A DNA stretch of 64,000 bases from Ancylobacter crimeensis (GTDB lineage Bacteria; Pseudomonadota; Alphaproteobacteria; Rhizobiales; Xanthobacteraceae). Of this stretch, positions 1-64,000 are shown piece by piece. The stretch is from positions 186,001 to 250,000 of the forward strand of contig NZ_JALKCH010000003.1 in the NCBI RefSeq assembly GCF_023016805.1. The letters run 5' to 3'. Every line of letters starts with the position of its first letter. The stretch's first letter is position 1. The position numbers and the translations under genes were made by a program. The notes beneath the pieces were generated by a model that saw only the letters and a program-made list of their open reading frames with translations, made no database searches and had not been told where the DNA came from.

Positions 1-281
1 GAGCGGCCGAGGTGCCCGCAAGCTGGGAGGTGACCTCCGACAGCCTTGCGCTGTGGCTCGCCATCCGGCTCGGCGCCGCCCGGCTCACCCTGGTGAAGGC
101 GGCCCGCGTCGAATGGCCTCTGGGGCCGCCGGAACGCTGGGCGGCGGACGGGCTGGTTGATACCTATCTACCGATTCTCGCGCGCCGCTTTGGCGGCGAG
201 GTGCGGGCGCTGTCCGTCGCGGATGCGCTGGCGGACCTCGGCACGGGCGCGCCACAAGGACAGGACGATGACGGACATTGA
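1..281 (+). CDS. MfnE-like amino acid kinase family protein, C-terminal fragment
   Basis: The reading frame is open from the left edge, so only the last 90 or so residues are present and the start lies outside the window. The fragment contains WEVTSDSLALWLA followed by a short hydrophobic strand ending in LVKAA, the nucleotide-binding C-terminal pattern of the amino acid kinase fold used by MfnE, the kinase acting on aminomethylfuran phosphate in methanofuran synthesis. The next gene begins 14 bases before this stop, and mfnB lies three genes downstream, which supports a methylofuran role. The family (amino acid kinase) is fairly sure; the exact substrate is inferred from context. Confidence 0.65.
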   Translation, partial: AAEVPASWEVTSDSLALWLAIRLGAARLTLVKAARVEWPLGPPERWAADGLVDTYLPILARRFGGEVRALSVADALADLGTGAPQGQDDDGH

Positions 282-858
282 GGTCGGGATGGCGGACGAT
301 GCGCAAACCGATGCGGGCACCTATCCGCGCTGGGGCTGGGCGCTCACCGGCTCCGGCCATTTCTTCACCGAATCGATCGAACTGATCCGCGAGCTTGGCG
401 CGGTGGACCTGTTCGTCTCCGCGGCTGCGGACGAGGTGCTGCGCATGTACCGGCAGAGCTTGCCGGCCGGCACCCGCATCTTCCGCGAGACCACCGCCAG
501 CTCGGTGCCGGTCGGCCGGTTCTATGAGAGGCTCTACCACACGCTCATCGTCTCGCCGGCCTCCTCCAACACGGTGGCGAAATGCGTCTACGGCATTTCC
601 GATACGCTGGTGACGAACTGCTTCGCCCAGGCCGGCAAGTGCCGGGTACACTGCATCGTGTTCGCCTGCGACACCGCGCCCGAGATGATCACCACCGCGC
701 CCAAGGGCGAGGTGCCGGTCTATCCGCGCCGGATCGACCTCGAGAACACCGCGAAGCTCAAGAGCTTCGACGACACCGCTGTTGTCGAATCGGTTGACGA
801 ATTGCGGGCCGCGGTCGCCGCCCGCCGCCTCGTCCTCGCGCGGCAGGGCGCCGCCTGA
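268..858 (+). CDS. Flavoprotein, dihydromethanopterin reductase (DmrB/AfpA)-like
   Basis: A 196-residue flavoprotein of the archaeoflavoprotein/DmrB type found in bacterial H4MPT clusters; relatives reduce dihydromethanopterin to H4MPT, the last step of cofactor synthesis. The start was set at the ATG at 268, preceded by AAGGA seven bases upstream; a longer frame from 157 is mostly the preceding gene in another frame. Visible features are the N-terminal WALTGSGHF flavin-binding loop, SPASSNTVAK near residue 97, and cysteines at 106, 118, 125, 129 and 134. It overlaps the upstream gene by 14 bases and ends on the first base of the next ORF, so the block is translationally coupled. Substrate is inferred from family and context. 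Confidence 0.75.
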   Translation: MTDIEVGMADDAQTDAGTYPRWGWALTGSGHFFTESIELIRELGAVDLFVSAAADEVLRMYRQSLPAGTRIFRETTASSVPVGRFYERLYHTLIVSPASSNTVAKCVYGISDTLVTNCFAQAGKCRVHCIVFACDTAPEMITTAPKGEVPVYPRRIDLENTAKLKSFDDTAVVESVDELRAAVAARRLVLARQGAA

Positions 859-2369
859 TGGCCGCGACCGGCGACGAGGATGGGGACGGTGACGGGACCA
901 CGCCGCGCGAGAGGATCGCGCTCGTCACCGGCTCGCTCGCCGAACCGCGCCTCGTCAAGATCGCCGGCGAGATCGCGGATGCGCGCATCGACCCGGTGGT
1001 GGTCAGCGTCGGCGTGAAGGTCGCCGCGCTGATGACGCCGGAGATCGTCGAGCGCCGGCTGAAGCTGCCCGAGGGCACCGACCGCGTGCTGATGCCCGGC
1101 CGCTTCAAGGGCGACCTCGAACGGCTCGAAGCCTTCTTCGGCGTGCCCTTTGCCCGGGGACCGGAGGAGATGGCGGACCTGCCGGATTATTTCGGCCTCG
1201 AACGCCGCGCCGTCGACCTCTCCCGGCAGGACGTGACGATCTTCGCCGAGATCGTCGATGCCACCGTGCTCGACATCCCCGAGCTCATCGCCAAGGCGAA
1301 GGGGCTTGCGGCCGACGGGGCGCAGGTCATCGACCTCGGCTGCCTGCCCGCCACCCCCTTCCCGCATATGGAGGAGGCGATCGCCGCCCTTCAGGCGGAG
1401 GGGCTAAGGGTCAGCGTCGATTCGCTCGACCCCGCCGAGCTGCTGCGCGCCACCCGGGCCGGCGCCGACTATCTGCTCAGCCTGAGCGAGGAGACCATCC
1501 ATATCCTCGACGAGGGCCCGGCGACGCCGATCCTCATCCCCACCCGCCCGGCCGACTTCGATTCCCTGATGCGGGTCATCGAGACCTGCCGCGCAAAGGG
1601 ACGCCCCTTTCTCGCCGACCCGATCCTCGAACCCATCCATTTCGGCTTCACCGCCTCCATCGAGCGCTATGCCGAGCTGCGCCGCCGCGAGCCCGACATC
1701 CCGATCCTGATGGGCATCGGCAATGTCACCGAGCTGACCGACGCCGACACCACCGGCATCAACGCCATCCTCATGGGCATCATCTCCGAGCTGCGGCTCA
1801 ACGCCGTGCTGGCGGTGCAGGTGAGCCCGCACTGCAAGACCGCGGTGCGCGAGTTCGACCGGGCGGCGCGTGAATTCATCGCCGCCCGCGAGGCCGGTGC
1901 GCTGCCGCAGGGCTTCGGCGGCGGCCTGATGGCGCTCCGCGAGCGCAAGCCCTTCGCCGCCCCGCCCGAGGAGGTCGTCCGGCTCGCCGGCGAGGTGCGC
2001 GACCGCAATTTCCGCGTCGAGGTGGCAGCCGACGGCGTGCACATCTACAACCGCGACGGCCACCAGGTCGGAACCGATCCGTTCGCGTTCTTCCCGAAGC
2101 TCGGCGTGGAGACCGACGGCTCGCACGCCTTCTATCTCGGCGTCGAGCTAGCCCGCGCCGAGATCGCGCATCTCCTGAACAAGCGCTACGCGCAGGATGA
2201 GCCGCTGCGCTGGGGCGTCGCCGGGGCAACGGTGGCGAGCGCGGAGGACGCGCATCGTTTGACATTCAAGGAGGCGGGCTCGACCCTGAAGGCGGCCCGC
2301 GAGAAGGCGCGCGAGGCCTCGCAGGGCGCCGCAGAAAAGACCGCAGAAGGAAAGGCGGAAGAACCGTGA
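858..2369 (+). CDS. Dihydropteroate synthase-like protein (DUF6513-type)
   Basis: A 503-residue protein with a pterin-binding TIM-barrel segment (about residues 130-310, including VIDLGCLPATPFP, VSVDSLDPAELLRA and FLADPILEPIHFG) related to dihydropteroate synthase, flanked by an N-terminal domain of about 120 residues and a C-terminal domain ending in an alanine/lysine-rich tail. Proteins of this kind occur in archaea and in H4MPT-containing bacteria, in the C1 cluster. The precise reaction is not established; a step joining or handling the pterin half of H4MPT is the obvious guess. The ATG overlaps the last base of the flavoprotein gene and its stop overlaps the next start in GTGA. Confidence 0.75.
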   Translation: MAATGDEDGDGDGTTPRERIALVTGSLAEPRLVKIAGEIADARIDPVVVSVGVKVAALMTPEIVERRLKLPEGTDRVLMPGRFKGDLERLEAFFGVPFARGPEEMADLPDYFGLERRAVDLSRQDVTIFAEIVDATVLDIPELIAKAKGLAADGAQVIDLGCLPATPFPHMEEAIAALQAEGLRVSVDSLDPAELLRATRAGADYLLSLSEETIHILDEGPATPILIPTRPADFDSLMRVIETCRAKGRPFLADPILEPIHFGFTASIERYAELRRREPDIPILMGIGNVTELTDADTTGINAILMGIISELRLNAVLAVQVSPHCKTAVREFDRAAREFIAAREAGALPQGFGGGLMALRERKPFAAPPEEVVRLAGEVRDRNFRVEVAADGVHIYNRDGHQVGTDPFAFFPKLGVETDGSHAFYLGVELARAEIAHLLNKRYAQDEPLRWGVAGATVASAEDAHRLTFKEAGSTLKAAREKAREASQGAAEKTAEGKAEEP

Positions 2370-2932
2370 TCCGCGAGACGATCGTCACCACCCGTTCGCT
2401 GGCGGGCGAGCCGCACATCGCGCCCATGGGGGCGAGCGTGATCGAGGGCGGCTACCTGCTCCAGCCGTTCCGGCCCTCGCGCACGCTGGAAAACCTCGCC
2501 GCCACCCGCATCGCGGTCGTCAACTTCACCGACGACGTCCGCATCTTCGCCGGCTGCGTGGTCGGCCGGAAGATGCAGGTCGACATCGAGAAGGCGAGCC
2601 GGCTGGATTGCCCGCGCCTCGCCGCCGCGCTGGCGCATGACGAGATCACGGTGGAGCGCGTCGAGGACGACCCGCAGCGCCCGCGCTTCTTCTGCAAGAC
2701 CTATCACCGCGAAGGCCACACCCCCTTTCTCGGCATGAACCGCGCCAAGGCCGCGGTGCTGGAGGCGGCGGTGCTGGTGAGCCGGCTGTCCATGCTGCCC
2801 GACGAGAAGGTCGATGCCGAGATGGCCTATCTCGCCATCGCGGTCGAGAAGACCGCCGGCCCGGAGGAACTGGAGGCCTGGGGCTGGATGAAGGAAGCCA
2901 TCGCCGAGCACCGCCGGAAGCGCGCCTCATGA
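2366..2932 (+). CDS. DUF447 family protein of the H4MPT cluster
   Basis: A 188-residue protein starting at GTG in a GTGA overlap with the preceding stop. It matches the DUF447 type: an N-terminal split-barrel flavin-reductase-like fold (IRETIVTTRSLAGEPHIAPMG, then RTLENLAATRIAVVNFTDD) and a helical C-terminal half. The family is common in methanogens and in bacteria with H4MPT genes, but I know of no assigned reaction. The position between the dihydropteroate-synthase-like gene and mfnB makes a cofactor-synthesis or flavin-linked role likely. The next gene starts inside its stop (ATGA). Confidence 0.7.
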   Translation: MIRETIVTTRSLAGEPHIAPMGASVIEGGYLLQPFRPSRTLENLAATRIAVVNFTDDVRIFAGCVVGRKMQVDIEKASRLDCPRLAAALAHDEITVERVEDDPQRPRFFCKTYHREGHTPFLGMNRAKAAVLEAAVLVSRLSMLPDEKVDAEMAYLAIAVEKTAGPEELEAWGWMKEAIAEHRRKRAS

Positions 2933-3672
2933 GCCCGCGCAACCGCCTGCTCGCCAGCGTCGCCGATCTCGCCGAAATGGAGATGGCCCGCCTCGGCGGC
3001 GCCGACATCGTGGACCTCAAGCAGCCGGCCTTCGGCGCGCTCGGGGCGTGGAGCGAGGAATCGCTCACCGCCGCGGTGGCGCTGTGGAACGGCTGGGGGC
3101 CCTCGCGCCCGCTGATCAGCGCCACGGCCGGCGACCAGCCCATGGTGCCGGCCATCCTGCGCGAGGCGGCGCAGACCATCGCCCGCACCGGGGTGCCGAT
3201 GGTCAAGGTCGGCCTGTTCGATTCGCCCCATGCGGGGGCTTGCGTCGAAGCGCTGGCTCCCCTTGCCGCCGGCCACCGCATGATTGCGGTGCTGTTCGCC
3301 GACCAGCGGCCGGATGTCGCGCTGCTGCCGCTGCTCGGCCGGGCGGGCTTTGCCGGGGTGATGCTGGACACCGCCGACAAGAAGCAGGGTCCGCTCACCC
3401 GCCATCTCGACCTGCTGACGCTCTCGCAATTCGTGGTGGAGGCCCGCGCACAGGGGCTTCTCACCGGCCTTGCCGGCTCGCTCAGGATCGAGGACATCGC
3501 CCCGCTGGCCGGGCTCGGGGCCGATTATCTCGGCTTCCGCGGTGCTCTGTGCGCAGGCGGGCGCACCGGCGCCCTCGACGCCGCGCGCCTTGCCGCCGTG
3601 CGCACCGAACTCCACCGCGCGGCGCAGGCGGCACGCGGGGCCGACGAGCATGAGGGCGAGCGGGACGCGTGA
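2929..3672 (+). CDS. mfnB: (5-formylfuran-3-yl)methyl phosphate synthase MfnB
   Basis: A 247-residue TIM-barrel protein of the UPF0264/MfnB family, which condenses two glyceraldehyde 3-phosphate molecules to the furan precursor of methanofuran/methylofuran. Recognisable stretches are LLASVADLAEMEMA, the Schiff-base lysine region GADIVDLKQPAFGALG near residue 25, and KVGLFD near residue 97. Length matches the family. The start is the ATG in an ATGA overlap with the DUF447 gene, making it the last of five overlapping plus-strand genes. With the MfnE-like fragment at the left edge and MfnD- and MfnF-like genes near 19-21 kb it supplies the furan cofactor carried by Fhc. Confidence 0.88.
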   Translation: MSPRNRLLASVADLAEMEMARLGGADIVDLKQPAFGALGAWSEESLTAAVALWNGWGPSRPLISATAGDQPMVPAILREAAQTIARTGVPMVKVGLFDSPHAGACVEALAPLAAGHRMIAVLFADQRPDVALLPLLGRAGFAGVMLDTADKKQGPLTRHLDLLTLSQFVVEARAQGLLTGLAGSLRIEDIAPLAGLGADYLGFRGALCAGGRTGALDAARLAAVRTELHRAAQAARGADEHEGERDA

Positions 3673-3782
3673 GATGCGCCCGGCTATGCCGCTACCCCGC
3701 TACCCCGCAGCCGCGCCGCTGTCGCCTCGCCCGGCTCCGTCCATCGTGGAGGACAACGGCCACCATCCGCACCCGGCCCCAG

Positions 3783-4219
3783 CCGCGAACGCTCCTCCCG
3801 AATGCCCCCTGAACCTCTCCCCGACCGGGAGAGTCGGCGCGCGACGCTGGGCAAGGGGGGAGCGTGGCTCGTAACGGAGAAGCACAGGCCTCCTCACCCC
3901 AACACTTCTCCCCAATGGGGCGAGAGAGCCGGTGCGCGGGAGCAGGAGCGGGTGCCGCGTCCATCGCCGCCGCGCCGCGGGCATCGCTGAACGCCCCGGC
4001 CTCGCGCCGAAGGTAACCAGCTCCGGCCGCAAACGCTCCCCCGAACGCCCCCCTGAACCTCTCCCCGATCGGGAGAGGTCGGCGCGCGGCGCCGGGCAAG
4101 GGGGAGCGTGGCTCGTAACGGAGGAGCGCTAAGGCCCCATCACCCCAACCCTCTCCCCAATGGGAAGAGGGAGTCCGGTGCGCGGGAGCAGGAGCGGGTG
4201 TCGCGTCCATCGCGGCCGC
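3783..4219 (+). repeat. Two diverged ~190-bp direct repeats (REP-like)
   Basis: The 606-bp gene-free stretch 3673-4278 between mfnB and mgtE holds two copies of one sequence, about 3783-3972 and 4027-4219. Shared landmarks in order are CCCCTGAACCTCTCCCCGA, GGGAGCGTGGCTCGTAACGG, CTCTCCCCAATGG-type text, GTGCGCGGGAGCAGGAGCGGGT and CGCGTCCATCG. Each copy contains short palindromes; the clearest is CCTCTCCCCGATCGGGAGAGG at about 4059-4079. Nothing looks coding on either strand. This appears to be a REP/BIME-like intergenic repeat; a weaker relative lies at 9077-9136. Confidence 0.7.
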
Positions 4220-4278
4220 CCCCCGCCGCCGCGCGGCACCGCGGGCGTACCCGACCTTCTGAGCCCCGCGCGCTCCGC

Positions 4279-5706
4279 CTACAGCAGCGTCCCGTGCAGG
4301 ATCACCAGCGCGACGGAGAAGTAGATCACGAGACCCGTCACGTCGATGAAGGTCGCCACGAAGGGCGCGGAGGCGCTGGCCGGGTCGAAGCCCAAGCGGC
4401 GCAGCGCGAAGGGCAGCATCGAGCCGATCAGCGAGCCGAAGGTGACGATCGCCACCAGCGCGGAACCGACCGTCAGCGCCACCAGCATCCAGTAGGGGCC
4501 GTAATCGTGCAGCCCGATGAGCTGCCAGGCGGTGATGCGCACCATGCCCAGCGTGCCGAGAATGGCGCCGAGCGCAAGGCCCGAGGGCAGTTCGCGCAGC
4601 GCCACCCGCCACCAGTCGCCCAGCTGGATCTCATGCAGCGCCAGCGCCCGGATGATGAGCGAGGTCGCCTGCGAGCCGGAATTGCCGCCCGAGCTCATGA
4701 TGAGCGGAATGAACAGCGTCAGCACGATAGCCCGTTCGAGCTCGCCCTCGAAATGCTGCATCGCGCTGGCGGTGAACATCTCGCCGAGGAACAGCACGCA
4801 CAGCCAGCCGGCGCGCTTCTTCAGCATGGAGAGGAAGCCGATCTCCATATAGGGCTCGTCCAGTGCCTCCATGCCGCCGAACTTCTGCGCGTCCTCGGTC
4901 GCCTCCTCGATCATGGCGTCCATCACGTCGTCGACGGTGACGATGCCGAGCACATTCTCGCGCTCGTCCACCACCGGTACGGCGAGGAGATCGTATTTCA
5001 GGATGAGGCGCGCCACATCCTCGCGGTCCATCAGCGGATCGACCGTGATCGGGTCGTGGCTCGGCGCCACCGAGAGCAGCGGCTGGTTGGGCTCGCCGGT
5101 GATGAGCCGGCGAAGCGTCACCGCCTTCAGCAGCTTGTGGCTGGCCGGATCAAGCACATAGATGGCGTAGATCGTCTCGCGGGTGCGCTCGATGGCGCGG
5201 ATGTGGCGCAGCGTGTCGCCGATGGTCCAGTTGGCCGGGGCGGTGACGAACTCGGTCGTCATAAGGCTGCCCGCGGTGTGCTCGGGCCAGGAGAGCAGCC
5301 GGTTCAGCTCGTTCTGGGTTTCGGCCGGCAGACGTCCGAACAGCTCGCTGCGCGCCGGCTCCTCCATCCAGCGAAACAGGTCCGCGGCGCGATCCGCCGA
5401 CATGGCGGTGATCACGCGCACTGCCTCCTCACCCGGCAGCGCCTCTATGAGGTCGTTGGACAGGTCGAAATCGGGCAGGTCGAGCACCTCGATCCGGCGC
5501 TCATGGGGCAGGCTGGCCAGAACCGCGGCGGCGGTTTCCGGCTCCTGCTCGTCAAGCGCGGCGGCGATGTCGGCGGGGTGCTCCCCGGCCAGCTCGGCCG
5601 CCAGCGCGACCGGGTCCACGGGGCCGTCCTGAAGGGTGTCGGCACGGGCATCCGCGCGGACGGCATCGAGGCGGCGGTCTTCCGCCGGATCGCGGATTTC
5701 GTTCAT
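4279..5706 (-). CDS. mgtE: Magnesium transporter MgtE
   Basis: A 475-residue MgtE channel. The N-terminal half (about residues 30-155) is the acidic helical MgtE_N superhelix (HPADIAAALDEQEPETAAAVL), followed by a CBS-domain pair (about 160-285, with LLAVPVVDERENVLGIVTVDDVMD) that senses cytosolic Mg2+. Five membrane helices follow, containing the family signature MSSGGNSGSQATSLIIRALA and, near the C-terminus, SASAPFVATFIDVTGLVIYF. Length fits. The 255-bp leader to the next gene (5707-5961) showed no M-box or other riboswitch I could recognise. It interrupts the C1 island and need not be functionally tied to it, although several neighbours (transketolase, RuBisCO, ATP-grasps) use Mg2+. Confidence 0.95.
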   Translation of the reverse strand: MNEIRDPAEDRRLDAVRADARADTLQDGPVDPVALAAELAGEHPADIAAALDEQEPETAAAVLASLPHERRIEVLDLPDFDLSNDLIEALPGEEAVRVITAMSADRAADLFRWMEEPARSELFGRLPAETQNELNRLLSWPEHTAGSLMTTEFVTAPANWTIGDTLRHIRAIERTRETIYAIYVLDPASHKLLKAVTLRRLITGEPNQPLLSVAPSHDPITVDPLMDREDVARLILKYDLLAVPVVDERENVLGIVTVDDVMDAMIEEATEDAQKFGGMEALDEPYMEIGFLSMLKKRAGWLCVLFLGEMFTASAMQHFEGELERAIVLTLFIPLIMSSGGNSGSQATSLIIRALALHEIQLGDWWRVALRELPSGLALGAILGTLGMVRITAWQLIGLHDYGPYWMLVALTVGSALVAIVTFGSLIGSMLPFALRRLGFDPASASAPFVATFIDVTGLVIYFSVALVILHGTLL

Positions 5707-5961
5707 CTCGGCTCGCTTTCCGTCGTTCCAGCCGTAAGCGGCGGAGCGCGGCGAGCCGAAGCCTCAGTCTACCCGGGGCGTCTGGCGCGCAGCGGCCGCT
5801 TCCGGCCGGAACAATCGACTGTAACTGTCGCTGGGCATCGGGTTGAGGTCAGGGTTGTGGTCAAAGAACGATGCAAACCGGCCCCTGCGGGGCGCAGAGC
5901 CCGCTGCATCGCGGCGGTGTCAGTGAACCTGTCGCATGACGCTGTCAAGACGGTAGCGCCC

Positions 5962-7077
5962 TCACGACGCCGTGCCATGCTCCTCCTGCAGAGCGGCGCT
6001 GTCGCCGCCCGTCACGGCCGCGACGTCAGGCCTGCCCACGCCCAGTTCCCGCCGGATCACCGGCGCAACTCTCATGCCGAACAGCTCGATCGAGCGGAGC
6101 ACCTCGCGGTGCGGCGCCGGGCCGAGGCTCGACTGCATCATGAACCGGTCATGATGGAAATAGCCGTGCTGCGCGAGGATCTTCTCGGCCACCTCATCGG
6201 GGGAGCCGAGCACCAGATTGCCCGCCGGCTGCGTGCTGGCGTCGAACCGCGCGCGGGACAGAGGCGGCCAGCCGCGCTCGCGCCCGAGCCGGCCCATCAC
6301 CTCGGCATAGGCCGGGAACAGCGCATCCGCCGCGGCCTGATGCGATTCACCGACGAAGCCATGGGCGTTGATCGAGACCTTCAGCCGCGCCGGATCCTGC
6401 CCCGCCCGGCGGCCGGCCTCGCGATAGAGCTCCACCAGCGGGGCAAAGCGCCGCGGCTCGCCGCCGATGATGGCGATGGCGAGCGGCAGGCCGAGCGCAC
6501 CCGCCCGCGCCACCGATTGCGGCGTGCCGCCGACCGCGATGGTGATCGGGATCTCCCGCTCCGGCCGGGGATGGACGGCGATGTCGTCCAGCGCCGGGCG
6601 ATGGGCGCCGTGCCACGTCACCGGCGCGCCGGTCGCGCCCGCCGCGCGCAGCTTCAGCAGCAGGTCCAGCTTCTCGGTGAACAGGGCGTCGTAGTCGTCG
6701 AGGTCGTGGCCGAAGAGCGGGAAGGATTCGATGAAGGAGCCGCGCCCCACCATGATCTCGGCGCGCCCGCCGGAGAGGAGGTCCAGCGTGGTGAATTCCT
6801 GGAACACCCGCACCGGGTCGTCGGAGGACAGCACGGTGACGGCGCTGGTGAGCCGGATCGTCTTCGTCCGCGCCGCCGCCGCCGCGAGAATCACCGCCGG
6901 GGTGGAGGCGAGGTAGTCGGCGCGGTGATGCTCGCCGATGCCGAACACGTCGAGCCCCACCGCATCGGCCAGCGCGATCTCCTCCAGGAGATGCGCCATG
7001 CGCTTGGAGGGCAGCATGGTCCGCCCGGTGTCCGGGTCGGTGCCGAGATCGGCGAAGGTGTAGAGCCCGAGTTCCAT
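5962..7077 (-). CDS. LLM class flavin-dependent oxidoreductase (luciferase-like)
   Basis: A 371-residue TIM-barrel oxidoreductase of the bacterial luciferase-like superfamily. Typical elements are GLYTFADLGTD at the N-terminus, VFGIGEHHRADYLASTP near residue 43, TSAVTVLSSDDPVRVFQEF near 76, GRAEIMVGRGSFIESFPLFG near 103, and ITIAVGGTPQSVARAG near 185. GGAGG stands a few bases before the ATG. Members use FMN or F420; nothing here fixes the cofactor or substrate. It sits between mgtE and the fhc operon on the same strand, separated from fhcC by a perfect hairpin, so it is probably its own transcription unit. Confidence 0.85.
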   Translation of the reverse strand: MELGLYTFADLGTDPDTGRTMLPSKRMAHLLEEIALADAVGLDVFGIGEHHRADYLASTPAVILAAAAARTKTIRLTSAVTVLSSDDPVRVFQEFTTLDLLSGGRAEIMVGRGSFIESFPLFGHDLDDYDALFTEKLDLLLKLRAAGATGAPVTWHGAHRPALDDIAVHPRPEREIPITIAVGGTPQSVARAGALGLPLAIAIIGGEPRRFAPLVELYREAGRRAGQDPARLKVSINAHGFVGESHQAAADALFPAYAEVMGRLGRERGWPPLSRARFDASTQPAGNLVLGSPDEVAEKILAQHGYFHHDRFMMQSSLGPAPHREVLRSIELFGMRVAPVIRRELGVGRPDVAAVTGGDSAALQEEHGTAS

Positions 7078-7127
7078 GGCCGCCTCCTGAGCGCAGGTTC
7101 CGCGCCCGGCTCATCTAGGCGGCGGCG

Positions 7128-7151
7128 GCGCCCGCGGGAAGGCGCGGGCGC
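7128..7151 (-). terminator. Perfect 9-bp hairpin downstream of fhcC
   Basis: Arms GCGCCCGCG (7128-7136) and CGCGGGCGC (7143-7151) with a six-base loop, 54 bases past the fhcC stop on the minus strand and 51 bases before the luciferase-like gene. There is no T-run, so termination is plausible but not shown. Confidence 0.4.
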
Positions 7152-7204
7152 GCAGGCGTTGGTGTGCAGCGATGCAAGGAGCGGCGGCTCGGCGCGGCGG
7201 CGGC

Positions 7205-8002
7205 TCAGACCACCAGCACCTCGCCCTGCCCGCCCATCAGCGTATCGCCGACGATGCGGCGGGCGTGGGTGGCGCCGCCGAGGAAGCCGGCAAGCTCCGG
7301 CACCCGGCGGGCGATCAGGCGCAGCGCGATCATGTCGTGGCTGCCGGTGTCGATGAAGCCGGCCGGCAGTTCGGGCGCGGCGTGCAGCAGCACGGTGCCG
7401 CGCTTCATGCCACGGCCGAGCTGGGGCCCGGCCCCGCCCGCCACCGCGACGGTGCCGGCGATCATATCGGTGGCGAGCCCCTCGCCCGCCGCGCCGCCCA
7501 CGGTGATGAGCCCGCCGCGCTGGCGCTCGGCCAGAAACGGACCGGCATTGCCGCGAATGGCGAGCAGCCCGCCCGACATGCCGCGTCGCGAACCGGAGGA
7601 CGCACCGCCCGCCCGTTCGCCGGCATGGCCGGCCAGCTCGATCACGCCGCCGGACATCTCCGCGCCGAGAAAGGCCCCCGCGGAGCCGGCGATGCGCAGC
7701 ACGCCCCCGCTCATGCCCTGCCCGGCCCAGGCGCCGACCGCGCCATCGACGATGATCTCGCCCGCCTCCAGCCCGGCGCCGACATGGTCGAGCCGCTCGT
7801 CGCCGATCTCGATCAGCAGCACGCCGTCCGGTCCGCTTTCGACGAAGAACAGCTCCGCCAGCGGCAGGCGCGCCGCGCCATGGGGCACCGCGAGGCGTTC
7901 GATCTCGGCGCGGCTGAGCCCGGCGAGCCCGCTCGGGGTGATGCCGGTGAGGTCGGCGCGGGTGGCGAAGGGTGCGCGCGGTTTCAGGTGAAGTCCGGCC
8001 AT
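7205..8002 (-). CDS. fhcC: Formyltransferase/hydrolase complex subunit C
   Basis: A 265-residue homologue of formylmethanofuran dehydrogenase subunit C (FmdC/FwdC). From about residue 75 it shows the repeating glycine-rich beta-helix pattern also seen in the glutamate synthase C-terminal domain: GAWAGQGMSGGVLRIAG, GAFLGAEMSGGVIELAG, RRGMSGGLLAIRGNAG, GLATDMIAGTVAVAG. It is a structural part of the cytoplasmic Fhc complex that takes formyl-H4MPT through formyl-methylofuran to formate. The ATG at 8002 lies one base after the fhcD stop (TGAGATG), so the longer open frame to 8137 is not the start. Last gene of the minus-strand pterin dehydratase-fhcBADC unit. Confidence 0.93.
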   Translation of the reverse strand: MAGLHLKPRAPFATRADLTGITPSGLAGLSRAEIERLAVPHGAARLPLAELFFVESGPDGVLLIEIGDERLDHVGAGLEAGEIIVDGAVGAWAGQGMSGGVLRIAGSAGAFLGAEMSGGVIELAGHAGERAGGASSGSRRGMSGGLLAIRGNAGPFLAERQRGGLITVGGAAGEGLATDMIAGTVAVAGGAGPQLGRGMKRGTVLLHAAPELPAGFIDTGSHDMIALRLIARRVPELAGFLGGATHARRIVGDTLMGGQGEVLVV

Positions 8003-8003
8003 C

Positions 8004-8921
8004 TCACTTAGCCCCCGTGGCGTCAGCGCCCATGATCTCGCGCAGCTTGAAGTGGAACGGGCCGAGATTGCCGCCGTAATTGCCGGCGTCGATCGCGATG
8101 ACACCCGCCGCCGCGCCCAGCTCGCACACCGCGGCAATACCCGCCTTCGTGCAGGCCGCGACCGAATCGAAGCTCACGCCGTCGATCACGATCTCCATCA
8201 CCGAGCCGGTCTCCGGGGTCAGCGCGCTGTCCACCGTGCCGTAGAGCGTCGGGCAGTAGTGGTGGTTGGTGGAGGCGAAGAGCCCCTTGTACTTCGAGCC
8301 GACCTTTGAGCCGGAGCGCACCACGCCGCCCGGGAAGGGCAGGATGTTGCCCGGCACCTTCGTCATCGCCGCCACGGCGACCTCGGCCGCCTTCAGCGCC
8401 TGCCCGCGCGAGCGGGCGAGGATGAGGAAATTGCCGCCGCCGACACCTTCCACCGAGCCGGTGTCCTCGTCGCAGACGAACTCGCCCTCCATCACCGGCA
8501 CGCGCCAGAAGCGTTTCGCGTCGATCTTCTTGGAGATCTGGTAGCCGTCGCCGAAATAGCGGATCGTCTTGGCCATCGGCACCCGCTTGCCCTCCTCGAC
8601 GCCGGCATAGCAGGCGGTGGTCGGGCAGGTGAGGATGCACTGGCCGAGGCGCAGCGGCACCACCTTCTTCAGCGAGCCGAAATCCATCGCGAAGATGAGG
8701 ATGGAAACGCCGGGGCGGCCATCGGGGGTTTCTTCCGGCGCCAGCGTGCGCTCGATGCCGGCCTCGCAGCCGCAGCCGATGACGGAGGTGGCGAAGCCCG
8801 TGGTGACGCGGCCGGCGGTCAGCGCCCAGTCCGGCGTGTCGGCGGTGATGATCAGCCTCGTGCCGACCATGGGAAAGGCTTCGGCGAAGCTGTCGCGGAT
8901 CTCGACGCCGTTGATGATCAT
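8004..8921 (-). CDS. fhcD: Formylmethanofuran:H4MPT formyltransferase, Fhc subunit D
   Basis: A 305-residue Ftr-family protein, the subunit that moves the formyl group between H4MPT and methylofuran in the Fhc complex. Start ATG at 8921 gives MIINGVEIRDSFAEAF, the standard N-terminus. Further family text is TSVIGCGCEAGIE near residue 48, CPTTACYAG near 98, NILPFPGGVVRSGSKVGS near 190, TNHHYCPTL and a C-terminal DAGNYGGNLGPFHF. Length matches known Ftr. A 274-bp spacer with a palindromic repeat separates it from fhcA, unusually long inside this operon; fhcC follows after one base. Confidence 0.96.
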   Translation of the reverse strand: MIINGVEIRDSFAEAFPMVGTRLIITADTPDWALTAGRVTTGFATSVIGCGCEAGIERTLAPEETPDGRPGVSILIFAMDFGSLKKVVPLRLGQCILTCPTTACYAGVEEGKRVPMAKTIRYFGDGYQISKKIDAKRFWRVPVMEGEFVCDEDTGSVEGVGGGNFLILARSRGQALKAAEVAVAAMTKVPGNILPFPGGVVRSGSKVGSKYKGLFASTNHHYCPTLYGTVDSALTPETGSVMEIVIDGVSFDSVAACTKAGIAAVCELGAAAGVIAIDAGNYGGNLGPFHFKLREIMGADATGAK

Positions 8922-9076
8922 CGGACGGTCTCTCGAAGGCTCGGCCGCCCCACCGCGCGGCCGATGCGGCCGGGACGGGACGAAGCGGAAGATGGGAAAC
9001 GGAACGCGGCGGAGCCGCGAAGACATGGAACGACGCGCGCCCTTGCGAAGCCGGCCCTCACCGACGAGCGGCCGCC

Positions 9077-9136
9077 TTTCCCCCTCTCCCGGCGCGATGC
9101 GCCGAGCTCTCCGCCTTGGGGAGAGGCTAAGGGGAA
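9077..9136. repeat. Imperfect palindromic repeat between fhcA and fhcD
   Basis: Within the 274-bp spacer 8922-9195, TTTCCCCCTCTCCC (9077-9090) pairs imperfectly with GGGGAGAGGCTAAGGGGAA (9118-9136). The CTCTCCC/GGGAGAG core is shared with the repeats at 3783-4219, suggesting one REP-like family. It could stabilise or process the fhc transcript between A and D. Confidence 0.5.
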
Positions 9137-9195
9137 GCGCACGGCGGCGCAGGGCTTTGAAGCATCGCCGCCGGAGGGAAATCCCGCCCCCGTCC

Positions 9196-10860
9196 TCACG
9201 AGCCCGTCCTCTCGCATTTCAGGATGGTCGGCCCGGCGCCACCGCGCAGCTCTCCGTCGGAAATGCGGAAATGCTTCGCCTTGAGGCCGATGGCTTCGTC
9301 GAACCAGCGGTCCATGTCCTTCTCGATGCCGCGATCGAATTGCGGCCGCGCGACATGGGTGGTGCCGGTCACGGTCTCGACGATCTCGCCGTCCTTCACG
9401 ATGAGCGTGCCGTTCTTGAAGACGTAGCGGGCCTTCGAGAACATCTTCTCGGCATCGGAATCGGGCGTGTGCACCACCACGTCGCCGACGCCGCCCGTCC
9501 GGAGATGGCCCTTGTCCTTCAGGTTCAGGATGCGGGCGGGCGCGGCGCGGGTGAGGATGGCGATCTCCTCCAGCGAATATTCACGGGTGATCTCCGGCAG
9601 CAGCGTGTGCTTCTGCGCCGCCTTGTTCAGCGTGGCGAGCTGGGCGTTGCGGAAGTCGCGGTCCATCAGCAGCCGGATCAGGTGCGGATAGGTGGTGAAG
9701 GGGCCGCCATTGGGGTGGTCGGTGGTCAGGAAGATCCGCCACGGGTCTTCCACCAGCAGGAACAGCTCCAGCCCGATCGCCCATTGCAGGGCGTTGACGA
9801 AATTGCGGTCGCGATATTCGAACGGCACCACGCCGCAGCCGGCATCGAGTTCGATGTCCATGCCGATGGACTTCTTCGGACTGCCGAGCGGGCGGTTGCG
9901 GTATTGCGACATGTAGTCGGCGGAAGCGGTGATGGTCTGGCCGAACATCACCTGCCCGACATCCACCGAGATGTTGGGATTGGCGTTCACCATCTCGGCG
10001 ATGCGCGCCGCGGAGGAGGAGAAATGCTTGTCGCCCTCGGTGCCGTAGGAGTGGAACTGGAGGTGGGTGAGGTGCAGCCGCCGCCCCTCCGCCGCCGCGA
10101 TGGTGGCGATGGTGGTCTCGTCATTGCCCGGCACACCGAGATTGCAGCCGTGCAGATGGATCGGGTGCGGCAGGTTCAGTTCGGTCACCGCCCGGATCAG
10201 CGTCTGCAACACCTTGCGCGGGGTGTTGCCGTAATGCGGGTTGGCCTCGTCGAGGTCGAGCTTGCGGGCGTTGAACTTGAAGGCGTTGATGCCGCCCGGA
10301 TTGACGATCTTGATGGCATAGGCCTGCGTCGCCTCGACCATCCAGCCGACATAGGCGTTGATCTGCTCCTGCGCCGCGCCGGTGGCCAGCAGGCGCTGGA
10401 GGTAATCGTCCGAACCCAGCACCAGATAGGCGCCGGTGTCGAGATTGGGGATGTCCGCCATCTCCAGATGCGCGCCGCGGGCATTCGAGCCGACCATCGC
10501 CGGCTCGAACACCGTGGTGTAGCCGAGCTCGGCATAGCGGCAGCCGGTGGCGTGGGCGGAAGGGCTGGCCCGCCCGCCGCCGCAGCCGCAGAACGCACCG
10601 GGCATCTCGGGATAGGCGCGGCGGTCCTCCTGCATCAGCAGGCGGGCGAGGTTCATCTTGCCGCCGGCGATGTGGCTGTGCAGGTCGATGCCGCCGGCCA
10701 TCACGATATCGCCGCCGAGGTCGTATTCCTCGGCCGGAAGGTCCGTCGGTTCGACGAGGCGCCCGTCGGCGATCTCGATGGTGCGGGTGGCGCCGGTGGC
10801 GACGCCGTTCTCGCCATGGGTCGGGTCGAGGACCCGGCCGCCGGTCAGTCGAACTCTCAT
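9196..10860 (-). CDS. fhcA: Formyltransferase/hydrolase complex subunit A
   Basis: A 554-residue amidohydrolase-family protein homologous to formylmethanofuran dehydrogenase subunit A. It begins at the ATG at 10860, four-base overlapping the fhcB stop. Metal-site text is visible: HSHIAGGK with His61 and His63, HLHGCNLG and HLTHLQFHSYG in the middle, and TTDHPNGGPF toward the C-terminus. Also family-typical are FEPAMVGSNARGAHLEM and NPNISVDVGQVMFG. In the bacterial complex this subunit hydrolyses formyl-methylofuran to formate and carries the polyglutamylated cofactor (established for Methylobacterium). Acts in the cytoplasm with FhcB, C and D. Confidence 0.96.
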   Translation of the reverse strand: MRVRLTGGRVLDPTHGENGVATGATRTIEIADGRLVEPTDLPAEEYDLGGDIVMAGGIDLHSHIAGGKMNLARLLMQEDRRAYPEMPGAFCGCGGGRASPSAHATGCRYAELGYTTVFEPAMVGSNARGAHLEMADIPNLDTGAYLVLGSDDYLQRLLATGAAQEQINAYVGWMVEATQAYAIKIVNPGGINAFKFNARKLDLDEANPHYGNTPRKVLQTLIRAVTELNLPHPIHLHGCNLGVPGNDETTIATIAAAEGRRLHLTHLQFHSYGTEGDKHFSSSAARIAEMVNANPNISVDVGQVMFGQTITASADYMSQYRNRPLGSPKKSIGMDIELDAGCGVVPFEYRDRNFVNALQWAIGLELFLLVEDPWRIFLTTDHPNGGPFTTYPHLIRLLMDRDFRNAQLATLNKAAQKHTLLPEITREYSLEEIAILTRAAPARILNLKDKGHLRTGGVGDVVVHTPDSDAEKMFSKARYVFKNGTLIVKDGEIVETVTGTTHVARPQFDRGIEKDMDRWFDEAIGLKAKHFRISDGELRGGAGPTILKCERTGS

Positions 10861-12125
10861 GCCGCTTCTCCCGCGATGAGGCGCACAGCCTCGGCGACGC
10901 TCGGCAGCGTCGCGACGCGCAGGGCGCCGAGCGGCAGGCTTACGATGGAATCCATGCGGAACACCGTGCCGGCATGGTCGATGCCAGGGGTTCCCACGGG
11001 AATGAACACTTCCGGCGGGCGCGCAAAGCGCGTCTCCGGATGGGCGATGGCGATGACCGGCCCGTCGAATTCCGGCGGCGGCTCGGGCCGGAAGGCCGAG
11101 ACCCACACCAGGAGGTCGGCGTCCTTCAGGGCGGCGGCGGTCGAGAACAGGGTGCCGTCATGCTCGGCGATCTGCGAGCGGATGGCGGTGCGCAGCGGAT
11201 AGCCGATGCGCCAGAGCAGCATCTGGTTGACGCCGATGATGTTATCGCGCCCGCCGAGCGGGAACACGCCGGCGCGGGTGGTGACGTTCAGCGCGTCGAC
11301 AAGCGCGGTGGCGCGTTCCGCCACCAGCGCGCCGACCTGCCCGCCATCGCCGGACAGCGTGGCGCTGTTCCAGGTGACGACGGCGTAGCCGGCATCCTTC
11401 AGCGCCGCGGCGGCGGCGGCGAGATCGGCCGTCGGCACGCCGCCGATCGTCTCCCCGCGCAGGGTGCGACCCTGCACCCCGCCGACCACCGCCTCCAGCG
11501 CCGCCACGAGGTCGGTGGGCTCCAGATGCACGATGTCGGCATGGCCGAGCTGCCCGCGCGCCTTCTCCCCCGGCGCGGCGCCGAGGAAGATGACCTTGCG
11601 GGAGGACGCGAAGAGCGGGTTCGGCGGCACGATGCGCTCGAACAGGCGGCCGAACACGGCGGTCGGGTCGTCGCCGATCACGAGGAGCACATCGCAGCGG
11701 TTGCGGACCTCGGCGAGCGTGGTCGACAGCCAGCCGGTGCGCTGGGCCGCGGTGTAGTTGCGGAACAGGCCTTCCGATGCGTAATGGTCGATGACCCCGC
11801 CGAACCGGCCGACGAGATCGAGCACCGCGCGGCCGCCGTCGATGTCGACCCCGAGCCCGGCGACCAACGTGGCCTTCGCGCCGGCCAGCAGGACCCGCGC
11901 GGCGTCGAGCGCATCGGACTCACTGGTCACCACACCGGACTGACTGCACTGCGGAACCGGGGCGTCCGCGCGGCGCAGGAAGAGCTTCGCCGCCTCCGGG
12001 CAGACCACGTCGCGGGCGCGCACCATGCGCCCGTCGGTTTCCACCGTCAGATCGTCGCAGCCGAGGCCGCAGAAGCCGCAGACGACGTCCCGGACGGTGC
12101 GCGGAGCGCTTTCAATCTCTGACAT
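10857..12125 (-). CDS. fhcB: Formyltransferase/hydrolase complex subunit B
   Basis: A 422-residue homologue of the FmdB/FwdB subunit of formylmethanofuran dehydrogenase. The N-terminus has VCGFCGLGCDDL, then ATLVAGLGVDIDGGRAVLDL near residue 85; the C-terminal half has PLGGRDNIIGVNQMLLWRIG and LVWVSAFRPEPP. Known bacterial Fhc complexes are hydrolytic and lack the molybdo/tungstopterin redox centre of the archaeal enzyme, so this subunit is thought to be structural. The ATG at 12125 was preferred over a TTG six bases upstream. Thirty-three bases separate it from the pterin dehydratase-like gene; its stop overlaps fhcA in ATGA. Confidence 0.94.
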   Translation of the reverse strand: MSEIESAPRTVRDVVCGFCGLGCDDLTVETDGRMVRARDVVCPEAAKLFLRRADAPVPQCSQSGVVTSESDALDAARVLLAGAKATLVAGLGVDIDGGRAVLDLVGRFGGVIDHYASEGLFRNYTAAQRTGWLSTTLAEVRNRCDVLLVIGDDPTAVFGRLFERIVPPNPLFASSRKVIFLGAAPGEKARGQLGHADIVHLEPTDLVAALEAVVGGVQGRTLRGETIGGVPTADLAAAAAALKDAGYAVVTWNSATLSGDGGQVGALVAERATALVDALNVTTRAGVFPLGGRDNIIGVNQMLLWRIGYPLRTAIRSQIAEHDGTLFSTAAALKDADLLVWVSAFRPEPPPEFDGPVIAIAHPETRFARPPEVFIPVGTPGIDHAGTVFRMDSIVSLPLGALRVATLPSVAEAVRLIAGEAA

Positions 12126-12158
12126 GCTCAACGTGCTCTGAATGCAAATGAAACGGGC

Positions 12159-12563
12159 TCAGTCATATTTGATATAGGCAAACCGGAGATCCCCATGGGG
12201 CGTTCCCGCCAGCGCTGTGCCGGGCTCCGCGCCCGGCTGCCAACCCACGACATCCTCTATCTTTTTCGCGAGCTGCAGGTCGCGCTCGGTGATGCCCTTG
12301 GCGTCGTGCGACATGAGCCGCACCTCCACCCAGGCGTAGGAGGCGGTGATGTCCGGGTGATGCCACGCGGCCTCGGCCAGATGCCCGACCGTGTTGATGA
12401 CCATCAGCGTACCTTTCCAGCTCGAGGTGCGGTAGGTACGGCGAATCCAGCCATCCTCAAGCCGCCAGGCGGGAAGCTCGGCGGCAAGGCGGGCGGCGAT
12501 CTCCTGGTCGGAGAGGGTCTTCTTGGGATCGATTTTATCGGGATCGATCGCCATGGCGTTCAT
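12159..12563 (-). CDS. Pterin-4a-carbinolamine dehydratase-like protein
   Basis: A 134-residue member of the 4a-hydroxytetrahydrobiopterin dehydratase (PhhB/PCD) family. The signature HHPDI with preceding GHLAEAAW (about residues 60-71) and the following YAWVEVRLMSHDAKGITERD are the core of the fold. There is no aromatic amino acid hydroxylase nearby; instead it heads the fhcBADC unit, 33 bases before fhcB, so a role with reduced methanopterin (repair or synthesis) is more likely than phenylalanine metabolism. That role is inferred. ATG at 12554 is an alternative start. It is divergent from mptG across about 150 bases that should hold both promoters. Confidence 0.85.
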   Translation of the reverse strand: MNAMAIDPDKIDPKKTLSDQEIAARLAAELPAWRLEDGWIRRTYRTSSWKGTLMVINTVGHLAEAAWHHPDITASYAWVEVRLMSHDAKGITERDLQLAKKIEDVVGWQPGAEPGTALAGTPHGDLRFAYIKYD

Positions 12564-12712
12564 CCTCCGCTCGGGTCCCGCCCGTTCTGGCGCGGACGGC
12601 TATGCCGGATTCGGTAGCACGCCCTCTGCCGCGACGGCAAACAATCATGCCGCATCCGCCGCGCTTGTCGAAAAACCGGCCGAGGCCTTACGATGGGGAC
12701 GAGGAAACGCCT

Positions 12713-13741
12713 GTGAACACAACACGTCTGTCCCTGGATGCGGCCCGCGCGGAAGCGGATGACGCCGTGGTGCGCGTCACCGCGCCGGGTCGCTTGCATC
12801 TTGGATTTCTGGACCTCGCCGGCACGCTCGGGCGTCGCTTCGGCAGCCTCGGCGTGAGCCTCGAACGGCCCGCCACGATCGTCTCGCTACAGCGCGCGGC
12901 GGCACTCGAGGCGACCGGGCCCGATGCGGAAAGGGCGGCCGCCGCGGTCGAAAAAGCCGCACGTCGCTTCGATCTCGATACGCGCGTTAAGGTCCATGTC
13001 GAGGCCGCGCTGCCGCCCCATTCGGGGCTCGGCTCCGGCACTCAGATGGCGCTCGCGGTCGCTGCCGGGCTTGCCGCGCTGCAGGGCAAGACTCTGACGC
13101 CGCGCGAGATCGCCCAAGCGCTCGGGCGCGGCGCACGTTCGGCCATCGGCATCGGCGCCTTCACCGACGGCGGGGTCATCCTCGACGGCGGCAAGGCAGT
13201 GGGGACCGGTGCGGGAGACGCCCCCCCGCCCATCCTCTCCCGCCTGCCCTTCCCCGAGCACTGGCGCATCCTGCTCGTCTACGACCACGGCCATCGCGGC
13301 CTCAGCGGGTCTGAGGAAGTGACGGCGATGAACGAGCTTCCGCCCTTCGCGAATGGCCTCGCCGGCACCCTCGCCCGGCTCACCGTGATGAAGGCGCTCC
13401 CCGCGCTCGTCGAGGATCAGGTGCGACATTTCGGCGAAGCCGTGGGGGAAATGCAGAGATTGCTCGGTGACCACTATGCGGGCGTACAGGGTGGCCGCTA
13501 TACGAGCCCTCATGTCGCCGAAGTCATGGCGTGGATCGAGGCGGCCGGCGTGCCCGGCGTCGGCCAGAGTTCCTGGGGTCCAACCGGCTTCGCTTTTCTC
13601 GGCTCGCCCGACGAGGCGGAGCGACTGATCGGCGAGGTGCGCGCCCGCTTCGGTGCGTCGCCTCATCTGGCTTTCGATTGCGTCCGCGGCAGCAATGCCG
13701 GAGCGCGGATCGAACGGCTTGCCTGCCTCGCGCAGCGCTGA
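12713..13741 (+). CDS. mptG: Beta-ribofuranosylaminobenzene 5'-phosphate synthase MptG (GHMP family)
   Basis: This 342-residue GHMP-type protein makes the committed step of H4MPT synthesis, joining PRPP to p-aminobenzoate or p-hydroxybenzoate with loss of CO2 and pyrophosphate. The GHMP signature PPHSGLGSGTQ lies near residue 100; APGRLHLGFLDL near residue 23 and SSWGPTGFAF near residue 285 are typical of the family. GTG at 12713 was chosen because GAGGAAA stands five bases ahead; longer frames reach back to 12602 or 12647 but have poor upstream text. Divergent from the pterin dehydratase-fhc unit and 90 bases before mtdB. Confidence 0.88.
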   Translation: MNTTRLSLDAARAEADDAVVRVTAPGRLHLGFLDLAGTLGRRFGSLGVSLERPATIVSLQRAAALEATGPDAERAAAAVEKAARRFDLDTRVKVHVEAALPPHSGLGSGTQMALAVAAGLAALQGKTLTPREIAQALGRGARSAIGIGAFTDGGVILDGGKAVGTGAGDAPPPILSRLPFPEHWRILLVYDHGHRGLSGSEEVTAMNELPPFANGLAGTLARLTVMKALPALVEDQVRHFGEAVGEMQRLLGDHYAGVQGGRYTSPHVAEVMAWIEAAGVPGVGQSSWGPTGFAFLGSPDEAERLIGEVRARFGASPHLAFDCVRGSNAGARIERLACLAQR

Positions 13742-13831
13742 GCGGCGGTTTTGGCGAAAGCCCGCGTCGCTATCCTTCTCCCCGCATGAAGAGGCCGCAA
13801 CGGCCCGACGACCCTTGGAGATCGAAACGAC

Positions 13832-14731
13832 ATGGCGGACAAGGCTCCGATTCTTCACATCGTCTCGCCCCTCGCCCACGTCAGCCCGTTCGACGTGAAC
13901 ATGGCGGTCGATGCCGGCTACACGACCATCCTGCCCTATTCGCGGGTGAAGCTCGAGGAGATGACCGACCTCACGCAGGACATGATGTTCTCGCGTGCGC
14001 CGGATCATGCCTCGCGCACCGGCCTGTTCATCGGCGGCAAGGACGCCAGCCTCGCGCTCGACATGGCGAAGGAAGCGACCTCCGCGCTGTTCCCACCCTT
14101 CCAGATTTCGGTCTTCGTCGATCCGGCGGGCTCCTTCACCACCGCCGCGGCGATGATCGCCAAGGTCGAGGAGAAGATCGCCGCCGTACGCCCCGAAGGG
14201 CTCAAGGGCGCCAAGGTGCAGGTCTATGGCGCGACGGGCGTGGTCGGCGGTATCGCGGCGGTGATCGCGGCGCAGGCGGGGGCGGATGTTACGCTGGTCA
14301 GCCATCGCGATGTCGACACCGTCCGGCTCAAGGCTGCGGACTTCAAGGTGCGCTTCAATGTCGATCTTGCGAGCGCGTCCGCCCGCAATGACGAGGAGAA
14401 GAACGCGCTGGTGCCCGACGCCGAGGTCGTGCTCGCCTGCGGCAAGGCGGGCATCCAGATCCTCACCGAGGCCAACCTCGCTTATGCCGGCAAGCTGCTG
14501 GTCGCAGCCGACGTGAACGCCGTGCCGCCGCCCGGTATCGCCGGGGTCGAGGCTAACGACGACGGCAAGCCGATCAGCGGCAAGGCGGTCGGCATCGGCG
14601 CGCTGGCCATCGGTCATGTGAAGTATCGCGTGCAGCACGAGTTGCTGAAGAGAATGCGCGAGACCGATACCGCCCTGAATATCGGGTTCGAGGACGCCTT
14701 CACCCTCGCGCGGTCGCTGCTCGGGAAGTAG
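13832..14731 (+). CDS. mtdB: NAD(P)-dependent methylene-tetrahydromethanopterin dehydrogenase MtdB
   Basis: A 299-residue MtdB that oxidises methylene-H4MPT to methenyl-H4MPT, the first oxidation after formaldehyde binds the cofactor. The N-terminal text KAPILHIVSPLAHVSPFDVNMA and the Rossmann motif QVYGATGVVGG near residue 130 identify it, with VLACGKAGIQIL and VAADVNAVPPPGI in the C-terminal half. Length is typical. GGAGA lies ahead of the ATG. It stands between mptG and the Orf5-type gene, all on the plus strand, followed by mch, giving two consecutive oxidation-pathway enzymes in one unit. No mtdA is seen in the window. Confidence 0.96.
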   Translation: MADKAPILHIVSPLAHVSPFDVNMAVDAGYTTILPYSRVKLEEMTDLTQDMMFSRAPDHASRTGLFIGGKDASLALDMAKEATSALFPPFQISVFVDPAGSFTTAAAMIAKVEEKIAAVRPEGLKGAKVQVYGATGVVGGIAAVIAAQAGADVTLVSHRDVDTVRLKAADFKVRFNVDLASASARNDEEKNALVPDAEVVLACGKAGIQILTEANLAYAGKLLVAADVNAVPPPGIAGVEANDDGKPISGKAVGIGALAIGHVKYRVQHELLKRMRETDTALNIGFEDAFTLARSLLGK

Positions 14732-14764
14732 ACGGCGCAGGCACGGCATGGTGGGACAAGGCTG

Positions 14765-15901
14765 ATGGACGGCGATGCTGATCTCGTCATCGTGGGCGTT
14801 TCCGCCCGCGTGCTGGCGGGCGCGGCTCGTCGCGCCCGCCACGTTCCCATCGTGCTCGACCTGTTCCGCGACGAGGACACCTCCGCGCTCTCGTCGAAGG
14901 CGATCGAGGTCCGGCATCGTCCGGGCCGCCTCGCCTTCGATGCCGACGATCTGATGGAAAAGCTCGACGCCAATGCGCCCGCAGGTCTGCCTGCCGTGCT
15001 CGGCACTGGCTTCGAGGACGAGCCCGAACTCGTGGCGCAGATCGCGGCGACACGACCGGTTCTCGGCAATGACGCGGCGCGGATCGCGCGGGTCAAGGAT
15101 CCCGAAGGCCTCGCCGCACTCGCGAGCCGACTCGGCATTCCCCATCCGCGGCTGTTCTGCGACAGGGCGCCTGATGGCGTAGTCACCCTGGCGAAGAAGA
15201 CCGGCGCTTCGGGCGGATGGCATGTGCGTCCGTCACGGCGTGTGCGCCATGAAGGCTGGTATTTGCAGGAGAAGGTCTCCGGGGAGCCGGTCTCCGCCTT
15301 GTTCCTCGGGAATGGGCGGAAGGCACGCATCCTTGCCTTCTCGCAACAATGGTGTGCGCCGGCGCAGGGTAGCCCTTATCGCTATGGCGGCGCCGTCGGG
15401 CCGATCGAACTGCCCATCCTGACCTCCATTGGGATCGCCGATGCACTCGATCGCCTCGTCGACGCGATCGGCCTTGTCGGACTCATGAGTGCGGACCTGA
15501 TGGTCGATGGCGCGGTGTGGCATCTCCTCGAGATCAACCCACGCCCCGGCGCGACGCTGGATGTCTTCGACCATCCCCCGTTGCCCCCGCTGCTCACCCT
15601 GCATCGGGATGCCTGCTCCGGCATGCTGCCGGAGGCCGGATCGATGAGCGTTGAGCGCTTCGACGGCGCACGCGCGGCGGGCGTACTTTATGCCGCGGCC
15701 GATATCGACATGCACCTCGCTCCCCTTCCTGAGGACATCGCCGACCGGCCATCCCTTGGCCGGCGGATCCGAAAGGGAGAACCCGTCTGCACCGTGCGCA
15801 GCCACGCTCCCGATGCGGAGAGGGCACGCGCCATACTCGCCATGCGCATGGCCGGAATCTGGGACGCGCTGATCGCCGCCCAGCCGGGCCGCGTCCAGTA
15901 G
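14765..15901 (+). CDS. ATP-grasp protein, H4MPT-cluster Orf5 type
   Basis: A 378-residue ATP-grasp-fold protein that regularly accompanies mch in methylotroph clusters (Orf5). The N-terminal third (LVIVGVSARVLAGAARRA) resembles a Rossmann pre-ATP-grasp domain; the middle has KKTGASGGWHV and GWYLQEKVSGEPVS, the ATP-grasp substrate and nucleotide loops; HLLEINPRPGATLDVF near residue 255 carries the Mg-ATP ligands Glu and Asn. An AAGG site precedes the ATG. Orf5 mutants in Methylobacterium are known to be affected in the H4MPT pathway; the reaction is not settled. A carboxylate-amine ligase step on the cofactor side chain is a fair inference. Confidence 0.85.
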   Translation: MDGDADLVIVGVSARVLAGAARRARHVPIVLDLFRDEDTSALSSKAIEVRHRPGRLAFDADDLMEKLDANAPAGLPAVLGTGFEDEPELVAQIAATRPVLGNDAARIARVKDPEGLAALASRLGIPHPRLFCDRAPDGVVTLAKKTGASGGWHVRPSRRVRHEGWYLQEKVSGEPVSALFLGNGRKARILAFSQQWCAPAQGSPYRYGGAVGPIELPILTSIGIADALDRLVDAIGLVGLMSADLMVDGAVWHLLEINPRPGATLDVFDHPPLPPLLTLHRDACSGMLPEAGSMSVERFDGARAAGVLYAAADIDMHLAPLPEDIADRPSLGRRIRKGEPVCTVRSHAPDAERARAILAMRMAGIWDALIAAQPGRVQ

Positions 15902-15910
15902 GAGACTGAC

Positions 15911-16867
15911 ATGAGCCACGCCAGCCCCAGCGTATCCGCCCTTGCCGGGCCTCTGGTCGACGCCCTCGTGGCCGACGCCGACGTATTGCGGCTCTCCGTC
16001 ACGCGCAGCGCCTGCGGCGCGCGGATCGTCGATGCCGGGATTGCCGTGCCAGGCGGGATCGAAGCCGGGCGGCGGATCGGCGAAATCTGTCTCGGCGGGC
16101 TCGGCAAGGTCGGTATCGCCGCCAGCGCCCGCTTTCCGCGCTGGAGCAACATGGTGACGGTGACGACCGCCAATCCAGTGCTCGCCTGTCTCGGCAGCCA
16201 ATATGCCGGCTGGAGCCTTGCGGAAGGCGATTTCTTCGCCCTCGGCTCCGGTCCGGCACGCGCATTGTGGGCAAAGGAAACGCTGTTCGGCGAACTCGGC
16301 TATCGCGACACCGCGAGCCGCGCCGCGCTGGTGCTGGAAGTGGACAAGCTCCCCCCCGATACACTGGTCGCCCATGTCGCCAGCGAATGCGGGGTGGCGC
16401 CGGAAAATCTCACCATGATCCTCACCCCCACCTCCAGCCTCGCCGGCACGGTGCAGATCGTCGCCCGCGTGCTGGAGGTCGCCCTGCACAAGACGCATGC
16501 GCTGCACTTCCCGCTCGACCGGGTCGTGGACGGCATCGGCGCCTCCCCCCTGCCCCCGCCGGCGCCGGACTTCGTCGCCGCGATGGGTCGTACCAATGAC
16601 GCGACGCTGTATGGTGGCGACGTCCAGCTCTTCGTCACCGGGCCGGAGAGCGATGCGCGCGAACTGGCCGAGGGCCTGCCCTCCTCCACCTCGCGCGACC
16701 ACGGGCGCACCTTCGCCGAGATTTTCACCGGCTATAAGGGCGATTTCTACGCCATGGATCCGATGCTCTTCAGCCCGGCCCGCGTTACCGTGACCGCGCT
16801 GGAAACCGGCCGCAGCTTCACATTCGGCGCCTTCCACGAAGACATCCTCGACCGGTCCTTCGCATGA
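15911..16867 (+). CDS. mch: Methenyl-tetrahydromethanopterin cyclohydrolase
   Basis: A 318-residue Mch, which hydrolyses methenyl-H4MPT to formyl-H4MPT, the substrate of the Fhc complex. Family text includes CGARIVDAGIAVPGGIEAGR near residue 36, GGLGKVGIAA, NPVLACLGSQYAGW near residue 87, FALGSGPARAL and DRVVDGIGASPLPPP near residue 204. GGAGA is placed seven bases before the ATG. The last bases overlap the Orf7-type gene in ATGA, so the two are translationally coupled. Cytoplasmic enzyme, expected length. Confidence 0.97.
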   Translation: MSHASPSVSALAGPLVDALVADADVLRLSVTRSACGARIVDAGIAVPGGIEAGRRIGEICLGGLGKVGIAASARFPRWSNMVTVTTANPVLACLGSQYAGWSLAEGDFFALGSGPARALWAKETLFGELGYRDTASRAALVLEVDKLPPDTLVAHVASECGVAPENLTMILTPTSSLAGTVQIVARVLEVALHKTHALHFPLDRVVDGIGASPLPPPAPDFVAAMGRTNDATLYGGDVQLFVTGPESDARELAEGLPSSTSRDHGRTFAEIFTGYKGDFYAMDPMLFSPARVTVTALETGRSFTFGAFHEDILDRSFA

Positions 16868-17787
16868 TCGACCCCGACGCCCATCGCCGCGCCGATACGG
16901 TCGTCATCTTCACCGAAGATGCCGACTGGCACACACGCACCCTGCGTCTCGCCATCGAGAAGCAGGGTCTGCGCGTGCTGGTACTGTCGCTGAACGATTG
17001 CGGTTTCGCCATCGGCGAGACCCCGCACGGGCTGCTGATCCCCGGCCTCGACGGCGCGCTGCCGGCTGCGGTGTTCATCCGCGTCATCGCCAAGGGGACC
17101 ACCGAGCAGATCACGGTGCGGCTCAGCCTGCTGCATGCGCTGCGCGAGCTCGGAGTAAAGGTGATGAACGACGCCCGCGCCATCGAGCGTTGCGTCGACA
17201 AGAGCATGACAAGCTTCCTGATTGCCAAGGCGGGCCTGCCGACGCCGCGTACCTTCGTGCGGGAAGATCGTGCGGCGATGCAGGCACTGGTCGACGAGGC
17301 GCCTGGCGATAGCGTGCTGAAGCCGATGTTCGGCGCGCAGGGCAAGGGGATCAGGCGGATCGCTCCCCGGGACGCCCTGCCGGAGCCGGAGAAGGTGGGC
17401 GGCGTTTATTACCTGCAGGAGTTCGTCGAGGGGCGGCAGAATGACGGCATGTTCCAGGACTGGCGCGTCTATGTCGTCGGTGGCCGTGCCATCTCGGCTA
17501 TGATCCGTCGCTCGGAGCGGTGGATCACCAATATTCACCAGGGTGCGGCGGGCATCCCGGCCCCGGTCGACGGGATTGCCGCCGCCTATGCGGTGCGGGC
17601 TACGCACGCCGTGGGCGCGGATTATGCGGGCGTCGACCTGATCGAGGATGCGCAGGGCCGTTTCACCGTGCTGGAAGTGAACTCCATGCCGGCCTGGAAG
17701 GGCCTCCAGCGCACGACCGACATCGATGTCGCCGGCGCGATGGCCGGGCATCTCGTCGCCTCGCTCGGCGCCAGGGCGACGGCGTGA
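16864..17787 (+). CDS. RimK-type ATP-grasp ligase, H4MPT-cluster Orf7 type
   Basis: A 307-residue RimK-like ATP-grasp ligase. An N-terminal domain is followed by VMNDARAIERCVDKSMTSFL near residue 100, VLKPMFGAQGKGI near 152 (nucleotide-binding loop), YYLQEFVEGRQNDGMFQDW near 180, and FTVLEVNSMPAWKGLQ near 267, which carries the metal-binding Glu and Asn. The family includes MptN, which adds glutamate to H4MPT, and RimK, which adds glutamates to a protein. Methylofuran in Methylobacterium carries a polyglutamate tail, so this protein could make that tail, or glutamylate dephospho-H4MPT; this is inference. Starts within the mch stop and ends within the next GTG. Confidence 0.87.
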   Translation: MIDPDAHRRADTVVIFTEDADWHTRTLRLAIEKQGLRVLVLSLNDCGFAIGETPHGLLIPGLDGALPAAVFIRVIAKGTTEQITVRLSLLHALRELGVKVMNDARAIERCVDKSMTSFLIAKAGLPTPRTFVREDRAAMQALVDEAPGDSVLKPMFGAQGKGIRRIAPRDALPEPEKVGGVYYLQEFVEGRQNDGMFQDWRVYVVGGRAISAMIRRSERWITNIHQGAAGIPAPVDGIAAAYAVRATHAVGADYAGVDLIEDAQGRFTVLEVNSMPAWKGLQRTTDIDVAGAMAGHLVASLGARATA

Positions 17788-18620
17788 ACGCGGGACTGCC
17801 CGCGGTCACTATTGCCGCATGGTTCGAGGCCTCCTGCCGCGAGGAACTGGATGGTCTCAAGCCGGGAAATGTGCACCGTTTCAGCGCCGGTCACTGCATG
17901 GACGTCGTCCATTTCGAGCGGGCGGCGGCGGCGGCGGCGCCGTTGATCGCGCAACCGGACGCGAGCGTCGGGGCGCGGATCGAGGCGGCAGTCAATGCTT
18001 CCTTCGGCGCGACGGGCCTCAACACCAATCTCGGTATCGTCCTGCTCTGTGCGCCCCTCGCTAGCGCAGCCGAACGCGGCGGGATCCTGCGCACTGCGTT
18101 GCAGTCCGTGCTGGACGGGCTGACGGTTGAGGATGCCGCGGCGGCGTTTCGCGCGATCGTCCGCGCCAATCCGGGTGGGTTGGGACGTACGGGCGAGCAT
18201 GACGTCGCAGAGGCCGCGACCATCACACTCAAGCAGGCCATGGCCGCAGCCGCAGACCGCGACCGGATCGCGCGTCAATATGTCTCCGGCTTTGCCGACA
18301 TCTTCACCGTCGGCCTGCCCTGCATCGCCCGGGTTCCGCCGGATGCCCGCGCGGAGGCGGTGCATCTCGCCTTCATGGCAGCTTTCCCGGACAGCCATAT
18401 CCAACGCAAATTCGGGCTTGAAACCGCCCGTCGCGTTCAGCAGGAGGCGCGGGAGGTGGATCTTGCGACGCCGTGGCGAGAGGGCAGCGAACGCCGCCAT
18501 CCGGTCCTCGCTGCCTTCGACGCAAGCCTGAAGGCGCGCGGCCTCAATCCCGGAACCAGCGCCGACCTCACCGTTGCGACGCTGTTCGTCGCGCGGCTCG
18601 AGGGCCTGATCAACCCGTGA
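17784..18620 (+). CDS. Triphosphoribosyl-dephospho-CoA synthase (CitG/MdcB)-like protein
   Basis: A 278-residue helical protein of the CitG family; known members make triphosphoribosyl-dephospho-CoA for citrate or malonate lyase. Seen here are CREELDGLKPGNVHRFSAG near residue 10, GLNTNLGIVLLCAPLA near 78 and the helical region ending DSHIQRKFG near 200. No citrate or malonate lyase genes are near; it follows the Orf7-type ligase in a GTGA overlap, so its role is more likely in H4MPT or methylofuran chemistry. GTG at 17784 was chosen over an upstream frame to 17520 that lies inside the previous gene. Its last 11 bases overlap the end of the convergent HisA-like gene. Confidence 0.8.
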   Translation: MNAGLPAVTIAAWFEASCREELDGLKPGNVHRFSAGHCMDVVHFERAAAAAAPLIAQPDASVGARIEAAVNASFGATGLNTNLGIVLLCAPLASAAERGGILRTALQSVLDGLTVEDAAAAFRAIVRANPGGLGRTGEHDVAEAATITLKQAMAAAADRDRIARQYVSGFADIFTVGLPCIARVPPDARAEAVHLAFMAAFPDSHIQRKFGLETARRVQQEAREVDLATPWREGSERRHPVLAAFDASLKARGLNPGTSADLTVATLFVARLEGLINP

Positions 18621-19308
18621 AGCGGCGCAGGGTCGCGGGATCAAGACGTCCGTCATGCAGGGCGCTGGCGAGGAGGACACCGGCTACCCCCTGCCCGGTC
18701 AGCCGGTCGAGGTCCGAGGTATCGCGTACTCCGCCTGCGGCGTGAACGCGCCGGCGGCCTGCTTTCTGCTGAACCTCGGCGAGCCGCGCGATATCCGGCC
18801 CGGCATCGGAACCGACGCGCGCAAGGGTCATGACGATGAGATCGTCCGGCCAGAGTGCGGGCGTGTCGTGGATCGCGTCCGGCCCCATTCGGCCGCGAGC
18901 GTCATGGTCCAGCGAGAGAATCGTGCCTTCCCCAGCGAGAACGGTGCGGGCCGCCGAGCTGCCTGCCAGCGATTCGGTACCCACGACCGGCCGCCCGAGC
19001 CCCGCCGAGACACGACGCGACACGCGTTCGGGCGTACCTTCCCCGGCATCCACCCACAATGCGAGGCCGGGGTGTCGGCGCTGCAGTGCGCCGATGACGG
19101 CGTCATGATCGCCCCTCCCGCGGATCGCATCGAGGTCGGCGATATAGAGCGTGCGGAACGGCGCGAGGGCGAGCAACGCTTCGGCAATCGCGAAGGGATC
19201 GGAGCCAGGGCAGAGCGGCGTCTCGATCGGGCGATAGCGATCTCGCTCTCCCCTGCGCGCATGTACCACCACCCCTCCCATCAGATCGAGGACCGGTATA
19301 AGTTCCAC
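18610..19308 (-). CDS. HisA/HisF-related TIM-barrel protein of the H4MPT cluster
   Basis: A 232-residue HisA-like barrel: IPVLDLMGGVVVHARRGERD at the N-terminus, LYIADLDAIRGRGDHDAVI near residue 53, LWVDAGEGT near 84, and VHAAGGVRDTSDLDRL near 188. HisA isomerises an aminoimidazole ribotide in histidine synthesis, but this shorter relative sits inside the C1 cofactor cluster with no other his genes, so a phosphoribosyl or furan-related step is inferred. It reads opposite to its neighbours: its end overlaps the CitG-like gene by 11 bases and its GTG start, with AGGAAGG ahead, is 22 bases from the start of the MfnD-like gene. Its promoter must therefore lie in or beyond that gene's 5' end. Confidence 0.78.
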   Translation of the reverse strand: MELIPVLDLMGGVVVHARRGERDRYRPIETPLCPGSDPFAIAEALLALAPFRTLYIADLDAIRGRGDHDAVIGALQRRHPGLALWVDAGEGTPERVSRRVSAGLGRPVVGTESLAGSSAARTVLAGEGTILSLDHDARGRMGPDAIHDTPALWPDDLIVMTLARVGSDAGPDIARLAEVQQKAGRRRVHAAGGVRDTSDLDRLTGQGVAGVLLASALHDGRLDPATLRRFTG

Positions 19309-19330
19309 GCCCTTCCTCCCTCACCACCAA

Positions 19331-20302
19331 ATGGATGGTCGGATGCTCGTCTTCGTATGCGAGACGGTGACCGGCGGCGGCTTTGAAGGAGCCGACCTGC
19401 CGGTGGACCTGATAGCCGAAGCCACGTTGATGCGCGACGCGTTGATCGGCGATCTCGAAGACCTGCCCGGCGTGCGCGTCGTCACCACGCATGATTCACG
19501 TCTGCCACCGCCCCCCCGCGGCGAGAGCAGCGTGGTCGAAGCGGGTATTCCCGCGCGGGAAAAATGGAAGGAACTGTCGGGGCAGGCGCATTGCTGCTGG
19601 CCGATCGCTCCGGAAACCGGCGGCGAACTGGCCACCCTCGCTGCGCTGATGCGCCGCGCCAATCCCCGCGTGATCGCCTGCGATACCGCAACGCTGGACA
19701 TCTGCGCCAGCAAGCACGCTACGTCGCGGGCCCTCGCCGCCGCCGGCATCCGGGTCGTCACGAGCTGGCGCCCGGACGAGGTGCCAGCCGATGCGACGGG
19801 ACCGTTCGTGGTGAAACCGGACGATGGGGCCGGCAGCGTCGACACCTTCGTCATCGCGAACCGGCCCTCGTCGAGCCTCACCGGAGCGGTCGTGCAGCCT
19901 TATGTCCAGGGCGCCCCCCGCAGCCTCACTCTACTGTGCCAGAGCGGGCGGGCCCATGTGCTCGCCGTGAACCATCAGCACGTCGTGCGCAGCGATGATC
20001 GGCTGCTGTTCCACGGCGTAACGGTGGGTGCCGAACCCGTCACGGACGAGCTTTTCGCGCTTGCGAAGCGGATTTATTCCGCACTTCCCGGTTTGCACGG
20101 CCTCGTCGGCGTCGACTTCATCGCGAGCCGCGAGGGGCCGATGGTGATCGAGATCAATCCGCGGCTGACGACGTCCTATGCCGGCCTGCGTCCTGCACTG
20201 GCAATCAATCCTGTCGCGTTCATCGGCGAACTGATACGCGACGGCGTGGTGCCGGACCTGCCCTACCTTCCCATTGCGACTCCCTTCGAGGTGCGACTTT
20301 GA
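19331..20302 (+). CDS. ATP-grasp ligase, MfnD-like (tyramine-glutamate ligase family)
   Basis: A 323-residue ATP-grasp protein resembling MfnD, the archaeal tyramine-glutamate ligase of methanofuran synthesis. Landmarks are FVCETVTGGGF at the N-terminus, CDTATLDICASKHATSRAL near residue 115, FVVKPDDGAGSVDTFV near 158 and MVIEINPRLTTSYAGLRPA near 271 (metal ligands Glu and Asn). Because bacterial methylofuran contains a tyrosine-type unit and many glutamates, the true amine substrate may differ from tyramine. An ATG at 19343 is an alternative start. Divergent from the HisA-like gene by 22 bases, and overlapping the next gene by four bases. Confidence 0.8.
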   Translation: MDGRMLVFVCETVTGGGFEGADLPVDLIAEATLMRDALIGDLEDLPGVRVVTTHDSRLPPPPRGESSVVEAGIPAREKWKELSGQAHCCWPIAPETGGELATLAALMRRANPRVIACDTATLDICASKHATSRALAAAGIRVVTSWRPDEVPADATGPFVVKPDDGAGSVDTFVIANRPSSSLTGAVVQPYVQGAPRSLTLLCQSGRAHVLAVNHQHVVRSDDRLLFHGVTVGAEPVTDELFALAKRIYSALPGLHGLVGVDFIASREGPMVIEINPRLTTSYAGLRPALAINPVAFIGELIRDGVVPDLPYLPIATPFEVRL

Positions 20303-21351
20303 ACGAAATGATGACCGGCGTGGTGCGCCTTGGCTGGGATGTCGGAGGCGCGCATGTGAAGCTGGCGGCCTTCGGCAAGGATGGCAGGCTGAAGGCGATC
20401 CGGATTGCGCCCTGCCCCATCTGGCGCGGCGAAGAGCACCTTGCGACCACGCTGCGCACCTTGCGCGCCGGGTTCGAACCGGGCGTGCCCTCTGCCGTGA
20501 CCATGACGGCCGAGGTGGCGGATCTCTGGCCGGACAGGCACGCCGGCGTCATTGGAACGACAGCCCTTCTGGTGCGTGAGCTCGGCAACGCGCCGCTCGC
20601 TCTTTTCGCCGGGCCGGAGGGCTTCGTGGAACCGCAGGACGCCGCCGCACACTCGGCGACCATCGCCTCGGCCAACTGGTACGCAACCGCGGCCGTGCTC
20701 GGCCATCTGCTGCCGGAGGGAGTCCTTCTCGACATCGGCTCCACCACGACGGACATCATCCCCTTCGGCAAGGGGCGGGTGGCAGCACGCGGCTTCACCG
20801 ACGCGGAGCGCCTCGCCAACAATGAGCTGATCTATACCGGCGTCGTGCGCACGGCGGTGATGGCGATGGCCGAGAGTGCTCCTTTCGACGGGCGCTGGGT
20901 GCCGCTGGCGGCGGAATTCTTCGCCACGAGTGCCGACGTCCACCGGCTGACCGGGGATCTCGCGGAAGCCGCCGATCTTCATCCTGCCGCGGATAATGGA
21001 CCGAAGACCGAGGAAGCCAGTGCGCGGCGCTTGCTCCGGATGGTCGCGCAGGATCTCTCCGCCGCAACCCGGCCGCGGGCGACCCGGCTTGCCCGGCATC
21101 TCGCGGAGGCGCAAACAACGCGGATTGGCCGCGCGCTCGACTGCGTGCTGTCCGGCCTCGACTTCGAGCCGGAGCTGGTGGTCGGCGCGGGCGTCGGCCG
21201 TCTCCTGTCGCGCCGGCTCGCCGAACGGCGCGGGGCCGCCTATCTCGATCTGGGCGACGTGCTGACCGACGAGCCGGCCCTGAGCCAGGAAGCCGCCGAT
21301 TGCGCGCCAGCCGTCGCTGTCGGTCTCCTGTCCGCCGCCCTCTCTTCCTGA
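20299..21351 (+). CDS. MfnF-like hydantoinase/oxoprolinase-fold protein
   Basis: A 350-residue ASKHA/hydantoinase-A-fold protein. The phosphate-binding motifs are LGWDVGGAHVKLA near residue 12 and LLDIGSTTTDIIPFG near residue 143; VVGAGVGRLLSRRLAE near residue 296 is the adenosine-side loop. MfnF couples the furan and amine halves of methanofuran in archaea, and a copy in this cluster is expected. TTG at 20299 overlaps the previous stop (TTGA) and has GAGGTG five bases ahead; ATG at 20308 is possible. The downstream folB starts 21 bases after its stop. Assignment to MfnF, as opposed to another member of the fold, rests on context. Confidence 0.78.
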   Translation: MNEMMTGVVRLGWDVGGAHVKLAAFGKDGRLKAIRIAPCPIWRGEEHLATTLRTLRAGFEPGVPSAVTMTAEVADLWPDRHAGVIGTTALLVRELGNAPLALFAGPEGFVEPQDAAAHSATIASANWYATAAVLGHLLPEGVLLDIGSTTTDIIPFGKGRVAARGFTDAERLANNELIYTGVVRTAVMAMAESAPFDGRWVPLAAEFFATSADVHRLTGDLAEAADLHPAADNGPKTEEASARRLLRMVAQDLSAATRPRATRLARHLAEAQTTRIGRALDCVLSGLDFEPELVVGAGVGRLLSRRLAERRGAAYLDLGDVLTDEPALSQEAADCAPAVAVGLLSAALSS

Positions 21352-21372
21352 CCTTCTTGCGAGAATCGACCC

Positions 21373-21738
21373 ATGTCCGACCGTGTCTTCCTCCGCGGCA
21401 TCGAACTGTTCGCCCATCACGGGCTCTATCCCGAGGAGGCGAAGCTCGGGCAGCGCTTCGTGGTGGATATCGACTGGTGGCTCGACACACGCCAGGCAGC
21501 GCGGGATGACGATTACGAGGAAACAGTCGGCTATCAGGAGGTCTACGAGACGGTAACGCGCGTCTCGGCGGAGCATCGCTTCCACATCCTCGAAGCCTTC
21601 GCCGAGGGCATTGCCGCGGCCATCCTGAAAAGGTTCGGGCGGATCGAGAAGGTTCGCGTGGAAGTCCACAAGCCGTCGGCACCGATCGCCGGAGTGTTTC
21701 GCGACGTTGGCGTAGATATCACCCGCACGCGCGGGTGA
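21373..21738 (+). CDS. folB: Dihydroneopterin aldolase
   Basis: A 121-residue FolB-type enzyme cutting dihydroneopterin to hydroxymethyl-dihydropterin and glycolaldehyde. The N-terminal VFLRGIELFAHHGLYPEEAKLGQ, the tunnelling-fold middle TVGYQEVYETV near residue 50, EAFAEGIAAAIL near 70 and the late VEVHKPSAPIAGVF carrying the catalytic lysine are all present. Full family length. As last gene of the C1 plus-strand run it probably supplies pterin for H4MPT as well as folate; whether another folB exists elsewhere cannot be seen. Ends 30 bases before the convergent cbbR stop. Confidence 0.93.
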   Translation: MSDRVFLRGIELFAHHGLYPEEAKLGQRFVVDIDWWLDTRQAARDDDYEETVGYQEVYETVTRVSAEHRFHILEAFAEGIAAAILKRFGRIEKVRVEVHKPSAPIAGVFRDVGVDITRTRG

Positions 21739-21768
21739 GGCGTTTGTCATCGGCGCCGGCTTGGTGCC

Positions 21769-22779
21769 TCAGGATGCCTTTGCTGGCTTGCGACGCGCAG
21801 GTGCCGGTGCATCCTCGCTGCCATCGGCCCCTGAGTCACGCGCGGGTGCCGGTGCGATGGACTGCGGAAGGAAATCGGAGCCCCGTCGGGCAAGGAAGTC
21901 ATTCAGTGCCGCGGCCGGGGGCGTCAGCCTCTTGGCCGATCGCTTGACCACGAACCATTGCCGCACCACCGGCAGTCCTTCGACGTCGAGCAAGGCAAGC
22001 CGACCATCGCTCACTTCGTGCGCCACTGTGTGCGCCGAGATGAACGAAAGGCCGAGCCCGGCCATGACCGCCTGCTTGATGGTCTCGTTCGAGCCGATCT
22101 CCATGCCGATCTTCGGCTCTACGCCGGCATCCTGAAAAAAGCGCTCCATCAGGTTGCGGGTGCCCGAACCCGGCTCTCGCATGAGGAAGGTTTCGCCCAC
22201 CATGTCCGTGGCCGAAATGCGCCGCCCGAGCAATGGATGGGTGGTTGGCGCGATGATGACGTGAGGGTGAGCCCCCAGCAGGGTCTTGTCGACCGCAATA
22301 TCGACAGGCGGCCGCCCCATGATCGCGACGTCGATCGAATCATTTCGCAGCGCCGCGATGATGTCCTCGCGATTTCCGACCGTCAGAATCACGTCGATGC
22401 CCGGATGCGAGCGGGCAAAGGCCCCCAGCGCGGCCGGGGCGAAATATTTCGCAGTCGAAACGATCCCGACCGCCACCCGCCCGGCATCGAGCCCCTTCAT
22501 CGCGTCGAGCGCAGCACCGCAATCGGCGAGCGCGTGTTCGATTCGCGCTACGGCGCCAAGCACCTCGCGGCCGGCGTCGCTGGGCTGGAAACGGTCGCCG
22601 GCGCGATCCAGCAGCGGCAGGCCAAGCTGGTCCTCCAGTAGCTGGACCTGCATGGTGACGGCCGGCGGCGTTACATTGAGGACCTTCGCCGCACCGGTGA
22701 CGGTGCCGGTGTCGATGACGGCGGCGAAAGCGCGGAGCTGTTTCAGGGTGACGTTGCGCATGGCGTGATTGTCATTCAT
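21769..22779 (-). CDS. cbbR: LysR-type regulator CbbR
   Basis: A 336-residue LysR-family activator, by position CbbR, controlling the divergent cbb operon. The N-terminal helix-turn-helix reads TLKQLRAFAAVIDTGTVTGAA with NVTPPAVTMQVQLLEDQLG as recognition region; the rest is the two-lobed effector domain (VSTAKYFAPAALGAFA near residue 110, MREPGSGTRN near 210). In other CbbRs the effectors are RuBP, phosphoenolpyruvate or NADPH. The C-terminus carries an extra 25 or so residues rich in Ala, Pro and Lys. ATG at 22779 is used; ATG at 22761 (MRNVTLKQ) is equally possible. Convergent with folB. Confidence 0.93.
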   Translation of the reverse strand: MNDNHAMRNVTLKQLRAFAAVIDTGTVTGAAKVLNVTPPAVTMQVQLLEDQLGLPLLDRAGDRFQPSDAGREVLGAVARIEHALADCGAALDAMKGLDAGRVAVGIVSTAKYFAPAALGAFARSHPGIDVILTVGNREDIIAALRNDSIDVAIMGRPPVDIAVDKTLLGAHPHVIIAPTTHPLLGRRISATDMVGETFLMREPGSGTRNLMERFFQDAGVEPKIGMEIGSNETIKQAVMAGLGLSFISAHTVAHEVSDGRLALLDVEGLPVVRQWFVVKRSAKRLTPPAAALNDFLARRGSDFLPQSIAPAPARDSGADGSEDAPAPARRKPAKAS

Positions 22780-22792
22780 TCTTACTGAAAGT

Positions 22793-22805
22793 TTACAAAA
22801 GATTA
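22793..22805 (+). promoter_or_regulatory. Candidate CbbR operator (TNA-N7-TNA) in the cbbR-cbbF spacer
   Basis: TTA (22793-22795), seven bases, TTA (22803-22805) fits the CbbR consensus TNA-N7-TNA and the general LysR T-N11-A pattern. It lies 14 bases upstream of the cbbR start and about 140 bases before cbbF, in an AT-rich patch (22781-22815) unlike its GC-rich surroundings. That position suits autorepression of cbbR and activation of cbbF. Seen as a motif only. Confidence 0.55.
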
Positions 22806-22944
22806 TTCGAATTTCCTTACGCCGCCAAGTCGTGCATGTTGCCATCAACAAAAGGCGTCCGCCGCTTCGGGTCCCCCGCTCGAAGGTTTTACGGAAACGA
22901 CACGCCAGAAGGTCAAAGACCTCCACACATCCTGGGGAAACGCC

Positions 22945-23973
22945 GTGACACACAAGACATTGCAGGACCACCTCGCGGGGTGGGCCGGAGCCGACTCTCT
23001 GCGTCAGGGGGTCGCCGAAAGCGTGCACGCCCTGGCCGGCGCCGCGGTCAAGATCGCCGAACTCATCGCAGCCGGCCCGCTGGCTGGCGAGATGGCCAAG
23101 GTGAGGGGTTATCACGAGGAAGGTGGCGACAGCCAGAAGGAGCTGGACGCCATCGCCGACGGCCTCGTGCTCGAGGCGCTGCGCCTCGCGCCGGTCGCCG
23201 TGTTCGGTTCCGAGGAAGCCGAGGAGCCGGTCGCGCTCTCGCCCTCGGGCATGCTGGCGATCGCCGTCGATCCGCTGGACGGCTCGTCCAACATCGACAC
23301 CAACATCTCAGTCGGCACGATCTTCTCGATCCTGCCGTTCACCGGGCCGAACAGCCTGATCCAGCCCGGCAACCGGCAGCTGGCCGCCGGCTTCTTTGTC
23401 TACGGCCCACAGACCTCACTGGTCCTGACCGTCGGCGAAGGCACCCAGATCTTCGTCCACGACCGCCTGTCGAAAAAGTTCCTGCTGGCGAATGAGCGCG
23501 TCTCGATCGCGGCGGAAACAAACGAATACGCCATCAACGGTTCCAATGCCCGACACTGGGACAATGCGGTCCGCTGCTACATCGAAGACTGCCAGGCCGG
23601 CGCCGACGGCCCGCGCGGCAAGGACTTCAACACGCGCTGGGTGGCCTCCATGGTGGCCGAGGCCTACCGCATCCTCGCCCGCGGCGGTGTCTATCTCTAT
23701 CCCGGCGACGCCCGCAAAGGCTACGCGAAGGGCCGGCTGCGGCTGGTCTATGAGGCAAACCCGATTGCCTTCGTGATGGAGCAGGCCGACGGCCGCGCCA
23801 CCGATGGCAGCCGCCGGATCCTCGACATCATCCCCTCGAAGCTGCATCAGCGCATCCCGCTGGTTTTCGGTTCACGGGGCGAGGTCGAGCGTATCGCCCG
23901 CTACCAGATCGGCTCGGCCGATCTGCCGGAACGCGCGCCGCTCTTCGGCAAGCGCGGCCTCCTGCGGGCGTGA
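22945..23973 (+). CDS. cbbF: Fructose-1,6-bisphosphatase class I, Calvin-cycle form
   Basis: A 342-residue class I fructose-1,6-/sedoheptulose-1,7-bisphosphatase. The metal/phosphate site VDPLDGSSNIDTN near residue 110 is intact, preceded by FGSEEAEEPV near 88, with SMVAEAYRIL and GGVYLYPGD toward the C-terminus. The start is GTG at 22945 with GGGGAAA shortly before. It is the first gene of the operon, about 165 bases from divergent cbbR, and would be controlled from the CbbR site there. cbbP begins 13 bases after its stop. Confidence 0.96.
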   Translation: MTHKTLQDHLAGWAGADSLRQGVAESVHALAGAAVKIAELIAAGPLAGEMAKVRGYHEEGGDSQKELDAIADGLVLEALRLAPVAVFGSEEAEEPVALSPSGMLAIAVDPLDGSSNIDTNISVGTIFSILPFTGPNSLIQPGNRQLAAGFFVYGPQTSLVLTVGEGTQIFVHDRLSKKFLLANERVSIAAETNEYAINGSNARHWDNAVRCYIEDCQAGADGPRGKDFNTRWVASMVAEAYRILARGGVYLYPGDARKGYAKGRLRLVYEANPIAFVMEQADGRATDGSRRILDIIPSKLHQRIPLVFGSRGEVERIARYQIGSADLPERAPLFGKRGLLRA

Positions 23974-23986
23974 GGGAAGGTGCATC

Positions 23987-24862
23987 ATGTCGCTCCATCA
24001 TCCCATCATTTCCGTCACCGGTTCGTCCGGCGCCGGCACCACCTCGGTTCGCCGCATCTTCGAACAGATCTTCCGGCGTGAGGAAGTTGCCGCCGCCTAC
24101 ATCGAGGGCGACGCCTTCCACCGCTATGACCGCGCCGAAATGAAGCGTGTCATGGCTGACGAGGCAGCTCGCGGAAACCACCACTACAGCCACTTCGGGC
24201 CGGATTCGAACCTGTTCGAGGAGCTCGAGGAGACGTTCCGCGCCTATTCGGCGACCGGCACCGGTCGGACCCGGCACTACATCCACGACGACAAGGAAGC
24301 CGCCGAATTCGGCGGAAAGCCGGGGACCTTCACCGAGTGGGAGCAGATCCCGACCCCCACCGACCTGCTGTTCTACGAGGGTCTGCACGGCGCGGTCGTC
24401 AGCGGCAATGTCGACGTCGCCCGCTATGCCGACCTCAAGATCGGGGTCGTTCCGGTCATCAATCTCGAATGGATCCAGAAGATCCACCGCGATCGGTCCC
24501 ATCGTGGCTATTCCACGGAAGCGGTGACGGACACCATCCTGCGTCGCATGCCGGACTACGTGAACTACATCTGCCCGCAGTTCACCCATACCGACATCAA
24601 TTTCCAGCGCGTGCCGACGGTCGATACCTCGAACCCGTTCATCGCCCGCTGGATCCCGACCGCCGACGAATCGATCGTGGTCATCCGCTTCAAGAGCCCG
24701 CGCGGCATCGACTTCCCCTACCTGCTTTCGATGATCGAAGGCAGCTGGATGAGCCGCGCCAACTCCATCGTGATCCCGGGCGGCAAGCTCGACATCGCGA
24801 TGCAGCTGATCCTCACGCCGATGATCCTCAATCTCGTCGAAAAGAAGCGGCGTGCCGCGTGA
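23987..24862 (+). CDS. cbbP: Phosphoribulokinase
   Basis: A 291-residue bacterial-type phosphoribulokinase, converting ribulose 5-phosphate and ATP to RuBP. The P-loop GSSGAGTTS lies at residues 12-20, followed by [10 protein letters not shown] near residue 39 and [19 protein letters not shown] near 64; [10 protein letters not shown] (Walker B-like) is near 125 and [15 protein letters not shown] near 150. The ATG at 23987 follows GGGAAGG, so the upstream open frame from 23804 is inside cbbF and was not used. Cytoplasmic, octameric in relatives, activated by NADH. Confidence 0.97.
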
Positions 24863-24876
24863 CCCCGGAGGATACC

Positions 24877-26901
24877 ATGCTGACCAAGACCACCGTTCCG
24901 GTCCTGTGCCCGCACGACGGGGCAACCGAAATCCCCTACGGCGACATGGCCAATGCGCTCCGCGCACTCACCATGGACGCCGTGGAGAAGGCGAAGTCCG
25001 GCCACCCCGGCATGCCCATGGGCATGGCTGATGCGGCGACCGTGCTCTTCACCCGCTTCATGAAGATCGACCCGTCCCAGCCCGAGTGGCCGGACCGCGA
25101 TCGCTTCATCCTCTCCGCCGGCCACGGCTCGATGCTGCTCTATTCGATCCATCATCTGCTCGGCTATGCCGACATGGGGATCGAGGAGATCAAGCGCTTC
25201 CGCCAGCTCGGCGCGAAGACCGCCGGTCACCCGGAATATGGCCACGCCCTCGGCATCGAGACGACTACGGGCCCTCTTGGCCAGGGCATCTCGACGGCCG
25301 TCGGCATGGCGCTCGCCGAGCGCATGATGAACACCCGTTTCGGCGACGAGGTGGTCGATCACTACACCTATGTGATCGCCGGCGACGGCTGCCTCATGGA
25401 AGGCATCAGCCACGAGGCCATCGACCTCGCCGGACACCTGAAGCTGTCTAAGCTGATCGTGCTGTGGGACGACAACGGCATCACCATCGACGGCTCGACC
25501 TCTGCATCGACCTCGATGGACCAGCTCGCCCGCTTCGAAGCTGCCGGCTGGGATGTGTTCCGCATCGACGGCCATGCCCATCACGCGCTGATCGACGCCA
25601 TCGCCAAGGCCCGCAACACCCGCAAGCCTTCGCTGATCGCCTGCCGCACCACCATCGGCTACGGCGCTCCCACCAAGGCCGGCACCGAGGGTGTCCATGG
25701 CGCCCCGCTCGGCGCCGCTGAGATCGAAGGCGCCCGCGACCGGCTCGGCTGGCATCACGCGCCTTTCGAGATCCCCACAGGCATCCGTGCCGCCTGGGAG
25801 CAGATCGCCGAACGCGGACGCCTTGCCCGCGAGGCCTGGGAAGACCGGCTCGCCATTTCCGAAAAGCGCGACGCCTTCAAGAATGCGGTCTCGGGTGCTC
25901 TTCCTGCCGATTTCGACGAGAAGCTCCTCGCCTACAAGCGCGAGCTCTCGGAAACGGCACCGAAGGTCGCAACCCGCAAGTCGTCGGAGATGGTACTCGG
26001 CGTCATCAATGCGGCTACGGACGCGACGGTGGGCGGTTCGGCGGATCTCACGCACTCGAACCTCACCATCACAAAGGGCCTCGGCTCGATCGCGCCCGGC
26101 AAGTTCGGCGGCCGCTACATTCACTATGGCATCCGCGAACATGCGATGAGCGCGGCGATGAACGGCATCGCGCTGCACAAGGGCTTCATCCCGTATGGCG
26201 GCACCTTCCTGGTGTTCTCCGACTATGCCCGCGGCGGCATCCGCCTCTCGGCGCTGATGGGTCTGCGCACGATCTACGTCTTCACGCATGACTCCATCGG
26301 CCTTGGCGAGGATGGACCCACCCACCAGCCCATCGAGCATCTCGCCATGCTCCGGGCGACGCCGAACCTCCATGTTTTCCGGCCCGCCGACGCGGTTGAG
26401 ACCCTGGAGGCCTGGCATCATGCGCTCCACTCGGAAGGCACCCCGTCGGTACTGGCGCTCTCACGCCAGAACCTTCCGACCTTCCGTACCGAGCACACCG
26501 AGGAGAATCTCACGGCCCGCGGCGCTTACGTGATCCGCAAGCCGGCCCGCCGGCGTGACATCACCCTGCTCGCCACCGGCTCGGAGGTCGAGATTGCGCT
26601 CAAGGGCGCGGATCTTCTCGCCGCACGCGGTGTCGACGCCGCGGTCGTCTCCATGCCCTGCTGGGAACTGTTCGAGCAGCAGAGCGACGATTATCGCCGC
26701 CAGGTGCTCGGCACGGCCCCGCGTGTCGCGGTGGAAGCCGCAGCCCGCATGGGCTGGGACCGCTGGATCGGCGAACGGGGACGCTTTGTCGGCATGGAAG
26801 GCTTCGGCGCCTCCGCTCCCGCCCCTGAACTCTACGCGCAGTTCGGCATCACGCCCGAAGGCGTCTTTGACGCCGCCTGTACCCTGCTCACCTGCGCCTG
26901 A
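24877..26901 (+). CDS. cbbT: Transketolase, Calvin-cycle form
   Basis: A 674-residue thiamine-diphosphate enzyme exchanging two-carbon units to regenerate pentose phosphates. ATG at 24877 follows GGAGGA. The N-terminal domain has [13 protein letters not shown] near residue 40, the ThDP motif [14 protein letters not shown] near residue 168 and [11 protein letters not shown]; the middle domain has [20 protein letters not shown] near 410 and [17 protein letters not shown] near 470; the C-terminal domain ends in [10 protein letters not shown]. An open frame back to 24337 overlaps cbbP and is not coding. Fourth Calvin gene follows 14 bases later. Confidence 0.97.
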
Positions 26902-26915
26902 CGCGAGATATCACA

Positions 26916-28001
26916 ATGGCCCGCATCACCCTTCGCCAGCTTCTCGACCACGCTGCCGAGCAAGGCTACGGCGTTCCCGCCTTCAATATCAATAATATGG
27001 AGCAGGGACTCGCCATCATGGAGGCCGCGAACGCGGTCGACGCCCCCGTCATCATGCAGGCGAGCCGCGGCGCGCGCTCCTATGCCAACGACATCATGCT
27101 CGCAAAGATGATCGAGGCACTCGCGGAGATGTACCCGCACATCCCGCTCTGCATGCATCAGGACCACGGGAACAACGAGGCGACCTGCCTCTCGGCCATT
27201 CAGCACGGCTTCACCTCCGTGATGATGGATGGATCCCTGAAAGCCGACGCCAAGACCCCGGCCGACTATGACTACAATGTCGACATCACCCGCCGGGTGG
27301 TCGATGCCGCGCACTGGGTTGGCGCGTCAGTGGAAGGCGAGCTCGGCGTGCTGGGTTCGCTGGAGCACGGGAGCGGCGAGCAGGAGGATGGCCATGGCGC
27401 CGAAGGTCAGCTCAGCCACGACCAGCTGCTCACGGATCCCGACCAGGCGGTCGATTTCGTGGCGCGCACCAAGGTGGACGCCCTTGCCATTGCGATGGGC
27501 ACGTCCCATGGCGCCTACAAGTTTACCCGCAAGCCTGATGGCGACATCCTTGCCATGAACGTGATCGAGGAGATCCACCGGCGCCTGCCGAGCGTGCATC
27601 TGGTGATGCACGGGTCTTCCTCGGTGCCGCAGGCCCTGCAGGACCTCTTCAATGCCGCTGGGGGCGAGATGCCCCAGACCTGGGGCGTGCCGGTGGAGGA
27701 AATCGTCCGCGGCATCCGCCACGGCGTGCGCAAGGTGAATATCGACACCGACTGCCGCCTCGCCATGACGGCCCAGTTTCGCAAGGTTGCGCAGGCCAAC
27801 AAGTCGGAATTTGATCCGCGCAAATTCCTCAAGCCCGCCATGGACGCGATGCGCGACCTATGCCGGGAGCGGTTCGAGCAGTTCGGCACAGCCGGGCAGG
27901 CCTCGAAGATCAAGGTCCTGCCGCTCGCGGCAATGGCCAAGCGCTATGCCAGCGGCGCCCTCGATCCGGTGATCGGCGGCACGCGCGCAGCAGCGGAATG
28001 A
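26916..28001 (+). CDS. cbbA: Class II fructose-1,6-bisphosphate aldolase, Calvin-cycle subtype
   Basis: A 361-residue zinc class II aldolase that condenses triose phosphates to fructose 1,6-bisphosphate and, in this pathway, makes sedoheptulose 1,7-bisphosphate. Zinc-site text is [14 protein letters not shown] near residue 80 and [11 protein letters not shown] near 200; [12 protein letters not shown] near 230 and [15 protein letters not shown] near 275 bind substrate. The acidic insertion [21 protein letters not shown] is typical of the CbbA subtype. It sits in the fixed place between cbbT and cbbL; a 98-bp spacer to cbbL contains the GGGAG site. Confidence 0.96.
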
Positions 28002-28096
28002 AATGACCCCAACGGGGGCACCAAACGAACCAACGCCGAAGAGAGAAACCAGGCGCCAGCGATGCTGCGCGTCAACGGGACAGCCATGGGAGCTGA

Positions 28097-29569
<1,473 letters not shown>

Positions 29570-29675
29570 TCGGCAAGGCCGGAGTTGCTTGGGCAGCTCC
29601 GGCACCATCCAGACATTTCACCCGATCCCGACGCGGCCCCAGGCCTTCCGGGACGACAGAGAGCGAGACATCACC

Positions 29676-30098
29676 ATGCGCATCACTCAGGGCGCCTTCT
29701 CCTTCCTGCCCGACCTCACCGACGAGCAGATCGCCAAGCAGATTCAGTACGCCATCGACAAGGGCTGGGCTGTGAACGTCGAGTTCACCGACGACCCGCA
29801 TCCCCGCAACACCTATTGGGAAATGTGGGGCATGCCGATGTTCGACGTGAAGGATGCCGCCGGCGTCATGTTCGAGTTGAACGAGTGCCGGAAGACCTAT
29901 GCCGGCCGCTACTACATCCGTGTCAGCGCCTTCGATCCCAGCCACACCTGGGAGTCGCTGCGCCTGTCCTTCATCACCGATCGTCCGGCGGAAGAGCCCG
30001 GCTTTGCCCTCGACCGGCAGGAAGTGGCCGGCCGCAATCAGCGTTACACGACCCGCTCCTACGCCGCTTCGACGAAGCCTGAAGGCGCCCGCTACTGA
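29676..30098 (+). CDS. cbbS: RuBisCO small subunit, form IC
   Basis: A 140-residue small subunit with the red-type features: [19 protein letters not shown] at the N-terminus, [21 protein letters not shown] near residue 31, and a C-terminal extension of about 30 residues after [12 protein letters not shown], which forms the extra beta-hairpin of red-type enzymes. ATG at 29676 was chosen; the frame is open 87 bases further but that stretch is the cbbL-cbbS spacer of 106 bases. A strong hairpin with a T-rich tail follows 82 bases after the stop. Confidence 0.97.
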
Positions 30099-30180
30099 TA
30101 CGGCCGGTAGCCTCAGGCTTCCGACACCGATGACCGAAACTGGTTCGCTGACCGACCCCGTTCCTCCCCGGGCAGCGAAC

Positions 30181-30220
30181 GGACCGGTCCGGGAAACCGC
30201 GCCCCGGACCGGTCCCTTTT
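30181..30220 (+). terminator. Strong hairpin with T-run between cbbS and cbbX
   Basis: Arms GGACCGGTCCGGG (30181-30193) and CCCGGACCGGTCC (30203-30215) form a perfect 13-bp stem with a nine-base loop, followed by CTTTTCTC. This is a textbook rho-independent terminator by sequence, but cbbX, cbbE and cbbY follow on the same strand 28 bases later, so it more likely acts as a partial terminator or a 3' stabiliser of the cbbLS message. Confidence 0.8.
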
Positions 30221-30247
30221 CTCATCCGTACACAGGGAGCAGCCGCG

Positions 30248-31177
30248 ATGGATGCGCTCACCGAAACCAAACCCGACGCCGTTGACCTGCAGGCCGAGTT
30301 CGCCGACTCCGGTCTTGCCGAGGTATTCGACGAACTCGACCGCGACCTCGTCGGCCTCGTTCCGGTCAAGCAGCGGCTGCGCGAGATTGCGGCGCTTCTT
30401 CTGGTGGACCGGGCGCGTGCGCAGTTCGGCCTATCGTCAAGCAGCCCCACCCTGCATATGAGCTTCACCGGCAACCCCGGTACCGGCAAGACAACCGTCG
30501 CCCTGCGGATGGCAGAAATCCTTCACCGGCTTGGCTATGTGCGCAAGGGCCATCTCGTCACCGTCACACGCGACGATCTCGTAGGTCAGTATATTGGCCA
30601 CACCGCGCCAAAGACCAAAGAAATCCTGAAGAAAGCGATGGGCGGCGTTCTGTTCATCGACGAGGCATATTACCTGTATCGCCCCGAGAACGAGCGAGAC
30701 TACGGACAGGAAGCCATCGAAATACTGTTGCAGGTGATGGAAAATCAGCGCGACGACCTCGTTGTCATTCTCGCGGGCTATGCGGACCGGATGGAGCGGT
30801 TTTTCACCGCCAATCCAGGCTTCCGTTCACGCGTCGCTCATCACATCGACTTTCCCGACTATTCGGAGACCGAGCTTCATGCGATTGGGGAACGCATCCT
30901 TGGCGGCATGAGCTACAAGCTGAGCCCGGCCGCGGATGAGGCGTTCAACCGCTATGTCGGCATCCGCATGACACAGCCGCATTTCGCCAATGGTCGCTCG
31001 ATCCGTAATGCGCTTGACCGCGCCCGCCTGCGGCAGGCGAACCGGCTGTTCGCCAGCCACAAGCCCGTGACCGCCGAAGATCTGGTCACGATCGAGGCCG
31101 TGGACATCCTCGCCAGTCGCGTCTTTTCCGGTGGCATCGACAGCTACCCGCCGCTCCGGACGGAGAAACCCGCATGA
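30248..31177 (+). CDS. cbbX: Red-type RuBisCO activase CbbX
   Basis: A 309-residue AAA+ protein that remodels inhibited red-type RuBisCO by threading the CbbL C-terminus, with RuBP as activator. Walker A is [14 protein letters not shown] near residue 72, Walker [15 protein letters not shown] near 134, pore-loop text [13 protein letters not shown] near 112, sensor region [10 protein letters not shown] near 175 and the arginine-finger region [16 protein letters not shown] near 195. Its place straight after cbbLS agrees with form IC. Spacer upstream holds the hairpin at 30181. Stop overlaps cbbE in ATGA. Confidence 0.97.
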
Positions 31178-31854
31178 CCACCCCGCTGATCGCCCCCTCG
31201 ATGCTGGCGAGCGACTTTGCGCGCCTCGGCGAGGAAGTTCGCGATGTCGTCGCCGCTGGCGCCGACTGGATCCATCTCGACGTGATGGACGGCCATTTTG
31301 TGCCGAATATCACCTTTGGGCCGGACGTTATCAAAGCGATGCGTCCGCACACCGACAAGGTGTTTGACGTGCACCTGATGATCTCACCGGTCGAGCCTTA
31401 TCTCGAAGCCTTCGCCAAAGCCGGTGCCGACATCATAACCGTTCAGGCGGAGGCGACCGATCATCTCGATCGCTGCCTGCAGGTCATTCGCGGGCTCGGC
31501 AAGAAGGCCGGCGTGGCGCTGAACCCCGCAACGCCGGAAAGTGCGATCGCCTATATTCTTGACAAGGTCGATCTCATCCTCGCCATGACCGTCAATCCGG
31601 GATTTGGCGGCCAGGCATTCATCCCGGATGTGCTGCCGAAGGTCGAGCGCCTGCGCGCCATGATCGGCGGGCGACCCATTCATCTGGAGATCGACGGTGG
31701 CGTGAACCCGGAAACCGGCGCGCGCTGCGTCGCGGCAGGCGCCGATGTACTGGTCGCCGGCTCGGCCGTGTTCAAGGGCGGCATCGACGGGTACCGGGCC
31801 AACATCTCAGCCATTCGCTCAGCGGGCGCCGCGGCGGTGCGGAAGGCGGCGTGA
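31174..31854 (+). CDS. cbbE: Ribulose-phosphate 3-epimerase
   Basis: A 226-residue TIM-barrel epimerase interconverting xylulose 5-phosphate and ribulose 5-phosphate. The N-terminal [17 protein letters not shown], the metal ligands in [19 protein letters not shown] near residue 28 and FDVHLMI near 65, [11 protein letters not shown] near 140, and [10 protein letters not shown] near 172 are all standard. Length is typical. Overlaps cbbX by four bases, and is three bases from cbbY, placing it in the distal half of the cbb operon beyond the hairpin. Confidence 0.96.
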
Positions 31855-31857
31855 TCC

Positions 31858-32574
31858 ATGCGGGCGGAGGGCATTATTTTCGATGTCGACGGGACGCTGG
31901 CCGAAACCGAGGAGGTCCATCGGCAAGCCTTCAACGATACCTTCGCCCGTTTCGACCTTCCCTGGCACTGGGATCGCTCCCTTTATCGTCGGCTGCTAGA
32001 TGTAACCGGCGGCAAGGAACGTATCAGGGCCTATGTTGCATCCGATGATCCTCCGCAAGGCGCTCGCGCCCTGGACCTTGTGCTGGAACTCCATACAGCG
32101 AAGACGGAATGCTACACTGAACTCGTTGTCGCCGGCGCCGCAAAACTTCGTCCGGGGGTCAAGCGTCTGATTGCGGAGGCTCGTCGCGACAGCGTACGGC
32201 TGGCGATCGCGACGACGACCAGTCTGCCGAATGTCGAAGCCCTGCTGGCAGCGGCGTTCGGATCCGATGCCGCAAAGATTTTCGAGTTCATCGGGGCCGG
32301 TGATGTCGTTCCGCGCAAGAAGCCTGCGCCGGACATTTATCGGCTCGTGCTGGACGAAATGCGGATGCCAACCTTTGCATGCATCGCGGTGGAAGACTCG
32401 CGCAATGGGCTCGATTCCGCTCGTGCGGCAGGTCTTCCAACGCTGGTGACCCCAAGCGTCTATACCAGCCACCAGAGCTTTCCTGGCGCGATGGCGGTGG
32501 TGCCTGATCTTGACACACCACCTGTCTCGCTGGCCACCATCGCCAAATGGCGAGCCGCCGACAGCGGATGGTGA
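31858..32574 (+). CDS. cbbY: HAD phosphatase CbbY (xylulose-1,5-bisphosphatase type)
   Basis: A 238-residue HAD-superfamily phosphatase. Motif I is IIFDVDGTLAETEEVHRQAF with nucleophile Asp at residue 9, motif II IATTTSLPN near 118, motif III lysines in VPRKKPAPDIY near 155, motif IV VEDSRNGLDSARAAG near 178. Red-type CbbY proteins remove xylulose-1,5-bisphosphate, a misfire inhibitor of RuBisCO, which fits this last position in a form IC operon. The alternative CbbZ/phosphoglycolate phosphatase is less likely because the TLAETEEVHR start is CbbY-like. Convergent with the acyltransferase gene, 11 bases apart. Confidence 0.88.
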   Translation: MRAEGIIFDVDGTLAETEEVHRQAFNDTFARFDLPWHWDRSLYRRLLDVTGGKERIRAYVASDDPPQGARALDLVLELHTAKTECYTELVVAGAAKLRPGVKRLIAEARRDSVRLAIATTTSLPNVEALLAAAFGSDAAKIFEFIGAGDVVPRKKPAPDIYRLVLDEMRMPTFACIAVEDSRNGLDSARAAGLPTLVTPSVYTSHQSFPGAMAVVPDLDTPPVSLATIAKWRAADSGW

Positions 32575-32585
32575 CCACCCAACCG

Positions 32586-33839
32586 TCAGCGGCGTTGATC
32601 CCGTTCCGATTTCACCCGGACCGGCACGAGCGCACCGGCCGACCTACGCGGTGGATGCTTCCGGTGAGGACTGCCCTCCCCCGCTTCATAACGCTTGGCC
32701 AACCGACCGAATCGCCCGCGCCATGGATCCTCGATGTGGCGGTAGGTGACCGATGCGACGACAAGCACGATGAGCAGCACGACGCCCAGCAGAAGCGACG
32801 TCGCGATGGGGTCACCGAGATCGTAGAGTTGCTTCGCGTGCCCCTCAACGATGATCTCCTGTCGCAGTGAGGTGCCGGAGGCAGTCCCGTAGAGCCAAAG
32901 GCCATAGCCCGTGAGCAGCAGCACGGGCATATGGACCATATAGATCGAATAGGACCAACGCCCCAGCGCGCGAAGAGGACGTGCCTTCAGCATCCGGGAC
33001 AGTGCGCCGCCTTCCCTTGCAAAGACCAGGACCGCGCCGGCAAAGACAAGCGGAGCCATCAGGCTTGCGGGATGCACATCATCCGGACCATCTCCCGCGA
33101 CAATGACGAAAACAGCGACTACCGCAATGGCGGCACATTCGAATAGAGCTGCGAAGGGCAGCGGCTTGCCTCGTGTCGCGGCGTGTACATGCTGTGCCGC
33201 TACGCCGGCGAAAAAGCCGGCAATGCAGCGCACCATGCCAAAATCAGCCGTGGAGTTCATAAAGGCGGGCGCGGCGAAGAAAAGGACGCAGACCGCGATT
33301 GCCGCGATGATCAGCGATGCGCTGAGCAGCCGGCGGCCGGCTACCATCACGACCACCGCGAACAGGATGTAGGTGTAGAACTCCGAACCAATGCTCCAGG
33401 CCGGGCTGTTCCAAGCATTCCCATACAGATCAATGGAGTTAAGCATGAGGGCATGCAGGATCAGTGCATAGAGGGAGAAGTTTCCCTTGTTCGCATGAAC
33501 CTCAAAGCTGTCGGGATGTGAACCGGCGACATTGATGAACATGACGCCGATCATCAGAGCGAACAGGATGGCGCCATGGAGTGGCCAGAGTCGACCAAAA
33601 CGCTTCAGGACGAAACCGCCAACCTGTCGGGGTGTCTGGAGACGACGGGTATAGGCATGGGAAACAACGAAGCCCGAGAGCACGAAGAAGAAATCGACAA
33701 ACAGATAGGCGTTAGATGTAAAATCATTACGAAATTGCTCGGCATTCACCAAAAAACAAAAATGGTAAATCACAACCATCATGGCGCAGATTCCACGCCA
33801 GGAATCAAGAGTCTCGAACCTCTCTGGGGTAGAGTGCAT
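32586..33839 (-). CDS. Acyltransferase 3 family membrane protein
   Basis: A 417-residue multi-pass membrane protein of the acyltransferase-3 (OafA/YrhL) family, which O-acylates surface sugars or lipids. FETLDSWRGICAMMVVIYHF near residue 6 holds the usual Arg, and His within the first helix; FVDFFFVLSGFVVSHAYTRR follows near 48; about ten hydrophobic segments are seen, with YSIYMVHMPVLLL and YRHIEDPWRGRFGR at the C-terminal end. ATG at 33839 has GAGG nearby; ATG at 33878 is possible. Its 5' part (33600-33840) is visibly poorer in GC than the cbb operon, hinting at acquisition. Substrate unknown. Confidence 0.85.
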   Translation of the reverse strand: MHSTPERFETLDSWRGICAMMVVIYHFCFLVNAEQFRNDFTSNAYLFVDFFFVLSGFVVSHAYTRRLQTPRQVGGFVLKRFGRLWPLHGAILFALMIGVMFINVAGSHPDSFEVHANKGNFSLYALILHALMLNSIDLYGNAWNSPAWSIGSEFYTYILFAVVVMVAGRRLLSASLIIAAIAVCVLFFAAPAFMNSTADFGMVRCIAGFFAGVAAQHVHAATRGKPLPFAALFECAAIAVVAVFVIVAGDGPDDVHPASLMAPLVFAGAVLVFAREGGALSRMLKARPLRALGRWSYSIYMVHMPVLLLTGYGLWLYGTASGTSLRQEIIVEGHAKQLYDLGDPIATSLLLGVVLLIVLVVASVTYRHIEDPWRGRFGRLAKRYEAGEGSPHRKHPPRRSAGALVPVRVKSERDQRR

Positions 33840-34050
33840 AAGCGAGACCTCGTTTTGCCTTTGCCACGTGTTCGCCATATCCTGGAAAGTGCGACGCTCA
33901 ACTAACGAGGATGGTGCACCCCGGTTCCGATTTTTATGAGGCAAGCGCCTCTACTGTTCCAGCCGCCCGCAGGCGCTTTCGTGAATGAGACGGGCTTTTG
34001 TTTGGCGGCACGGAGTTCTACAGGTCATGGGAGCCTTGGGGAGTGTGCCG

Positions 34051-36705
34051 ATGATGCGCGATGCCGATTCGCAGCCTGTCCGTCTCGCCGATTACCGCCC
34101 GCCGGAATGGCTGGTCGATACCGTCGAACTGGACGTGTGCCTTCACCCAACAGCAACGAGCGTGCGCAGCAAGCTAACCCTGCGCCCCAATCCCGAAGGT
34201 CAGGCGGGCGCTCCACTGGTGCTGGATGGAGACGAACTCGCCTTTGTGTCTTTCACGCTGGACGGCGCCCCTCTCGACCCATCCGGCTATGCTGTCTCGC
34301 CAACGGCACTCACGATTAAAAACCTACCAGCACGACCGCTGGTACTGGAAATCGAAACGCTGCTGAATCCTTCTGCCAACACCAAACTGATGGGCCTTTA
34401 CCGTTCAGGTAAAAGCTATTGTACGCAGTGCGAGGCGGAAGGCTTCCGGCGCATCACGTATTTCCCCGACCGACCGGACGTTCTCTCCATCTATACGACA
34501 CGCATCGAAGCCGATGTCATGGAGGCGCCAGTGCTGCTCGGCAACGGCAATCCTGTGGAATCGGGACCCGTCGCCGGCACTTCACGCCATTATGCGGTCT
34601 GGCACGATCCATGGCCCAAGCCCTGCTATCTGTTCGCACTCGTCGGCGGTGCTCTCGACCGTATCGTGGAGCCTTTCACCACCGCCTCCGGGCGCACGGT
34701 TGAACTCGGCATCTATGTCGAGCCCGGCAAGACCGATCGAGCGAGCTATGCAATGGATGCGCTGAAGCGTTCGATGCGTTGGGACGAGGAAACCTTCGGC
34801 TGCGAATATGATCTCGACGTCTTCAACATCGTCGCCGTTGCCGACTTCAATATGGGCGCGATGGAGAACAAGGGCCTCAATATATTCAACGACAAATACA
34901 TTCTCGCGACGCCTGAAACAGCGACCGATGTCGATTACGCCCGGATTGAAGGCATCATAGCCCATGAGTATTTCCACAATTGGACCGGCAACCGCATAAC
35001 CTGTCGCGACTGGTTCCAGCTCTGCCTGAAAGAAGGGCTTACGGTCTTCCGCGACCAGGAGTTCTCGTCCGACGAACGCTCCCGTCCGGTAAAGCGTATC
35101 GACGACGTGCGCGTGCTGAAGAGCCACCAATTCGCGGAGGACAGCGGCCCGCTCGCCCATTCGGTTCGACCAGATACCTATCGGGAGATCAATAATTTCT
35201 ACACGGCGACGGTCTATGAGAAGGGCGCCGAGATCATCCGCATGCTTAAGACCCTGCTAGGTTCGCAGGGGTTCCGTGCGGGCATGGACCTCTATTTCGA
35301 GCGGCATGACGGTGACGCTGCGACAGTGGAGGATTTCCTCACCTGCTTCAGCGACGCGACAGGCGCCGACCTCCGCCATTTCACACGCTGGTACAGCCAA
35401 GCCGGCACGCCGCGCGTGAACGTCGAGACCCGGTGGGATAAAACGGCACGCACCTTCGCGCTGGACATTTCGCAACAAACCCTGCCGACGCCCGGACAGC
35501 CGGTGAAGCAGACTTTGACCATCCCGCTGGTTGTTGGCCTGCTCGGCCCCGATGGCAGCGAGCTTCCGCTGATCCGCAGCGACGCCACATCGAACGAACG
35601 CTCCTCCGGCATTCTGGTGCTGGAAGGTGAAAGGGCCTGCTTCACCTTTGCCGATCTTCCGGCTCGCCCAATACTCTCCATCAATCGCGGATTCTCGGCG
35701 CCGATCGAACTGCGCACCGATCTCAGCACCGAAGATCTGCTGTTCCTGGCGCGCCACGACAGCGACGCGTTCAACCGGTTCGATGCTGCCCAGACGTTGG
35801 CCATGGGCTATCTGGTTGCAACGGCGGCCGCGCTGCGCGAAGGCAAGGCTCCGGCCGATCCCAACGCTCTCGTGGCAGCCGTCGATTCCGTCCTTGCGGA
35901 TCATTCGCTGGACGCCGCCTTCGTTGCGCAGGCCCTTTCGCTTCCTTCGGAGAATGATATTGCGCGGGAGATCGGGCACGACGTTGATCCCGATGCCGTC
36001 GCTGCTGCTCGCAAAGGCTTGCGGCAGGTACTCGGGGGGCGGCTCGCGCCTGCACTGATCGCCGCCTACGAGCGACTTGCTATTCCCGAGCCTTACGCTC
36101 CAGACGCTGTTTCCGCGGGACGTCGGGCCCTCAAGAACGGCGCACTCGACTTGCTGGCGACCGCTCGTGCCGGCGACGGCATTGCCCGCACGGTGGCACT
36201 CTACCGTACCGCAGACAATATGACCGATCGTTTGGCGGCACTTACCATTCTCACCCACGCGGCCCCTCAGGAGCGGGAAGCGGCGTTGGAGGACTTCTAC
36301 GCGCGCTATCACGACGATCCGCTCGTCGTGGACAAATGGCTGACGCTGCAGGCGCTCATCGCCGAACCGGAGACGCTGGACCGAATCCGCACGCTTACGC
36401 GGCACCCAGCCTTCTCGATGGGCAATCCGAACCGGGTGCGGTCGCTGATTGGCGCCTTTGCAGCCGTGAACCCCAGCCAGATGCACCGGCCTGACGGCCA
36501 GGCACACGCTTTCGTCGCCGATACCATCCTCGTGCTCGATCGCTCGAATCCGCAACTGGCCGCCCGTATCCTCGGCTCTTTCCGCAGTTGGAGACAGTTG
36601 GAGACCGTCCGTCGCACCTCCGCCGAGAATACCTTGCGGCGTATTGCCCAAGCCGACAATCTCTCGTCCGACGTATCGGACATCGTGATGCGTGCCTTAG
36701 GTTGA
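34051..36705 (+). CDS. pepN: Aminopeptidase N
   Basis: An 884-residue M1-family zinc aminopeptidase of the proteobacterial PepN type. The exopeptidase motif FNMGAMENKGLN lies near residue 270, the zinc site HEYFHNWTGNRITCRDWFQ near 307 (HExxH plus downstream Glu in LKEGLTVFRD), and the long alpha-helical C-terminal domain (DUF3458 type) from about 455. ATG at 34051 was selected because GGGGAG stands seven bases ahead; an open frame to 33985 exists. Cytoplasmic peptide recycling. Single gene with a hairpin after its stop. Confidence 0.95.
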   Translation: MMRDADSQPVRLADYRPPEWLVDTVELDVCLHPTATSVRSKLTLRPNPEGQAGAPLVLDGDELAFVSFTLDGAPLDPSGYAVSPTALTIKNLPARPLVLEIETLLNPSANTKLMGLYRSGKSYCTQCEAEGFRRITYFPDRPDVLSIYTTRIEADVMEAPVLLGNGNPVESGPVAGTSRHYAVWHDPWPKPCYLFALVGGALDRIVEPFTTASGRTVELGIYVEPGKTDRASYAMDALKRSMRWDEETFGCEYDLDVFNIVAVADFNMGAMENKGLNIFNDKYILATPETATDVDYARIEGIIAHEYFHNWTGNRITCRDWFQLCLKEGLTVFRDQEFSSDERSRPVKRIDDVRVLKSHQFAEDSGPLAHSVRPDTYREINNFYTATVYEKGAEIIRMLKTLLGSQGFRAGMDLYFERHDGDAATVEDFLTCFSDATGADLRHFTRWYSQAGTPRVNVETRWDKTARTFALDISQQTLPTPGQPVKQTLTIPLVVGLLGPDGSELPLIRSDATSNERSSGILVLEGERACFTFADLPARPILSINRGFSAPIELRTDLSTEDLLFLARHDSDAFNRFDAAQTLAMGYLVATAAALREGKAPADPNALVAAVDSVLADHSLDAAFVAQALSLPSENDIAREIGHDVDPDAVAAARKGLRQVLGGRLAPALIAAYERLAIPEPYAPDAVSAGRRALKNGALDLLATARAGDGIARTVALYRTADNMTDRLAALTILTHAAPQEREAALEDFYARYHDDPLVVDKWLTLQALIAEPETLDRIRTLTRHPAFSMGNPNRVRSLIGAFAAVNPSQMHRPDGQAHAFVADTILVLDRSNPQLAARILGSFRSWRQLETVRRTSAENTLRRIAQADNLSSDVSDIVMRALG

Positions 36706-36724
36706 GGAGAAAAATAAGCACGGA

Positions 36725-36745
36725 GCCGGTCCTTTACGGACCGGC
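36725..36745 (+). terminator. Hairpin after pepN
   Basis: GCCGGTCC (36725-36732), loop TTTAC, GGACCGGC (36738-36745), then CCCCCTTATT; 20 bases after the pepN stop. Perfect 8-bp stem, weak T-run. Confidence 0.6.
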
Positions 36746-36768
36746 CCCCTTATTGCAATGCTGAGGAC

Positions 36769-38199
36769 GTGTCGCGACACCATCGTCAACCCGCTGCAGG
36801 TATGAACGCTTTCCGTCCCCCACAGCCGATTCCCACTCCCGAAGGCGCGTATCGGGAAGCTCCAGTCGGGCTATGCAATGTGGATGAGGCGGGTTGCATC
36901 TCGCTCGCAAACGAGAGCTTCGCGCAGATATGCGGAATGACGATAAACGCCCTCCTGGGCCAATCCATCGTCCTCGTCCTGCCTGAACTGGCTCCCCCGT
37001 TCGCGGCTGCGGCCGAGGAAGCAGTATCGGCGGACGTTTCGCTCGTTCGCGATGATCGAAGCCGCGTCCTGCGCGTACACATCAGGCCTTCTCCATCTGG
37101 ACATGCCCTGGCGTTTGTCGACATCACGGAAGACGCCGCTCGCCTCGCCGCACTGACCCAGCAGGCCGAGCGATCGGCTTTCGCGCTCGAGAGCGCCGGA
37201 CAGTGGGTGTGGGATTTCGACATGATCACGGACCGCGTCTGGCGATCGCAGCAGTGGAAGCGCACCCTCGGCTTCTCGCCGGACGAAATGCCGGATGCGG
37301 ACCAGCCATGGAGCATCGTTCACCCATCCGACCGCAAGATCATCGACAGCGCGATGCGGCGCATCCTCGCCGGCGAGGATAAGAGCTTCGAGGCAACATA
37401 CCGGCTGCGTCACAAGGACGGCTCATGGCGCTGGATTTTGAGCCGTGGCAAGGTCATCGCCGAGACCAGCGACGGACGGCCCGCGCGGATGCTTGCCACC
37501 AGCACCGACATCACGCGGCAGAAGGAAATCGAGCAGGAACTGGAGGCCGTCATCCGGCAACGCCGCCTGCTGGAGCACGACCTCGTCCTCGCCAACCGGC
37601 GGCTCAAGATGCTCGCGGAAATCGACAGCCTCACCGAGCTGCCGAACCGCCGGAAGTTTGACCGGGTGCTCGACCGTGAATTTCGGAGGATGCGGCGCAC
37701 ACGTCCAGTGCTTGCTCTTCTCATGATCGATATCGACCACTTCAAGCGGTACAATGATCTTTATGGCCATCCGGCCGGCGACGAATGCCTGCGCCTCGTC
37801 GCCGAGACGCTGCAACACGTCGCCCGACCGAGCCGGGATGTCGTCACACGTTACGGTGGCGAAGAGTTCGCGACGATCCTGATCGACACCAATCCCGACG
37901 ACGCGGCCAGCATGGCACGCGCGTTACAGGGCACCATTCGCGAACTGGCGATTCCGCATGAGGGCAGCCCGCAAGGGAGGATCACCATTTCCATCGGCTA
38001 CACATTCCTCACGCCGCAGAAGCGCGCACCGTGGTGTACACCGCAGCGATTGATCGAGGCCGCCGATCGCGCCCTCTATGCGGCGAAGGAAGCCGGACGC
38101 GACCACATCGGCTTCGCCGGCATCGAAGCGGACGGGAGCATCCAGATCGTGGTGACCAATCACCAGATGGACGCCCCGCCCGCTGAAATCGCGCGGTAG
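36769..38199 (+). CDS. PAS-PAS-GGDEF diguanylate cyclase
   Basis: A 476-residue soluble signalling protein. A first PAS domain covers about residues 25-120, a second PAS_3-type domain about 135-250 (GQWVWDFDMITDRVW, HPSDRK, FEATYRLRHKDGSWRWI), then a short coiled linker and a GGDEF domain about 285-455. The active-site motif is GGEEF at residues 363-367, with LTELPNRRKFD and MIDIDHFKRYND upstream, so cyclase activity is expected. The inhibitory RxxD site is not conserved: Pro occupies the Arg position. GTG at 36769 or ATG at 36802 could be the start. It ends seven bases from the convergent Fae-like gene. Confidence 0.9.
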   Translation: MSRHHRQPAAGMNAFRPPQPIPTPEGAYREAPVGLCNVDEAGCISLANESFAQICGMTINALLGQSIVLVLPELAPPFAAAAEEAVSADVSLVRDDRSRVLRVHIRPSPSGHALAFVDITEDAARLAALTQQAERSAFALESAGQWVWDFDMITDRVWRSQQWKRTLGFSPDEMPDADQPWSIVHPSDRKIIDSAMRRILAGEDKSFEATYRLRHKDGSWRWILSRGKVIAETSDGRPARMLATSTDITRQKEIEQELEAVIRQRRLLEHDLVLANRRLKMLAEIDSLTELPNRRKFDRVLDREFRRMRRTRPVLALLMIDIDHFKRYNDLYGHPAGDECLRLVAETLQHVARPSRDVVTRYGGEEFATILIDTNPDDAASMARALQGTIRELAIPHEGSPQGRITISIGYTFLTPQKRAPWCTPQRLIEAADRALYAAKEAGRDHIGFAGIEADGSIQIVVTNHQMDAPPAEIAR

Positions 38200-38206
38200 C
38201 GTCAGA

Positions 38207-38746
38207 TCAATATTCGACGACGCCGTCGAGAGCGTAGTGCTTGACGGTCGTGCGGTTGGCAATCAGCTGATCGACCGTCGGCTCGCCCTTCAGCGCACGA
38301 TCGATGGCAATTTTCATCGCCTCATACTGGGTGCGATAGAGATCGGCCTTGTCGAGGTCTGAATGCTCGGCGCAGCGGGGGTCGAGCCACACCATCACGA
38401 TCATGCAGATGTCGTCGGCAAGTTCCTTCGGAAGGATGCCCTCTGCCAGACAATCCACGATGGCGTCGCCGATGGCAGCCTGCACCACGCCGCCAAGAAG
38501 GTCGACATATTCGGCGCTCTGGATGGTGACCTTGGTGGTCATCATCGTGGCCGGACGAACCATCTGGTTCAGGTCGCGTACCACGAACATCCGCGTGTGC
38601 CCCTGAACCTGCCCCATCATCGAGGCGAAGGCCTGACCGGCCGGGCCACGAACGGAGCCGATGAGGACTTCCGGCATAGCGTCGGTGAACTGCCCTTCGG
38701 CGGCCAGAACGGTGGCCTCGCCGGTGCGGAACCAGATGTCGGTCAT
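38207..38746 (-). CDS. fae: Formaldehyde-activating enzyme (Fae) family paralogue
   Basis: A 179-residue Fae-family protein. Canonical Fae condenses formaldehyde with H4MPT. Shared text includes VLIGSVRGPAGQAF near residue 27, KVTIQSAEY near 70, AIVDCLAEGILPKE and the final helix YEAMKIAIDRALKGEP. By my alignment from memory, the catalytic His of canonical Fae (in AHIDLIIG) corresponds to Met24 here (AMPEVLIG), so normal condensing activity is doubtful. AAGGAG lies seven bases before the ATG. It is 17 kb from the H4MPT cluster, convergent with the GGDEF gene. A regulatory or sensing role, as proposed for Fae paralogues, is possible but inferred. Confidence 0.82.
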   Translation of the reverse strand: MTDIWFRTGEATVLAAEGQFTDAMPEVLIGSVRGPAGQAFASMMGQVQGHTRMFVVRDLNQMVRPATMMTTKVTIQSAEYVDLLGGVVQAAIGDAIVDCLAEGILPKELADDICMIVMVWLDPRCAEHSDLDKADLYRTQYEAMKIAIDRALKGEPTVDQLIANRTTVKHYALDGVVEY

Positions 38747-39054
38747 GGGATGCTCCTTGGCTGATGGGCGTGCGCATAGCATTGGTGACCGGAGCACGTC
38801 CACCGCCGTTTGGCAGTCCAGCGGCCACTGGGATCGTCCCCAAAATTCACAATTACCTGTCGCAATCCCGAAACCCTTGCGCTGCAGCGGGTCGAAGCGC
38901 GTCGTCGTCGCCGAATGTTGCCGAATCGTTAACTTGACTCGCCTAAGACTCTGGACACGGACCTACCGATTCGATTCAAATCGGCATGATTCGGAGAGAT
39001 GCGGCACGTCCCTCCGTTTACGGGGCACATGGACTTCGAGGGGGAGGCCGGCGG
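38747..39054. other. 308-bp divergent intergenic region, fae-like / histidine kinase
   Basis: No gene is seen. It must hold promoters in both directions. TTGACT at about 38934 is a possible -35 element for the kinase gene, and CCGATT...AATCGG (around 38966-38984) is a short inverted repeat downstream of it. No operator could be assigned. Confidence 0.35.
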
Positions 39055-41367
39055 ATGGCACGCGCCAACGCTGCTGACGCGTCTGCGCGCGTTCAGGCCA
39101 TGCGAGGTCTGGCGCGCTCGGTAGCAAAGCCTGCCTATCAGAGGCTGGTGGAGGCCGAGCCGTTCCTGCGGCGCGCCGTGCCGGCGCTCATCGTTGCGTT
39201 CATCGCCATAGTTGCCGTTGCCGCTATCGTTCAGATCCGCGCCTACCGCAATCAGGCCGTTGCCGACGCAAAGGACCAGCTCGCTCTCTTCTCACTCGCG
39301 ATCACCAACGAGGCTGGCTCGACCGCGCTTGCCGCCGGCAGGACGGACGTATTGCGCAACGCTCTGCCGCCTCGCGCTGCAGAAGCCGGCCGCAGCTATG
39401 CCGTCGCCGACGCGAACGGCACGGTCGTCGCGACCACCGATGGCACGGCGCAGAGCGCCGCCGAAGCCGCAGCTCTTCTCTCCAACGCGCAGCCGCTGGT
39501 CGTCTTCGCCGAGAATGCGGGCGTGCTGGAGGTGTCTCTTTCGGATGGCACGCCGGCATTGGCCACCGTCCGCAATCTCGGCGGCTCGAGCGGCCAGCTT
39601 CTGGCTGTCCAGCCCATCGGCTCAGCCCTCGCGAACTGGCGATCCGATACCATCCTGACCGTCACCCTGCTGACGACGACGGGGGGCGTCCTGCTCATTC
39701 TCGGCTTCGCCTTTCACTGGCAGGCCAGCCGCGCGCGGGAAGCCGACGGCATCTACGACACGGTGCGCGAGCGCATCGACACTGCGCTGAATCGGGGCCG
39801 TTGCGGGCTGTGGGATTGGGACATGGGCCGAGGCCGTATGTTCTGGTCCGATTCCATGTTCGAAATGCTCGGTCACGATCCACGGGATGAGTTGATCTCG
39901 TTCGGCGAAGTGGCGGAAATGATCCACCCAGACGACACGAACCTCTACGACATCGCCAAGGAGCTCGCCGACAAGCCTGGCCGCAGCATCGAACGTGTCT
40001 TCCGGATGAAGAACGCGGATGGCGACTGGCTCTGGGTGCGGGCGCGCTGCGAGGTCGTGCCGCAGGCCAGTGGGGAGGCGCCCCATCTTGTCGGCATTGC
40101 AATCGACGTGACCGAGGAACGACGGCTCGCCGAACGCACCGCCACCGCTGACATGCGGTTGCGGGATGCCATCGAGAGCATTTCCGAGTCCTTCGTGCTT
40201 TGGGACTGCAACAATCACCTCGTGATGTGCAACTCGAAGTTCCAGACCCTCTATGGTTTGCCGGACCATTGCACCGTGCCGGGCACGCCGTTCGAGAAAG
40301 TCGCGAACCACGCGCGCCAGCCAGTCGTGCGCATCCCATTGAAATCCGAAGACCGCCCCGAAGAAGGAGCGCGCGCCTTCGAAGCTCAGATCGAGGGCGG
40401 GCGCTGGCTCAAAGTGGCCGAGCGACGCACCAAGGATGGTGGCTTCGTCTCGGTCGGCACCGACATCACGGCACTGAAGCGCCACGAAGAGCGGCTCATG
40501 GAAAGCGAGAAGCGCCTGATGGCGCTGGTCGCGGACCTGCGCAAATCACAGCAGACGCTCGAATTCCAAGCCCAGCAACTCGCCGAACTCGCCCAGAATT
40601 ACGCGGATGAGAAAACGCGGGCAGAGCAGGCCAACCGCGCCAAGTCGGAATTCCTCGCCAATATGAGCCACGAGCTGCGAACGCCGCTCAATGCTATCAT
40701 CGGGTTCTCGGAACTGATGGAAAGCGGCTTGTTCGGCCCACTCGGTTCCGAAAAATACAATGAATACTGCCGCGATATTCGGGATTCCGGGCGCTATCTG
40801 CTGGATGTCATCAACGACATTCTCGATATGTCCCGCATCGAGGCAGGCCGCGTCCGCCTCGCCCTCCAACCCGTCCGGCTCGACGAGGTTGTGCAGGACG
40901 CACTGCGGGTCATGTCGGTGCGTGCCGATGAGAAACATCTCACGATGGCGGCCGAGATCGACACCGACGTAACCATCGAAGCCGACAAGCGGGCGTTGAA
41001 GCAGATCACGCTCAACTTGCTGTCGAATGCCATCAAGTTCACACCGGAACATGGACGCGTGACCGTCCGTACCCGGCTCTCCGCTCAATCGGCACTTCTC
41101 GTCATCGAGGACACCGGCATCGGCATCCCCCGGGCCGCGCTTGCCACGATCGGCAAGCCGTTCGAACAGGTCGAGAGCCAGTTCACCAAGACACACAAGG
41201 GCTCGGGCCTTGGCCTGGCCATCGCGCGCTCGCTGGTGGAACTGCATGGTGGCACGATGCGGATCCGTTCGTCCGAAGGTACCGGCACGACGGTGGTGAT
41301 CCGCATGCCGACGGCAGCGCGGCCCGGACGTCAGATGCGTGCCGACAGTCTCGACGCCGCCGAATGA
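39055..41367 (+). CDS. PleC/PdhS-like membrane PAS histidine kinase
   Basis: A 770-residue histidine kinase. Two membrane segments (about residues 42-62 and 200-221) enclose a periplasmic sensor region; two PAS-like domains follow (about 235-360 and 370-490), then a coiled coil and the kinase core. The dimerisation motif MSHELRTPLNAIIGFSELM puts the phospho-His at residue 539; N box NLLSNAIKF, G1 IEDTGIGIP and G2 GSGLGLAIA are complete. GFSELMESGLFGPLGSEKY closely resembles PleC/DivJ/PdhS kinases of alphaproteobacterial cell-cycle control. ATG at 39055 follows GGGGAGG at seven bases. No partner regulator is adjacent, as usual for that family. Confidence 0.88.
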   Translation: MARANAADASARVQAMRGLARSVAKPAYQRLVEAEPFLRRAVPALIVAFIAIVAVAAIVQIRAYRNQAVADAKDQLALFSLAITNEAGSTALAAGRTDVLRNALPPRAAEAGRSYAVADANGTVVATTDGTAQSAAEAAALLSNAQPLVVFAENAGVLEVSLSDGTPALATVRNLGGSSGQLLAVQPIGSALANWRSDTILTVTLLTTTGGVLLILGFAFHWQASRAREADGIYDTVRERIDTALNRGRCGLWDWDMGRGRMFWSDSMFEMLGHDPRDELISFGEVAEMIHPDDTNLYDIAKELADKPGRSIERVFRMKNADGDWLWVRARCEVVPQASGEAPHLVGIAIDVTEERRLAERTATADMRLRDAIESISESFVLWDCNNHLVMCNSKFQTLYGLPDHCTVPGTPFEKVANHARQPVVRIPLKSEDRPEEGARAFEAQIEGGRWLKVAERRTKDGGFVSVGTDITALKRHEERLMESEKRLMALVADLRKSQQTLEFQAQQLAELAQNYADEKTRAEQANRAKSEFLANMSHELRTPLNAIIGFSELMESGLFGPLGSEKYNEYCRDIRDSGRYLLDVINDILDMSRIEAGRVRLALQPVRLDEVVQDALRVMSVRADEKHLTMAAEIDTDVTIEADKRALKQITLNLLSNAIKFTPEHGRVTVRTRLSAQSALLVIEDTGIGIPRAALATIGKPFEQVESQFTKTHKGSGLGLAIARSLVELHGGTMRIRSSEGTGTTVVIRMPTAARPGRQMRADSLDAAE

Positions 41368-41375
41368 GTTGAAGC

Positions 41376-44300
41376 TCAAACGGCGTCCTCGACCCCGAGG
41401 ATCCGATTGAAGATCGCCCGAACCTGCGCCTGCGTCTCGACCAAATGGGCCTCCAGCGTCGAGAAATCCGGCAAGGCCCCTGCCCGCGCCATCAGCCGCC
41501 GTAAGGCCGGGCTTGCTGTCGTCGGGTCGAACGGCCCGCTCACCGCCAGCCGCAAGATTTGCGTGAGGTCGTGCAAGAGCCGGCAGGCATCGCCCAGCGC
41601 CTGCCCGTCCGGTGCGTCAAGTAGGCCGACGCGGATCGCCTCGGCGATCACCCGGGCGGTCGAGGTCCGTGCCAGCTCCGGATGGATCCGAGCATGGGCG
41701 AGCACGAGATACTGGGCAAGGAACTCGATGTCGACGAGCCCGCCGGCCGCATATTTCAGATCCCAGTTCCGATCCTCGTCCTTCTCGTCGGCAATGGCAT
41801 GGCGCATGTCGACGATATCGGCCGCCAGCCGCACAGGATCACGACGCCGGGCCAGAACCTGCCCGATGGCCGCCTTTACGGCCAGACGGAAATCAGGTTC
41901 GGCCCAAACAACGCGGGCACGCGTGAGAGCCATATGCTCCCACGTCCACGCCTCGTCCGACTGGTAAGCGATGAAGGCGGGAAGCCGGGTTGCGACTGGA
42001 CCGGAACGACCCGACGGACGCAGCCGCAGATCGACCTCATAGAGCTGCCCGGCATTGGTCGGCGTAGTAAGCGCGCTGACGAGGCGCTGGGTAAGGCGAG
42101 CAAAATACTGGCTGCCATGAAGCGGGCGAGAACCGTCCGATTCCGGCTGCTCGTCGTCGAAATCGTAGAGCACGATAAGATCGAGATCCGAACCCGCCGT
42201 CATCTCGCGCCCGCCCAGCTTGCCCATGGCGAGAACCGCAAGAGACGCGCCCTTCAGCCGGCCATGAGCTTCCTCGAACCGCGCCCTCACGGCCTTGCCA
42301 AGGCCACGGATGATGACATCGGCCAATCGTGCAAAGGCTTCTCCCGCCTGTGCGGCCGGAAGCGTGCCCGACAGGATACGCACACCGATGAGCACATGGT
42401 GCTCCTGCCGGAAACGCCGGGCCTGATCGAGCAGATCCTCTTCGTCGGCCGCATCCGCAAGCAAACTGGCGAGGCGCGCTTCAAGCTCCTGCTCGTCGGG
42501 AAGCGCACCGAAGAAGGCGGGATCGAGCAGTGCGTCCACCAGCGTCGGGCGATGAGCGATCATATCGCCGAGGCGCGGCGCCGTCGCCAGGATCGTCGCC
42601 AGCAGGCGGACGAGATCGGGATGCCGCTCCAGCGCAGAGAGCAGACGCTGTGCACCCGGCAGCTCTTGGAAGAAGCGGTCAGCTGCCCGTAGTGCGCTGT
42701 CGGGCTCCCCGCCCCGCGCGATCGCGTCGAGCAGCACCGGAACGAGAGCGGCGAGATGATCCCGCACACCGGGCATCCGCAAGGCTGGATAACGCCCTGA
42801 CAACCAGCCACGGACGATTGCGCTGGCGGCCAAAGGTTCGGCGTAGCCCAGACGATGCAGCGTTGCGAGGGTCTCGCGGTCATCGGCATCTTCGGGAAAG
42901 TCCAGCCGCCCCTCAACCACGGCGCGGGGCGGCGCATCCTCGAACAGGCGCGAATAATGCTCCTGCACGGTGAGGAGACGCGCCATCAGGGCCATCGCGA
43001 AGCTTTCGCGATTAGGATAACCCATGAACTGCGCGAAATGCGCAAGCGCGTCCTCATCCTCCGGCAGAGAATGCGTCTGCGCATCCGCAACCATCTGCAA
43101 CCGATGCTCGACGCGGCGCAGATAGAGATACGCGGCCGTCAATTCATCGCGTGCGGCTGCGCCGATCCAACCGCCTGCCGCCAGGCGCTCCAGCGCCTCG
43201 ATCGTTCGCGGCGTGCGCAGGCGAGGCTCGCGGCCACCGGCGATGAGTTGCTGGGTCTGGGCGAAAAACTCGATCTCCCGGATACCTCCCCGGCCGAGCT
43301 TCACATTGTGACCTTCCACCGCGATCGAACCGTGTCCGCGGAACGCGTGGATGTCCTGCTTCATGGCATGGACATCGGCCAGCGCCGCGTAGTCGAGCGA
43401 CCGGCGCCAGATGAAAGGCGAGAGCTGCTGCAGAAAGAGTTGGCCAAGCGCCAGATCACCGGCGACGGGGCGTGCCTTGATATAGGCCGCCCGTTCCCAG
43501 GTAGCGCCCTCGCGTTCGTAATAGTCGAGGGCGGCATCTGTGGAGAGCGCGACCTGTGTAGAAGCCGGATCAGGACGCAGGCGCAGATCGATGCGGGCCA
43601 CATAACCGTCCGCGGTGCGCTCTTGGAGCAGCTTCACCAATTGGCGGGTCAGGCGCACGAAAAAGGTGGCGGCCTCGACATCTTGGGCGAGCGGTGCGCG
43701 CTCGGTATCGTAAAGCACGATGAGATCGACATCGCTGGAGAAATTAAGCTCGCGGGCGCCGTGTTTGCCCATAGCGAGAATCACGTAGCCGCACCCGTGC
43801 ACGTCGGCGCGCACGATCTTTCCGGCATCCACCGACTGTCGGAGCAGAAAGGCGACGGCAGCAGCGATCGCTGTGTCGGCCGCGTCGGAAACGGCACCAG
43901 TCACGTCGTCGAGCCCGAAGACACCGCCCATGTCCGCGAGTGCGGCCGTCAGCGCCGCCTCGGCGCGAAGCCGACGCAAAGCGCGCATGACGCGCGCTTC
44001 ATCCTCGATGGCGGCTGCTGCGACTTCCATCAAGGCATCTGTCTTCGCCTGCGCGAGTACCATGAGCGGATCGCTCGTGAGAATGCGCAGGAGCCGTGCG
44101 GGATCCTGCCGGACGAGGTCGCTCAGGAAGGGGGAATGTTCGGCCACGGCAGAGCAAAGCTGCAGGGCCTTCGGCCTCTTGACAAGCAACGCCTTCAGGC
44201 GGGCGGCGACATCGGGATCCGAAGCGACAAGCTCGCCGAACCTGCGGCGTGCCTTCGTGGCATTGGCGACGACGGGAGCCTGATCGATGCGTGCGATAAG

Positions 44301-44414
44301 GGATGAACCGTCGACGATCTCGCGCTGCGAACGATTGGCCGGCTTGGCCCGGCTGCCTCCTTCGCTCTCTCTACCCGTCGACCGCACGCCCTTCGCCACC
44401 ATCGGACCTCCCAT
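41376..44414 (-). CDS. glnE: Bifunctional glutamine synthetase adenylyltransferase/deadenylase
   Basis: A 1012-residue GlnE, which adds and removes AMP on glutamine synthetase in response to PII and glutamine. Two nucleotidyltransferase domains are visible: the N-terminal one with LNFSSDVDLIVLYD near residue 220 and the C-terminal one with TAGSDLDLIVLYDFDDEQ near residue 735, each followed by a helical PII-uridylyl-like domain; the family text AVEGHNVKLGRGGIREIEFF is near residue 375. ATG at 44402, with GGGAGG close by, is an alternative start. Convergent with the kinase gene by eight bases; the upstream two-component pair and degP form a gene order conserved in rhizobia. Confidence 0.97.
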   Translation of the reverse strand: MGGPMVAKGVRSTGRESEGGSRAKPANRSQREIVDGSSLIARIDQAPVVANATKARRRFGELVASDPDVAARLKALLVKRPKALQLCSAVAEHSPFLSDLVRQDPARLLRILTSDPLMVLAQAKTDALMEVAAAAIEDEARVMRALRRLRAEAALTAALADMGGVFGLDDVTGAVSDAADTAIAAAVAFLLRQSVDAGKIVRADVHGCGYVILAMGKHGARELNFSSDVDLIVLYDTERAPLAQDVEAATFFVRLTRQLVKLLQERTADGYVARIDLRLRPDPASTQVALSTDAALDYYEREGATWERAAYIKARPVAGDLALGQLFLQQLSPFIWRRSLDYAALADVHAMKQDIHAFRGHGSIAVEGHNVKLGRGGIREIEFFAQTQQLIAGGREPRLRTPRTIEALERLAAGGWIGAAARDELTAAYLYLRRVEHRLQMVADAQTHSLPEDEDALAHFAQFMGYPNRESFAMALMARLLTVQEHYSRLFEDAPPRAVVEGRLDFPEDADDRETLATLHRLGYAEPLAASAIVRGWLSGRYPALRMPGVRDHLAALVPVLLDAIARGGEPDSALRAADRFFQELPGAQRLLSALERHPDLVRLLATILATAPRLGDMIAHRPTLVDALLDPAFFGALPDEQELEARLASLLADAADEEDLLDQARRFRQEHHVLIGVRILSGTLPAAQAGEAFARLADVIIRGLGKAVRARFEEAHGRLKGASLAVLAMGKLGGREMTAGSDLDLIVLYDFDDEQPESDGSRPLHGSQYFARLTQRLVSALTTPTNAGQLYEVDLRLRPSGRSGPVATRLPAFIAYQSDEAWTWEHMALTRARVVWAEPDFRLAVKAAIGQVLARRRDPVRLAADIVDMRHAIADEKDEDRNWDLKYAAGGLVDIEFLAQYLVLAHARIHPELARTSTARVIAEAIRVGLLDAPDGQALGDACRLLHDLTQILRLAVSGPFDPTTASPALRRLMARAGALPDFSTLEAHLVETQAQVRAIFNRILGVEDAV

Positions 44415-44518
44415 TCCGCTCAGTCATACACCACGGCATCTTTTGCAAAAGTGACCAAGTGCCCCGATGCCGGAGAAGGCAACCGAACACCGACGCGAAC
44501 GGCGCCCGCACACAGGGA

Positions 44519-45940
44519 TCAATCCCCCGAGACCGGCTCCAGAGGAAGCTCGATGACGATGCGAAGGCCGGGCGCATTATCCTCAAGAGCAAGCGTGCCG
44601 CCATGCAGATGCACCACGGCGGAAACCAGCGAAAGTCCCAGCCCGGAACCGGGCCGCGTCCGGCTCGCCTCCAGTCGTACAAAGCGTTCCAGCACCCTTG
44701 CACGGTCCAGCTCCGGGATGCCGGCACCCTGGTCGGCCACGGTGATGCGCGCCCGCTCGCCGATCGGCTCGCCGGCAATCCGAATGGTGCGGCTCACGCC
44801 GTCTTCCTCGTCCGGGCAGGAATATTTGATGGCATTGTCGACGAGGTTCGACAGTGCCTGTCCGATCAGTTCCCGCACGCCGCGCACCATCAGGGGGCCT
44901 TGCGCCGTCACCTCGAAGGACAACCCCTTTTCCTCCGCCAGCGGTTCATAGAGCTCGGCGACGCTCTCCACTGTCTCCGCAAGATCGAACGGCACCATGC
45001 CGGCACGGGCCTGCCCCGCCTCTGCACGCGCGATCATCAGAAGCGCATCGAAGATGCGGATCAACGTGTCCGATTCCTCGATGGTCTGTTCGGTCGCGGC
45101 ACGCCACTGGACGTCGGTGCTCGCTGTCCGCAATGCATCCTCGGCCCGATTTCGCAGGCGGGTCAGCGGTGTCTTGAGATCATGGGCGATGTTGTCGGAA
45201 ACCTGCTTCAGCCCGGCGAGAAGGACCTCGATGCGCTCCAGCATCGCGTTGACGCTGAGGGCAAGGCGATCGAACTCGTCATCCGTACCGGCGAGCGGCA
45301 GCCGGCCGGTCAGATCGCCGGCCATGATACGGTCGGAGGTCGCGGTCATCTCGTCGATGCGCTTCAGCACGCGACGCGTGACGAACAGGCCGCCGGCCAC
45401 GCCGAGCAGCACGAGCACCGCCACGCTCCACAGCGCAGGGCGGATGATGATGCGACGCAGCTCCTCGCGCTCGACCACGTCGCGCCCGATCAGCAGCCGG
45501 AATTCGCCGGGGAGGAATATGACCTTCACCACGGCCCGACTGGTATGCCCGTCGGTATCCTCCGAGCGCACATAGTCGATTTCCTTCCAGCCTTCGCTGT
45601 CCAGGAAGTTCAGCGGCAGGTTGAGGACATTGCCGGCGACATTCTCGCCGGTAAAGGTCGTAAGGAGGTAAAGGCCTGCCCCTGGTTGCCGGGAGCGGCG
45701 GTTGATGATGCTGGCAAGGCGATTGACGCCACCGATGGTGTATTGCTGCGAAAGGATCTTCGCCTCTGTCTCGATCGCATCGGTCACCTGCCCGACGACG
45801 AGGCGCTGCGTGTGCCAGCCCAGATAGGCAATGATCGACGCCGCAAAAATCGCGAAGGCCAGCAGATAGGCCGCGATCAGCTTGAATGCGGTTGTGCGGA
45901 TCAGCCTACCGAGCGCCGTCACGGACGATGTAACCGGCAC
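44519..45940 (-). CDS. OmpR-type sensor histidine kinase
   Basis: A 473-residue sensor kinase. Transmembrane helices at about residues 18-42 and 172-192 flank a 130-residue periplasmic domain; a HAMP linker (RRVLKRIDEMTATSDRIMAGDL) leads to the dimerisation helix with the phospho-His in DNIAHDLKTPLTRLR near residue 247, then N box NLVDNAIKY and G boxes VADQGAGIP and GSGLGLSLVS. GTG at 45940 overlaps the regulator gene by 35 bases; GTG at 45922 gives a 17-base overlap and may be real. Partner is the adjacent OmpR-type regulator. Beside degP, an envelope-stress role is plausible; signal unknown. Confidence 0.9.
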   Translation of the reverse strand: MPVTSSVTALGRLIRTTAFKLIAAYLLAFAIFAASIIAYLGWHTQRLVVGQVTDAIETEAKILSQQYTIGGVNRLASIINRRSRQPGAGLYLLTTFTGENVAGNVLNLPLNFLDSEGWKEIDYVRSEDTDGHTSRAVVKVIFLPGEFRLLIGRDVVEREELRRIIIRPALWSVAVLVLLGVAGGLFVTRRVLKRIDEMTATSDRIMAGDLTGRLPLAGTDDEFDRLALSVNAMLERIEVLLAGLKQVSDNIAHDLKTPLTRLRNRAEDALRTASTDVQWRAATEQTIEESDTLIRIFDALLMIARAEAGQARAGMVPFDLAETVESVAELYEPLAEEKGLSFEVTAQGPLMVRGVRELIGQALSNLVDNAIKYSCPDEEDGVSRTIRIAGEPIGERARITVADQGAGIPELDRARVLERFVRLEASRTRPGSGLGLSLVSAVVHLHGGTLALEDNAPGLRIVIELPLEPVSGD

Positions 45941-46586
45941 CGCGCACCGTATGGAGCAGCGGGGGCTCGAAGCCCTTGTCGATCTTGGAACGCAGCCGGG
46001 AAACGTGGACGTCGATCACATTGGTCTGCGGGTCGAAATGATAGTCCCACACATTCTCGAGCAGCATGGTGCGCGTCACCACCTGCCCGGCATGGCGCAT
46101 GAGATATTCCAGCAGCCGGAATTCGCGCGGCTGCAGGACGATCTCCTGTCCGCTGCGCATGACACGGTGCGCGAGACGGTCAAGCTCCAGGTCGGCGACG
46201 CGATAGGTGGTTTCGGTCGCCTGCGGACCGCCGCGCCGCGCCAGCGCTTCGACGCGCGCCAGCAGTTCGGAAAAGGCATAGGGCTTGGGAAGGTAATCGT
46301 CCCCGCCGGCGCGCAGGCCGGTCACGCGATCGTCCACCTGCCCCAGCGCGGAGAGAATCAGCACCGGCGTCTTGTCGCCGCGGGCGCGCAGTTCGGCGAT
46401 AAGGGAAAGACCGTCGCGGCGCGGCAGCATGCGGTCGACGATCAGGACATCATAACCGCCATCCAGTGCAAGGCTCAAACCCTCGTCGCCATCGCTCGCG
46501 AGATCCACCACAAAACCCGCCTCGCGGAAGGCCTTACGCAGATAATCGGCAGCGGCGCGATCATCTTCGACGACGAGTAGGCGCAT
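45906..46586 (-). CDS. OmpR-family response regulator
   Basis: A 226-residue regulator: receiver domain 1-115 with acidic pair EDD at 7-9, phospho-acceptor Asp51 (VLIVDRMLP) and Lys in YLPKPYAF near residue 100; winged-helix DNA-binding domain 130-225 with PREFRLLEYLMRHAGQVVTR and NVIDVHVSRLRSKID. AAGAAGAG stands before the ATG at 46586. Pairs with the overlapping kinase gene and reads away from degP, 495 bases distant on the same strand, so degP is a possible but unproven target. Confidence 0.93.
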   Translation of the reverse strand: MRLLVVEDDRAAADYLRKAFREAGFVVDLASDGDEGLSLALDGGYDVLIVDRMLPRRDGLSLIAELRARGDKTPVLILSALGQVDDRVTGLRAGGDDYLPKPYAFSELLARVEALARRGGPQATETTYRVADLELDRLAHRVMRSGQEIVLQPREFRLLEYLMRHAGQVVTRTMLLENVWDYHFDPQTNVIDVHVSRLRSKIDKGFEPPLLHTVRGAGYIVRDGAR

Positions 46587-47081
46587 GATCTCTTCTTTGA
46601 CAGTCTCAAGAACGCCGCAGTCTCCCAACGCAGTATCGGCCGGAGCCGAGGTGGGCACGCTGGACGGGTTCGGAAAGGCAGGATGTCGGATCATGACCAT
46701 GTACGCCATTTTAGGCCTGATGCCTATTGCGAGGTAACGGTCGGGAAGACTGCGACAGCAGCGCGGGACGCCAATGATCGAACGTCCCGCGCGCCATCAG
46801 ACCGACCGCTTCCTTGGGGGCGACGCAACACGGTTGCGATCGGCGATCCATACAGTCCGGGGGCAACAGGCCTGCGTGGATCGGAAGACCGGCAGCGTGG
46901 GGGCGACTGCCGGGGCGGCGGGCCGTTCTTGGGGATACGACCAGCCGATTGGAAAGAAAGGCCGGATCGGCGGCTCAAGGGCGGGACGAGCCGCCGATCC
47001 TCAAGAATGCCCGGGGCAAGGGCGGCCCCGGGCAGGGTCGGCTGTTGAACGCCAGCCGTTAGACACTCAGCGGTCGGACGT
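46587..47081. other. 495-bp gene-free region between response regulator and degP
   Basis: Frames here are short or shadow-like and none has family text. It should contain the regulator promoter (minus strand, right part of the region) and the end of the degP transcript. The only clear structure is the hairpin at 47008-47034. Composition is ordinary for the window. Confidence 0.5.
47008..47034 (-). terminator. Hairpin downstream of degP
   Basis: TGCCCGGGG (47008-47016) and CCCCGGGCA (47026-47034) make a perfect 9-bp stem 47 bases past the degP stop on the minus strand, followed there by TTCTTG. Probable terminator. Confidence 0.5.
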
Positions 47082-48659
47082 TCAACCGTTGGACTTACCG
47101 AGGGAGATGGCAACGAAGCGCGTGCCCTGCTCCGACTTCACCCGCATCAGCACGGCCTTGCGGTTGTCCTTGCGGGCCTGGGCGAGACCATCGCGCACCT
47201 CGGCCGGGGTCGAGACGGGCTTGCCCCCGACATCAAGGATCACGTCGCCCTCCTTGAGGCCACGCTCGGCCGCCGGGCCGTTCGGGTCGACCTGGGTGAC
47301 AACCACGCCCTCCTTGCCGGCACCGTCGACACTCTTGGCCGGGGCCAGCGAGAGGCCGAGGCGCGGAACGTCATGCGTCTCCTTCTTGTCGTCGCGGTCA
47401 CCGGTGCGATCATTGCTGGCCACGTCCGTGGGGAGCTGTTCCAGCGTGATCGACACGGTGGTCGGCTTGCCATCGCGCAGCACATCGAGCTTCACGGTGG
47501 TGCCCGGCTTCTTCATCGCGATCTTGCGCGACATTTCGCGGGCGTCCTTCACCGTATCGCCGTCGATGGCGGTGACGACATCGCCCGCCTTGAGGCCGGC
47601 CTTCTCACCGGGGGTTCCCGGCTGCACCTGGGCGATCAGCGCGCCCTTGGCGTCGCTCATGCCCAGCGCCTCGGCCACGTCGTCGCTGACCGGCTGGATC
47701 TGCACACCGACATAACCGCGTGCCACCGAACCGCCGCTCTTCAGCGCGTCGACGACCTGCGAGACGGTCTCGGACGGGATCGCGAAGGCGATGCCCACAT
47801 TGCCGCCCGAAGGGGAGACGATGGCCGTGTTCATGCCGATGACTTCGCCGTTCAGGCCGAAGGTCGGACCGCCGGAGTTGCCGCGGTTGATCGGGGCGTC
47901 GATCTGCAGGAAGTCGTCATAGGGGCCAGAACCGATGTCGCGGCCACGAGCCGAAACAATACCCGCGGTCACGGTGCCGCCGAGGCCGAACGGATTGCCG
48001 ACCGCGATGACCCAGTCGCCGACGCGCGGAGCATTCCCGGCGAGCTTCACCCACGGGAAGTCGCCCTTGCCCTCGACCTTGAGCAGCGCCACGTCGGTGC
48101 GCGGATCGGTGCCGATGACCTTGGCGGTATAGGTCTTGCCGTCAGTGGTGGTCACGTCTACTTCGGTGGCGCTGTCGACGACATGGTTGTTGGTCACGAC
48201 ATAGCCGTCGGCGGAGATGAAGAAGCCCGAGCCCTGGCCGACGATGTGGCCATGGCCACCCCCGCGGGGACCGCGCTCGGCGCCGGGCGCACCGGGACCG
48301 CCGGGGCCGAAGCCGAAGCGGCGCATGAAGCGTTCGATCTGCGGCGGCACGTTCTGCGGGCCGGCCTCATCGTCGTCGTTCTGCGCCATCTCGTCGGAGG
48401 TGTCGTCCTTCTTCACCTTCACGCTGACGACGGCAGGCGACACCTTCTCGACGATGTCGGCGAAGGAGAACGCACCGGCCGGCTGGCTGGTGGTGATCTG
48501 CGCATAAGCAGGCGTCACGGTCTCCGGCAGCACGAAAGCGCCGACGGCGCCACCGGCCAGAGCGAGCGTGAAGACACCGGCGAGCAGCCGGGTGCGGCTG
48601 CGGCGCAGGGTGGAGGCGTTCTCAGGGGAGCGGGTCTCGTGGAGCGCGTTGCGCGGCAT
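47082..48659 (-). CDS. degP: Periplasmic serine protease DegP/Do
   Basis: A 525-residue Do-family HtrA protease and chaperone. An N-terminal hydrophobic segment (LLAGVFTLALAGGAVGAF, about 25-42) acts as signal or anchor, with AYAQ as a possible cleavage site. The catalytic triad is His159 (VVTNNHVVDS), Asp189 (DPRTDVALLKV) and Ser262 (NRGNSGGPTF). Two PDZ domains follow, about 300-390 (GYVGVQIQPV) and 420-515 (RLGLSLAPA). Between signal and protease is a Gly/Pro/Asp-rich loop (about 85-138) as in other Do proteases. It lies between ccmH and an OmpR-type pair, a rhizobial gene order, and handles envelope protein damage. Confidence 0.96.
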   Translation of the reverse strand: MPRNALHETRSPENASTLRRSRTRLLAGVFTLALAGGAVGAFVLPETVTPAYAQITTSQPAGAFSFADIVEKVSPAVVSVKVKKDDTSDEMAQNDDDEAGPQNVPPQIERFMRRFGFGPGGPGAPGAERGPRGGGHGHIVGQGSGFFISADGYVVTNNHVVDSATEVDVTTTDGKTYTAKVIGTDPRTDVALLKVEGKGDFPWVKLAGNAPRVGDWVIAVGNPFGLGGTVTAGIVSARGRDIGSGPYDDFLQIDAPINRGNSGGPTFGLNGEVIGMNTAIVSPSGGNVGIAFAIPSETVSQVVDALKSGGSVARGYVGVQIQPVSDDVAEALGMSDAKGALIAQVQPGTPGEKAGLKAGDVVTAIDGDTVKDAREMSRKIAMKKPGTTVKLDVLRDGKPTTVSITLEQLPTDVASNDRTGDRDDKKETHDVPRLGLSLAPAKSVDGAGKEGVVVTQVDPNGPAAERGLKEGDVILDVGGKPVSTPAEVRDGLAQARKDNRKAVLMRVKSEQGTRFVAISLGKSNG

Positions 48660-48785
48660 TGGGTTCGTCCTCTCAGATGTCGTCTGCCCCTCAAGATCAG
48701 GCAGCGTTGAGGAAGAACCTAGAGACCGCCGCCTTAACGCAGGCTGGCGGTCAGGTGAAACTTTCGTAAGGTCCGGCAGCGCGGC

Positions 48786-49301
48786 TCATCCATTCCGGTC
48801 GGACGGCGTTACCAGTCGGCTCAGGCGCTCTTCCTCCTCGCGTGTAAGCGGAGCGGCGGCACTTCGGGCCCGTCTTGCCATCACCACCATGGCGGCGCCG
48901 CCCAGCGCCAGCACGATGAAAGGCGCGATCCAGAGAAACAGATTCGCACCGTGCAGTGTCGGGCGCATCAGCACGAACTCGCCATAGCGGGCGACGAGAT
49001 AGTCCAGCACCTGCTGGTCATCGTCACCAGCCTTCAGCCGCTCGCGCACCAACAGCCTGAGATCACGGGCGAGCGGCGCGTCGGAATCGTCGATCGACTG
49101 GTTCTGACAGACCATGCAACGCAGCTCCCTGGAGAGCGTGCGAGCACGCTCCTCGAGCGCGGGGTCGGAGAGCATCTCGTCGGCGTTTACGGCGAACACG
49201 GGGCGAACCATCGGGCCGAGCGCGCCGAGTGCCAGCGTGAGGACGAGCAGCAGCCGGAAAACGCCTCGCCCGATGCTCCGAGCCATCGACATCCCCTTCA
49301 T
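48786..49301 (-). CDS. ccmH: Cytochrome c maturation protein CcmH
   Basis: A 171-residue CcmH/CycL: signal/membrane helix at about 12-35, the redox motif [16 protein letters not shown] with the Cys pair near residues 62 and 65 that reduces apocytochrome c thiols, a three-helix domain, and a second membrane helix ([18 protein letters not shown]) near residue 120. The ATG overlaps the ccmF stop (ATGA). It is the last of the ccmI-E-F-H set on this strand and acts on the periplasmic face of the inner membrane with CcmF and CcmI. ATGs at 49292 and 49286 are alternatives. Confidence 0.95.
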
Positions 49302-51301
49302 TCCGCCGGTGCCGGATTGGCGGGCGCCGCATCGGCATTACGGCGTGCCCTGGCCGGCCGCGGCGCACCGATCCGCAGGCGCCGGTCGCTCAGCGACAGC
49401 ACCCCGCCGAACGCCATGACCACCGCCCCCAGCCAGATCAGCGTGACCAGCGGCTTCCAATAGGCGCGGATACCGATGCCTCCGCCGGCCAGTTCGTCGC
49501 CCATGCTCACATAAAGCTGGCCGAAGCCGAAGGTACGGATGCCGGATTCGGTGGTCGGCATGTTGCGCGCGGTGAAAAGGCGCTTCGACGACGTCACCGT
49601 GCCCCGGTCTACCCCACCCTCCCGGATTCGGAAAACGGCGGCGACGTCGCGGTAATTGGGGCCGGTACGCGGCTCGACGCGCTCCAGCGTCAGCTCGTAG
49701 CGGCCGACCGTGGTGCCCTCTCCCGTCTTGATGCCAACGATCCGCTCCGAACTCCAGCTCGTCTCGGCGACGATGCCGAGCAGGCAGATGCCGATACCGG
49801 CATGGGCGAGCATTGTGCCATAGGCGGCGCGCGGCAAGCCGCGCAAGCGCGCCCAGGCTGTCGCCGCCGGCACGCGGCCAAGGCCGGCGCGCTCGGCGAG
49901 GTCGGTGACAGAGCCGAGGATGACGAAAGCAGCAAGCCCGATGCCAATCGGCGCCAGCGCGGGTCCGCCCGCCTGGCCATAAGCGACGGCCAAGCCGGCA
50001 AGAATCGCCAGTCCAAACGCCGCCATGAGGCGCTGGGCGACACCGGCAATATCGCCGCGCTTCCACGCGAGCAATGGGCCGAAGGGCATGACGAACACGA
50101 CGGGCACCATCAGCAGGCCGACGGTGAAGTTGAAATAAGGCGGCCCGACCGTGATCTTCGCGCCATTCCACGCTTCCAGCGCCAGCGGGTACAACGTGCC
50201 GACGAACACCGCGGCTGCCGAGGCGGTGAGCAGGAGGTTGTTCAGCACCAGCGCACCCTCGCGCGAGACGGGCGCGAAGATGCCGCCCTGCCTCAGCATC
50301 GGTGCACGCAGTGCAAACAGACCAAGCGATCCACCGATGAAGGCGACGAGGATCATCAGGATGAAGACGCCGCGTGCCGGATCGGTTGCGAAGGCATGGA
50401 CCGAGGTGAGCACGCCCGAGCGCACCAGAAAGGTTCCGAGCAGCGACAGCGAAAAGGCGAGGATGGCAAGCAGCACCGTCCACACCTTCAACGCGTCGCG
50501 CTTTTCCATCACCACGGCGGAATGGATGAGCGCGGTGCCGGCGAACCACGGCATCAGCGAGGCGTTCTCGACCGGATCCCAGAACCACCAGCCGCCCCAG
50601 CCAAGCTCGTAATAAGCCCAGTACGAACCCATGGCGATGCCGACGGTGAGGAAGGCCCATGCGGCCAACGCCCAGGGCCGCACCCAGCGCGCCCATGCTG
50701 CGTCGATGCGCCCGTCGATCAGGGCCGCGACGGCAAAGGCGAAGGTGATCGAGAAGCCAACATAGCCGAGATAGAGCAGCGGGGGATGGATCGCGAGGCC
50801 GATGTCCTGCAGCACGGGGTTGAGGTCCTGTCCCTCCGCCGGGGCGGGGCTGAGACGCAGGAAGGGGTTCGAGGTCAGCAGGATGAACAGCAGGAACGCG
50901 ACCGCGACCGAGGCCTGCACCGCCAGCACGTTCGCCTTCAGCCGCTGGGGCAGGTTGCTGCCGAACAGCGCGACCATCGCACCGAACAGGCCGAGCACGA
51001 GCACCCAGAGCAGCATGGAACCCTCATGGTTCCCCCAGGCGCTGGTGATCTTGTAGATCAGCGGCATCTCGGAATGCGAGTTCTGGTAAACGTTCAGCAC
51101 CGAGAAGTCGGACTGCACATAGGCGGCGACGAGTGCGGCGAAGGCAAGACTGATGAAGCCGGCAAACGCCACCGCCAGCGCCGGCCCCACCCGCATCAGA
51201 GCCGCGTCGTTGGTGCGCGCGCCCCACACCGGCAGCACCATTTGCAGCAGCGCGACCGCGAGGGCGAGGACGAGGGCGAAATGGCCGGTCTCGGGGATCA
51301 T
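49298..51301 (-). CDS. ccmF: Heme lyase CcmF
   Basis: A 667-residue polytopic membrane protein with about 14-15 helices that ligates heme to apocytochrome c. [20 protein letters not shown] at the N-terminus is the family start; the tryptophan-rich WWD motif appears as [20 protein letters not shown] near residue 230, and conserved histidines occur nearby ([12 protein letters not shown] near 85). A periplasmic loop of about 150 residues precedes the last helix. ATG at 51301 was taken; an open frame to 51388 lies in the ccmE gene. Seventeen bases from ccmE and four-base overlap with ccmH. Confidence 0.97.
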
Positions 51302-51318
51302 GGTGGCTCGCTCCCGGT

Positions 51319-51807
51319 TCAGTTGGCGCTGCTGGTGCGGCCGGGCAGCAGAGCCGGAGCGGGCGCGCCACCCTCGCCTTCCTGCCACTTGCCCTGCTTC
51401 TTCAGCGCCTCGACCACTTCCTTGGGCATGTATTTCTCATCGTGCTTGGCGAGCACGCTGTCGGCGCGGAAGCTGCCGTCGGCTTGCAGCACGCCTTCCG
51501 CGACCACGCCCTGCCCTTCTCGGAACAGGTCCGGCAGGATGCCGATATAGGCGACCGGGACATCCGCCCCGCCATCCGTCACCACGAAGCGCACATGGGT
51601 GCCGTCCGCCTTTTCAACCGTGCCATCCTTCACCAGCCCGCCAAGACGCAGCCGGGTGCCGGGGGAAACGTGCTGGGCCGCGATCTCGCTGGGCGAGCGG
51701 AAGAACACGATGGTGTCGGAAAGCGCGAACAGCACCAGTCCGGCGGCAATGCCCAGGACGCCGAGCGCGCAGGAAATGAGGAGAAGACGTCGGCTCTTGC
51801 GGGTCAT
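51319..51807 (-). CDS. ccmE: Heme chaperone CcmE
   Basis: A 162-residue CcmE: one N-terminal membrane anchor ([22 protein letters not shown]) and a periplasmic OB-fold with [15 protein letters not shown] and [29 protein letters not shown]. The heme-binding histidine is in [11 protein letters not shown] near residue 125, and the flexible tail ends in Pro/Ala-rich text. Sits between ccmI and ccmF as in other alphaproteobacteria. Expected size. Confidence 0.97.
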
Positions 51808-51822
51808 GGTCGCGCCTCTCCC

Positions 51823-52986
51823 TCAGCTTCCCAGCCCGAGCTCGCGCGAGAGCGCGTCGATCTGGGCCAAGGCTGCGTCATTGCCGACGAAGTTACGCCG
51901 GGCGTCCACCGCGGCGGCCTTCGCCTTGTCGGTCTCGCCGAGCACGTTCCAGGCGCGCACCAGCTTGAGCCAGCCTTCGAGGTCGCTGCCATCCTGGGCA
52001 AGGCGACCGGCCAGCCGTTCCACCATGCCACGCACCATGGCGGAACGCTGCTCCGGCGTCATCGCCGCGACGGCGGCGACATCCGCCGTGCTCGGACCGG
52101 CACCGTTCGCATCCTTCGCGGCCGGTGCAGGTGTCGCTCCCCCGCCGGCCAGCTTGTCGAGCGCACCCTTCACCGTCGGCAGCCAGGGCGCGTCGGCAGG
52201 CGCGCCGGCGACCATCCGGCTCCAACGGGCGATGGCCTCGTCGCGCCGCCCGTCCTGCACCGCAGCGAGGCCGAGATAGTAGTTCGCCTTCACCGCCTCC
52301 GGCTCCAGCTTGACGGCCCGCTCGAAAGCGGCCTGCGCGTCGGCTGTGACGACGCCGGCGGCACGTGCGGTCAGCGCCTCGCCGAGCCCGGTCTCGCGAC
52401 CGGCATTCGAACCGGACAGCCGGATGGCGTTCTGCCAGGCGCGCACGGCGTCATCCAGCCTGCCGGTGCGGTAATAGATCGGCGCAACCACCTCATAGCC
52501 ACGTCCGTCATTCGGATTTGCTTCGAGATGGGCCTCCACCTTGCGCACCAGCAGGGCGATATCGGCTTTGGCGGGATCATCGGAAAGACGCGCGGCCAGC
52601 GGCTGACCCGGCAGGGTCGGGGAACCGAGCATGACATAAAGCCCGCCGGCGAGCACAGGTACCCCCACAAGCGCGACCACCGCCGCAATGCGACGCCGGC
52701 GATCCGAGGCGCGCGAGCCCGGTTCGGCGCGTCCCCCGCTCTCGGCGGCGCGCAGCATGCGACGCGCCACCTCGGCGCGGGCGGCCTCGGCCTCGGAGCC
52801 GGCGATCAGCCCGCTCAACCGGTCGCGCTCGATCTCGGCGAGCTGGTCGCGATACACCGCGAGATCGGCCTCGTGCTCATCAGTGCCGTCGACGGCCGCA
52901 GGCCCGCCTGCGCCGATGCGCAACGGCCAGAGCACCGCGAAGATGGCGGCGGCGGTGAGAGCCAGGAAAACGATCCACAGCGTCAT
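51823..52986 (-). CDS. ccmI: Cytochrome c maturation protein CcmI (CycH)
   Basis: A 387-residue apocytochrome c chaperone. Two membrane helices (LWIVFLALTAAAIFAVLWPL at 3-22 and IAAVVALVGVPVLAGGLYVM near 105) bracket a cytoplasmic loop with AVYRDQLAEIERDRLSG; the periplasmic part has TPR-like repeats (GRGYEVVAPIYYRTGRLDDA, AFERAVKLEPEAVKANYYLG). ATG at 52986 with AGAGGA ahead was chosen over the open frame to 53046. First gene of the ccmI-E-F-H unit. Confidence 0.94.
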   Translation of the reverse strand: MTLWIVFLALTAAAIFAVLWPLRIGAGGPAAVDGTDEHEADLAVYRDQLAEIERDRLSGLIAGSEAEAARAEVARRMLRAAESGGRAEPGSRASDRRRRIAAVVALVGVPVLAGGLYVMLGSPTLPGQPLAARLSDDPAKADIALLVRKVEAHLEANPNDGRGYEVVAPIYYRTGRLDDAVRAWQNAIRLSGSNAGRETGLGEALTARAAGVVTADAQAAFERAVKLEPEAVKANYYLGLAAVQDGRRDEAIARWSRMVAGAPADAPWLPTVKGALDKLAGGGATPAPAAKDANGAGPSTADVAAVAAMTPEQRSAMVRGMVERLAGRLAQDGSDLEGWLKLVRAWNVLGETDKAKAAAVDARRNFVGNDAALAQIDALSRELGLGS

Positions 52987-53137
52987 TAGGGTTCCTCTAA
53001 AACGCTGAGGTAGCCGACCGGAGGCTCTACGCCAATGCTTAAGCACCCCGGAACGATTGCCGCAGGCTCACAGTGGTGCGAGCAAAGAGGCCGGGTGCGT
53101 GGAAGCGCCGCACCCTTCGCGGCTCGTTCTACATGAC

Positions 53138-53167
53138 AAGGCTCCCGCCCTTCCGGACGGGAGCCTT
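53138..53167 (-). terminator. Perfect 10-bp hairpin after the lipoprotein gene
   Basis: AAGGCTCCCG (53138-53147) pairs with CGGGAGCCTT (53158-53167) across a ten-base loop, 52 bases past the lipoprotein stop. The A/T ends make it usable in both directions. It isolates the lipoprotein gene from the ccm unit. Confidence 0.6.
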
Positions 53168-53219
53168 GCGCGGCGCAGTCCGGCGACGCCGGCCGCCGGG
53201 GTCATGTACGACAGGTCCG

Positions 53220-53705
53220 TCAGCCCGCGACCGAGGTCCAGGTGCCGTCCGGATTGCGGCAGGCAGTGCCGCGGGCGGTCTGCGGCTGGCCGCTGATGTA
53301 GATGGTGTGGGTGTATTCGCGGCAGCGCGGCGAAGGGCCACGGGCATAGGCCGGTCCGGCGACGATGGTGCCGTAATTGCCGCTGTCACCGCGCCAGCTC
53401 ACCGGAGCGCCGGGGGCTCCGTTCTCCAGCGCCTGCTGCTCGGCCTGGGCGGCGCGGGCGCGGTCCTGCTGGTCGAGCGAGTTGCCGATCATGCCGCCGA
53501 TGAGGCCGCCGGCCGCGACGCCGATGAGGGTAGCCGCGGTGCTGCGCCCGGCAAGCTGGCCGATGACACCGCCGGTGACCGCACCGATCGCGGCACCGTC
53601 CGCCGTGCGCGAGCCGAGCATGGTATTGGGATTGCCGCCATTGGAGGCACAGGCTGCGAGGCTGAGGCCGACCAGTCCGACGGCGACGATCTTGTAGGCG
53701 CGCAT
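53220..53705 (-). CDS. Glycine-zipper outer membrane lipoprotein (17-kDa antigen type)
   Basis: A 161-residue lipoprotein with signal peptide MRAYKIVAVGLVGLSLAAC ending in the lipobox LAAC (Cys19). Residues about 36-75 form a glycine-zipper 2TM-type region (AIGAVTGGVIGQLAGR, GVAAGGLIGGMIGNSLD); the C-terminal part (CREYTHTIYISGQPQTARGTACRNPDGTW) is the conserved surface-antigen tail. GGGGAAGGGG precedes the ATG at 53705; the open frame further upstream has no such site. Probably helps envelope integrity; exact role unknown. Single gene between ccmI and the FeuQ-like kinase. Confidence 0.88.
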   Translation of the reverse strand: MRAYKIVAVGLVGLSLAACASNGGNPNTMLGSRTADGAAIGAVTGGVIGQLAGRSTAATLIGVAAGGLIGGMIGNSLDQQDRARAAQAEQQALENGAPGAPVSWRGDSGNYGTIVAGPAYARGPSPRCREYTHTIYISGQPQTARGTACRNPDGTWTSVAG

Positions 53706-53814
53706 GAGATCCCCTTCCCCCTGAGGGTGGTAAAAACGCTTCGAGCTTCGCAGAAAGCGGACGATTCTGGCGAAAATGGGCTCGAAGCCCTCTCGGAGCG
53801 TCAAGAGGTGGAAA

Positions 53815-55230
53815 TCAGGCCGCCGGCAGGCGCACGATGCAGCGCAGGCCTCCGAACGGCGAGACCCCAAGAGCGAGGCCTCCACCATAGAGCGCTGCCA
53901 ATTCGCTGACGATGGACAGGCCGAGACCCGAGCCCGGACGTGTCTCGTCGAGCCGCCGACCGCGCTTCAATGCCTCGGCGCGCTGCTCGGCGGACAGGCC
54001 CGGCCCATCGTCGTCGATGGTGATCTCGAAGAAGGCACGCTCCCCGAACTGCACCGCCGGCGGCGTCTCCACCCGGACCTCGACGAGGCTGCGCGCCCAT
54101 TTGCAGCCATTGTCGACGAGATTGCCGAGCATCTCCTCAAGATCCTGCCGCTCACCGCGGAAGCGGATCGAGCCGGCCATCTGCGTCTCGACCGCGATCC
54201 CCCTGCCGCGATGAATCTTCTCCAGAGTGCGCACGAGCGCCTCGACGATGGGGCCGACCTCCTCGATCGAAGTCATCACCTGGGCGCGGGCGGCCATGCG
54301 GGCACGGTCCAGATGATGCGCCACCTGCTCCGCCATGAGCTCTGCCTGCTCGCCCACCTTGGCGGCCAGCGGATCCGGCACGCCGGCACCCTCGGCACGC
54401 GCGGCTTCGTTGCGCAGCACGGCAATGGGGGTCTTCAGTGCGTGGGCGAGATTGCCGACATGCATCCGCGCGCGCTCGACGATCTCGCGATTGGTGTCGA
54501 TCAGCGCATTGACCTCCTGCACCAATGGGGCGATCTCGACGGGAAACGTGCCTTCGATCTTTTCCGCCGTGCCCGCACGCACCGCCCCCAGCCCGGCCCG
54601 CATACGCTTGAGCGGGCGCAGGCCGAAGCGGACCTGGAACAGCAGGGTGAACAGGAAGGCCGAGGCGAGGATGAGGAACGTCACAGCAAGCGCGTGATTG
54701 AAGGCGTCGGTCTCCTCGTCGATCTCCGCCGCGTCCGCCGCGACCGAGACGAGGTAGCGCCCGTCCTGCCCGAGATCGACCTGCCGCTCGATGAGGCGCA
54801 GCCTCTGATGCGAGGGGCCATCGACATAGCCCTCGCGCATGCCGGCATCGTCCTTCACGCCGCGATCGAGCAGCAGCGGCAGGTTGCCTTCGGGCAGCGA
54901 GCGGGCGGTCTTGTACTGCCGGGCGGGACCGTCGATGCGGGTGATCTGCCAGTACCAGCCGGAGAGCGGGAAATCGAAGACCGGATCGCCGAGCGTCGTC
55001 GGCTCGGGCATCGTACCCGGCGGAGCGTTGGCGACATCGGCGACGATGGTCTTGAGATAGACGTCGAGCCGCCGGTCGAAGGCCCGTTCCACCGCCTGCC
55101 GATAGATCGAGGACAGCGCGAGGCCGACCACGATCAGCACGACGAGAATCACCAGCGTCGCGGAGACGAACAGGCGGACGGCGAGCGAGCCGGTGCGGGA
55201 GGAGGCGCGCAGCACCTCGGCGAAGCGCAT
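53815..55230 (-). CDS. feuQ: FeuQ/PhoQ-like sensor histidine kinase
   Basis: A 471-residue sensor kinase with membrane helices near 18-42 and 182-202 flanking a periplasmic domain of about 140 residues rich in acidic positions, a HAMP-like linker, and a kinase core with VGNLAHALKTPIAVLRNEA (phospho-His near 268), N box NLVDNGCKW and G boxes IDDDGPGLS and GSGLGLSIVS. The AHALKTP box and DNGCKW are typical of the PhoQ/FeuQ group. Its place next to the regulator and near ccm genes matches rhizobial feuPQ. In Sinorhizobium FeuPQ controls cyclic glucan export; that role here is inferred. Starts four bases after the regulator stop. Confidence 0.88.
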   Translation of the reverse strand: MRFAEVLRASSRTGSLAVRLFVSATLVILVVLIVVGLALSSIYRQAVERAFDRRLDVYLKTIVADVANAPPGTMPEPTTLGDPVFDFPLSGWYWQITRIDGPARQYKTARSLPEGNLPLLLDRGVKDDAGMREGYVDGPSHQRLRLIERQVDLGQDGRYLVSVAADAAEIDEETDAFNHALAVTFLILASAFLFTLLFQVRFGLRPLKRMRAGLGAVRAGTAEKIEGTFPVEIAPLVQEVNALIDTNREIVERARMHVGNLAHALKTPIAVLRNEAARAEGAGVPDPLAAKVGEQAELMAEQVAHHLDRARMAARAQVMTSIEEVGPIVEALVRTLEKIHRGRGIAVETQMAGSIRFRGERQDLEEMLGNLVDNGCKWARSLVEVRVETPPAVQFGERAFFEITIDDDGPGLSAEQRAEALKRGRRLDETRPGSGLGLSIVSELAALYGGGLALGVSPFGGLRCIVRLPAA

Positions 55231-55234
55231 GGCG

Positions 55235-55912
55235 TCAGCCGGCCTGTTCCGGCGGCACCAGCAGATAGCCGAGACCCCTGACGGTCTGGATCGCCTCTAT
55301 GCCGAGCTTCTTGCGCAGGCGGCCGACGAAGACCTCGATCGTATTCGAGTCCCGGTCGAAATCCTGGTCGTAGAGATGCTCCACCAGTTCGGTCCGCGAC
55401 ACCACCCGCCCGGCATGGTGCATCAGATAGGCGAGCAGCCGGTATTCGTGCGAGGTGAGCTTGATCGCCCGTCCCTCGACGCTGACCCGGCCGGAGCGTG
55501 TGTCGAGCAGCAGCGGCCCGCAGGCGAGTTCGCTCGCCGCATGGCCGGTGGCCCGTCGCAACAGGGCGCGCAGGCGGGCCAGCACCTCCTCCATGTGAAA
55601 GGGCTTGGCCACATAGTCGTCGGCGCCGGCATCGAAGCCCTGTACCTTGTCGCTCCAGCGGTCGCGGGCGGTGAGGATCAGCACCGGCATGTTCTTGCCG
55701 GCCCGCCGCCACGCCTCCAGCACCGACAGCCCGTCGAGCCGGGGCAGTCCGATGTCGAGCACCACGGCGTCGTAGGGCTCGGTCTCGCCGAGAAACTGCC
55801 CCTCCTCCCCGTCGAAGGCCCGGTCGACGGCATAGCCGGCATCGCTCAGGGCCTCATGGAGCTGGCGGTTGAGATCGGGATCGTCCTCCACGACGAGCAG
55901 GCGCACATCCAT
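55235..55912 (-). CDS. feuP: FeuP-like OmpR-family response regulator
   Basis: A 225-residue regulator: receiver with EDD at 9-11, phospho-acceptor Asp53 (VVLDIGLPRLD) and Lys in YVAKPFHM near 105; C-terminal winged helix with SHEYRLLAYLMHHAGRVVSR and NTIEVFVGRLRKKLG. The YDQDFDRDSNTIEV text is typical of the PhoP/FeuP branch. ATG at 55912; an open frame to 55966 lacks a good site. Operon with the FeuQ-like kinase. The neighbouring block to the right is phage-like, so this gene marks the core boundary. Confidence 0.9.
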   Translation of the reverse strand: MDVRLLVVEDDPDLNRQLHEALSDAGYAVDRAFDGEEGQFLGETEPYDAVVLDIGLPRLDGLSVLEAWRRAGKNMPVLILTARDRWSDKVQGFDAGADDYVAKPFHMEEVLARLRALLRRATGHAASELACGPLLLDTRSGRVSVEGRAIKLTSHEYRLLAYLMHHAGRVVSRTELVEHLYDQDFDRDSNTIEVFVGRLRKKLGIEAIQTVRGLGYLLVPPEQAG

Positions 55913-56012
55913 TCCCTTCGATCGGTCGCCGCGTCGTCCGGCTGCGGCGGGCGGGGAGCATGCCACCGCGCGGCGCCGATGTCAGGTCGTCGCGTCGGGG
56001 AAACCGGCCTGC

Positions 56013-56711
56013 TCAGGCGAGGCCGGCATCTGTCCGCGCCTTTCGGAAGGCCCCGACGAGGCCCGCGGCGGCACCCACCATGGTGAGCGCGACGAAGGCA
56101 TATTGCAGCAGACGCGAGACCCCGACGAAGGGCAGCAATTGCTGCGCCATCTCGGCCGCGCCGGTGCCGGCAAGGCCGATCGCGGTCGCTGCGGCTCCAT
56201 TTCCATCGAGCCCGGCAAGACGAGCGACCGGCGTGGGAGCCACGTAATTCGAAGCGACGAAGGCATCCCTGGCCCACAACCCGGCCTCGGCGGCGCGGCG
56301 ATTGGAAAGACCGGCGATCACCCTGCCACCGGCGCGGTTCCACTTGGCGAGTTCCTTCGGCACGGCAGCGTAGTCGCCGGCATTGAGCTTCGCGAGCAGG
56401 GTCGAGCGGCGCAGATTGGCGGCACCGAGATTGAAGGTGAAGGACACCAGCGCCGCGAACTGGTTGTCGGTCAGCGGCACCTTCACGGCGGCCTCAACCG
56501 CCGCCTCCACCGGGGCGAGGTCGCGGCGCAGCAGGGCCTCGGCCTCCGCGGTGCTCAGGCTCAGCCCGGCACCGACCCGCGGCGGTCCCGCCGCATCGGT
56601 GTGGCCGTAGCCCACGGTCCAGATGCCGACCGGGTCGCGATAGGCCTTTAGCCGGCAACCTTCCCATTGCTTGATGAGCAGAAGGCCTTCCTCGTTGATA
56701 TGGCGGGACAT
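56013..56711 (-). CDS. T4-type lysozyme (GH24 endolysin) with C-terminal hydrophobic segment
   Basis: A 232-residue muramidase cutting peptidoglycan. The catalytic triad spacing E-x8-D-x5-T is exact: Glu17, Asp26, Thr32 within EGCRLKAYRDPVGIWT, followed by VGYGHT; the helical lobe has LTDNQFAALVSFTFNLGA near 88 and RRAAEAGLW near 150. Unlike short phage lysozymes it has about 60 further residues with one strongly hydrophobic helix (YAFVALTMVGAAAGLVGAF near 205-223), so it may stay membrane-tethered. GGAGG stands before the ATG at 56711. Downstream end of the phage-like block, 100 bases from the FeuP-like gene. Confidence 0.9.
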   Translation of the reverse strand: MSRHINEEGLLLIKQWEGCRLKAYRDPVGIWTVGYGHTDAAGPPRVGAGLSLSTAEAEALLRRDLAPVEAAVEAAVKVPLTDNQFAALVSFTFNLGAANLRRSTLLAKLNAGDYAAVPKELAKWNRAGGRVIAGLSNRRAAEAGLWARDAFVASNYVAPTPVARLAGLDGNGAAATAIGLAGTGAAEMAQQLLPFVGVSRLLQYAFVALTMVGAAAGLVGAFRKARTDAGLA

Positions 56712-56789
56712 GAAGCCTCCGTGAGGCGCCACGGCGGGCGCGCAGGCGTGAATGAACGCGGATGGATGCGGCGGGGCGATGCGGAGATG

Positions 56790-56810
56790 GGAGGCGGCAC
56801 GGCCGCCTCC
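56790..56810 (-). terminator. Perfect 9-bp hairpin after the SGNH appendage gene
   Basis: GGAGGCGGC (56790-56798), loop ACG, GCCGCCTCC (56802-56810), 12 bases past the stop of the appendage gene on the minus strand. No T-run follows, so it may reduce rather than stop read-through into the lysozyme gene. Confidence 0.45.
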
Positions 56811-56822
56811 CCGGTGCCCCCT

Positions 56823-58760
56823 TTAGATCGCGAGCGAGGTCAGCATCGCCGCGATCTTGGCCTCGACCGCCGCCATAGCGGTGGCGCCGAGATGGACCTG
56901 ACCGGCGGTCTGATCGAGCAGCAGGCTGCGCGGCACCACATGGGCCGCCAGATCCTGCGTGTCGTTGGCCGACCCGTCGCCCATGGTCGCGAACACGTCC
57001 GCCACCGGATCGAAGGTGCGGTTCGCCCCCAGCAGCGACTGGATGCCGGCATAGATCGACAGCAGGTCGTTGGTGTAGGACGTCGGGGTCGAACTGTCCG
57101 AAGGCCCGACATTGATCGGCGGAATGAAGATGATCCGGCTGTGGCCGATAGAGGTCACGATGTCCGAGATGGTCGCGAGATAGGCCGACACCGAGCCATA
57201 GCTGTTGGCCGAGCCGTCCCAGATCACCCACGTGTAATCGCGCAGATAAGGCGCGGCCTGAAGCCGGGTCAGCGCCTCGGCCATGGTGGAGCCGCCGGCC
57301 CCGATATTGACGACGGTGCGCCCGGTGCCGGTACGCAGCAGATCGTTCAGGATGACGCCGCCCGCGCCGGCCATGTAGCTGTCGCCATTGGTGGCGATGC
57401 GGTTGGTCTGCCCCTGGGAGGCGACGTGCTGGAGCCAGGAGGTCGGCTGCTGGCTGGCGACGATCGCCTTGCGGCTGAGCGTGCCGTCCCAGGCCTCGCC
57501 GGCGTTCGAGCGGCCGAAGCGCAGCACGGCTGAGCCCGGCATCACGCCGGACGAGGTCTGGAGCACATATTTGCCGCCGTTCAGGGTCGCATAGAAGGCG
57601 CTCTGCCCGACGCTGAACGCCACCTTGCCCGCGGTCGAGACCGCATAGGCACCGAGGTCGAGGCTCACCTGAGCCGAATTGTTCTGGGTGACGATCAGCC
57701 GAAGATGGCCGTCCGTGTCGTAGACCAGCCGGACCTTGCCGCGCGTGGAGTTGTCATCCGCCTGCGCGATGACCTTGGCGGTCGCATAGGACGACGGCGT
57801 GGTGAACTCGAACAACGCGGCCCAGCCGGTGGTGAGCCAGCCGTTGAAGGGCTTCACCTCCTTCACCGAGGTCGGCTTGAAGATGAACGTGCCGCCATCC
57901 GCGGACGACGAGGTCGAGCGGATATAGGCGCGGACATTGGCTTCGGACGTGCCGGACGATCCGCACAGTGCGAACGCGGTTTCCGTCGTCGTGCTGACCG
58001 AAGCCGAGAGGTTGCCGGCAGAGGTGTTGCCCTGCGACGACAGGCCGGCAGACAGCGAATTGGCCGAAGTGCCACGGCGCAGGGTCCCGACAAACTCGAC
58101 GGCCTTGCCGTCCACCACCCCGTCCGGCGACACATAGGTGCAGTAGGCGGCCGGAGTGGCCGCGCCGCTCGCGGGGGTGAAGGTGAACTCGCCGGACGAT
58201 TCGGTGACGGTGCCCGAGGTCGTGGCCCATGCGCTGGCCGCCGGCAGCATGTTCGCCGCGGAGGGATCGCGATACGGCCCGATGTCCCACGCCGAACCGT
58301 TCGCCACGCCGCCGATGCCGGTCATGAGAGCGGTCTCGCTGGCATAGGTGGTGCCGCCCGCGTAGTAGATGCCCAGCGTCGGATTGATGTCCAGCAGGAC
58401 CAGATCGCCCGCGCTGTCGCGCAGCGGCTCCGCGCCGGCGTCGATTTCCAGCGCATAGGCAGCCGAGCCCGGAACGGCGCGCACCGTCACGGCGTAGGAG
58501 CCGTTGGTCTTCTCGGAGAGCTGATAGCTCCAGGCACCGTCGGACGCCGCGGTGACAGAGGCTTCGGCCGTCCCGTTCACATAGATCGTCACCAGCGCAT
58601 AGGGGGGTGCATAGCCGGAAACGGTGGGGGTGCTCGAATCCACCGCGCCGTCCACCGCGGCGGGGCTGACACCGGTGACGGCGGCCTTCACCAGACGGGT
58701 GATGGCTTCGGAAAGCGCCGGCTCGTTGGTGCCGGGATTGGCGATATCGATATTTGCCAT
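56823..58760 (-). CDS. Phage/GTA appendage protein with Ig-like and SGNH hydrolase domains
   Basis: A 645-residue protein without signal peptide. Residues about 31-100 form a bacterial Ig-like domain (VTIYVNGTAEASV, SDGAWSYQL, GSYAVTVRAV); 110-430 is a beta-rich, Ser/Thr-rich region with concanavalin/LamG-like text (VRLVYDTDGHLRLIV, FSVGQSAFYATLNG); 450-645 is an SGNH/GDSL hydrolase with nucleophile Ser461 in ATNGDSYMAG, GAGGST (block II), WDGSANS (block III) and catalytic His623 in GQVHLG. Such proteins decorate tails and deacylate surface polysaccharide. It lies one base after a 50-residue gene in the tail module. The host-surface role is inferred. Confidence 0.78.
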   Translation of the reverse strand: MANIDIANPGTNEPALSEAITRLVKAAVTGVSPAAVDGAVDSSTPTVSGYAPPYALVTIYVNGTAEASVTAASDGAWSYQLSEKTNGSYAVTVRAVPGSAAYALEIDAGAEPLRDSAGDLVLLDINPTLGIYYAGGTTYASETALMTGIGGVANGSAWDIGPYRDPSAANMLPAASAWATTSGTVTESSGEFTFTPASGAATPAAYCTYVSPDGVVDGKAVEFVGTLRRGTSANSLSAGLSSQGNTSAGNLSASVSTTTETAFALCGSSGTSEANVRAYIRSTSSSADGGTFIFKPTSVKEVKPFNGWLTTGWAALFEFTTPSSYATAKVIAQADDNSTRGKVRLVYDTDGHLRLIVTQNNSAQVSLDLGAYAVSTAGKVAFSVGQSAFYATLNGGKYVLQTSSGVMPGSAVLRFGRSNAGEAWDGTLSRKAIVASQQPTSWLQHVASQGQTNRIATNGDSYMAGAGGVILNDLLRTGTGRTVVNIGAGGSTMAEALTRLQAAPYLRDYTWVIWDGSANSYGSVSAYLATISDIVTSIGHSRIIFIPPINVGPSDSSTPTSYTNDLLSIYAGIQSLLGANRTFDPVADVFATMGDGSANDTQDLAAHVVPRSLLLDQTAGQVHLGATAMAAVEAKIAAMLTSLAI

Positions 58761-58761
58761 G

Positions 58762-58914
58762 TCAGTTCAGCTCCAGAATGTCGTCGCCGAGGGTGAGAAG
58801 GGTGCTGGCGAGGACGAGGGGGTCGTCGCCCAGCAGGAGAAAGGCGGGCTCCGGCTCCGAGGACGCCGAGGCCTCGAGCTGGATCGCCAGGGAGATGCCG
58901 AGGGACAGATTCAT
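58762..58914 (-). CDS. Small phage-block protein, 50 residues
   Basis: A 50-residue acidic protein, unrecognised. It contains two similar segments, LLLGDDPLVLAS and LLTLGDDILELN, suggesting an internal repeat. GGAG stands upstream of the ATG at 58914 and its stop lies one base before the start of the appendage gene, so translation is probably coupled. Small proteins just before tail-fibre genes are often chaperones or connectors; this is only a guess. The 290 bases upstream (58915-59204) show no further gene I can support. Confidence 0.5.
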   Translation of the reverse strand: MNLSLGISLAIQLEASASSEPEPAFLLLGDDPLVLASTLLTLGDDILELN

Positions 58915-59204
58915 TGAATCGCTCCGCAGCCGGATCAGCGGGGGGGCCGGCGCAAGCCCGGCGGGGCGGCGGGACTGCAGAGGAGGTGGCCGTGGTCGGG
59001 CATGGGGATGCTCCTTTGGAAAAACCGACGAGACCGCGCCGGACGGTCGGAAATGCAACCCTTGATTGCAGTTCCGGGAACAAGATGCCCCTTCCCGGCG
59101 CGAAAACGGCGCGGGCCTGCCAGGACATCGTTGTGGTGAGAACCTTGGGGCGAGCCCTGCGCGATCCAGCGGCCGAGCGCCGTCGCGACGACGGGCTGCG
59201 CCGC

Positions 59205-59510
59205 TCAGTCGATCGTGTGGATCACGAGACCGATCGACGTCCCGGTCGCGAGCACGCGGCGCACGAGATAGGGCAGGATGCTCGCCTGCCCGGCCGGCAG
59301 CGGCAAGACCAGCGGCGCGCCGTCCGCATTCTCGACCGGCAGGATCGCCACGCTCGGATTTGCAACCGAATTCGGCGCGAAAACCCGCAGACGGGCGTAA
59401 CGGCCGAGATCGGCGGCATCGTCCGGCGTCACCGCCCGGCCGATGCGGCCGAGGCTCACGGGCGAGACGGAAACCCCCTGCCAGGGGTCCTTGGCACTGT
59501 CATAAGGCAT
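59205..59510 (-). CDS. GTA/phage spike base-like protein
   Basis: A 101-residue protein: MPYDSAKDPWQG, then AVTPDDAADLGRYARLRVF near residue 30, a pattern I associate with the GTA spike base family (Rcc01079 type: AVTPDDxADL), and ATGTSIGLVIHTID at the end. Likely a small beta-structured head-spike or tail base component. ATG at 59510 was selected; the longer frame overlaps the DUF2793 gene. It lies 28 bases after that gene in the same direction. Family assignment rests on short motifs. Confidence 0.6.
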   Translation of the reverse strand: MPYDSAKDPWQGVSVSPVSLGRIGRAVTPDDAADLGRYARLRVFAPNSVANPSVAILPVENADGAPLVLPLPAGQASILPYLVRRVLATGTSIGLVIHTID

Positions 59511-59538
59511 GTAAGTTCCCCGGGTCTGGAGAAGCCGC

Positions 59539-60237
59539 TCACGCCGGAGCGGTGAAGGAGAAGAAGGTGACCGCGAGCCGCAACATCCCGCTGGTGAAGG
59601 GGCCGCCCGCCGCGGTGACGACGACGGGCGTGTCGGCATAAAGAGCGCGAGGCCCGACGACGCCGATATTGGACGAGCCGGCGGCGATGCCGAGCGTGCC
59701 TCCGAACAGGTCAACCTCCCCGCTCGTGCCGACCGCATAGGAGGTCGCTCCCGTCACCGCGGACGCGACGCGGCTTGCCACCGACAACACGATGCTGCGG
59801 GCGGGAATGACGAGGGCTGTGGTAACGGCGGCGCCGGACAAGGCGACCTCCGCCTCACGGATGCGCAAAGCGACCGCACTCCCGAAAGAGCCGGCAGCGA
59901 GCGCGTCGGTCCATCCATTGCCGTCATGGACAAGGCGCGTACCCTCCCCCACCACATAGGCGGACCAGCCGGCACGCGGGGTGAGGAACGACCAGGCGTC
60001 GCCGTCATACAGCGCCACTCTGCCGTCCTTGCCGGCGAAAGTGCCGCCGGCGCCGTCCGCCACGAGATGGCGGTCGCCGGCAGCGGGCGAGGTCGGTGCG
60101 TCGGTCCGGTCGCGGTCGAGCACGGCGAGCTGGGTCAGCGCGTCGAGCGCGACCAGCGCTTCGTTATGGGTGACATGCTTCTGCGCCTGCGCCGCCGCGA
60201 GCAGCGGCAGAGCGAGGTTGGGGGTCGTGTCGGCCAT
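59539..60237 (-). CDS. DUF2793 domain phage/GTA structural protein
   Basis: A 232-residue protein with the DUF2793 signature at the N-terminus: PNLALPLLAAAQAQKHVTHN, then ALDALTQLAVLDRD and SPAAGDRHLVADGAGG. The C-terminal half is beta-rich (LVIPARSIVLSVASRV, GTLGIAAGSSNIGVVGP). DUF2793 genes regularly follow gp15 of gene transfer agents and related siphophages and are thought to be tail or spike parts. Twelve bases separate it from the gp15-like gene. Confidence 0.85.
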   Translation of the reverse strand: MADTTPNLALPLLAAAQAQKHVTHNEALVALDALTQLAVLDRDRTDAPTSPAAGDRHLVADGAGGTFAGKDGRVALYDGDAWSFLTPRAGWSAYVVGEGTRLVHDGNGWTDALAAGSFGSAVALRIREAEVALSGAAVTTALVIPARSIVLSVASRVASAVTGATSYAVGTSGEVDLFGGTLGIAAGSSNIGVVGPRALYADTPVVVTAAGGPFTSGMLRLAVTFFSFTAPA

Positions 60238-60249
60238 GAGCGGCTTCCT

Positions 60250-63200
60250 TCAGAGCGCGAGCGTGGCGGTGAGCGGCGTGCCGACCCCCGCGAGGGATGA
60301 AACCTGCGCGATGCGCACCGTGAGCGCGGCGAGCGGGGCGCCGAAATCGGCCAGTTCATCCGCCGCCGGATAGACGACGTCCGGCGTCGAGACGGTGAGA
60401 CTGCGCCGCACAGCGACACCGTCCAGAATCTCGACGCGATAGGCCTCGCTCGCTTCGCCGAGCGGGATCTCGGCCGCATCCCAGCCGTCGCCGCCGATCC
60501 GGCTGCGGCGGATCCAGCTCAGCGCGATACCTTCCGCGGTGCGGCGCGCGCGTGGATGCACCGGAGCATAGGGCAGCAGGGCCCGCACCGACGCCATTCC
60601 CTCCAGCGCGGTGACCGCCGGATCGCCCTGGTCGCGGTCGGCCCGGCCGACGCGCAAGGTAAGCGCGCGGCCGATCAGGTCCGTGCCGGCGGCAGCGTTC
60701 AGCAACTGGGCGTCGAGTCGCAGGAAGCGCGTACCGGCCGGCCATGCCGTGCCCGCCATGGGTTCGGTGCCGAGCTGGCCGCGCAGCAGGCCGGCGAGCC
60801 GCCAGTGCCGGGTACCGATCAGATCGGCACCGGCGAACTGGATGATCTCGACCGCGCCACTCGCCGCAACCAGAGCCGCCGCGTTGGCCCCGCCAAGCAC
60901 GGCGTCTTCGCTCGCAGCGGCAAGCAGGCCGCCATAGAGCTCGACATCCAGCACCGCACCCCGCTGCCAGCGCCAGAGCGGACCGGCGGGAAGATCGGTC
61001 AGCGTCTCGCCCATCACCGAGGGCGCGGGCAGCGTGCCGATGCGGGTGAAGCTCGCCCCGTCCAGCGCCCGCCAGAGAGCGAGCGCGCCGGGCCAGGGCG
61101 ATGAGAAGGCCGCGACATGGGCGAGCGTCGCCGGCTCGCCGTCGTCGAGCGCCGGCAGGTTGACCAGCCAGGCCGCGGGCGGGCCGGACGCCGCCGGCAG
61201 GCGCACGGTGCCGGCCGCCGCATCGCGCGCGGCGACGCGGAACACGTCCGGGTCGACGCTGCGGGCGCTCACCGCCCGCGCCGCGCCATCCTCGATCCCG
61301 GTGATCTCCAGCAGCCGGCTGCGCCCGTCGCGGTCCAGCCGCACGATGTCGCCGGCTTCCAGTGCCAGACGGGACGGAGGCAAAGCGAAGCTCGCCGTCT
61401 CGCGGCGCGCCCACAGATCCTGCAGCCACATCTCGGCACGGCTTTCCATCAGCCCGCCATAGGACATGACGGCGAGATCCTCTCCCTCCTGCGCCCGCGC
61501 CGCACCGGCGAGCCGGCGCGAGGCAGCCGCGCCCTGCCGGTAGTCGGCGAGCGCGTCGAGGAAGCCGAGCGTGACGCTGAGCGGCAATTCGCTCTCCGAG
61601 CCGCGCGTCAGCGACAGCGAGGCCGAGCCTTCCACCGCCACCAGATCCTCGTCGGTAAGGCTCGCCACCGTGGATCCGCCGCGCGGCACCAGCGTGAGCG
61701 CGCCGGAGCGCTCCGCGAGATCGAAGGCGAAGGCCCGGCCCAGCGGCTCCAGCGCCGCGCGCACGCTCATCGGCCCGTCCAGCGCGTAGCCGTCGACCAC
61801 GCCTTCGAGATTGCCGACCGCCAGCGTGACGCCGGCATCGGCGGCCAGGGTACGGGCGAGCTCGGCGATGGGCGCGGCGCCGAGCCGGCCGGTGAGCCAG
61901 TGGCCCTTCTGCCAGTTCGCGCCATCCGCCCACACATCGCTCGCCAGCGGGAAGACCGGCCACGGCCGGACGTCCCAGGTCCAGCAGAACAGCGTCGCGG
62001 GGTCGATCATCCGCCCGCCCGGCAGGCCCGGTGCAGGCGGGTTCACCGCATCGGTGGCGAAGGCGTCGAAGCTCGCTTCCAGATGCCGGCGCTGCATCAG
62101 GTCGTCGCGCGCCCCGTTGGAGAAGGGTGGCAGGCCGTTCTCCACCGATTTCGGATCGGGGAAGGTGCTCGGCCGGTTGGCGCCCTTGTCGATGGCGCCG
62201 CAACCGATCTCGGTGAGGCGGATCGGCTTCGAACCCGGCACCCAGCCGGTCGGGCTCGCCTGCCGAACCCCGCCGATGCGCTCGTGATGGGCATTGCCCC
62301 ACCAGCCCGCAAGGTCCTTGACCCGGAACACCCACGGCTCGCCATAGGCGCCGTCGGTGATCGGCAGGCGGTTCTGGGCGGTGCGACCGGCGTCGTCGGG
62401 GTAATACCAGTCGAACCCCTCCCCGCCCCGCACATTGGATGCGAGATAGCCGCGCTCATAGACGCTGCGGGCCAGCGTCGCGTCGAGATGGGCGGAGCCG
62501 TCCCTCCAGTCGGCGATCGGGGCGTACCAGTCGATGCCGACCGCGTCGATCGCTGGACAGGCCCAGAGCGGATCGAGCGGAAAGCGCAGCTCGGCGCCGC
62601 CCTCGCGCACATGGGCGCCGTATTCGGTCCAGTCCGCGGCATAGGTCACCAGCGTGCCGGCGCCGAGCACGGCCTTCACATCCGCGGCGAGGTTCGCGAA
62701 CTGCGCGACCGCCGGATAGACCCCGGATGCCGAGCGCACGCGCGTGAGCCCCACCATCTCCGAGCCGATGACGAAAGCCTCGACCCCGCCGGCGAGGCGG
62801 GCGAGGCGGGCATAATGCAGCACCATCCGGCGTAGGCCCCATTCGTCCGGCCCGGAATAGACGACCGTGCCGAGCCGTGCCGCAAAATCGCCCGGCGCGG
62901 CAGTGCCGAACAGGCTCGCCACCTGCGTCGCCGCCTCCGCGGTGCCGTCCACCGTGCCCGCAACATCGGGTGCGGGATGGCAGGTGATGCGTCCGCGCCA
63001 GGGATAGGCCGCCTGCCCGGCCCCGCCATAAGGGTCCGGCAGGCCGTTGCCGGCAGCAATGTCCATCATCACGAAGGGATAGAGCGTCACCTTCAACCCG
63101 CGGGCCTTCAGCGCGGCGATGGCGTTCAGCACCGAGATGTCGGAGGGCGTGCCGCCATAGGCGGCGTAGCCGTCATACTGGCTCACCAGATGCGCGCTCG

Positions 63201-64000
63201 CGCGGGTCTGTCCCGCAGCGCTCCAGAGGGTGACGGCGTTGCCGCTGCGCGTCGCCTTGCTGCGCCGGTCGACGCCGGGACGGATCTCGCAATGGCCGGC
63301 CCTGAGGTCGGTACCGAACCACGAGACGATGAGCGCAACCCGTTCGAGGTTCGGGCAGCAGGCGAGAAGCTGGTCGAGGGAGGCTTCGATGTCGGTATCG
63401 GCGGTGGTGACATGGCGGTTCTCGGCCTCATAGCTGCCGGAGCCGACCGCGCGCACCACCTCGCGCGTGTCATAAGCGAACTCGCTGGCGCCGGGGATCA
63501 GCGTCACCGCGCGGATGCGCGGTTCCAGGTCGCCGATGGCGCGCTCCACCTCGACGCTGACCTGCGGCAGCCGGTTGCCGTAATCGGCCAGCGGCAGCCG
63601 CTCGAACAGGAGATAAGCGAGGCCGCGATAGGCCGGCGCGCTCCCCGCGCCCTCCACCGCCGCGATCAGAGCATCGGGTTCCTGCGCCTCGCCGCCGAGA
63701 TGTGCGCGGATGACGAGGCCCTGCTGGTCGAGTTCCTCGCCATCCACCCAGATGCGGCCGATGCGGGTGATCGGCCCCTCGCAGAGCCCCACCGCGAAGC
63801 TGCAGAAATAGCTGTAGGTCGTGGTAGTGGACGACCCGAACAGTGAGCCGCCCTTGCCACCGGAGGAGGAGGTCGCGGTGGAGACCACCTCCTCGACATC
63901 CTGCGCCCAGATCACCTGCCCCGAGAGCCGTGCCCGTCCATAGAGGCGGGCCATGCCGGCGCCCTCGGTCGAGGTCATGGCCGGCAGGTCGGACAAGCGC
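60250..64000 (-). CDS. GTA gp15-like TIM-barrel/tail tip (host specificity) protein, 5' end outside window
   Basis: At least 1248 residues; the frame is open to the right edge, and the family usually has some 50-70 more N-terminal residues, so the gene is cut by the window, not truncated. Near the present start, ARLYGRARLSGQVIWAQDVE is the conserved gp15 opening. A GTA-TIM glycosidase-like barrel covers about residues 200-600 (YGGTPSDISVLNAIAALK, EAFVIGSEMVGLTRVR, YAADWTEYG, AVGIDWYAPIADWRDG, IRLTEIGCGAIDKGANRPS), then a gpJ-like tail-tip domain to about 1000 and a beta-rich C-terminus. It forms the distal tail and host-contact hub of GTA or siphophage particles. Confidence 0.88.
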   Translation of the reverse strand, partial: RLSDLPAMTSTEGAGMARLYGRARLSGQVIWAQDVEEVVSTATSSSGGKGGSLFGSSTTTTYSYFCSFAVGLCEGPITRIGRIWVDGEELDQQGLVIRAHLGGEAQEPDALIAAVEGAGSAPAYRGLAYLLFERLPLADYGNRLPQVSVEVERAIGDLEPRIRAVTLIPGASEFAYDTREVVRAVGSGSYEAENRHVTTADTDIEASLDQLLACCPNLERVALIVSWFGTDLRAGHCEIRPGVDRRSKATRSGNAVTLWSAAGQTRASAHLVSQYDGYAAYGGTPSDISVLNAIAALKARGLKVTLYPFVMMDIAAGNGLPDPYGGAGQAAYPWRGRITCHPAPDVAGTVDGTAEAATQVASLFGTAAPGDFAARLGTVVYSGPDEWGLRRMVLHYARLARLAGGVEAFVIGSEMVGLTRVRSASGVYPAVAQFANLAADVKAVLGAGTLVTYAADWTEYGAHVREGGAELRFPLDPLWACPAIDAVGIDWYAPIADWRDGSAHLDATLARSVYERGYLASNVRGGEGFDWYYPDDAGRTAQNRLPITDGAYGEPWVFRVKDLAGWWGNAHHERIGGVRQASPTGWVPGSKPIRLTEIGCGAIDKGANRPSTFPDPKSVENGLPPFSNGARDDLMQRRHLEASFDAFATDAVNPPAPGLPGGRMIDPATLFCWTWDVRPWPVFPLASDVWADGANWQKGHWLTGRLGAAPIAELARTLAADAGVTLAVGNLEGVVDGYALDGPMSVRAALEPLGRAFAFDLAERSGALTLVPRGGSTVASLTDEDLVAVEGSASLSLTRGSESELPLSVTLGFLDALADYRQGAAASRRLAGAARAQEGEDLAVMSYGGLMESRAEMWLQDLWARRETASFALPPSRLALEAGDIVRLDRDGRSRLLEITGIEDGAARAVSARSVDPDVFRVAARDAAAGTVRLPAASGPPAAWLVNLPALDDGEPATLAHVAAFSSPWPGALALWRALDGASFTRIGTLPAPSVMGETLTDLPAGPLWRWQRGAVLDVELYGGLLAAASEDAVLGGANAAALVAASGAVEIIQFAGADLIGTRHWRLAGLLRGQLGTEPMAGTAWPAGTRFLRLDAQLLNAAAGTDLIGRALTLRVGRADRDQGDPAVTALEGMASVRALLPYAPVHPRARRTAEGIALSWIRRSRIGGDGWDAAEIPLGEASEAYRVEILDGVAVRRSLTVSTPDVVYPAADELADFGAPLAALTVRIAQVSSLAGVGTPLTATLAL

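Follow-up and report, generated by a model that had tools for sequence, protein, structure and literature searches.

Fae2, a conserved paralogue of formaldehyde-activating enzyme in an Ancylobacter genome, has methionine at the position of Fae His22 and accompanies the H4MPT pathway

What is known about the relatives of the gene described here comes from published work on Fae homologues and their context (PMC7356819, PMC10613068, PMC8879981, PMC3615186, PMC2680597, PMC3763247, PMC8153426, PMC3621897, PMC4109929, PMC3728764, PMC6277846, PMC5023235, PMC11748545). Fae homologues with unknown function are named there as an open point of methylotrophy (PMC11748545), and it has been proposed that functionally uncharacterised Fae-like groups are regulatory, act in sensing or have H4F-linked roles (PMC11748545 among other sources). 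In these reports, deletion of fae1 from Methylobacterium aquaticum 22A in a wild-type background abolished growth on methanol; deletion of fae2 slowed growth on methanol and reduced the yield on methanol plus succinate, and in 22A without mxaF a fae2 deletion grew like its parent. M. universalis FAM5 is reported to require fae1 and to grow normally when fae2 or fae3 is deleted (the fae2 there being matched to ours by name only), with a tabulated 11.7-fold increase of fae3 on methylamine. Also reported are moderate expression of fae2 in M. trichosporium, and a fae3 from M. alcaliphilum that did not rescue the AM1 fae mutant. The Fae2 and Fae3 names used in these papers were matched to the clades below by inference, and in 22A by the plasmid and by uniqueness.

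The Fae2 clade has therefore already been named in the literature, and the protein described here adds a member to it. Its gene (Table 1) lies in the window, by which we mean the whole stretch of 64,000 nucleotides that was analysed. The initial annotation had called the product Fae-like without giving a strand. The gene is on the minus strand, and the description is borne out by profile matches to PF08714 (Fae; 187.4 bits, E 2.2e-55, cut-off 27) and to TIGR03126, the NCBIfam equivalog for Fae1 (EC 4.2.1.147; 121.4 bits, barely above the cut-off of 118.05). Of the solved structures, the nearest in sequence is that of M. extorquens Fae, 1y5y. The genome, which is 4.3 Mb in 26 contigs and 99.87% complete, yielded two Fae homologues. 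The second is a Fae1 with the motif AHIDLIIG, at C20:168947-169420 on the same contig and about 55 kb from fae2, and the two proteins are about 34% identical. We identify the window gene as fae2, which is an old paralogue of the gene for formaldehyde-activating enzyme and under strong constraint.

Table 1. Features of the fae2 locus, in window coordinates
Feature	Position	Strand	Basis
fae2 coding sequence, 179 aa, Fae-family paralogue	38207..38746	minus	ATG at 38746; ORF translation, profile, tree, alignment
Leader of fae2 with AAGGAG ribosome-binding site	38747..38765	minus	read from sequence
Codons 23-31 of fae2 (AMPEVLIGS), including Met24, Pro25 and Glu26	38654..38680	minus	computed from ATG at 38746
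His50 codon of fae2; always His in the examined rows of Fae2 and Fae3, mostly Phe in Fae1	38597..38599	minus	alignment, sequence
Intergenic region between fae2 and the divergent kinase gene	38766..38985	minus	
PAS + GGDEF protein (cyclase), convergent neighbour, no conserved partner	36769..38199	plus	domains, loci comparison
PAS/HisKA/HATPase sensor kinase, divergent neighbour in some lineages only	38986..41367	plus	domains, loci comparison
H4MPT pathway and cofactor biosynthesis cluster	12159..21738		domains

A template-free model of the protein, of medium confidence (mean pLDDT 64, poor at residues 45-71), was used for a fold search, in which 1y60_A came first (E 1.9e-12, TM 0.72/0.76). As modelled, the window protein has the Fae fold. 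Two models were compared, one made with near-identical rows only and the other with Fae1 rows added; both had a mean pLDDT of 64, and residues 46-71 were resolved by neither.

A tree was made of 81 rows (77 of them different) by a quick method, with SH-aLRT support only and with group labels preset by motif. Fae1 (23 rows), Fae2 (45) and Fae3 (13) each occupy one side of a branch, with supports of 99, 97 and 92 respectively, and the labels Met, Glu and His change twice on the tree, which is the minimum. The window protein falls inside the Fae2 clade and outside those of Fae1 and Fae3.

The segment AMPEVLIG had been aligned in the initial annotation with AHIDLIIG of Fae. A gap-free count back from the common IG agrees with this, and places Met24 at H22, Pro25 at I23 and Glu26 at D24. 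We take H22 of Fae to be the catalytic acid, and the pterin contacts of the enzyme are presumably D24, L53, K71, T73 and Q88. The combination of AMPE and His50 is present in 52 of 52 Fae2-type sequences, the window's included, which were collected by whole-protein searches in which no motif was used (the best 30 of the order search, L113, L115, five plasmid copies, and 15 from the order of genome G880). A further 80 named loci came from a pattern search that included TDAMPE; all 80 have Met, but they are kept outside the 52. At the H22 column, all 34 Fae1 loci read have His (AHID in 33, AHVD in one), and all ten Fae3 rows of the alignment have Glu. The alignment as a whole splits 122/10/13, in groups that are defined by the residue itself, and this split is hence not taken as proof. 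We found no description of the His-to-Met exchange in the literature searched, outside which the founding Fae2/Fae3 papers lay, and we claim no priority.

Conservation was compared over 21 Fae1, 45 Fae2 and 13 Fae3 rows, the divergent His-type sequences L134 and L136 being left out of Fae1. Of the positions conserved in both Fae1 and Fae2, 22 have the same residue and 18 a different one, the latter including H22M, I23P, D24E, F49H, L53F, F84G and H121D (Fae1 to Fae2). At the presumed pocket, D24 is replaced by Glu and L53 by Phe or Tyr; Lys72, Thr74 and Gln89, the counterparts of Fae1 K71, T73 and Q88, are retained in at least 95% of the Fae2 rows. Positions conserved at 95% or more number 57 in Fae2 versus 97 in Fae1, the Fae2 row set being wider and larger. 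The only invariant histidines of Fae2 are His50, a position occupied by Phe in most Fae1 and again by His in Fae3 (and in the divergent L136), and His170, which is common to all three groups and is H164 in Fae1. H121, another conserved histidine of Fae1, is missing from Fae2.

The initial annotation had proposed that loss of the histidine implies a job other than that of bulk Fae1, a proposal that another histidine in the active site would undermine. The proposal itself is supported, since Met24 is clade-wide and published fae1 mutants in a wild-type background do not grow on methanol despite an intact fae2. The objection of a second histidine carries some weight: His50 and His170 are both invariant in Fae2, with His50 in the poorly modelled region 45-71. 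The invariant His50, shared with Fae3, may leave room for a rebuilt active site. The bulk condensing activity of Fae2 has probably been lost or changed.

In a whole-protein search of the window's order, at least 80 of 397 genomes had any Fae and at least 45 encoded a protein that shares 66-100% identity with that of the window; two weaker bands lay near 40% and near 33% identity, all among the matches listed. Copies were read from 31 of these 45 genomes (the best 30 and L115), and five were read from about 14 Fae2-type matches on plasmids. Fae2-type copies at more than 60% identity occur in three of 289 genomes in a sample of the class, two of them belonging to the window's order, and copies at 55-65% identity occur in 15 of 200 genomes from another order, that of G880, whose place on the tree is with named betaproteobacteria. 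Met-type copies are found in alpha-, beta- and gammaproteobacteria.

Mch is present in 45 of 45 Fae2 genomes versus 33 of the other 352 (78 of 397 overall; p 2e-38, with kinship ignored and Fae2 carriers taken from the matches listed). The same 45 carriers, again among the matches listed, all have a Fae1-type match (E <= 1e-40). Both Mch and a Fae1-type match are present in 16 of 16 further carriers (15 of G880's order, and G466), giving 61 of 61 in total. In addition, four of 101 loci have fhcBADC as the next genes upstream of fae2 and on its strand: those of Azoarcus KH32C, where the gap between fhcC and fae2 is 26 bp, of G880, of G1051 and of G466, which is of the window's class. From the 61 carriers and these four loci, we conclude that Fae2 belongs to the H4MPT formaldehyde pathway, and it is a specialised Fae paralogue of that route. 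A published Methylophilaceae ecotype 7 genome has fae2 and lacks the true fae, and Fae1 is therefore not strictly required by Fae2.

For 17 genomes in which both loci were read (136 pairs), pairwise identity averages 81.1% among Fae1 proteins and 78.9% among Fae2 proteins, with Fae2 the more alike in 57 pairs. Fae2 is thus nearly as conserved as Fae1, if somewhat less. Within 12 Ancylobacter loci (66 pairs), fae2 has a median dN/dS of 0.094 and a maximum of 0.208, which rules out a pseudogene.

The position of the gene between a cyclase and a kinase, as initially annotated, is confirmed by the domains of the two neighbours, and its distance from the H4MPT genes, given as 17 kb, measures 16.5 kb. 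The H4MPT cluster contains an mptG-like gene, an Mpt_N dehydrogenase, mch, an mptN-like ligase, TIGR03123 and folB. Between this cluster and fae2, at 26916-32574, there are genes that by eye look like those of the Calvin cycle (aldolase, RuBisCO subunits, CbbX, epimerase, phosphatase).

A functional partnership with the flanking signalling genes is not supported. Among the 101 fae2 loci, some of which have short flanks and 80 of which are close named relatives, this kinase is in the flank of 26 and this cyclase in that of seven, and their occurrence is lineage-specific. The kinase-flanked loci comprise 22 of the Ancylobacter/Xanthobacter type and four from Methylobacterium, in which the kinase is on the other side and convergent. 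A looser clustering of 90 fae2 loci, including the window, gave 24 with a kinase and ten with a cyclase. The gene pepN is in the flank of 23 of the 101 loci. Apart from fae itself, H4MPT genes flank fae2 in 17 loci and are absent from the flank of 84 (L097, which has only pcd, not being counted as having them); in 13 Ancylobacter-type loci they are 3-10 kb away. Co-transcription of fae2 with the kinase is ruled out, as the two genes are divergent. It is concluded that fae2 moves around, and that what stays with it is the presence of the H4MPT pathway in the genome rather than the signalling genes next to it in the window.

Close to fae2 there is a TGGACG ... GCTAT element; in an alignment of 16 related loci, TGGACG recurs in 13 and GCTAT in 11. 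A promoter consensus scan of 38100-39100 gave no sites, and no Rfam match reached the gathering score in 36500-41500. The 240 bp upstream of fae2 contain four to six GANTC sites in 16 of 17 rows (window 38747-38986 and 16 loci), L053 having one, and the sites lie mostly in the kinase-side half. We presume these to be CcrM methylation sites of a cell-cycle promoter for the kinase. In 13 fae2 loci (12 from Methylobacterium, and L076), fae2 is preceded on its strand, at a distance of about 60-70 bp, by a gene whose product by eye resembles an NRAMP-type metal transporter, and the two possibly form an operon in that one lineage.

We take as our starting point that His is replaced by Met throughout the clade as sampled, that the Lys, Thr and Gln are retained, and that Fae2 co-occurs with the H4MPT route. 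The reading that we tentatively prefer, with a probability of about 0.4, is that Fae2 binds pterin without bulk condensation and serves as an accessory protein of the H4MPT route. Fae2 would still bind dH4MPT or methylene-dH4MPT in the Fae cleft, and would no longer accelerate the bulk condensation of formaldehyde. Beside Fae1 it would act as an accessory ligand-binding protein that holds or reports the methylene-H4MPT pool. It might be coupled to Fhc; some bacteria have the genes of this complex immediately before fae2 and in its orientation. The weakest step is that from binding to an output, which we infer could be buffering, hand-over or signalling.

Less probable is that Fae2 is instead an enzyme with a rebuilt site, in which Glu26, His50 and the Lys/Thr/Gln set carry out another C1-pterin reaction, such as the formation or hydrolysis of methylene-H4F or a transfer between H4F and H4MPT. 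The changes around the presumed pocket are concerted and clade-wide, the invariant His50 is common to Fae3, and the gene is under strong constraint, all of which argue for an enzyme, and published sources (PMC11748545 among them) propose an H4F role for Fae homologues. In 18 of the 101 loci, metF-metH is upstream of fae2, but all 18 are from Methylobacterium, so that the arrangement is confined to one genus. In the one annotated Fae3 record inspected, Fae3 is next to an N-methylglutamate-type cluster. Fch shows no association with Fae2 (22 of 45 Fae2 carriers versus 14 of 33 Mch-bearing non-carriers, p 0.65), and the strict tie is to H4MPT instead; the idea of a link to H4F through Fch was accordingly rejected. 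The 18 differently fixed positions fit a rebuilt enzyme and a binding protein equally, and the sequence data do not separate the two. A broader and more doubtful proposal is that Fae2 and Fae3 form a second branch among the C1-pterin enzymes, one that exchanged the His acid for Met or Glu and gained His50 and Glu26. Such a branch would carry out a new methylotroph reaction, for example C1 transfer between H4F and H4MPT, or release of formaldehyde from a methylene-pterin.

Still less probable is that Fae2 is an ordinary isoenzyme of Fae, slower or otherwise timed, with His50 or His170 doing the work of His22. The retention of K71, T73, Q88 and H164/H170 and the poorer growth on methanol of the 22A fae2 mutant are consistent with this, and the TIGR03126 cut-off is exceeded, but by a margin of just 3 bits; H121 has been lost as well, and in the published work a resident fae2 fails to rescue fae1 deletions. 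The initial annotation had suggested that Fae2 senses formaldehyde or methylene-H4MPT and signals via the adjacent cyclase or PleC-like kinase. This has in its favour the adjacency in the window and the proposals of sensing by Fae homologues in print (PMC11748545 among the sources), but it is most improbable and was rejected, because the neighbourhoods are lineage-specific and come in two different arrangements. Fae2 as such may have a sensing role. Finally, a decaying, functionless duplicate, for which the lost histidine might speak, can be dismissed in view of the low dN/dS, the spread over three proteobacterial classes and the published 22A phenotype.

The exceptionless His-to-Met exchange in the Fae2 sequences read, in a presumed pocket that is otherwise kept, is a concrete and testable reason why fae2 cannot replace fae1, and this single position separates Fae2 (Met) from Fae3 (Glu). 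It also means that the annotation of Fae2 as 'formaldehyde-activating enzyme', seen on several plasmid records, may be functionally wrong.

Some further observations were made on Fae relatives. No relatives were found when the Fae2 profile was run against viral contigs. Seven IMG/VR contigs (L207-L213) encode Fae1-type proteins that are 67-76% identical to the genome's Fae1, one of them a fragment; these genes are either phage-borne or misassigned host DNA. Locus L136 (G882:C1, about 115.5 kb) encodes a very divergent Fae with the motif AHINVLVG and an end branch of 3.46; the same genome encodes Fae1 and Fae2 as well. Fae1-type genes occur as tandem pairs in G1006, G1045, G1160, G1157, G1024, G1106 and G238. 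At G210:C1:389888-390824, mch is in two overlapping pieces in different frames, which reflects a frameshift or a sequencing error. PDB chain 8ub7_B, of 290 residues and named Avd, has a Fae-like stretch at 141-284, and is perhaps an engineered fusion.

Among known systems, the formaldehyde sensor EfgA belongs to the DUF336 family and not to Fae, and resembles Fae2 only in the kind of role proposed. Fae1 (1y5y/1y60) shares with Fae2 its family, its fold and 22 positions including K71, T73 and Q88; it differs in that His22, Ile23, Asp24, Phe49, Phe84 and His121 of Fae1 are replaced in Fae2. Fae3, a name that we assigned to its clade by inference, is the sister clade of Fae2 if the tree is rooted on Fae1, and has Pro25, Glu26, Gly34, Gly37, Gln46, His50, Val88 and Trp120 in common with it. 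Where Fae2 has Met in place of the His, Fae3 has Glu, and identity between the two is about 40%. On plasmid pLVM1 of Methylobacterium sp. DM1 (L145), a Fae3-type gene is beside glutamine amidotransferase, glxC-like, FMN glutamate-synthase-like and type III glutamine-synthetase genes, in this one annotated record a make-up of the methylamine N-methylglutamate cluster type. The closest comparison is with Fae2 of M. aquaticum 22A (Maq22A_1p31155, plasmid pMaq22A_1p), which is 79% identical to the window protein, has the motif TDAMPEVLIGS, falls within the Fae2 clade and is the only Fae homologue found on that plasmid. Our 22A copy (L141) was matched to the locus tag by plasmid name and uniqueness, the gene table showing no gene in that stretch. 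Unlike the window gene, 22A fae2 is borne on a megaplasmid with metF-metH upstream. Because it is the sole place on the plasmid with a Fae, at 79% identity and with the Met motif, the 22A copy is taken to be the ortholog of the window gene.
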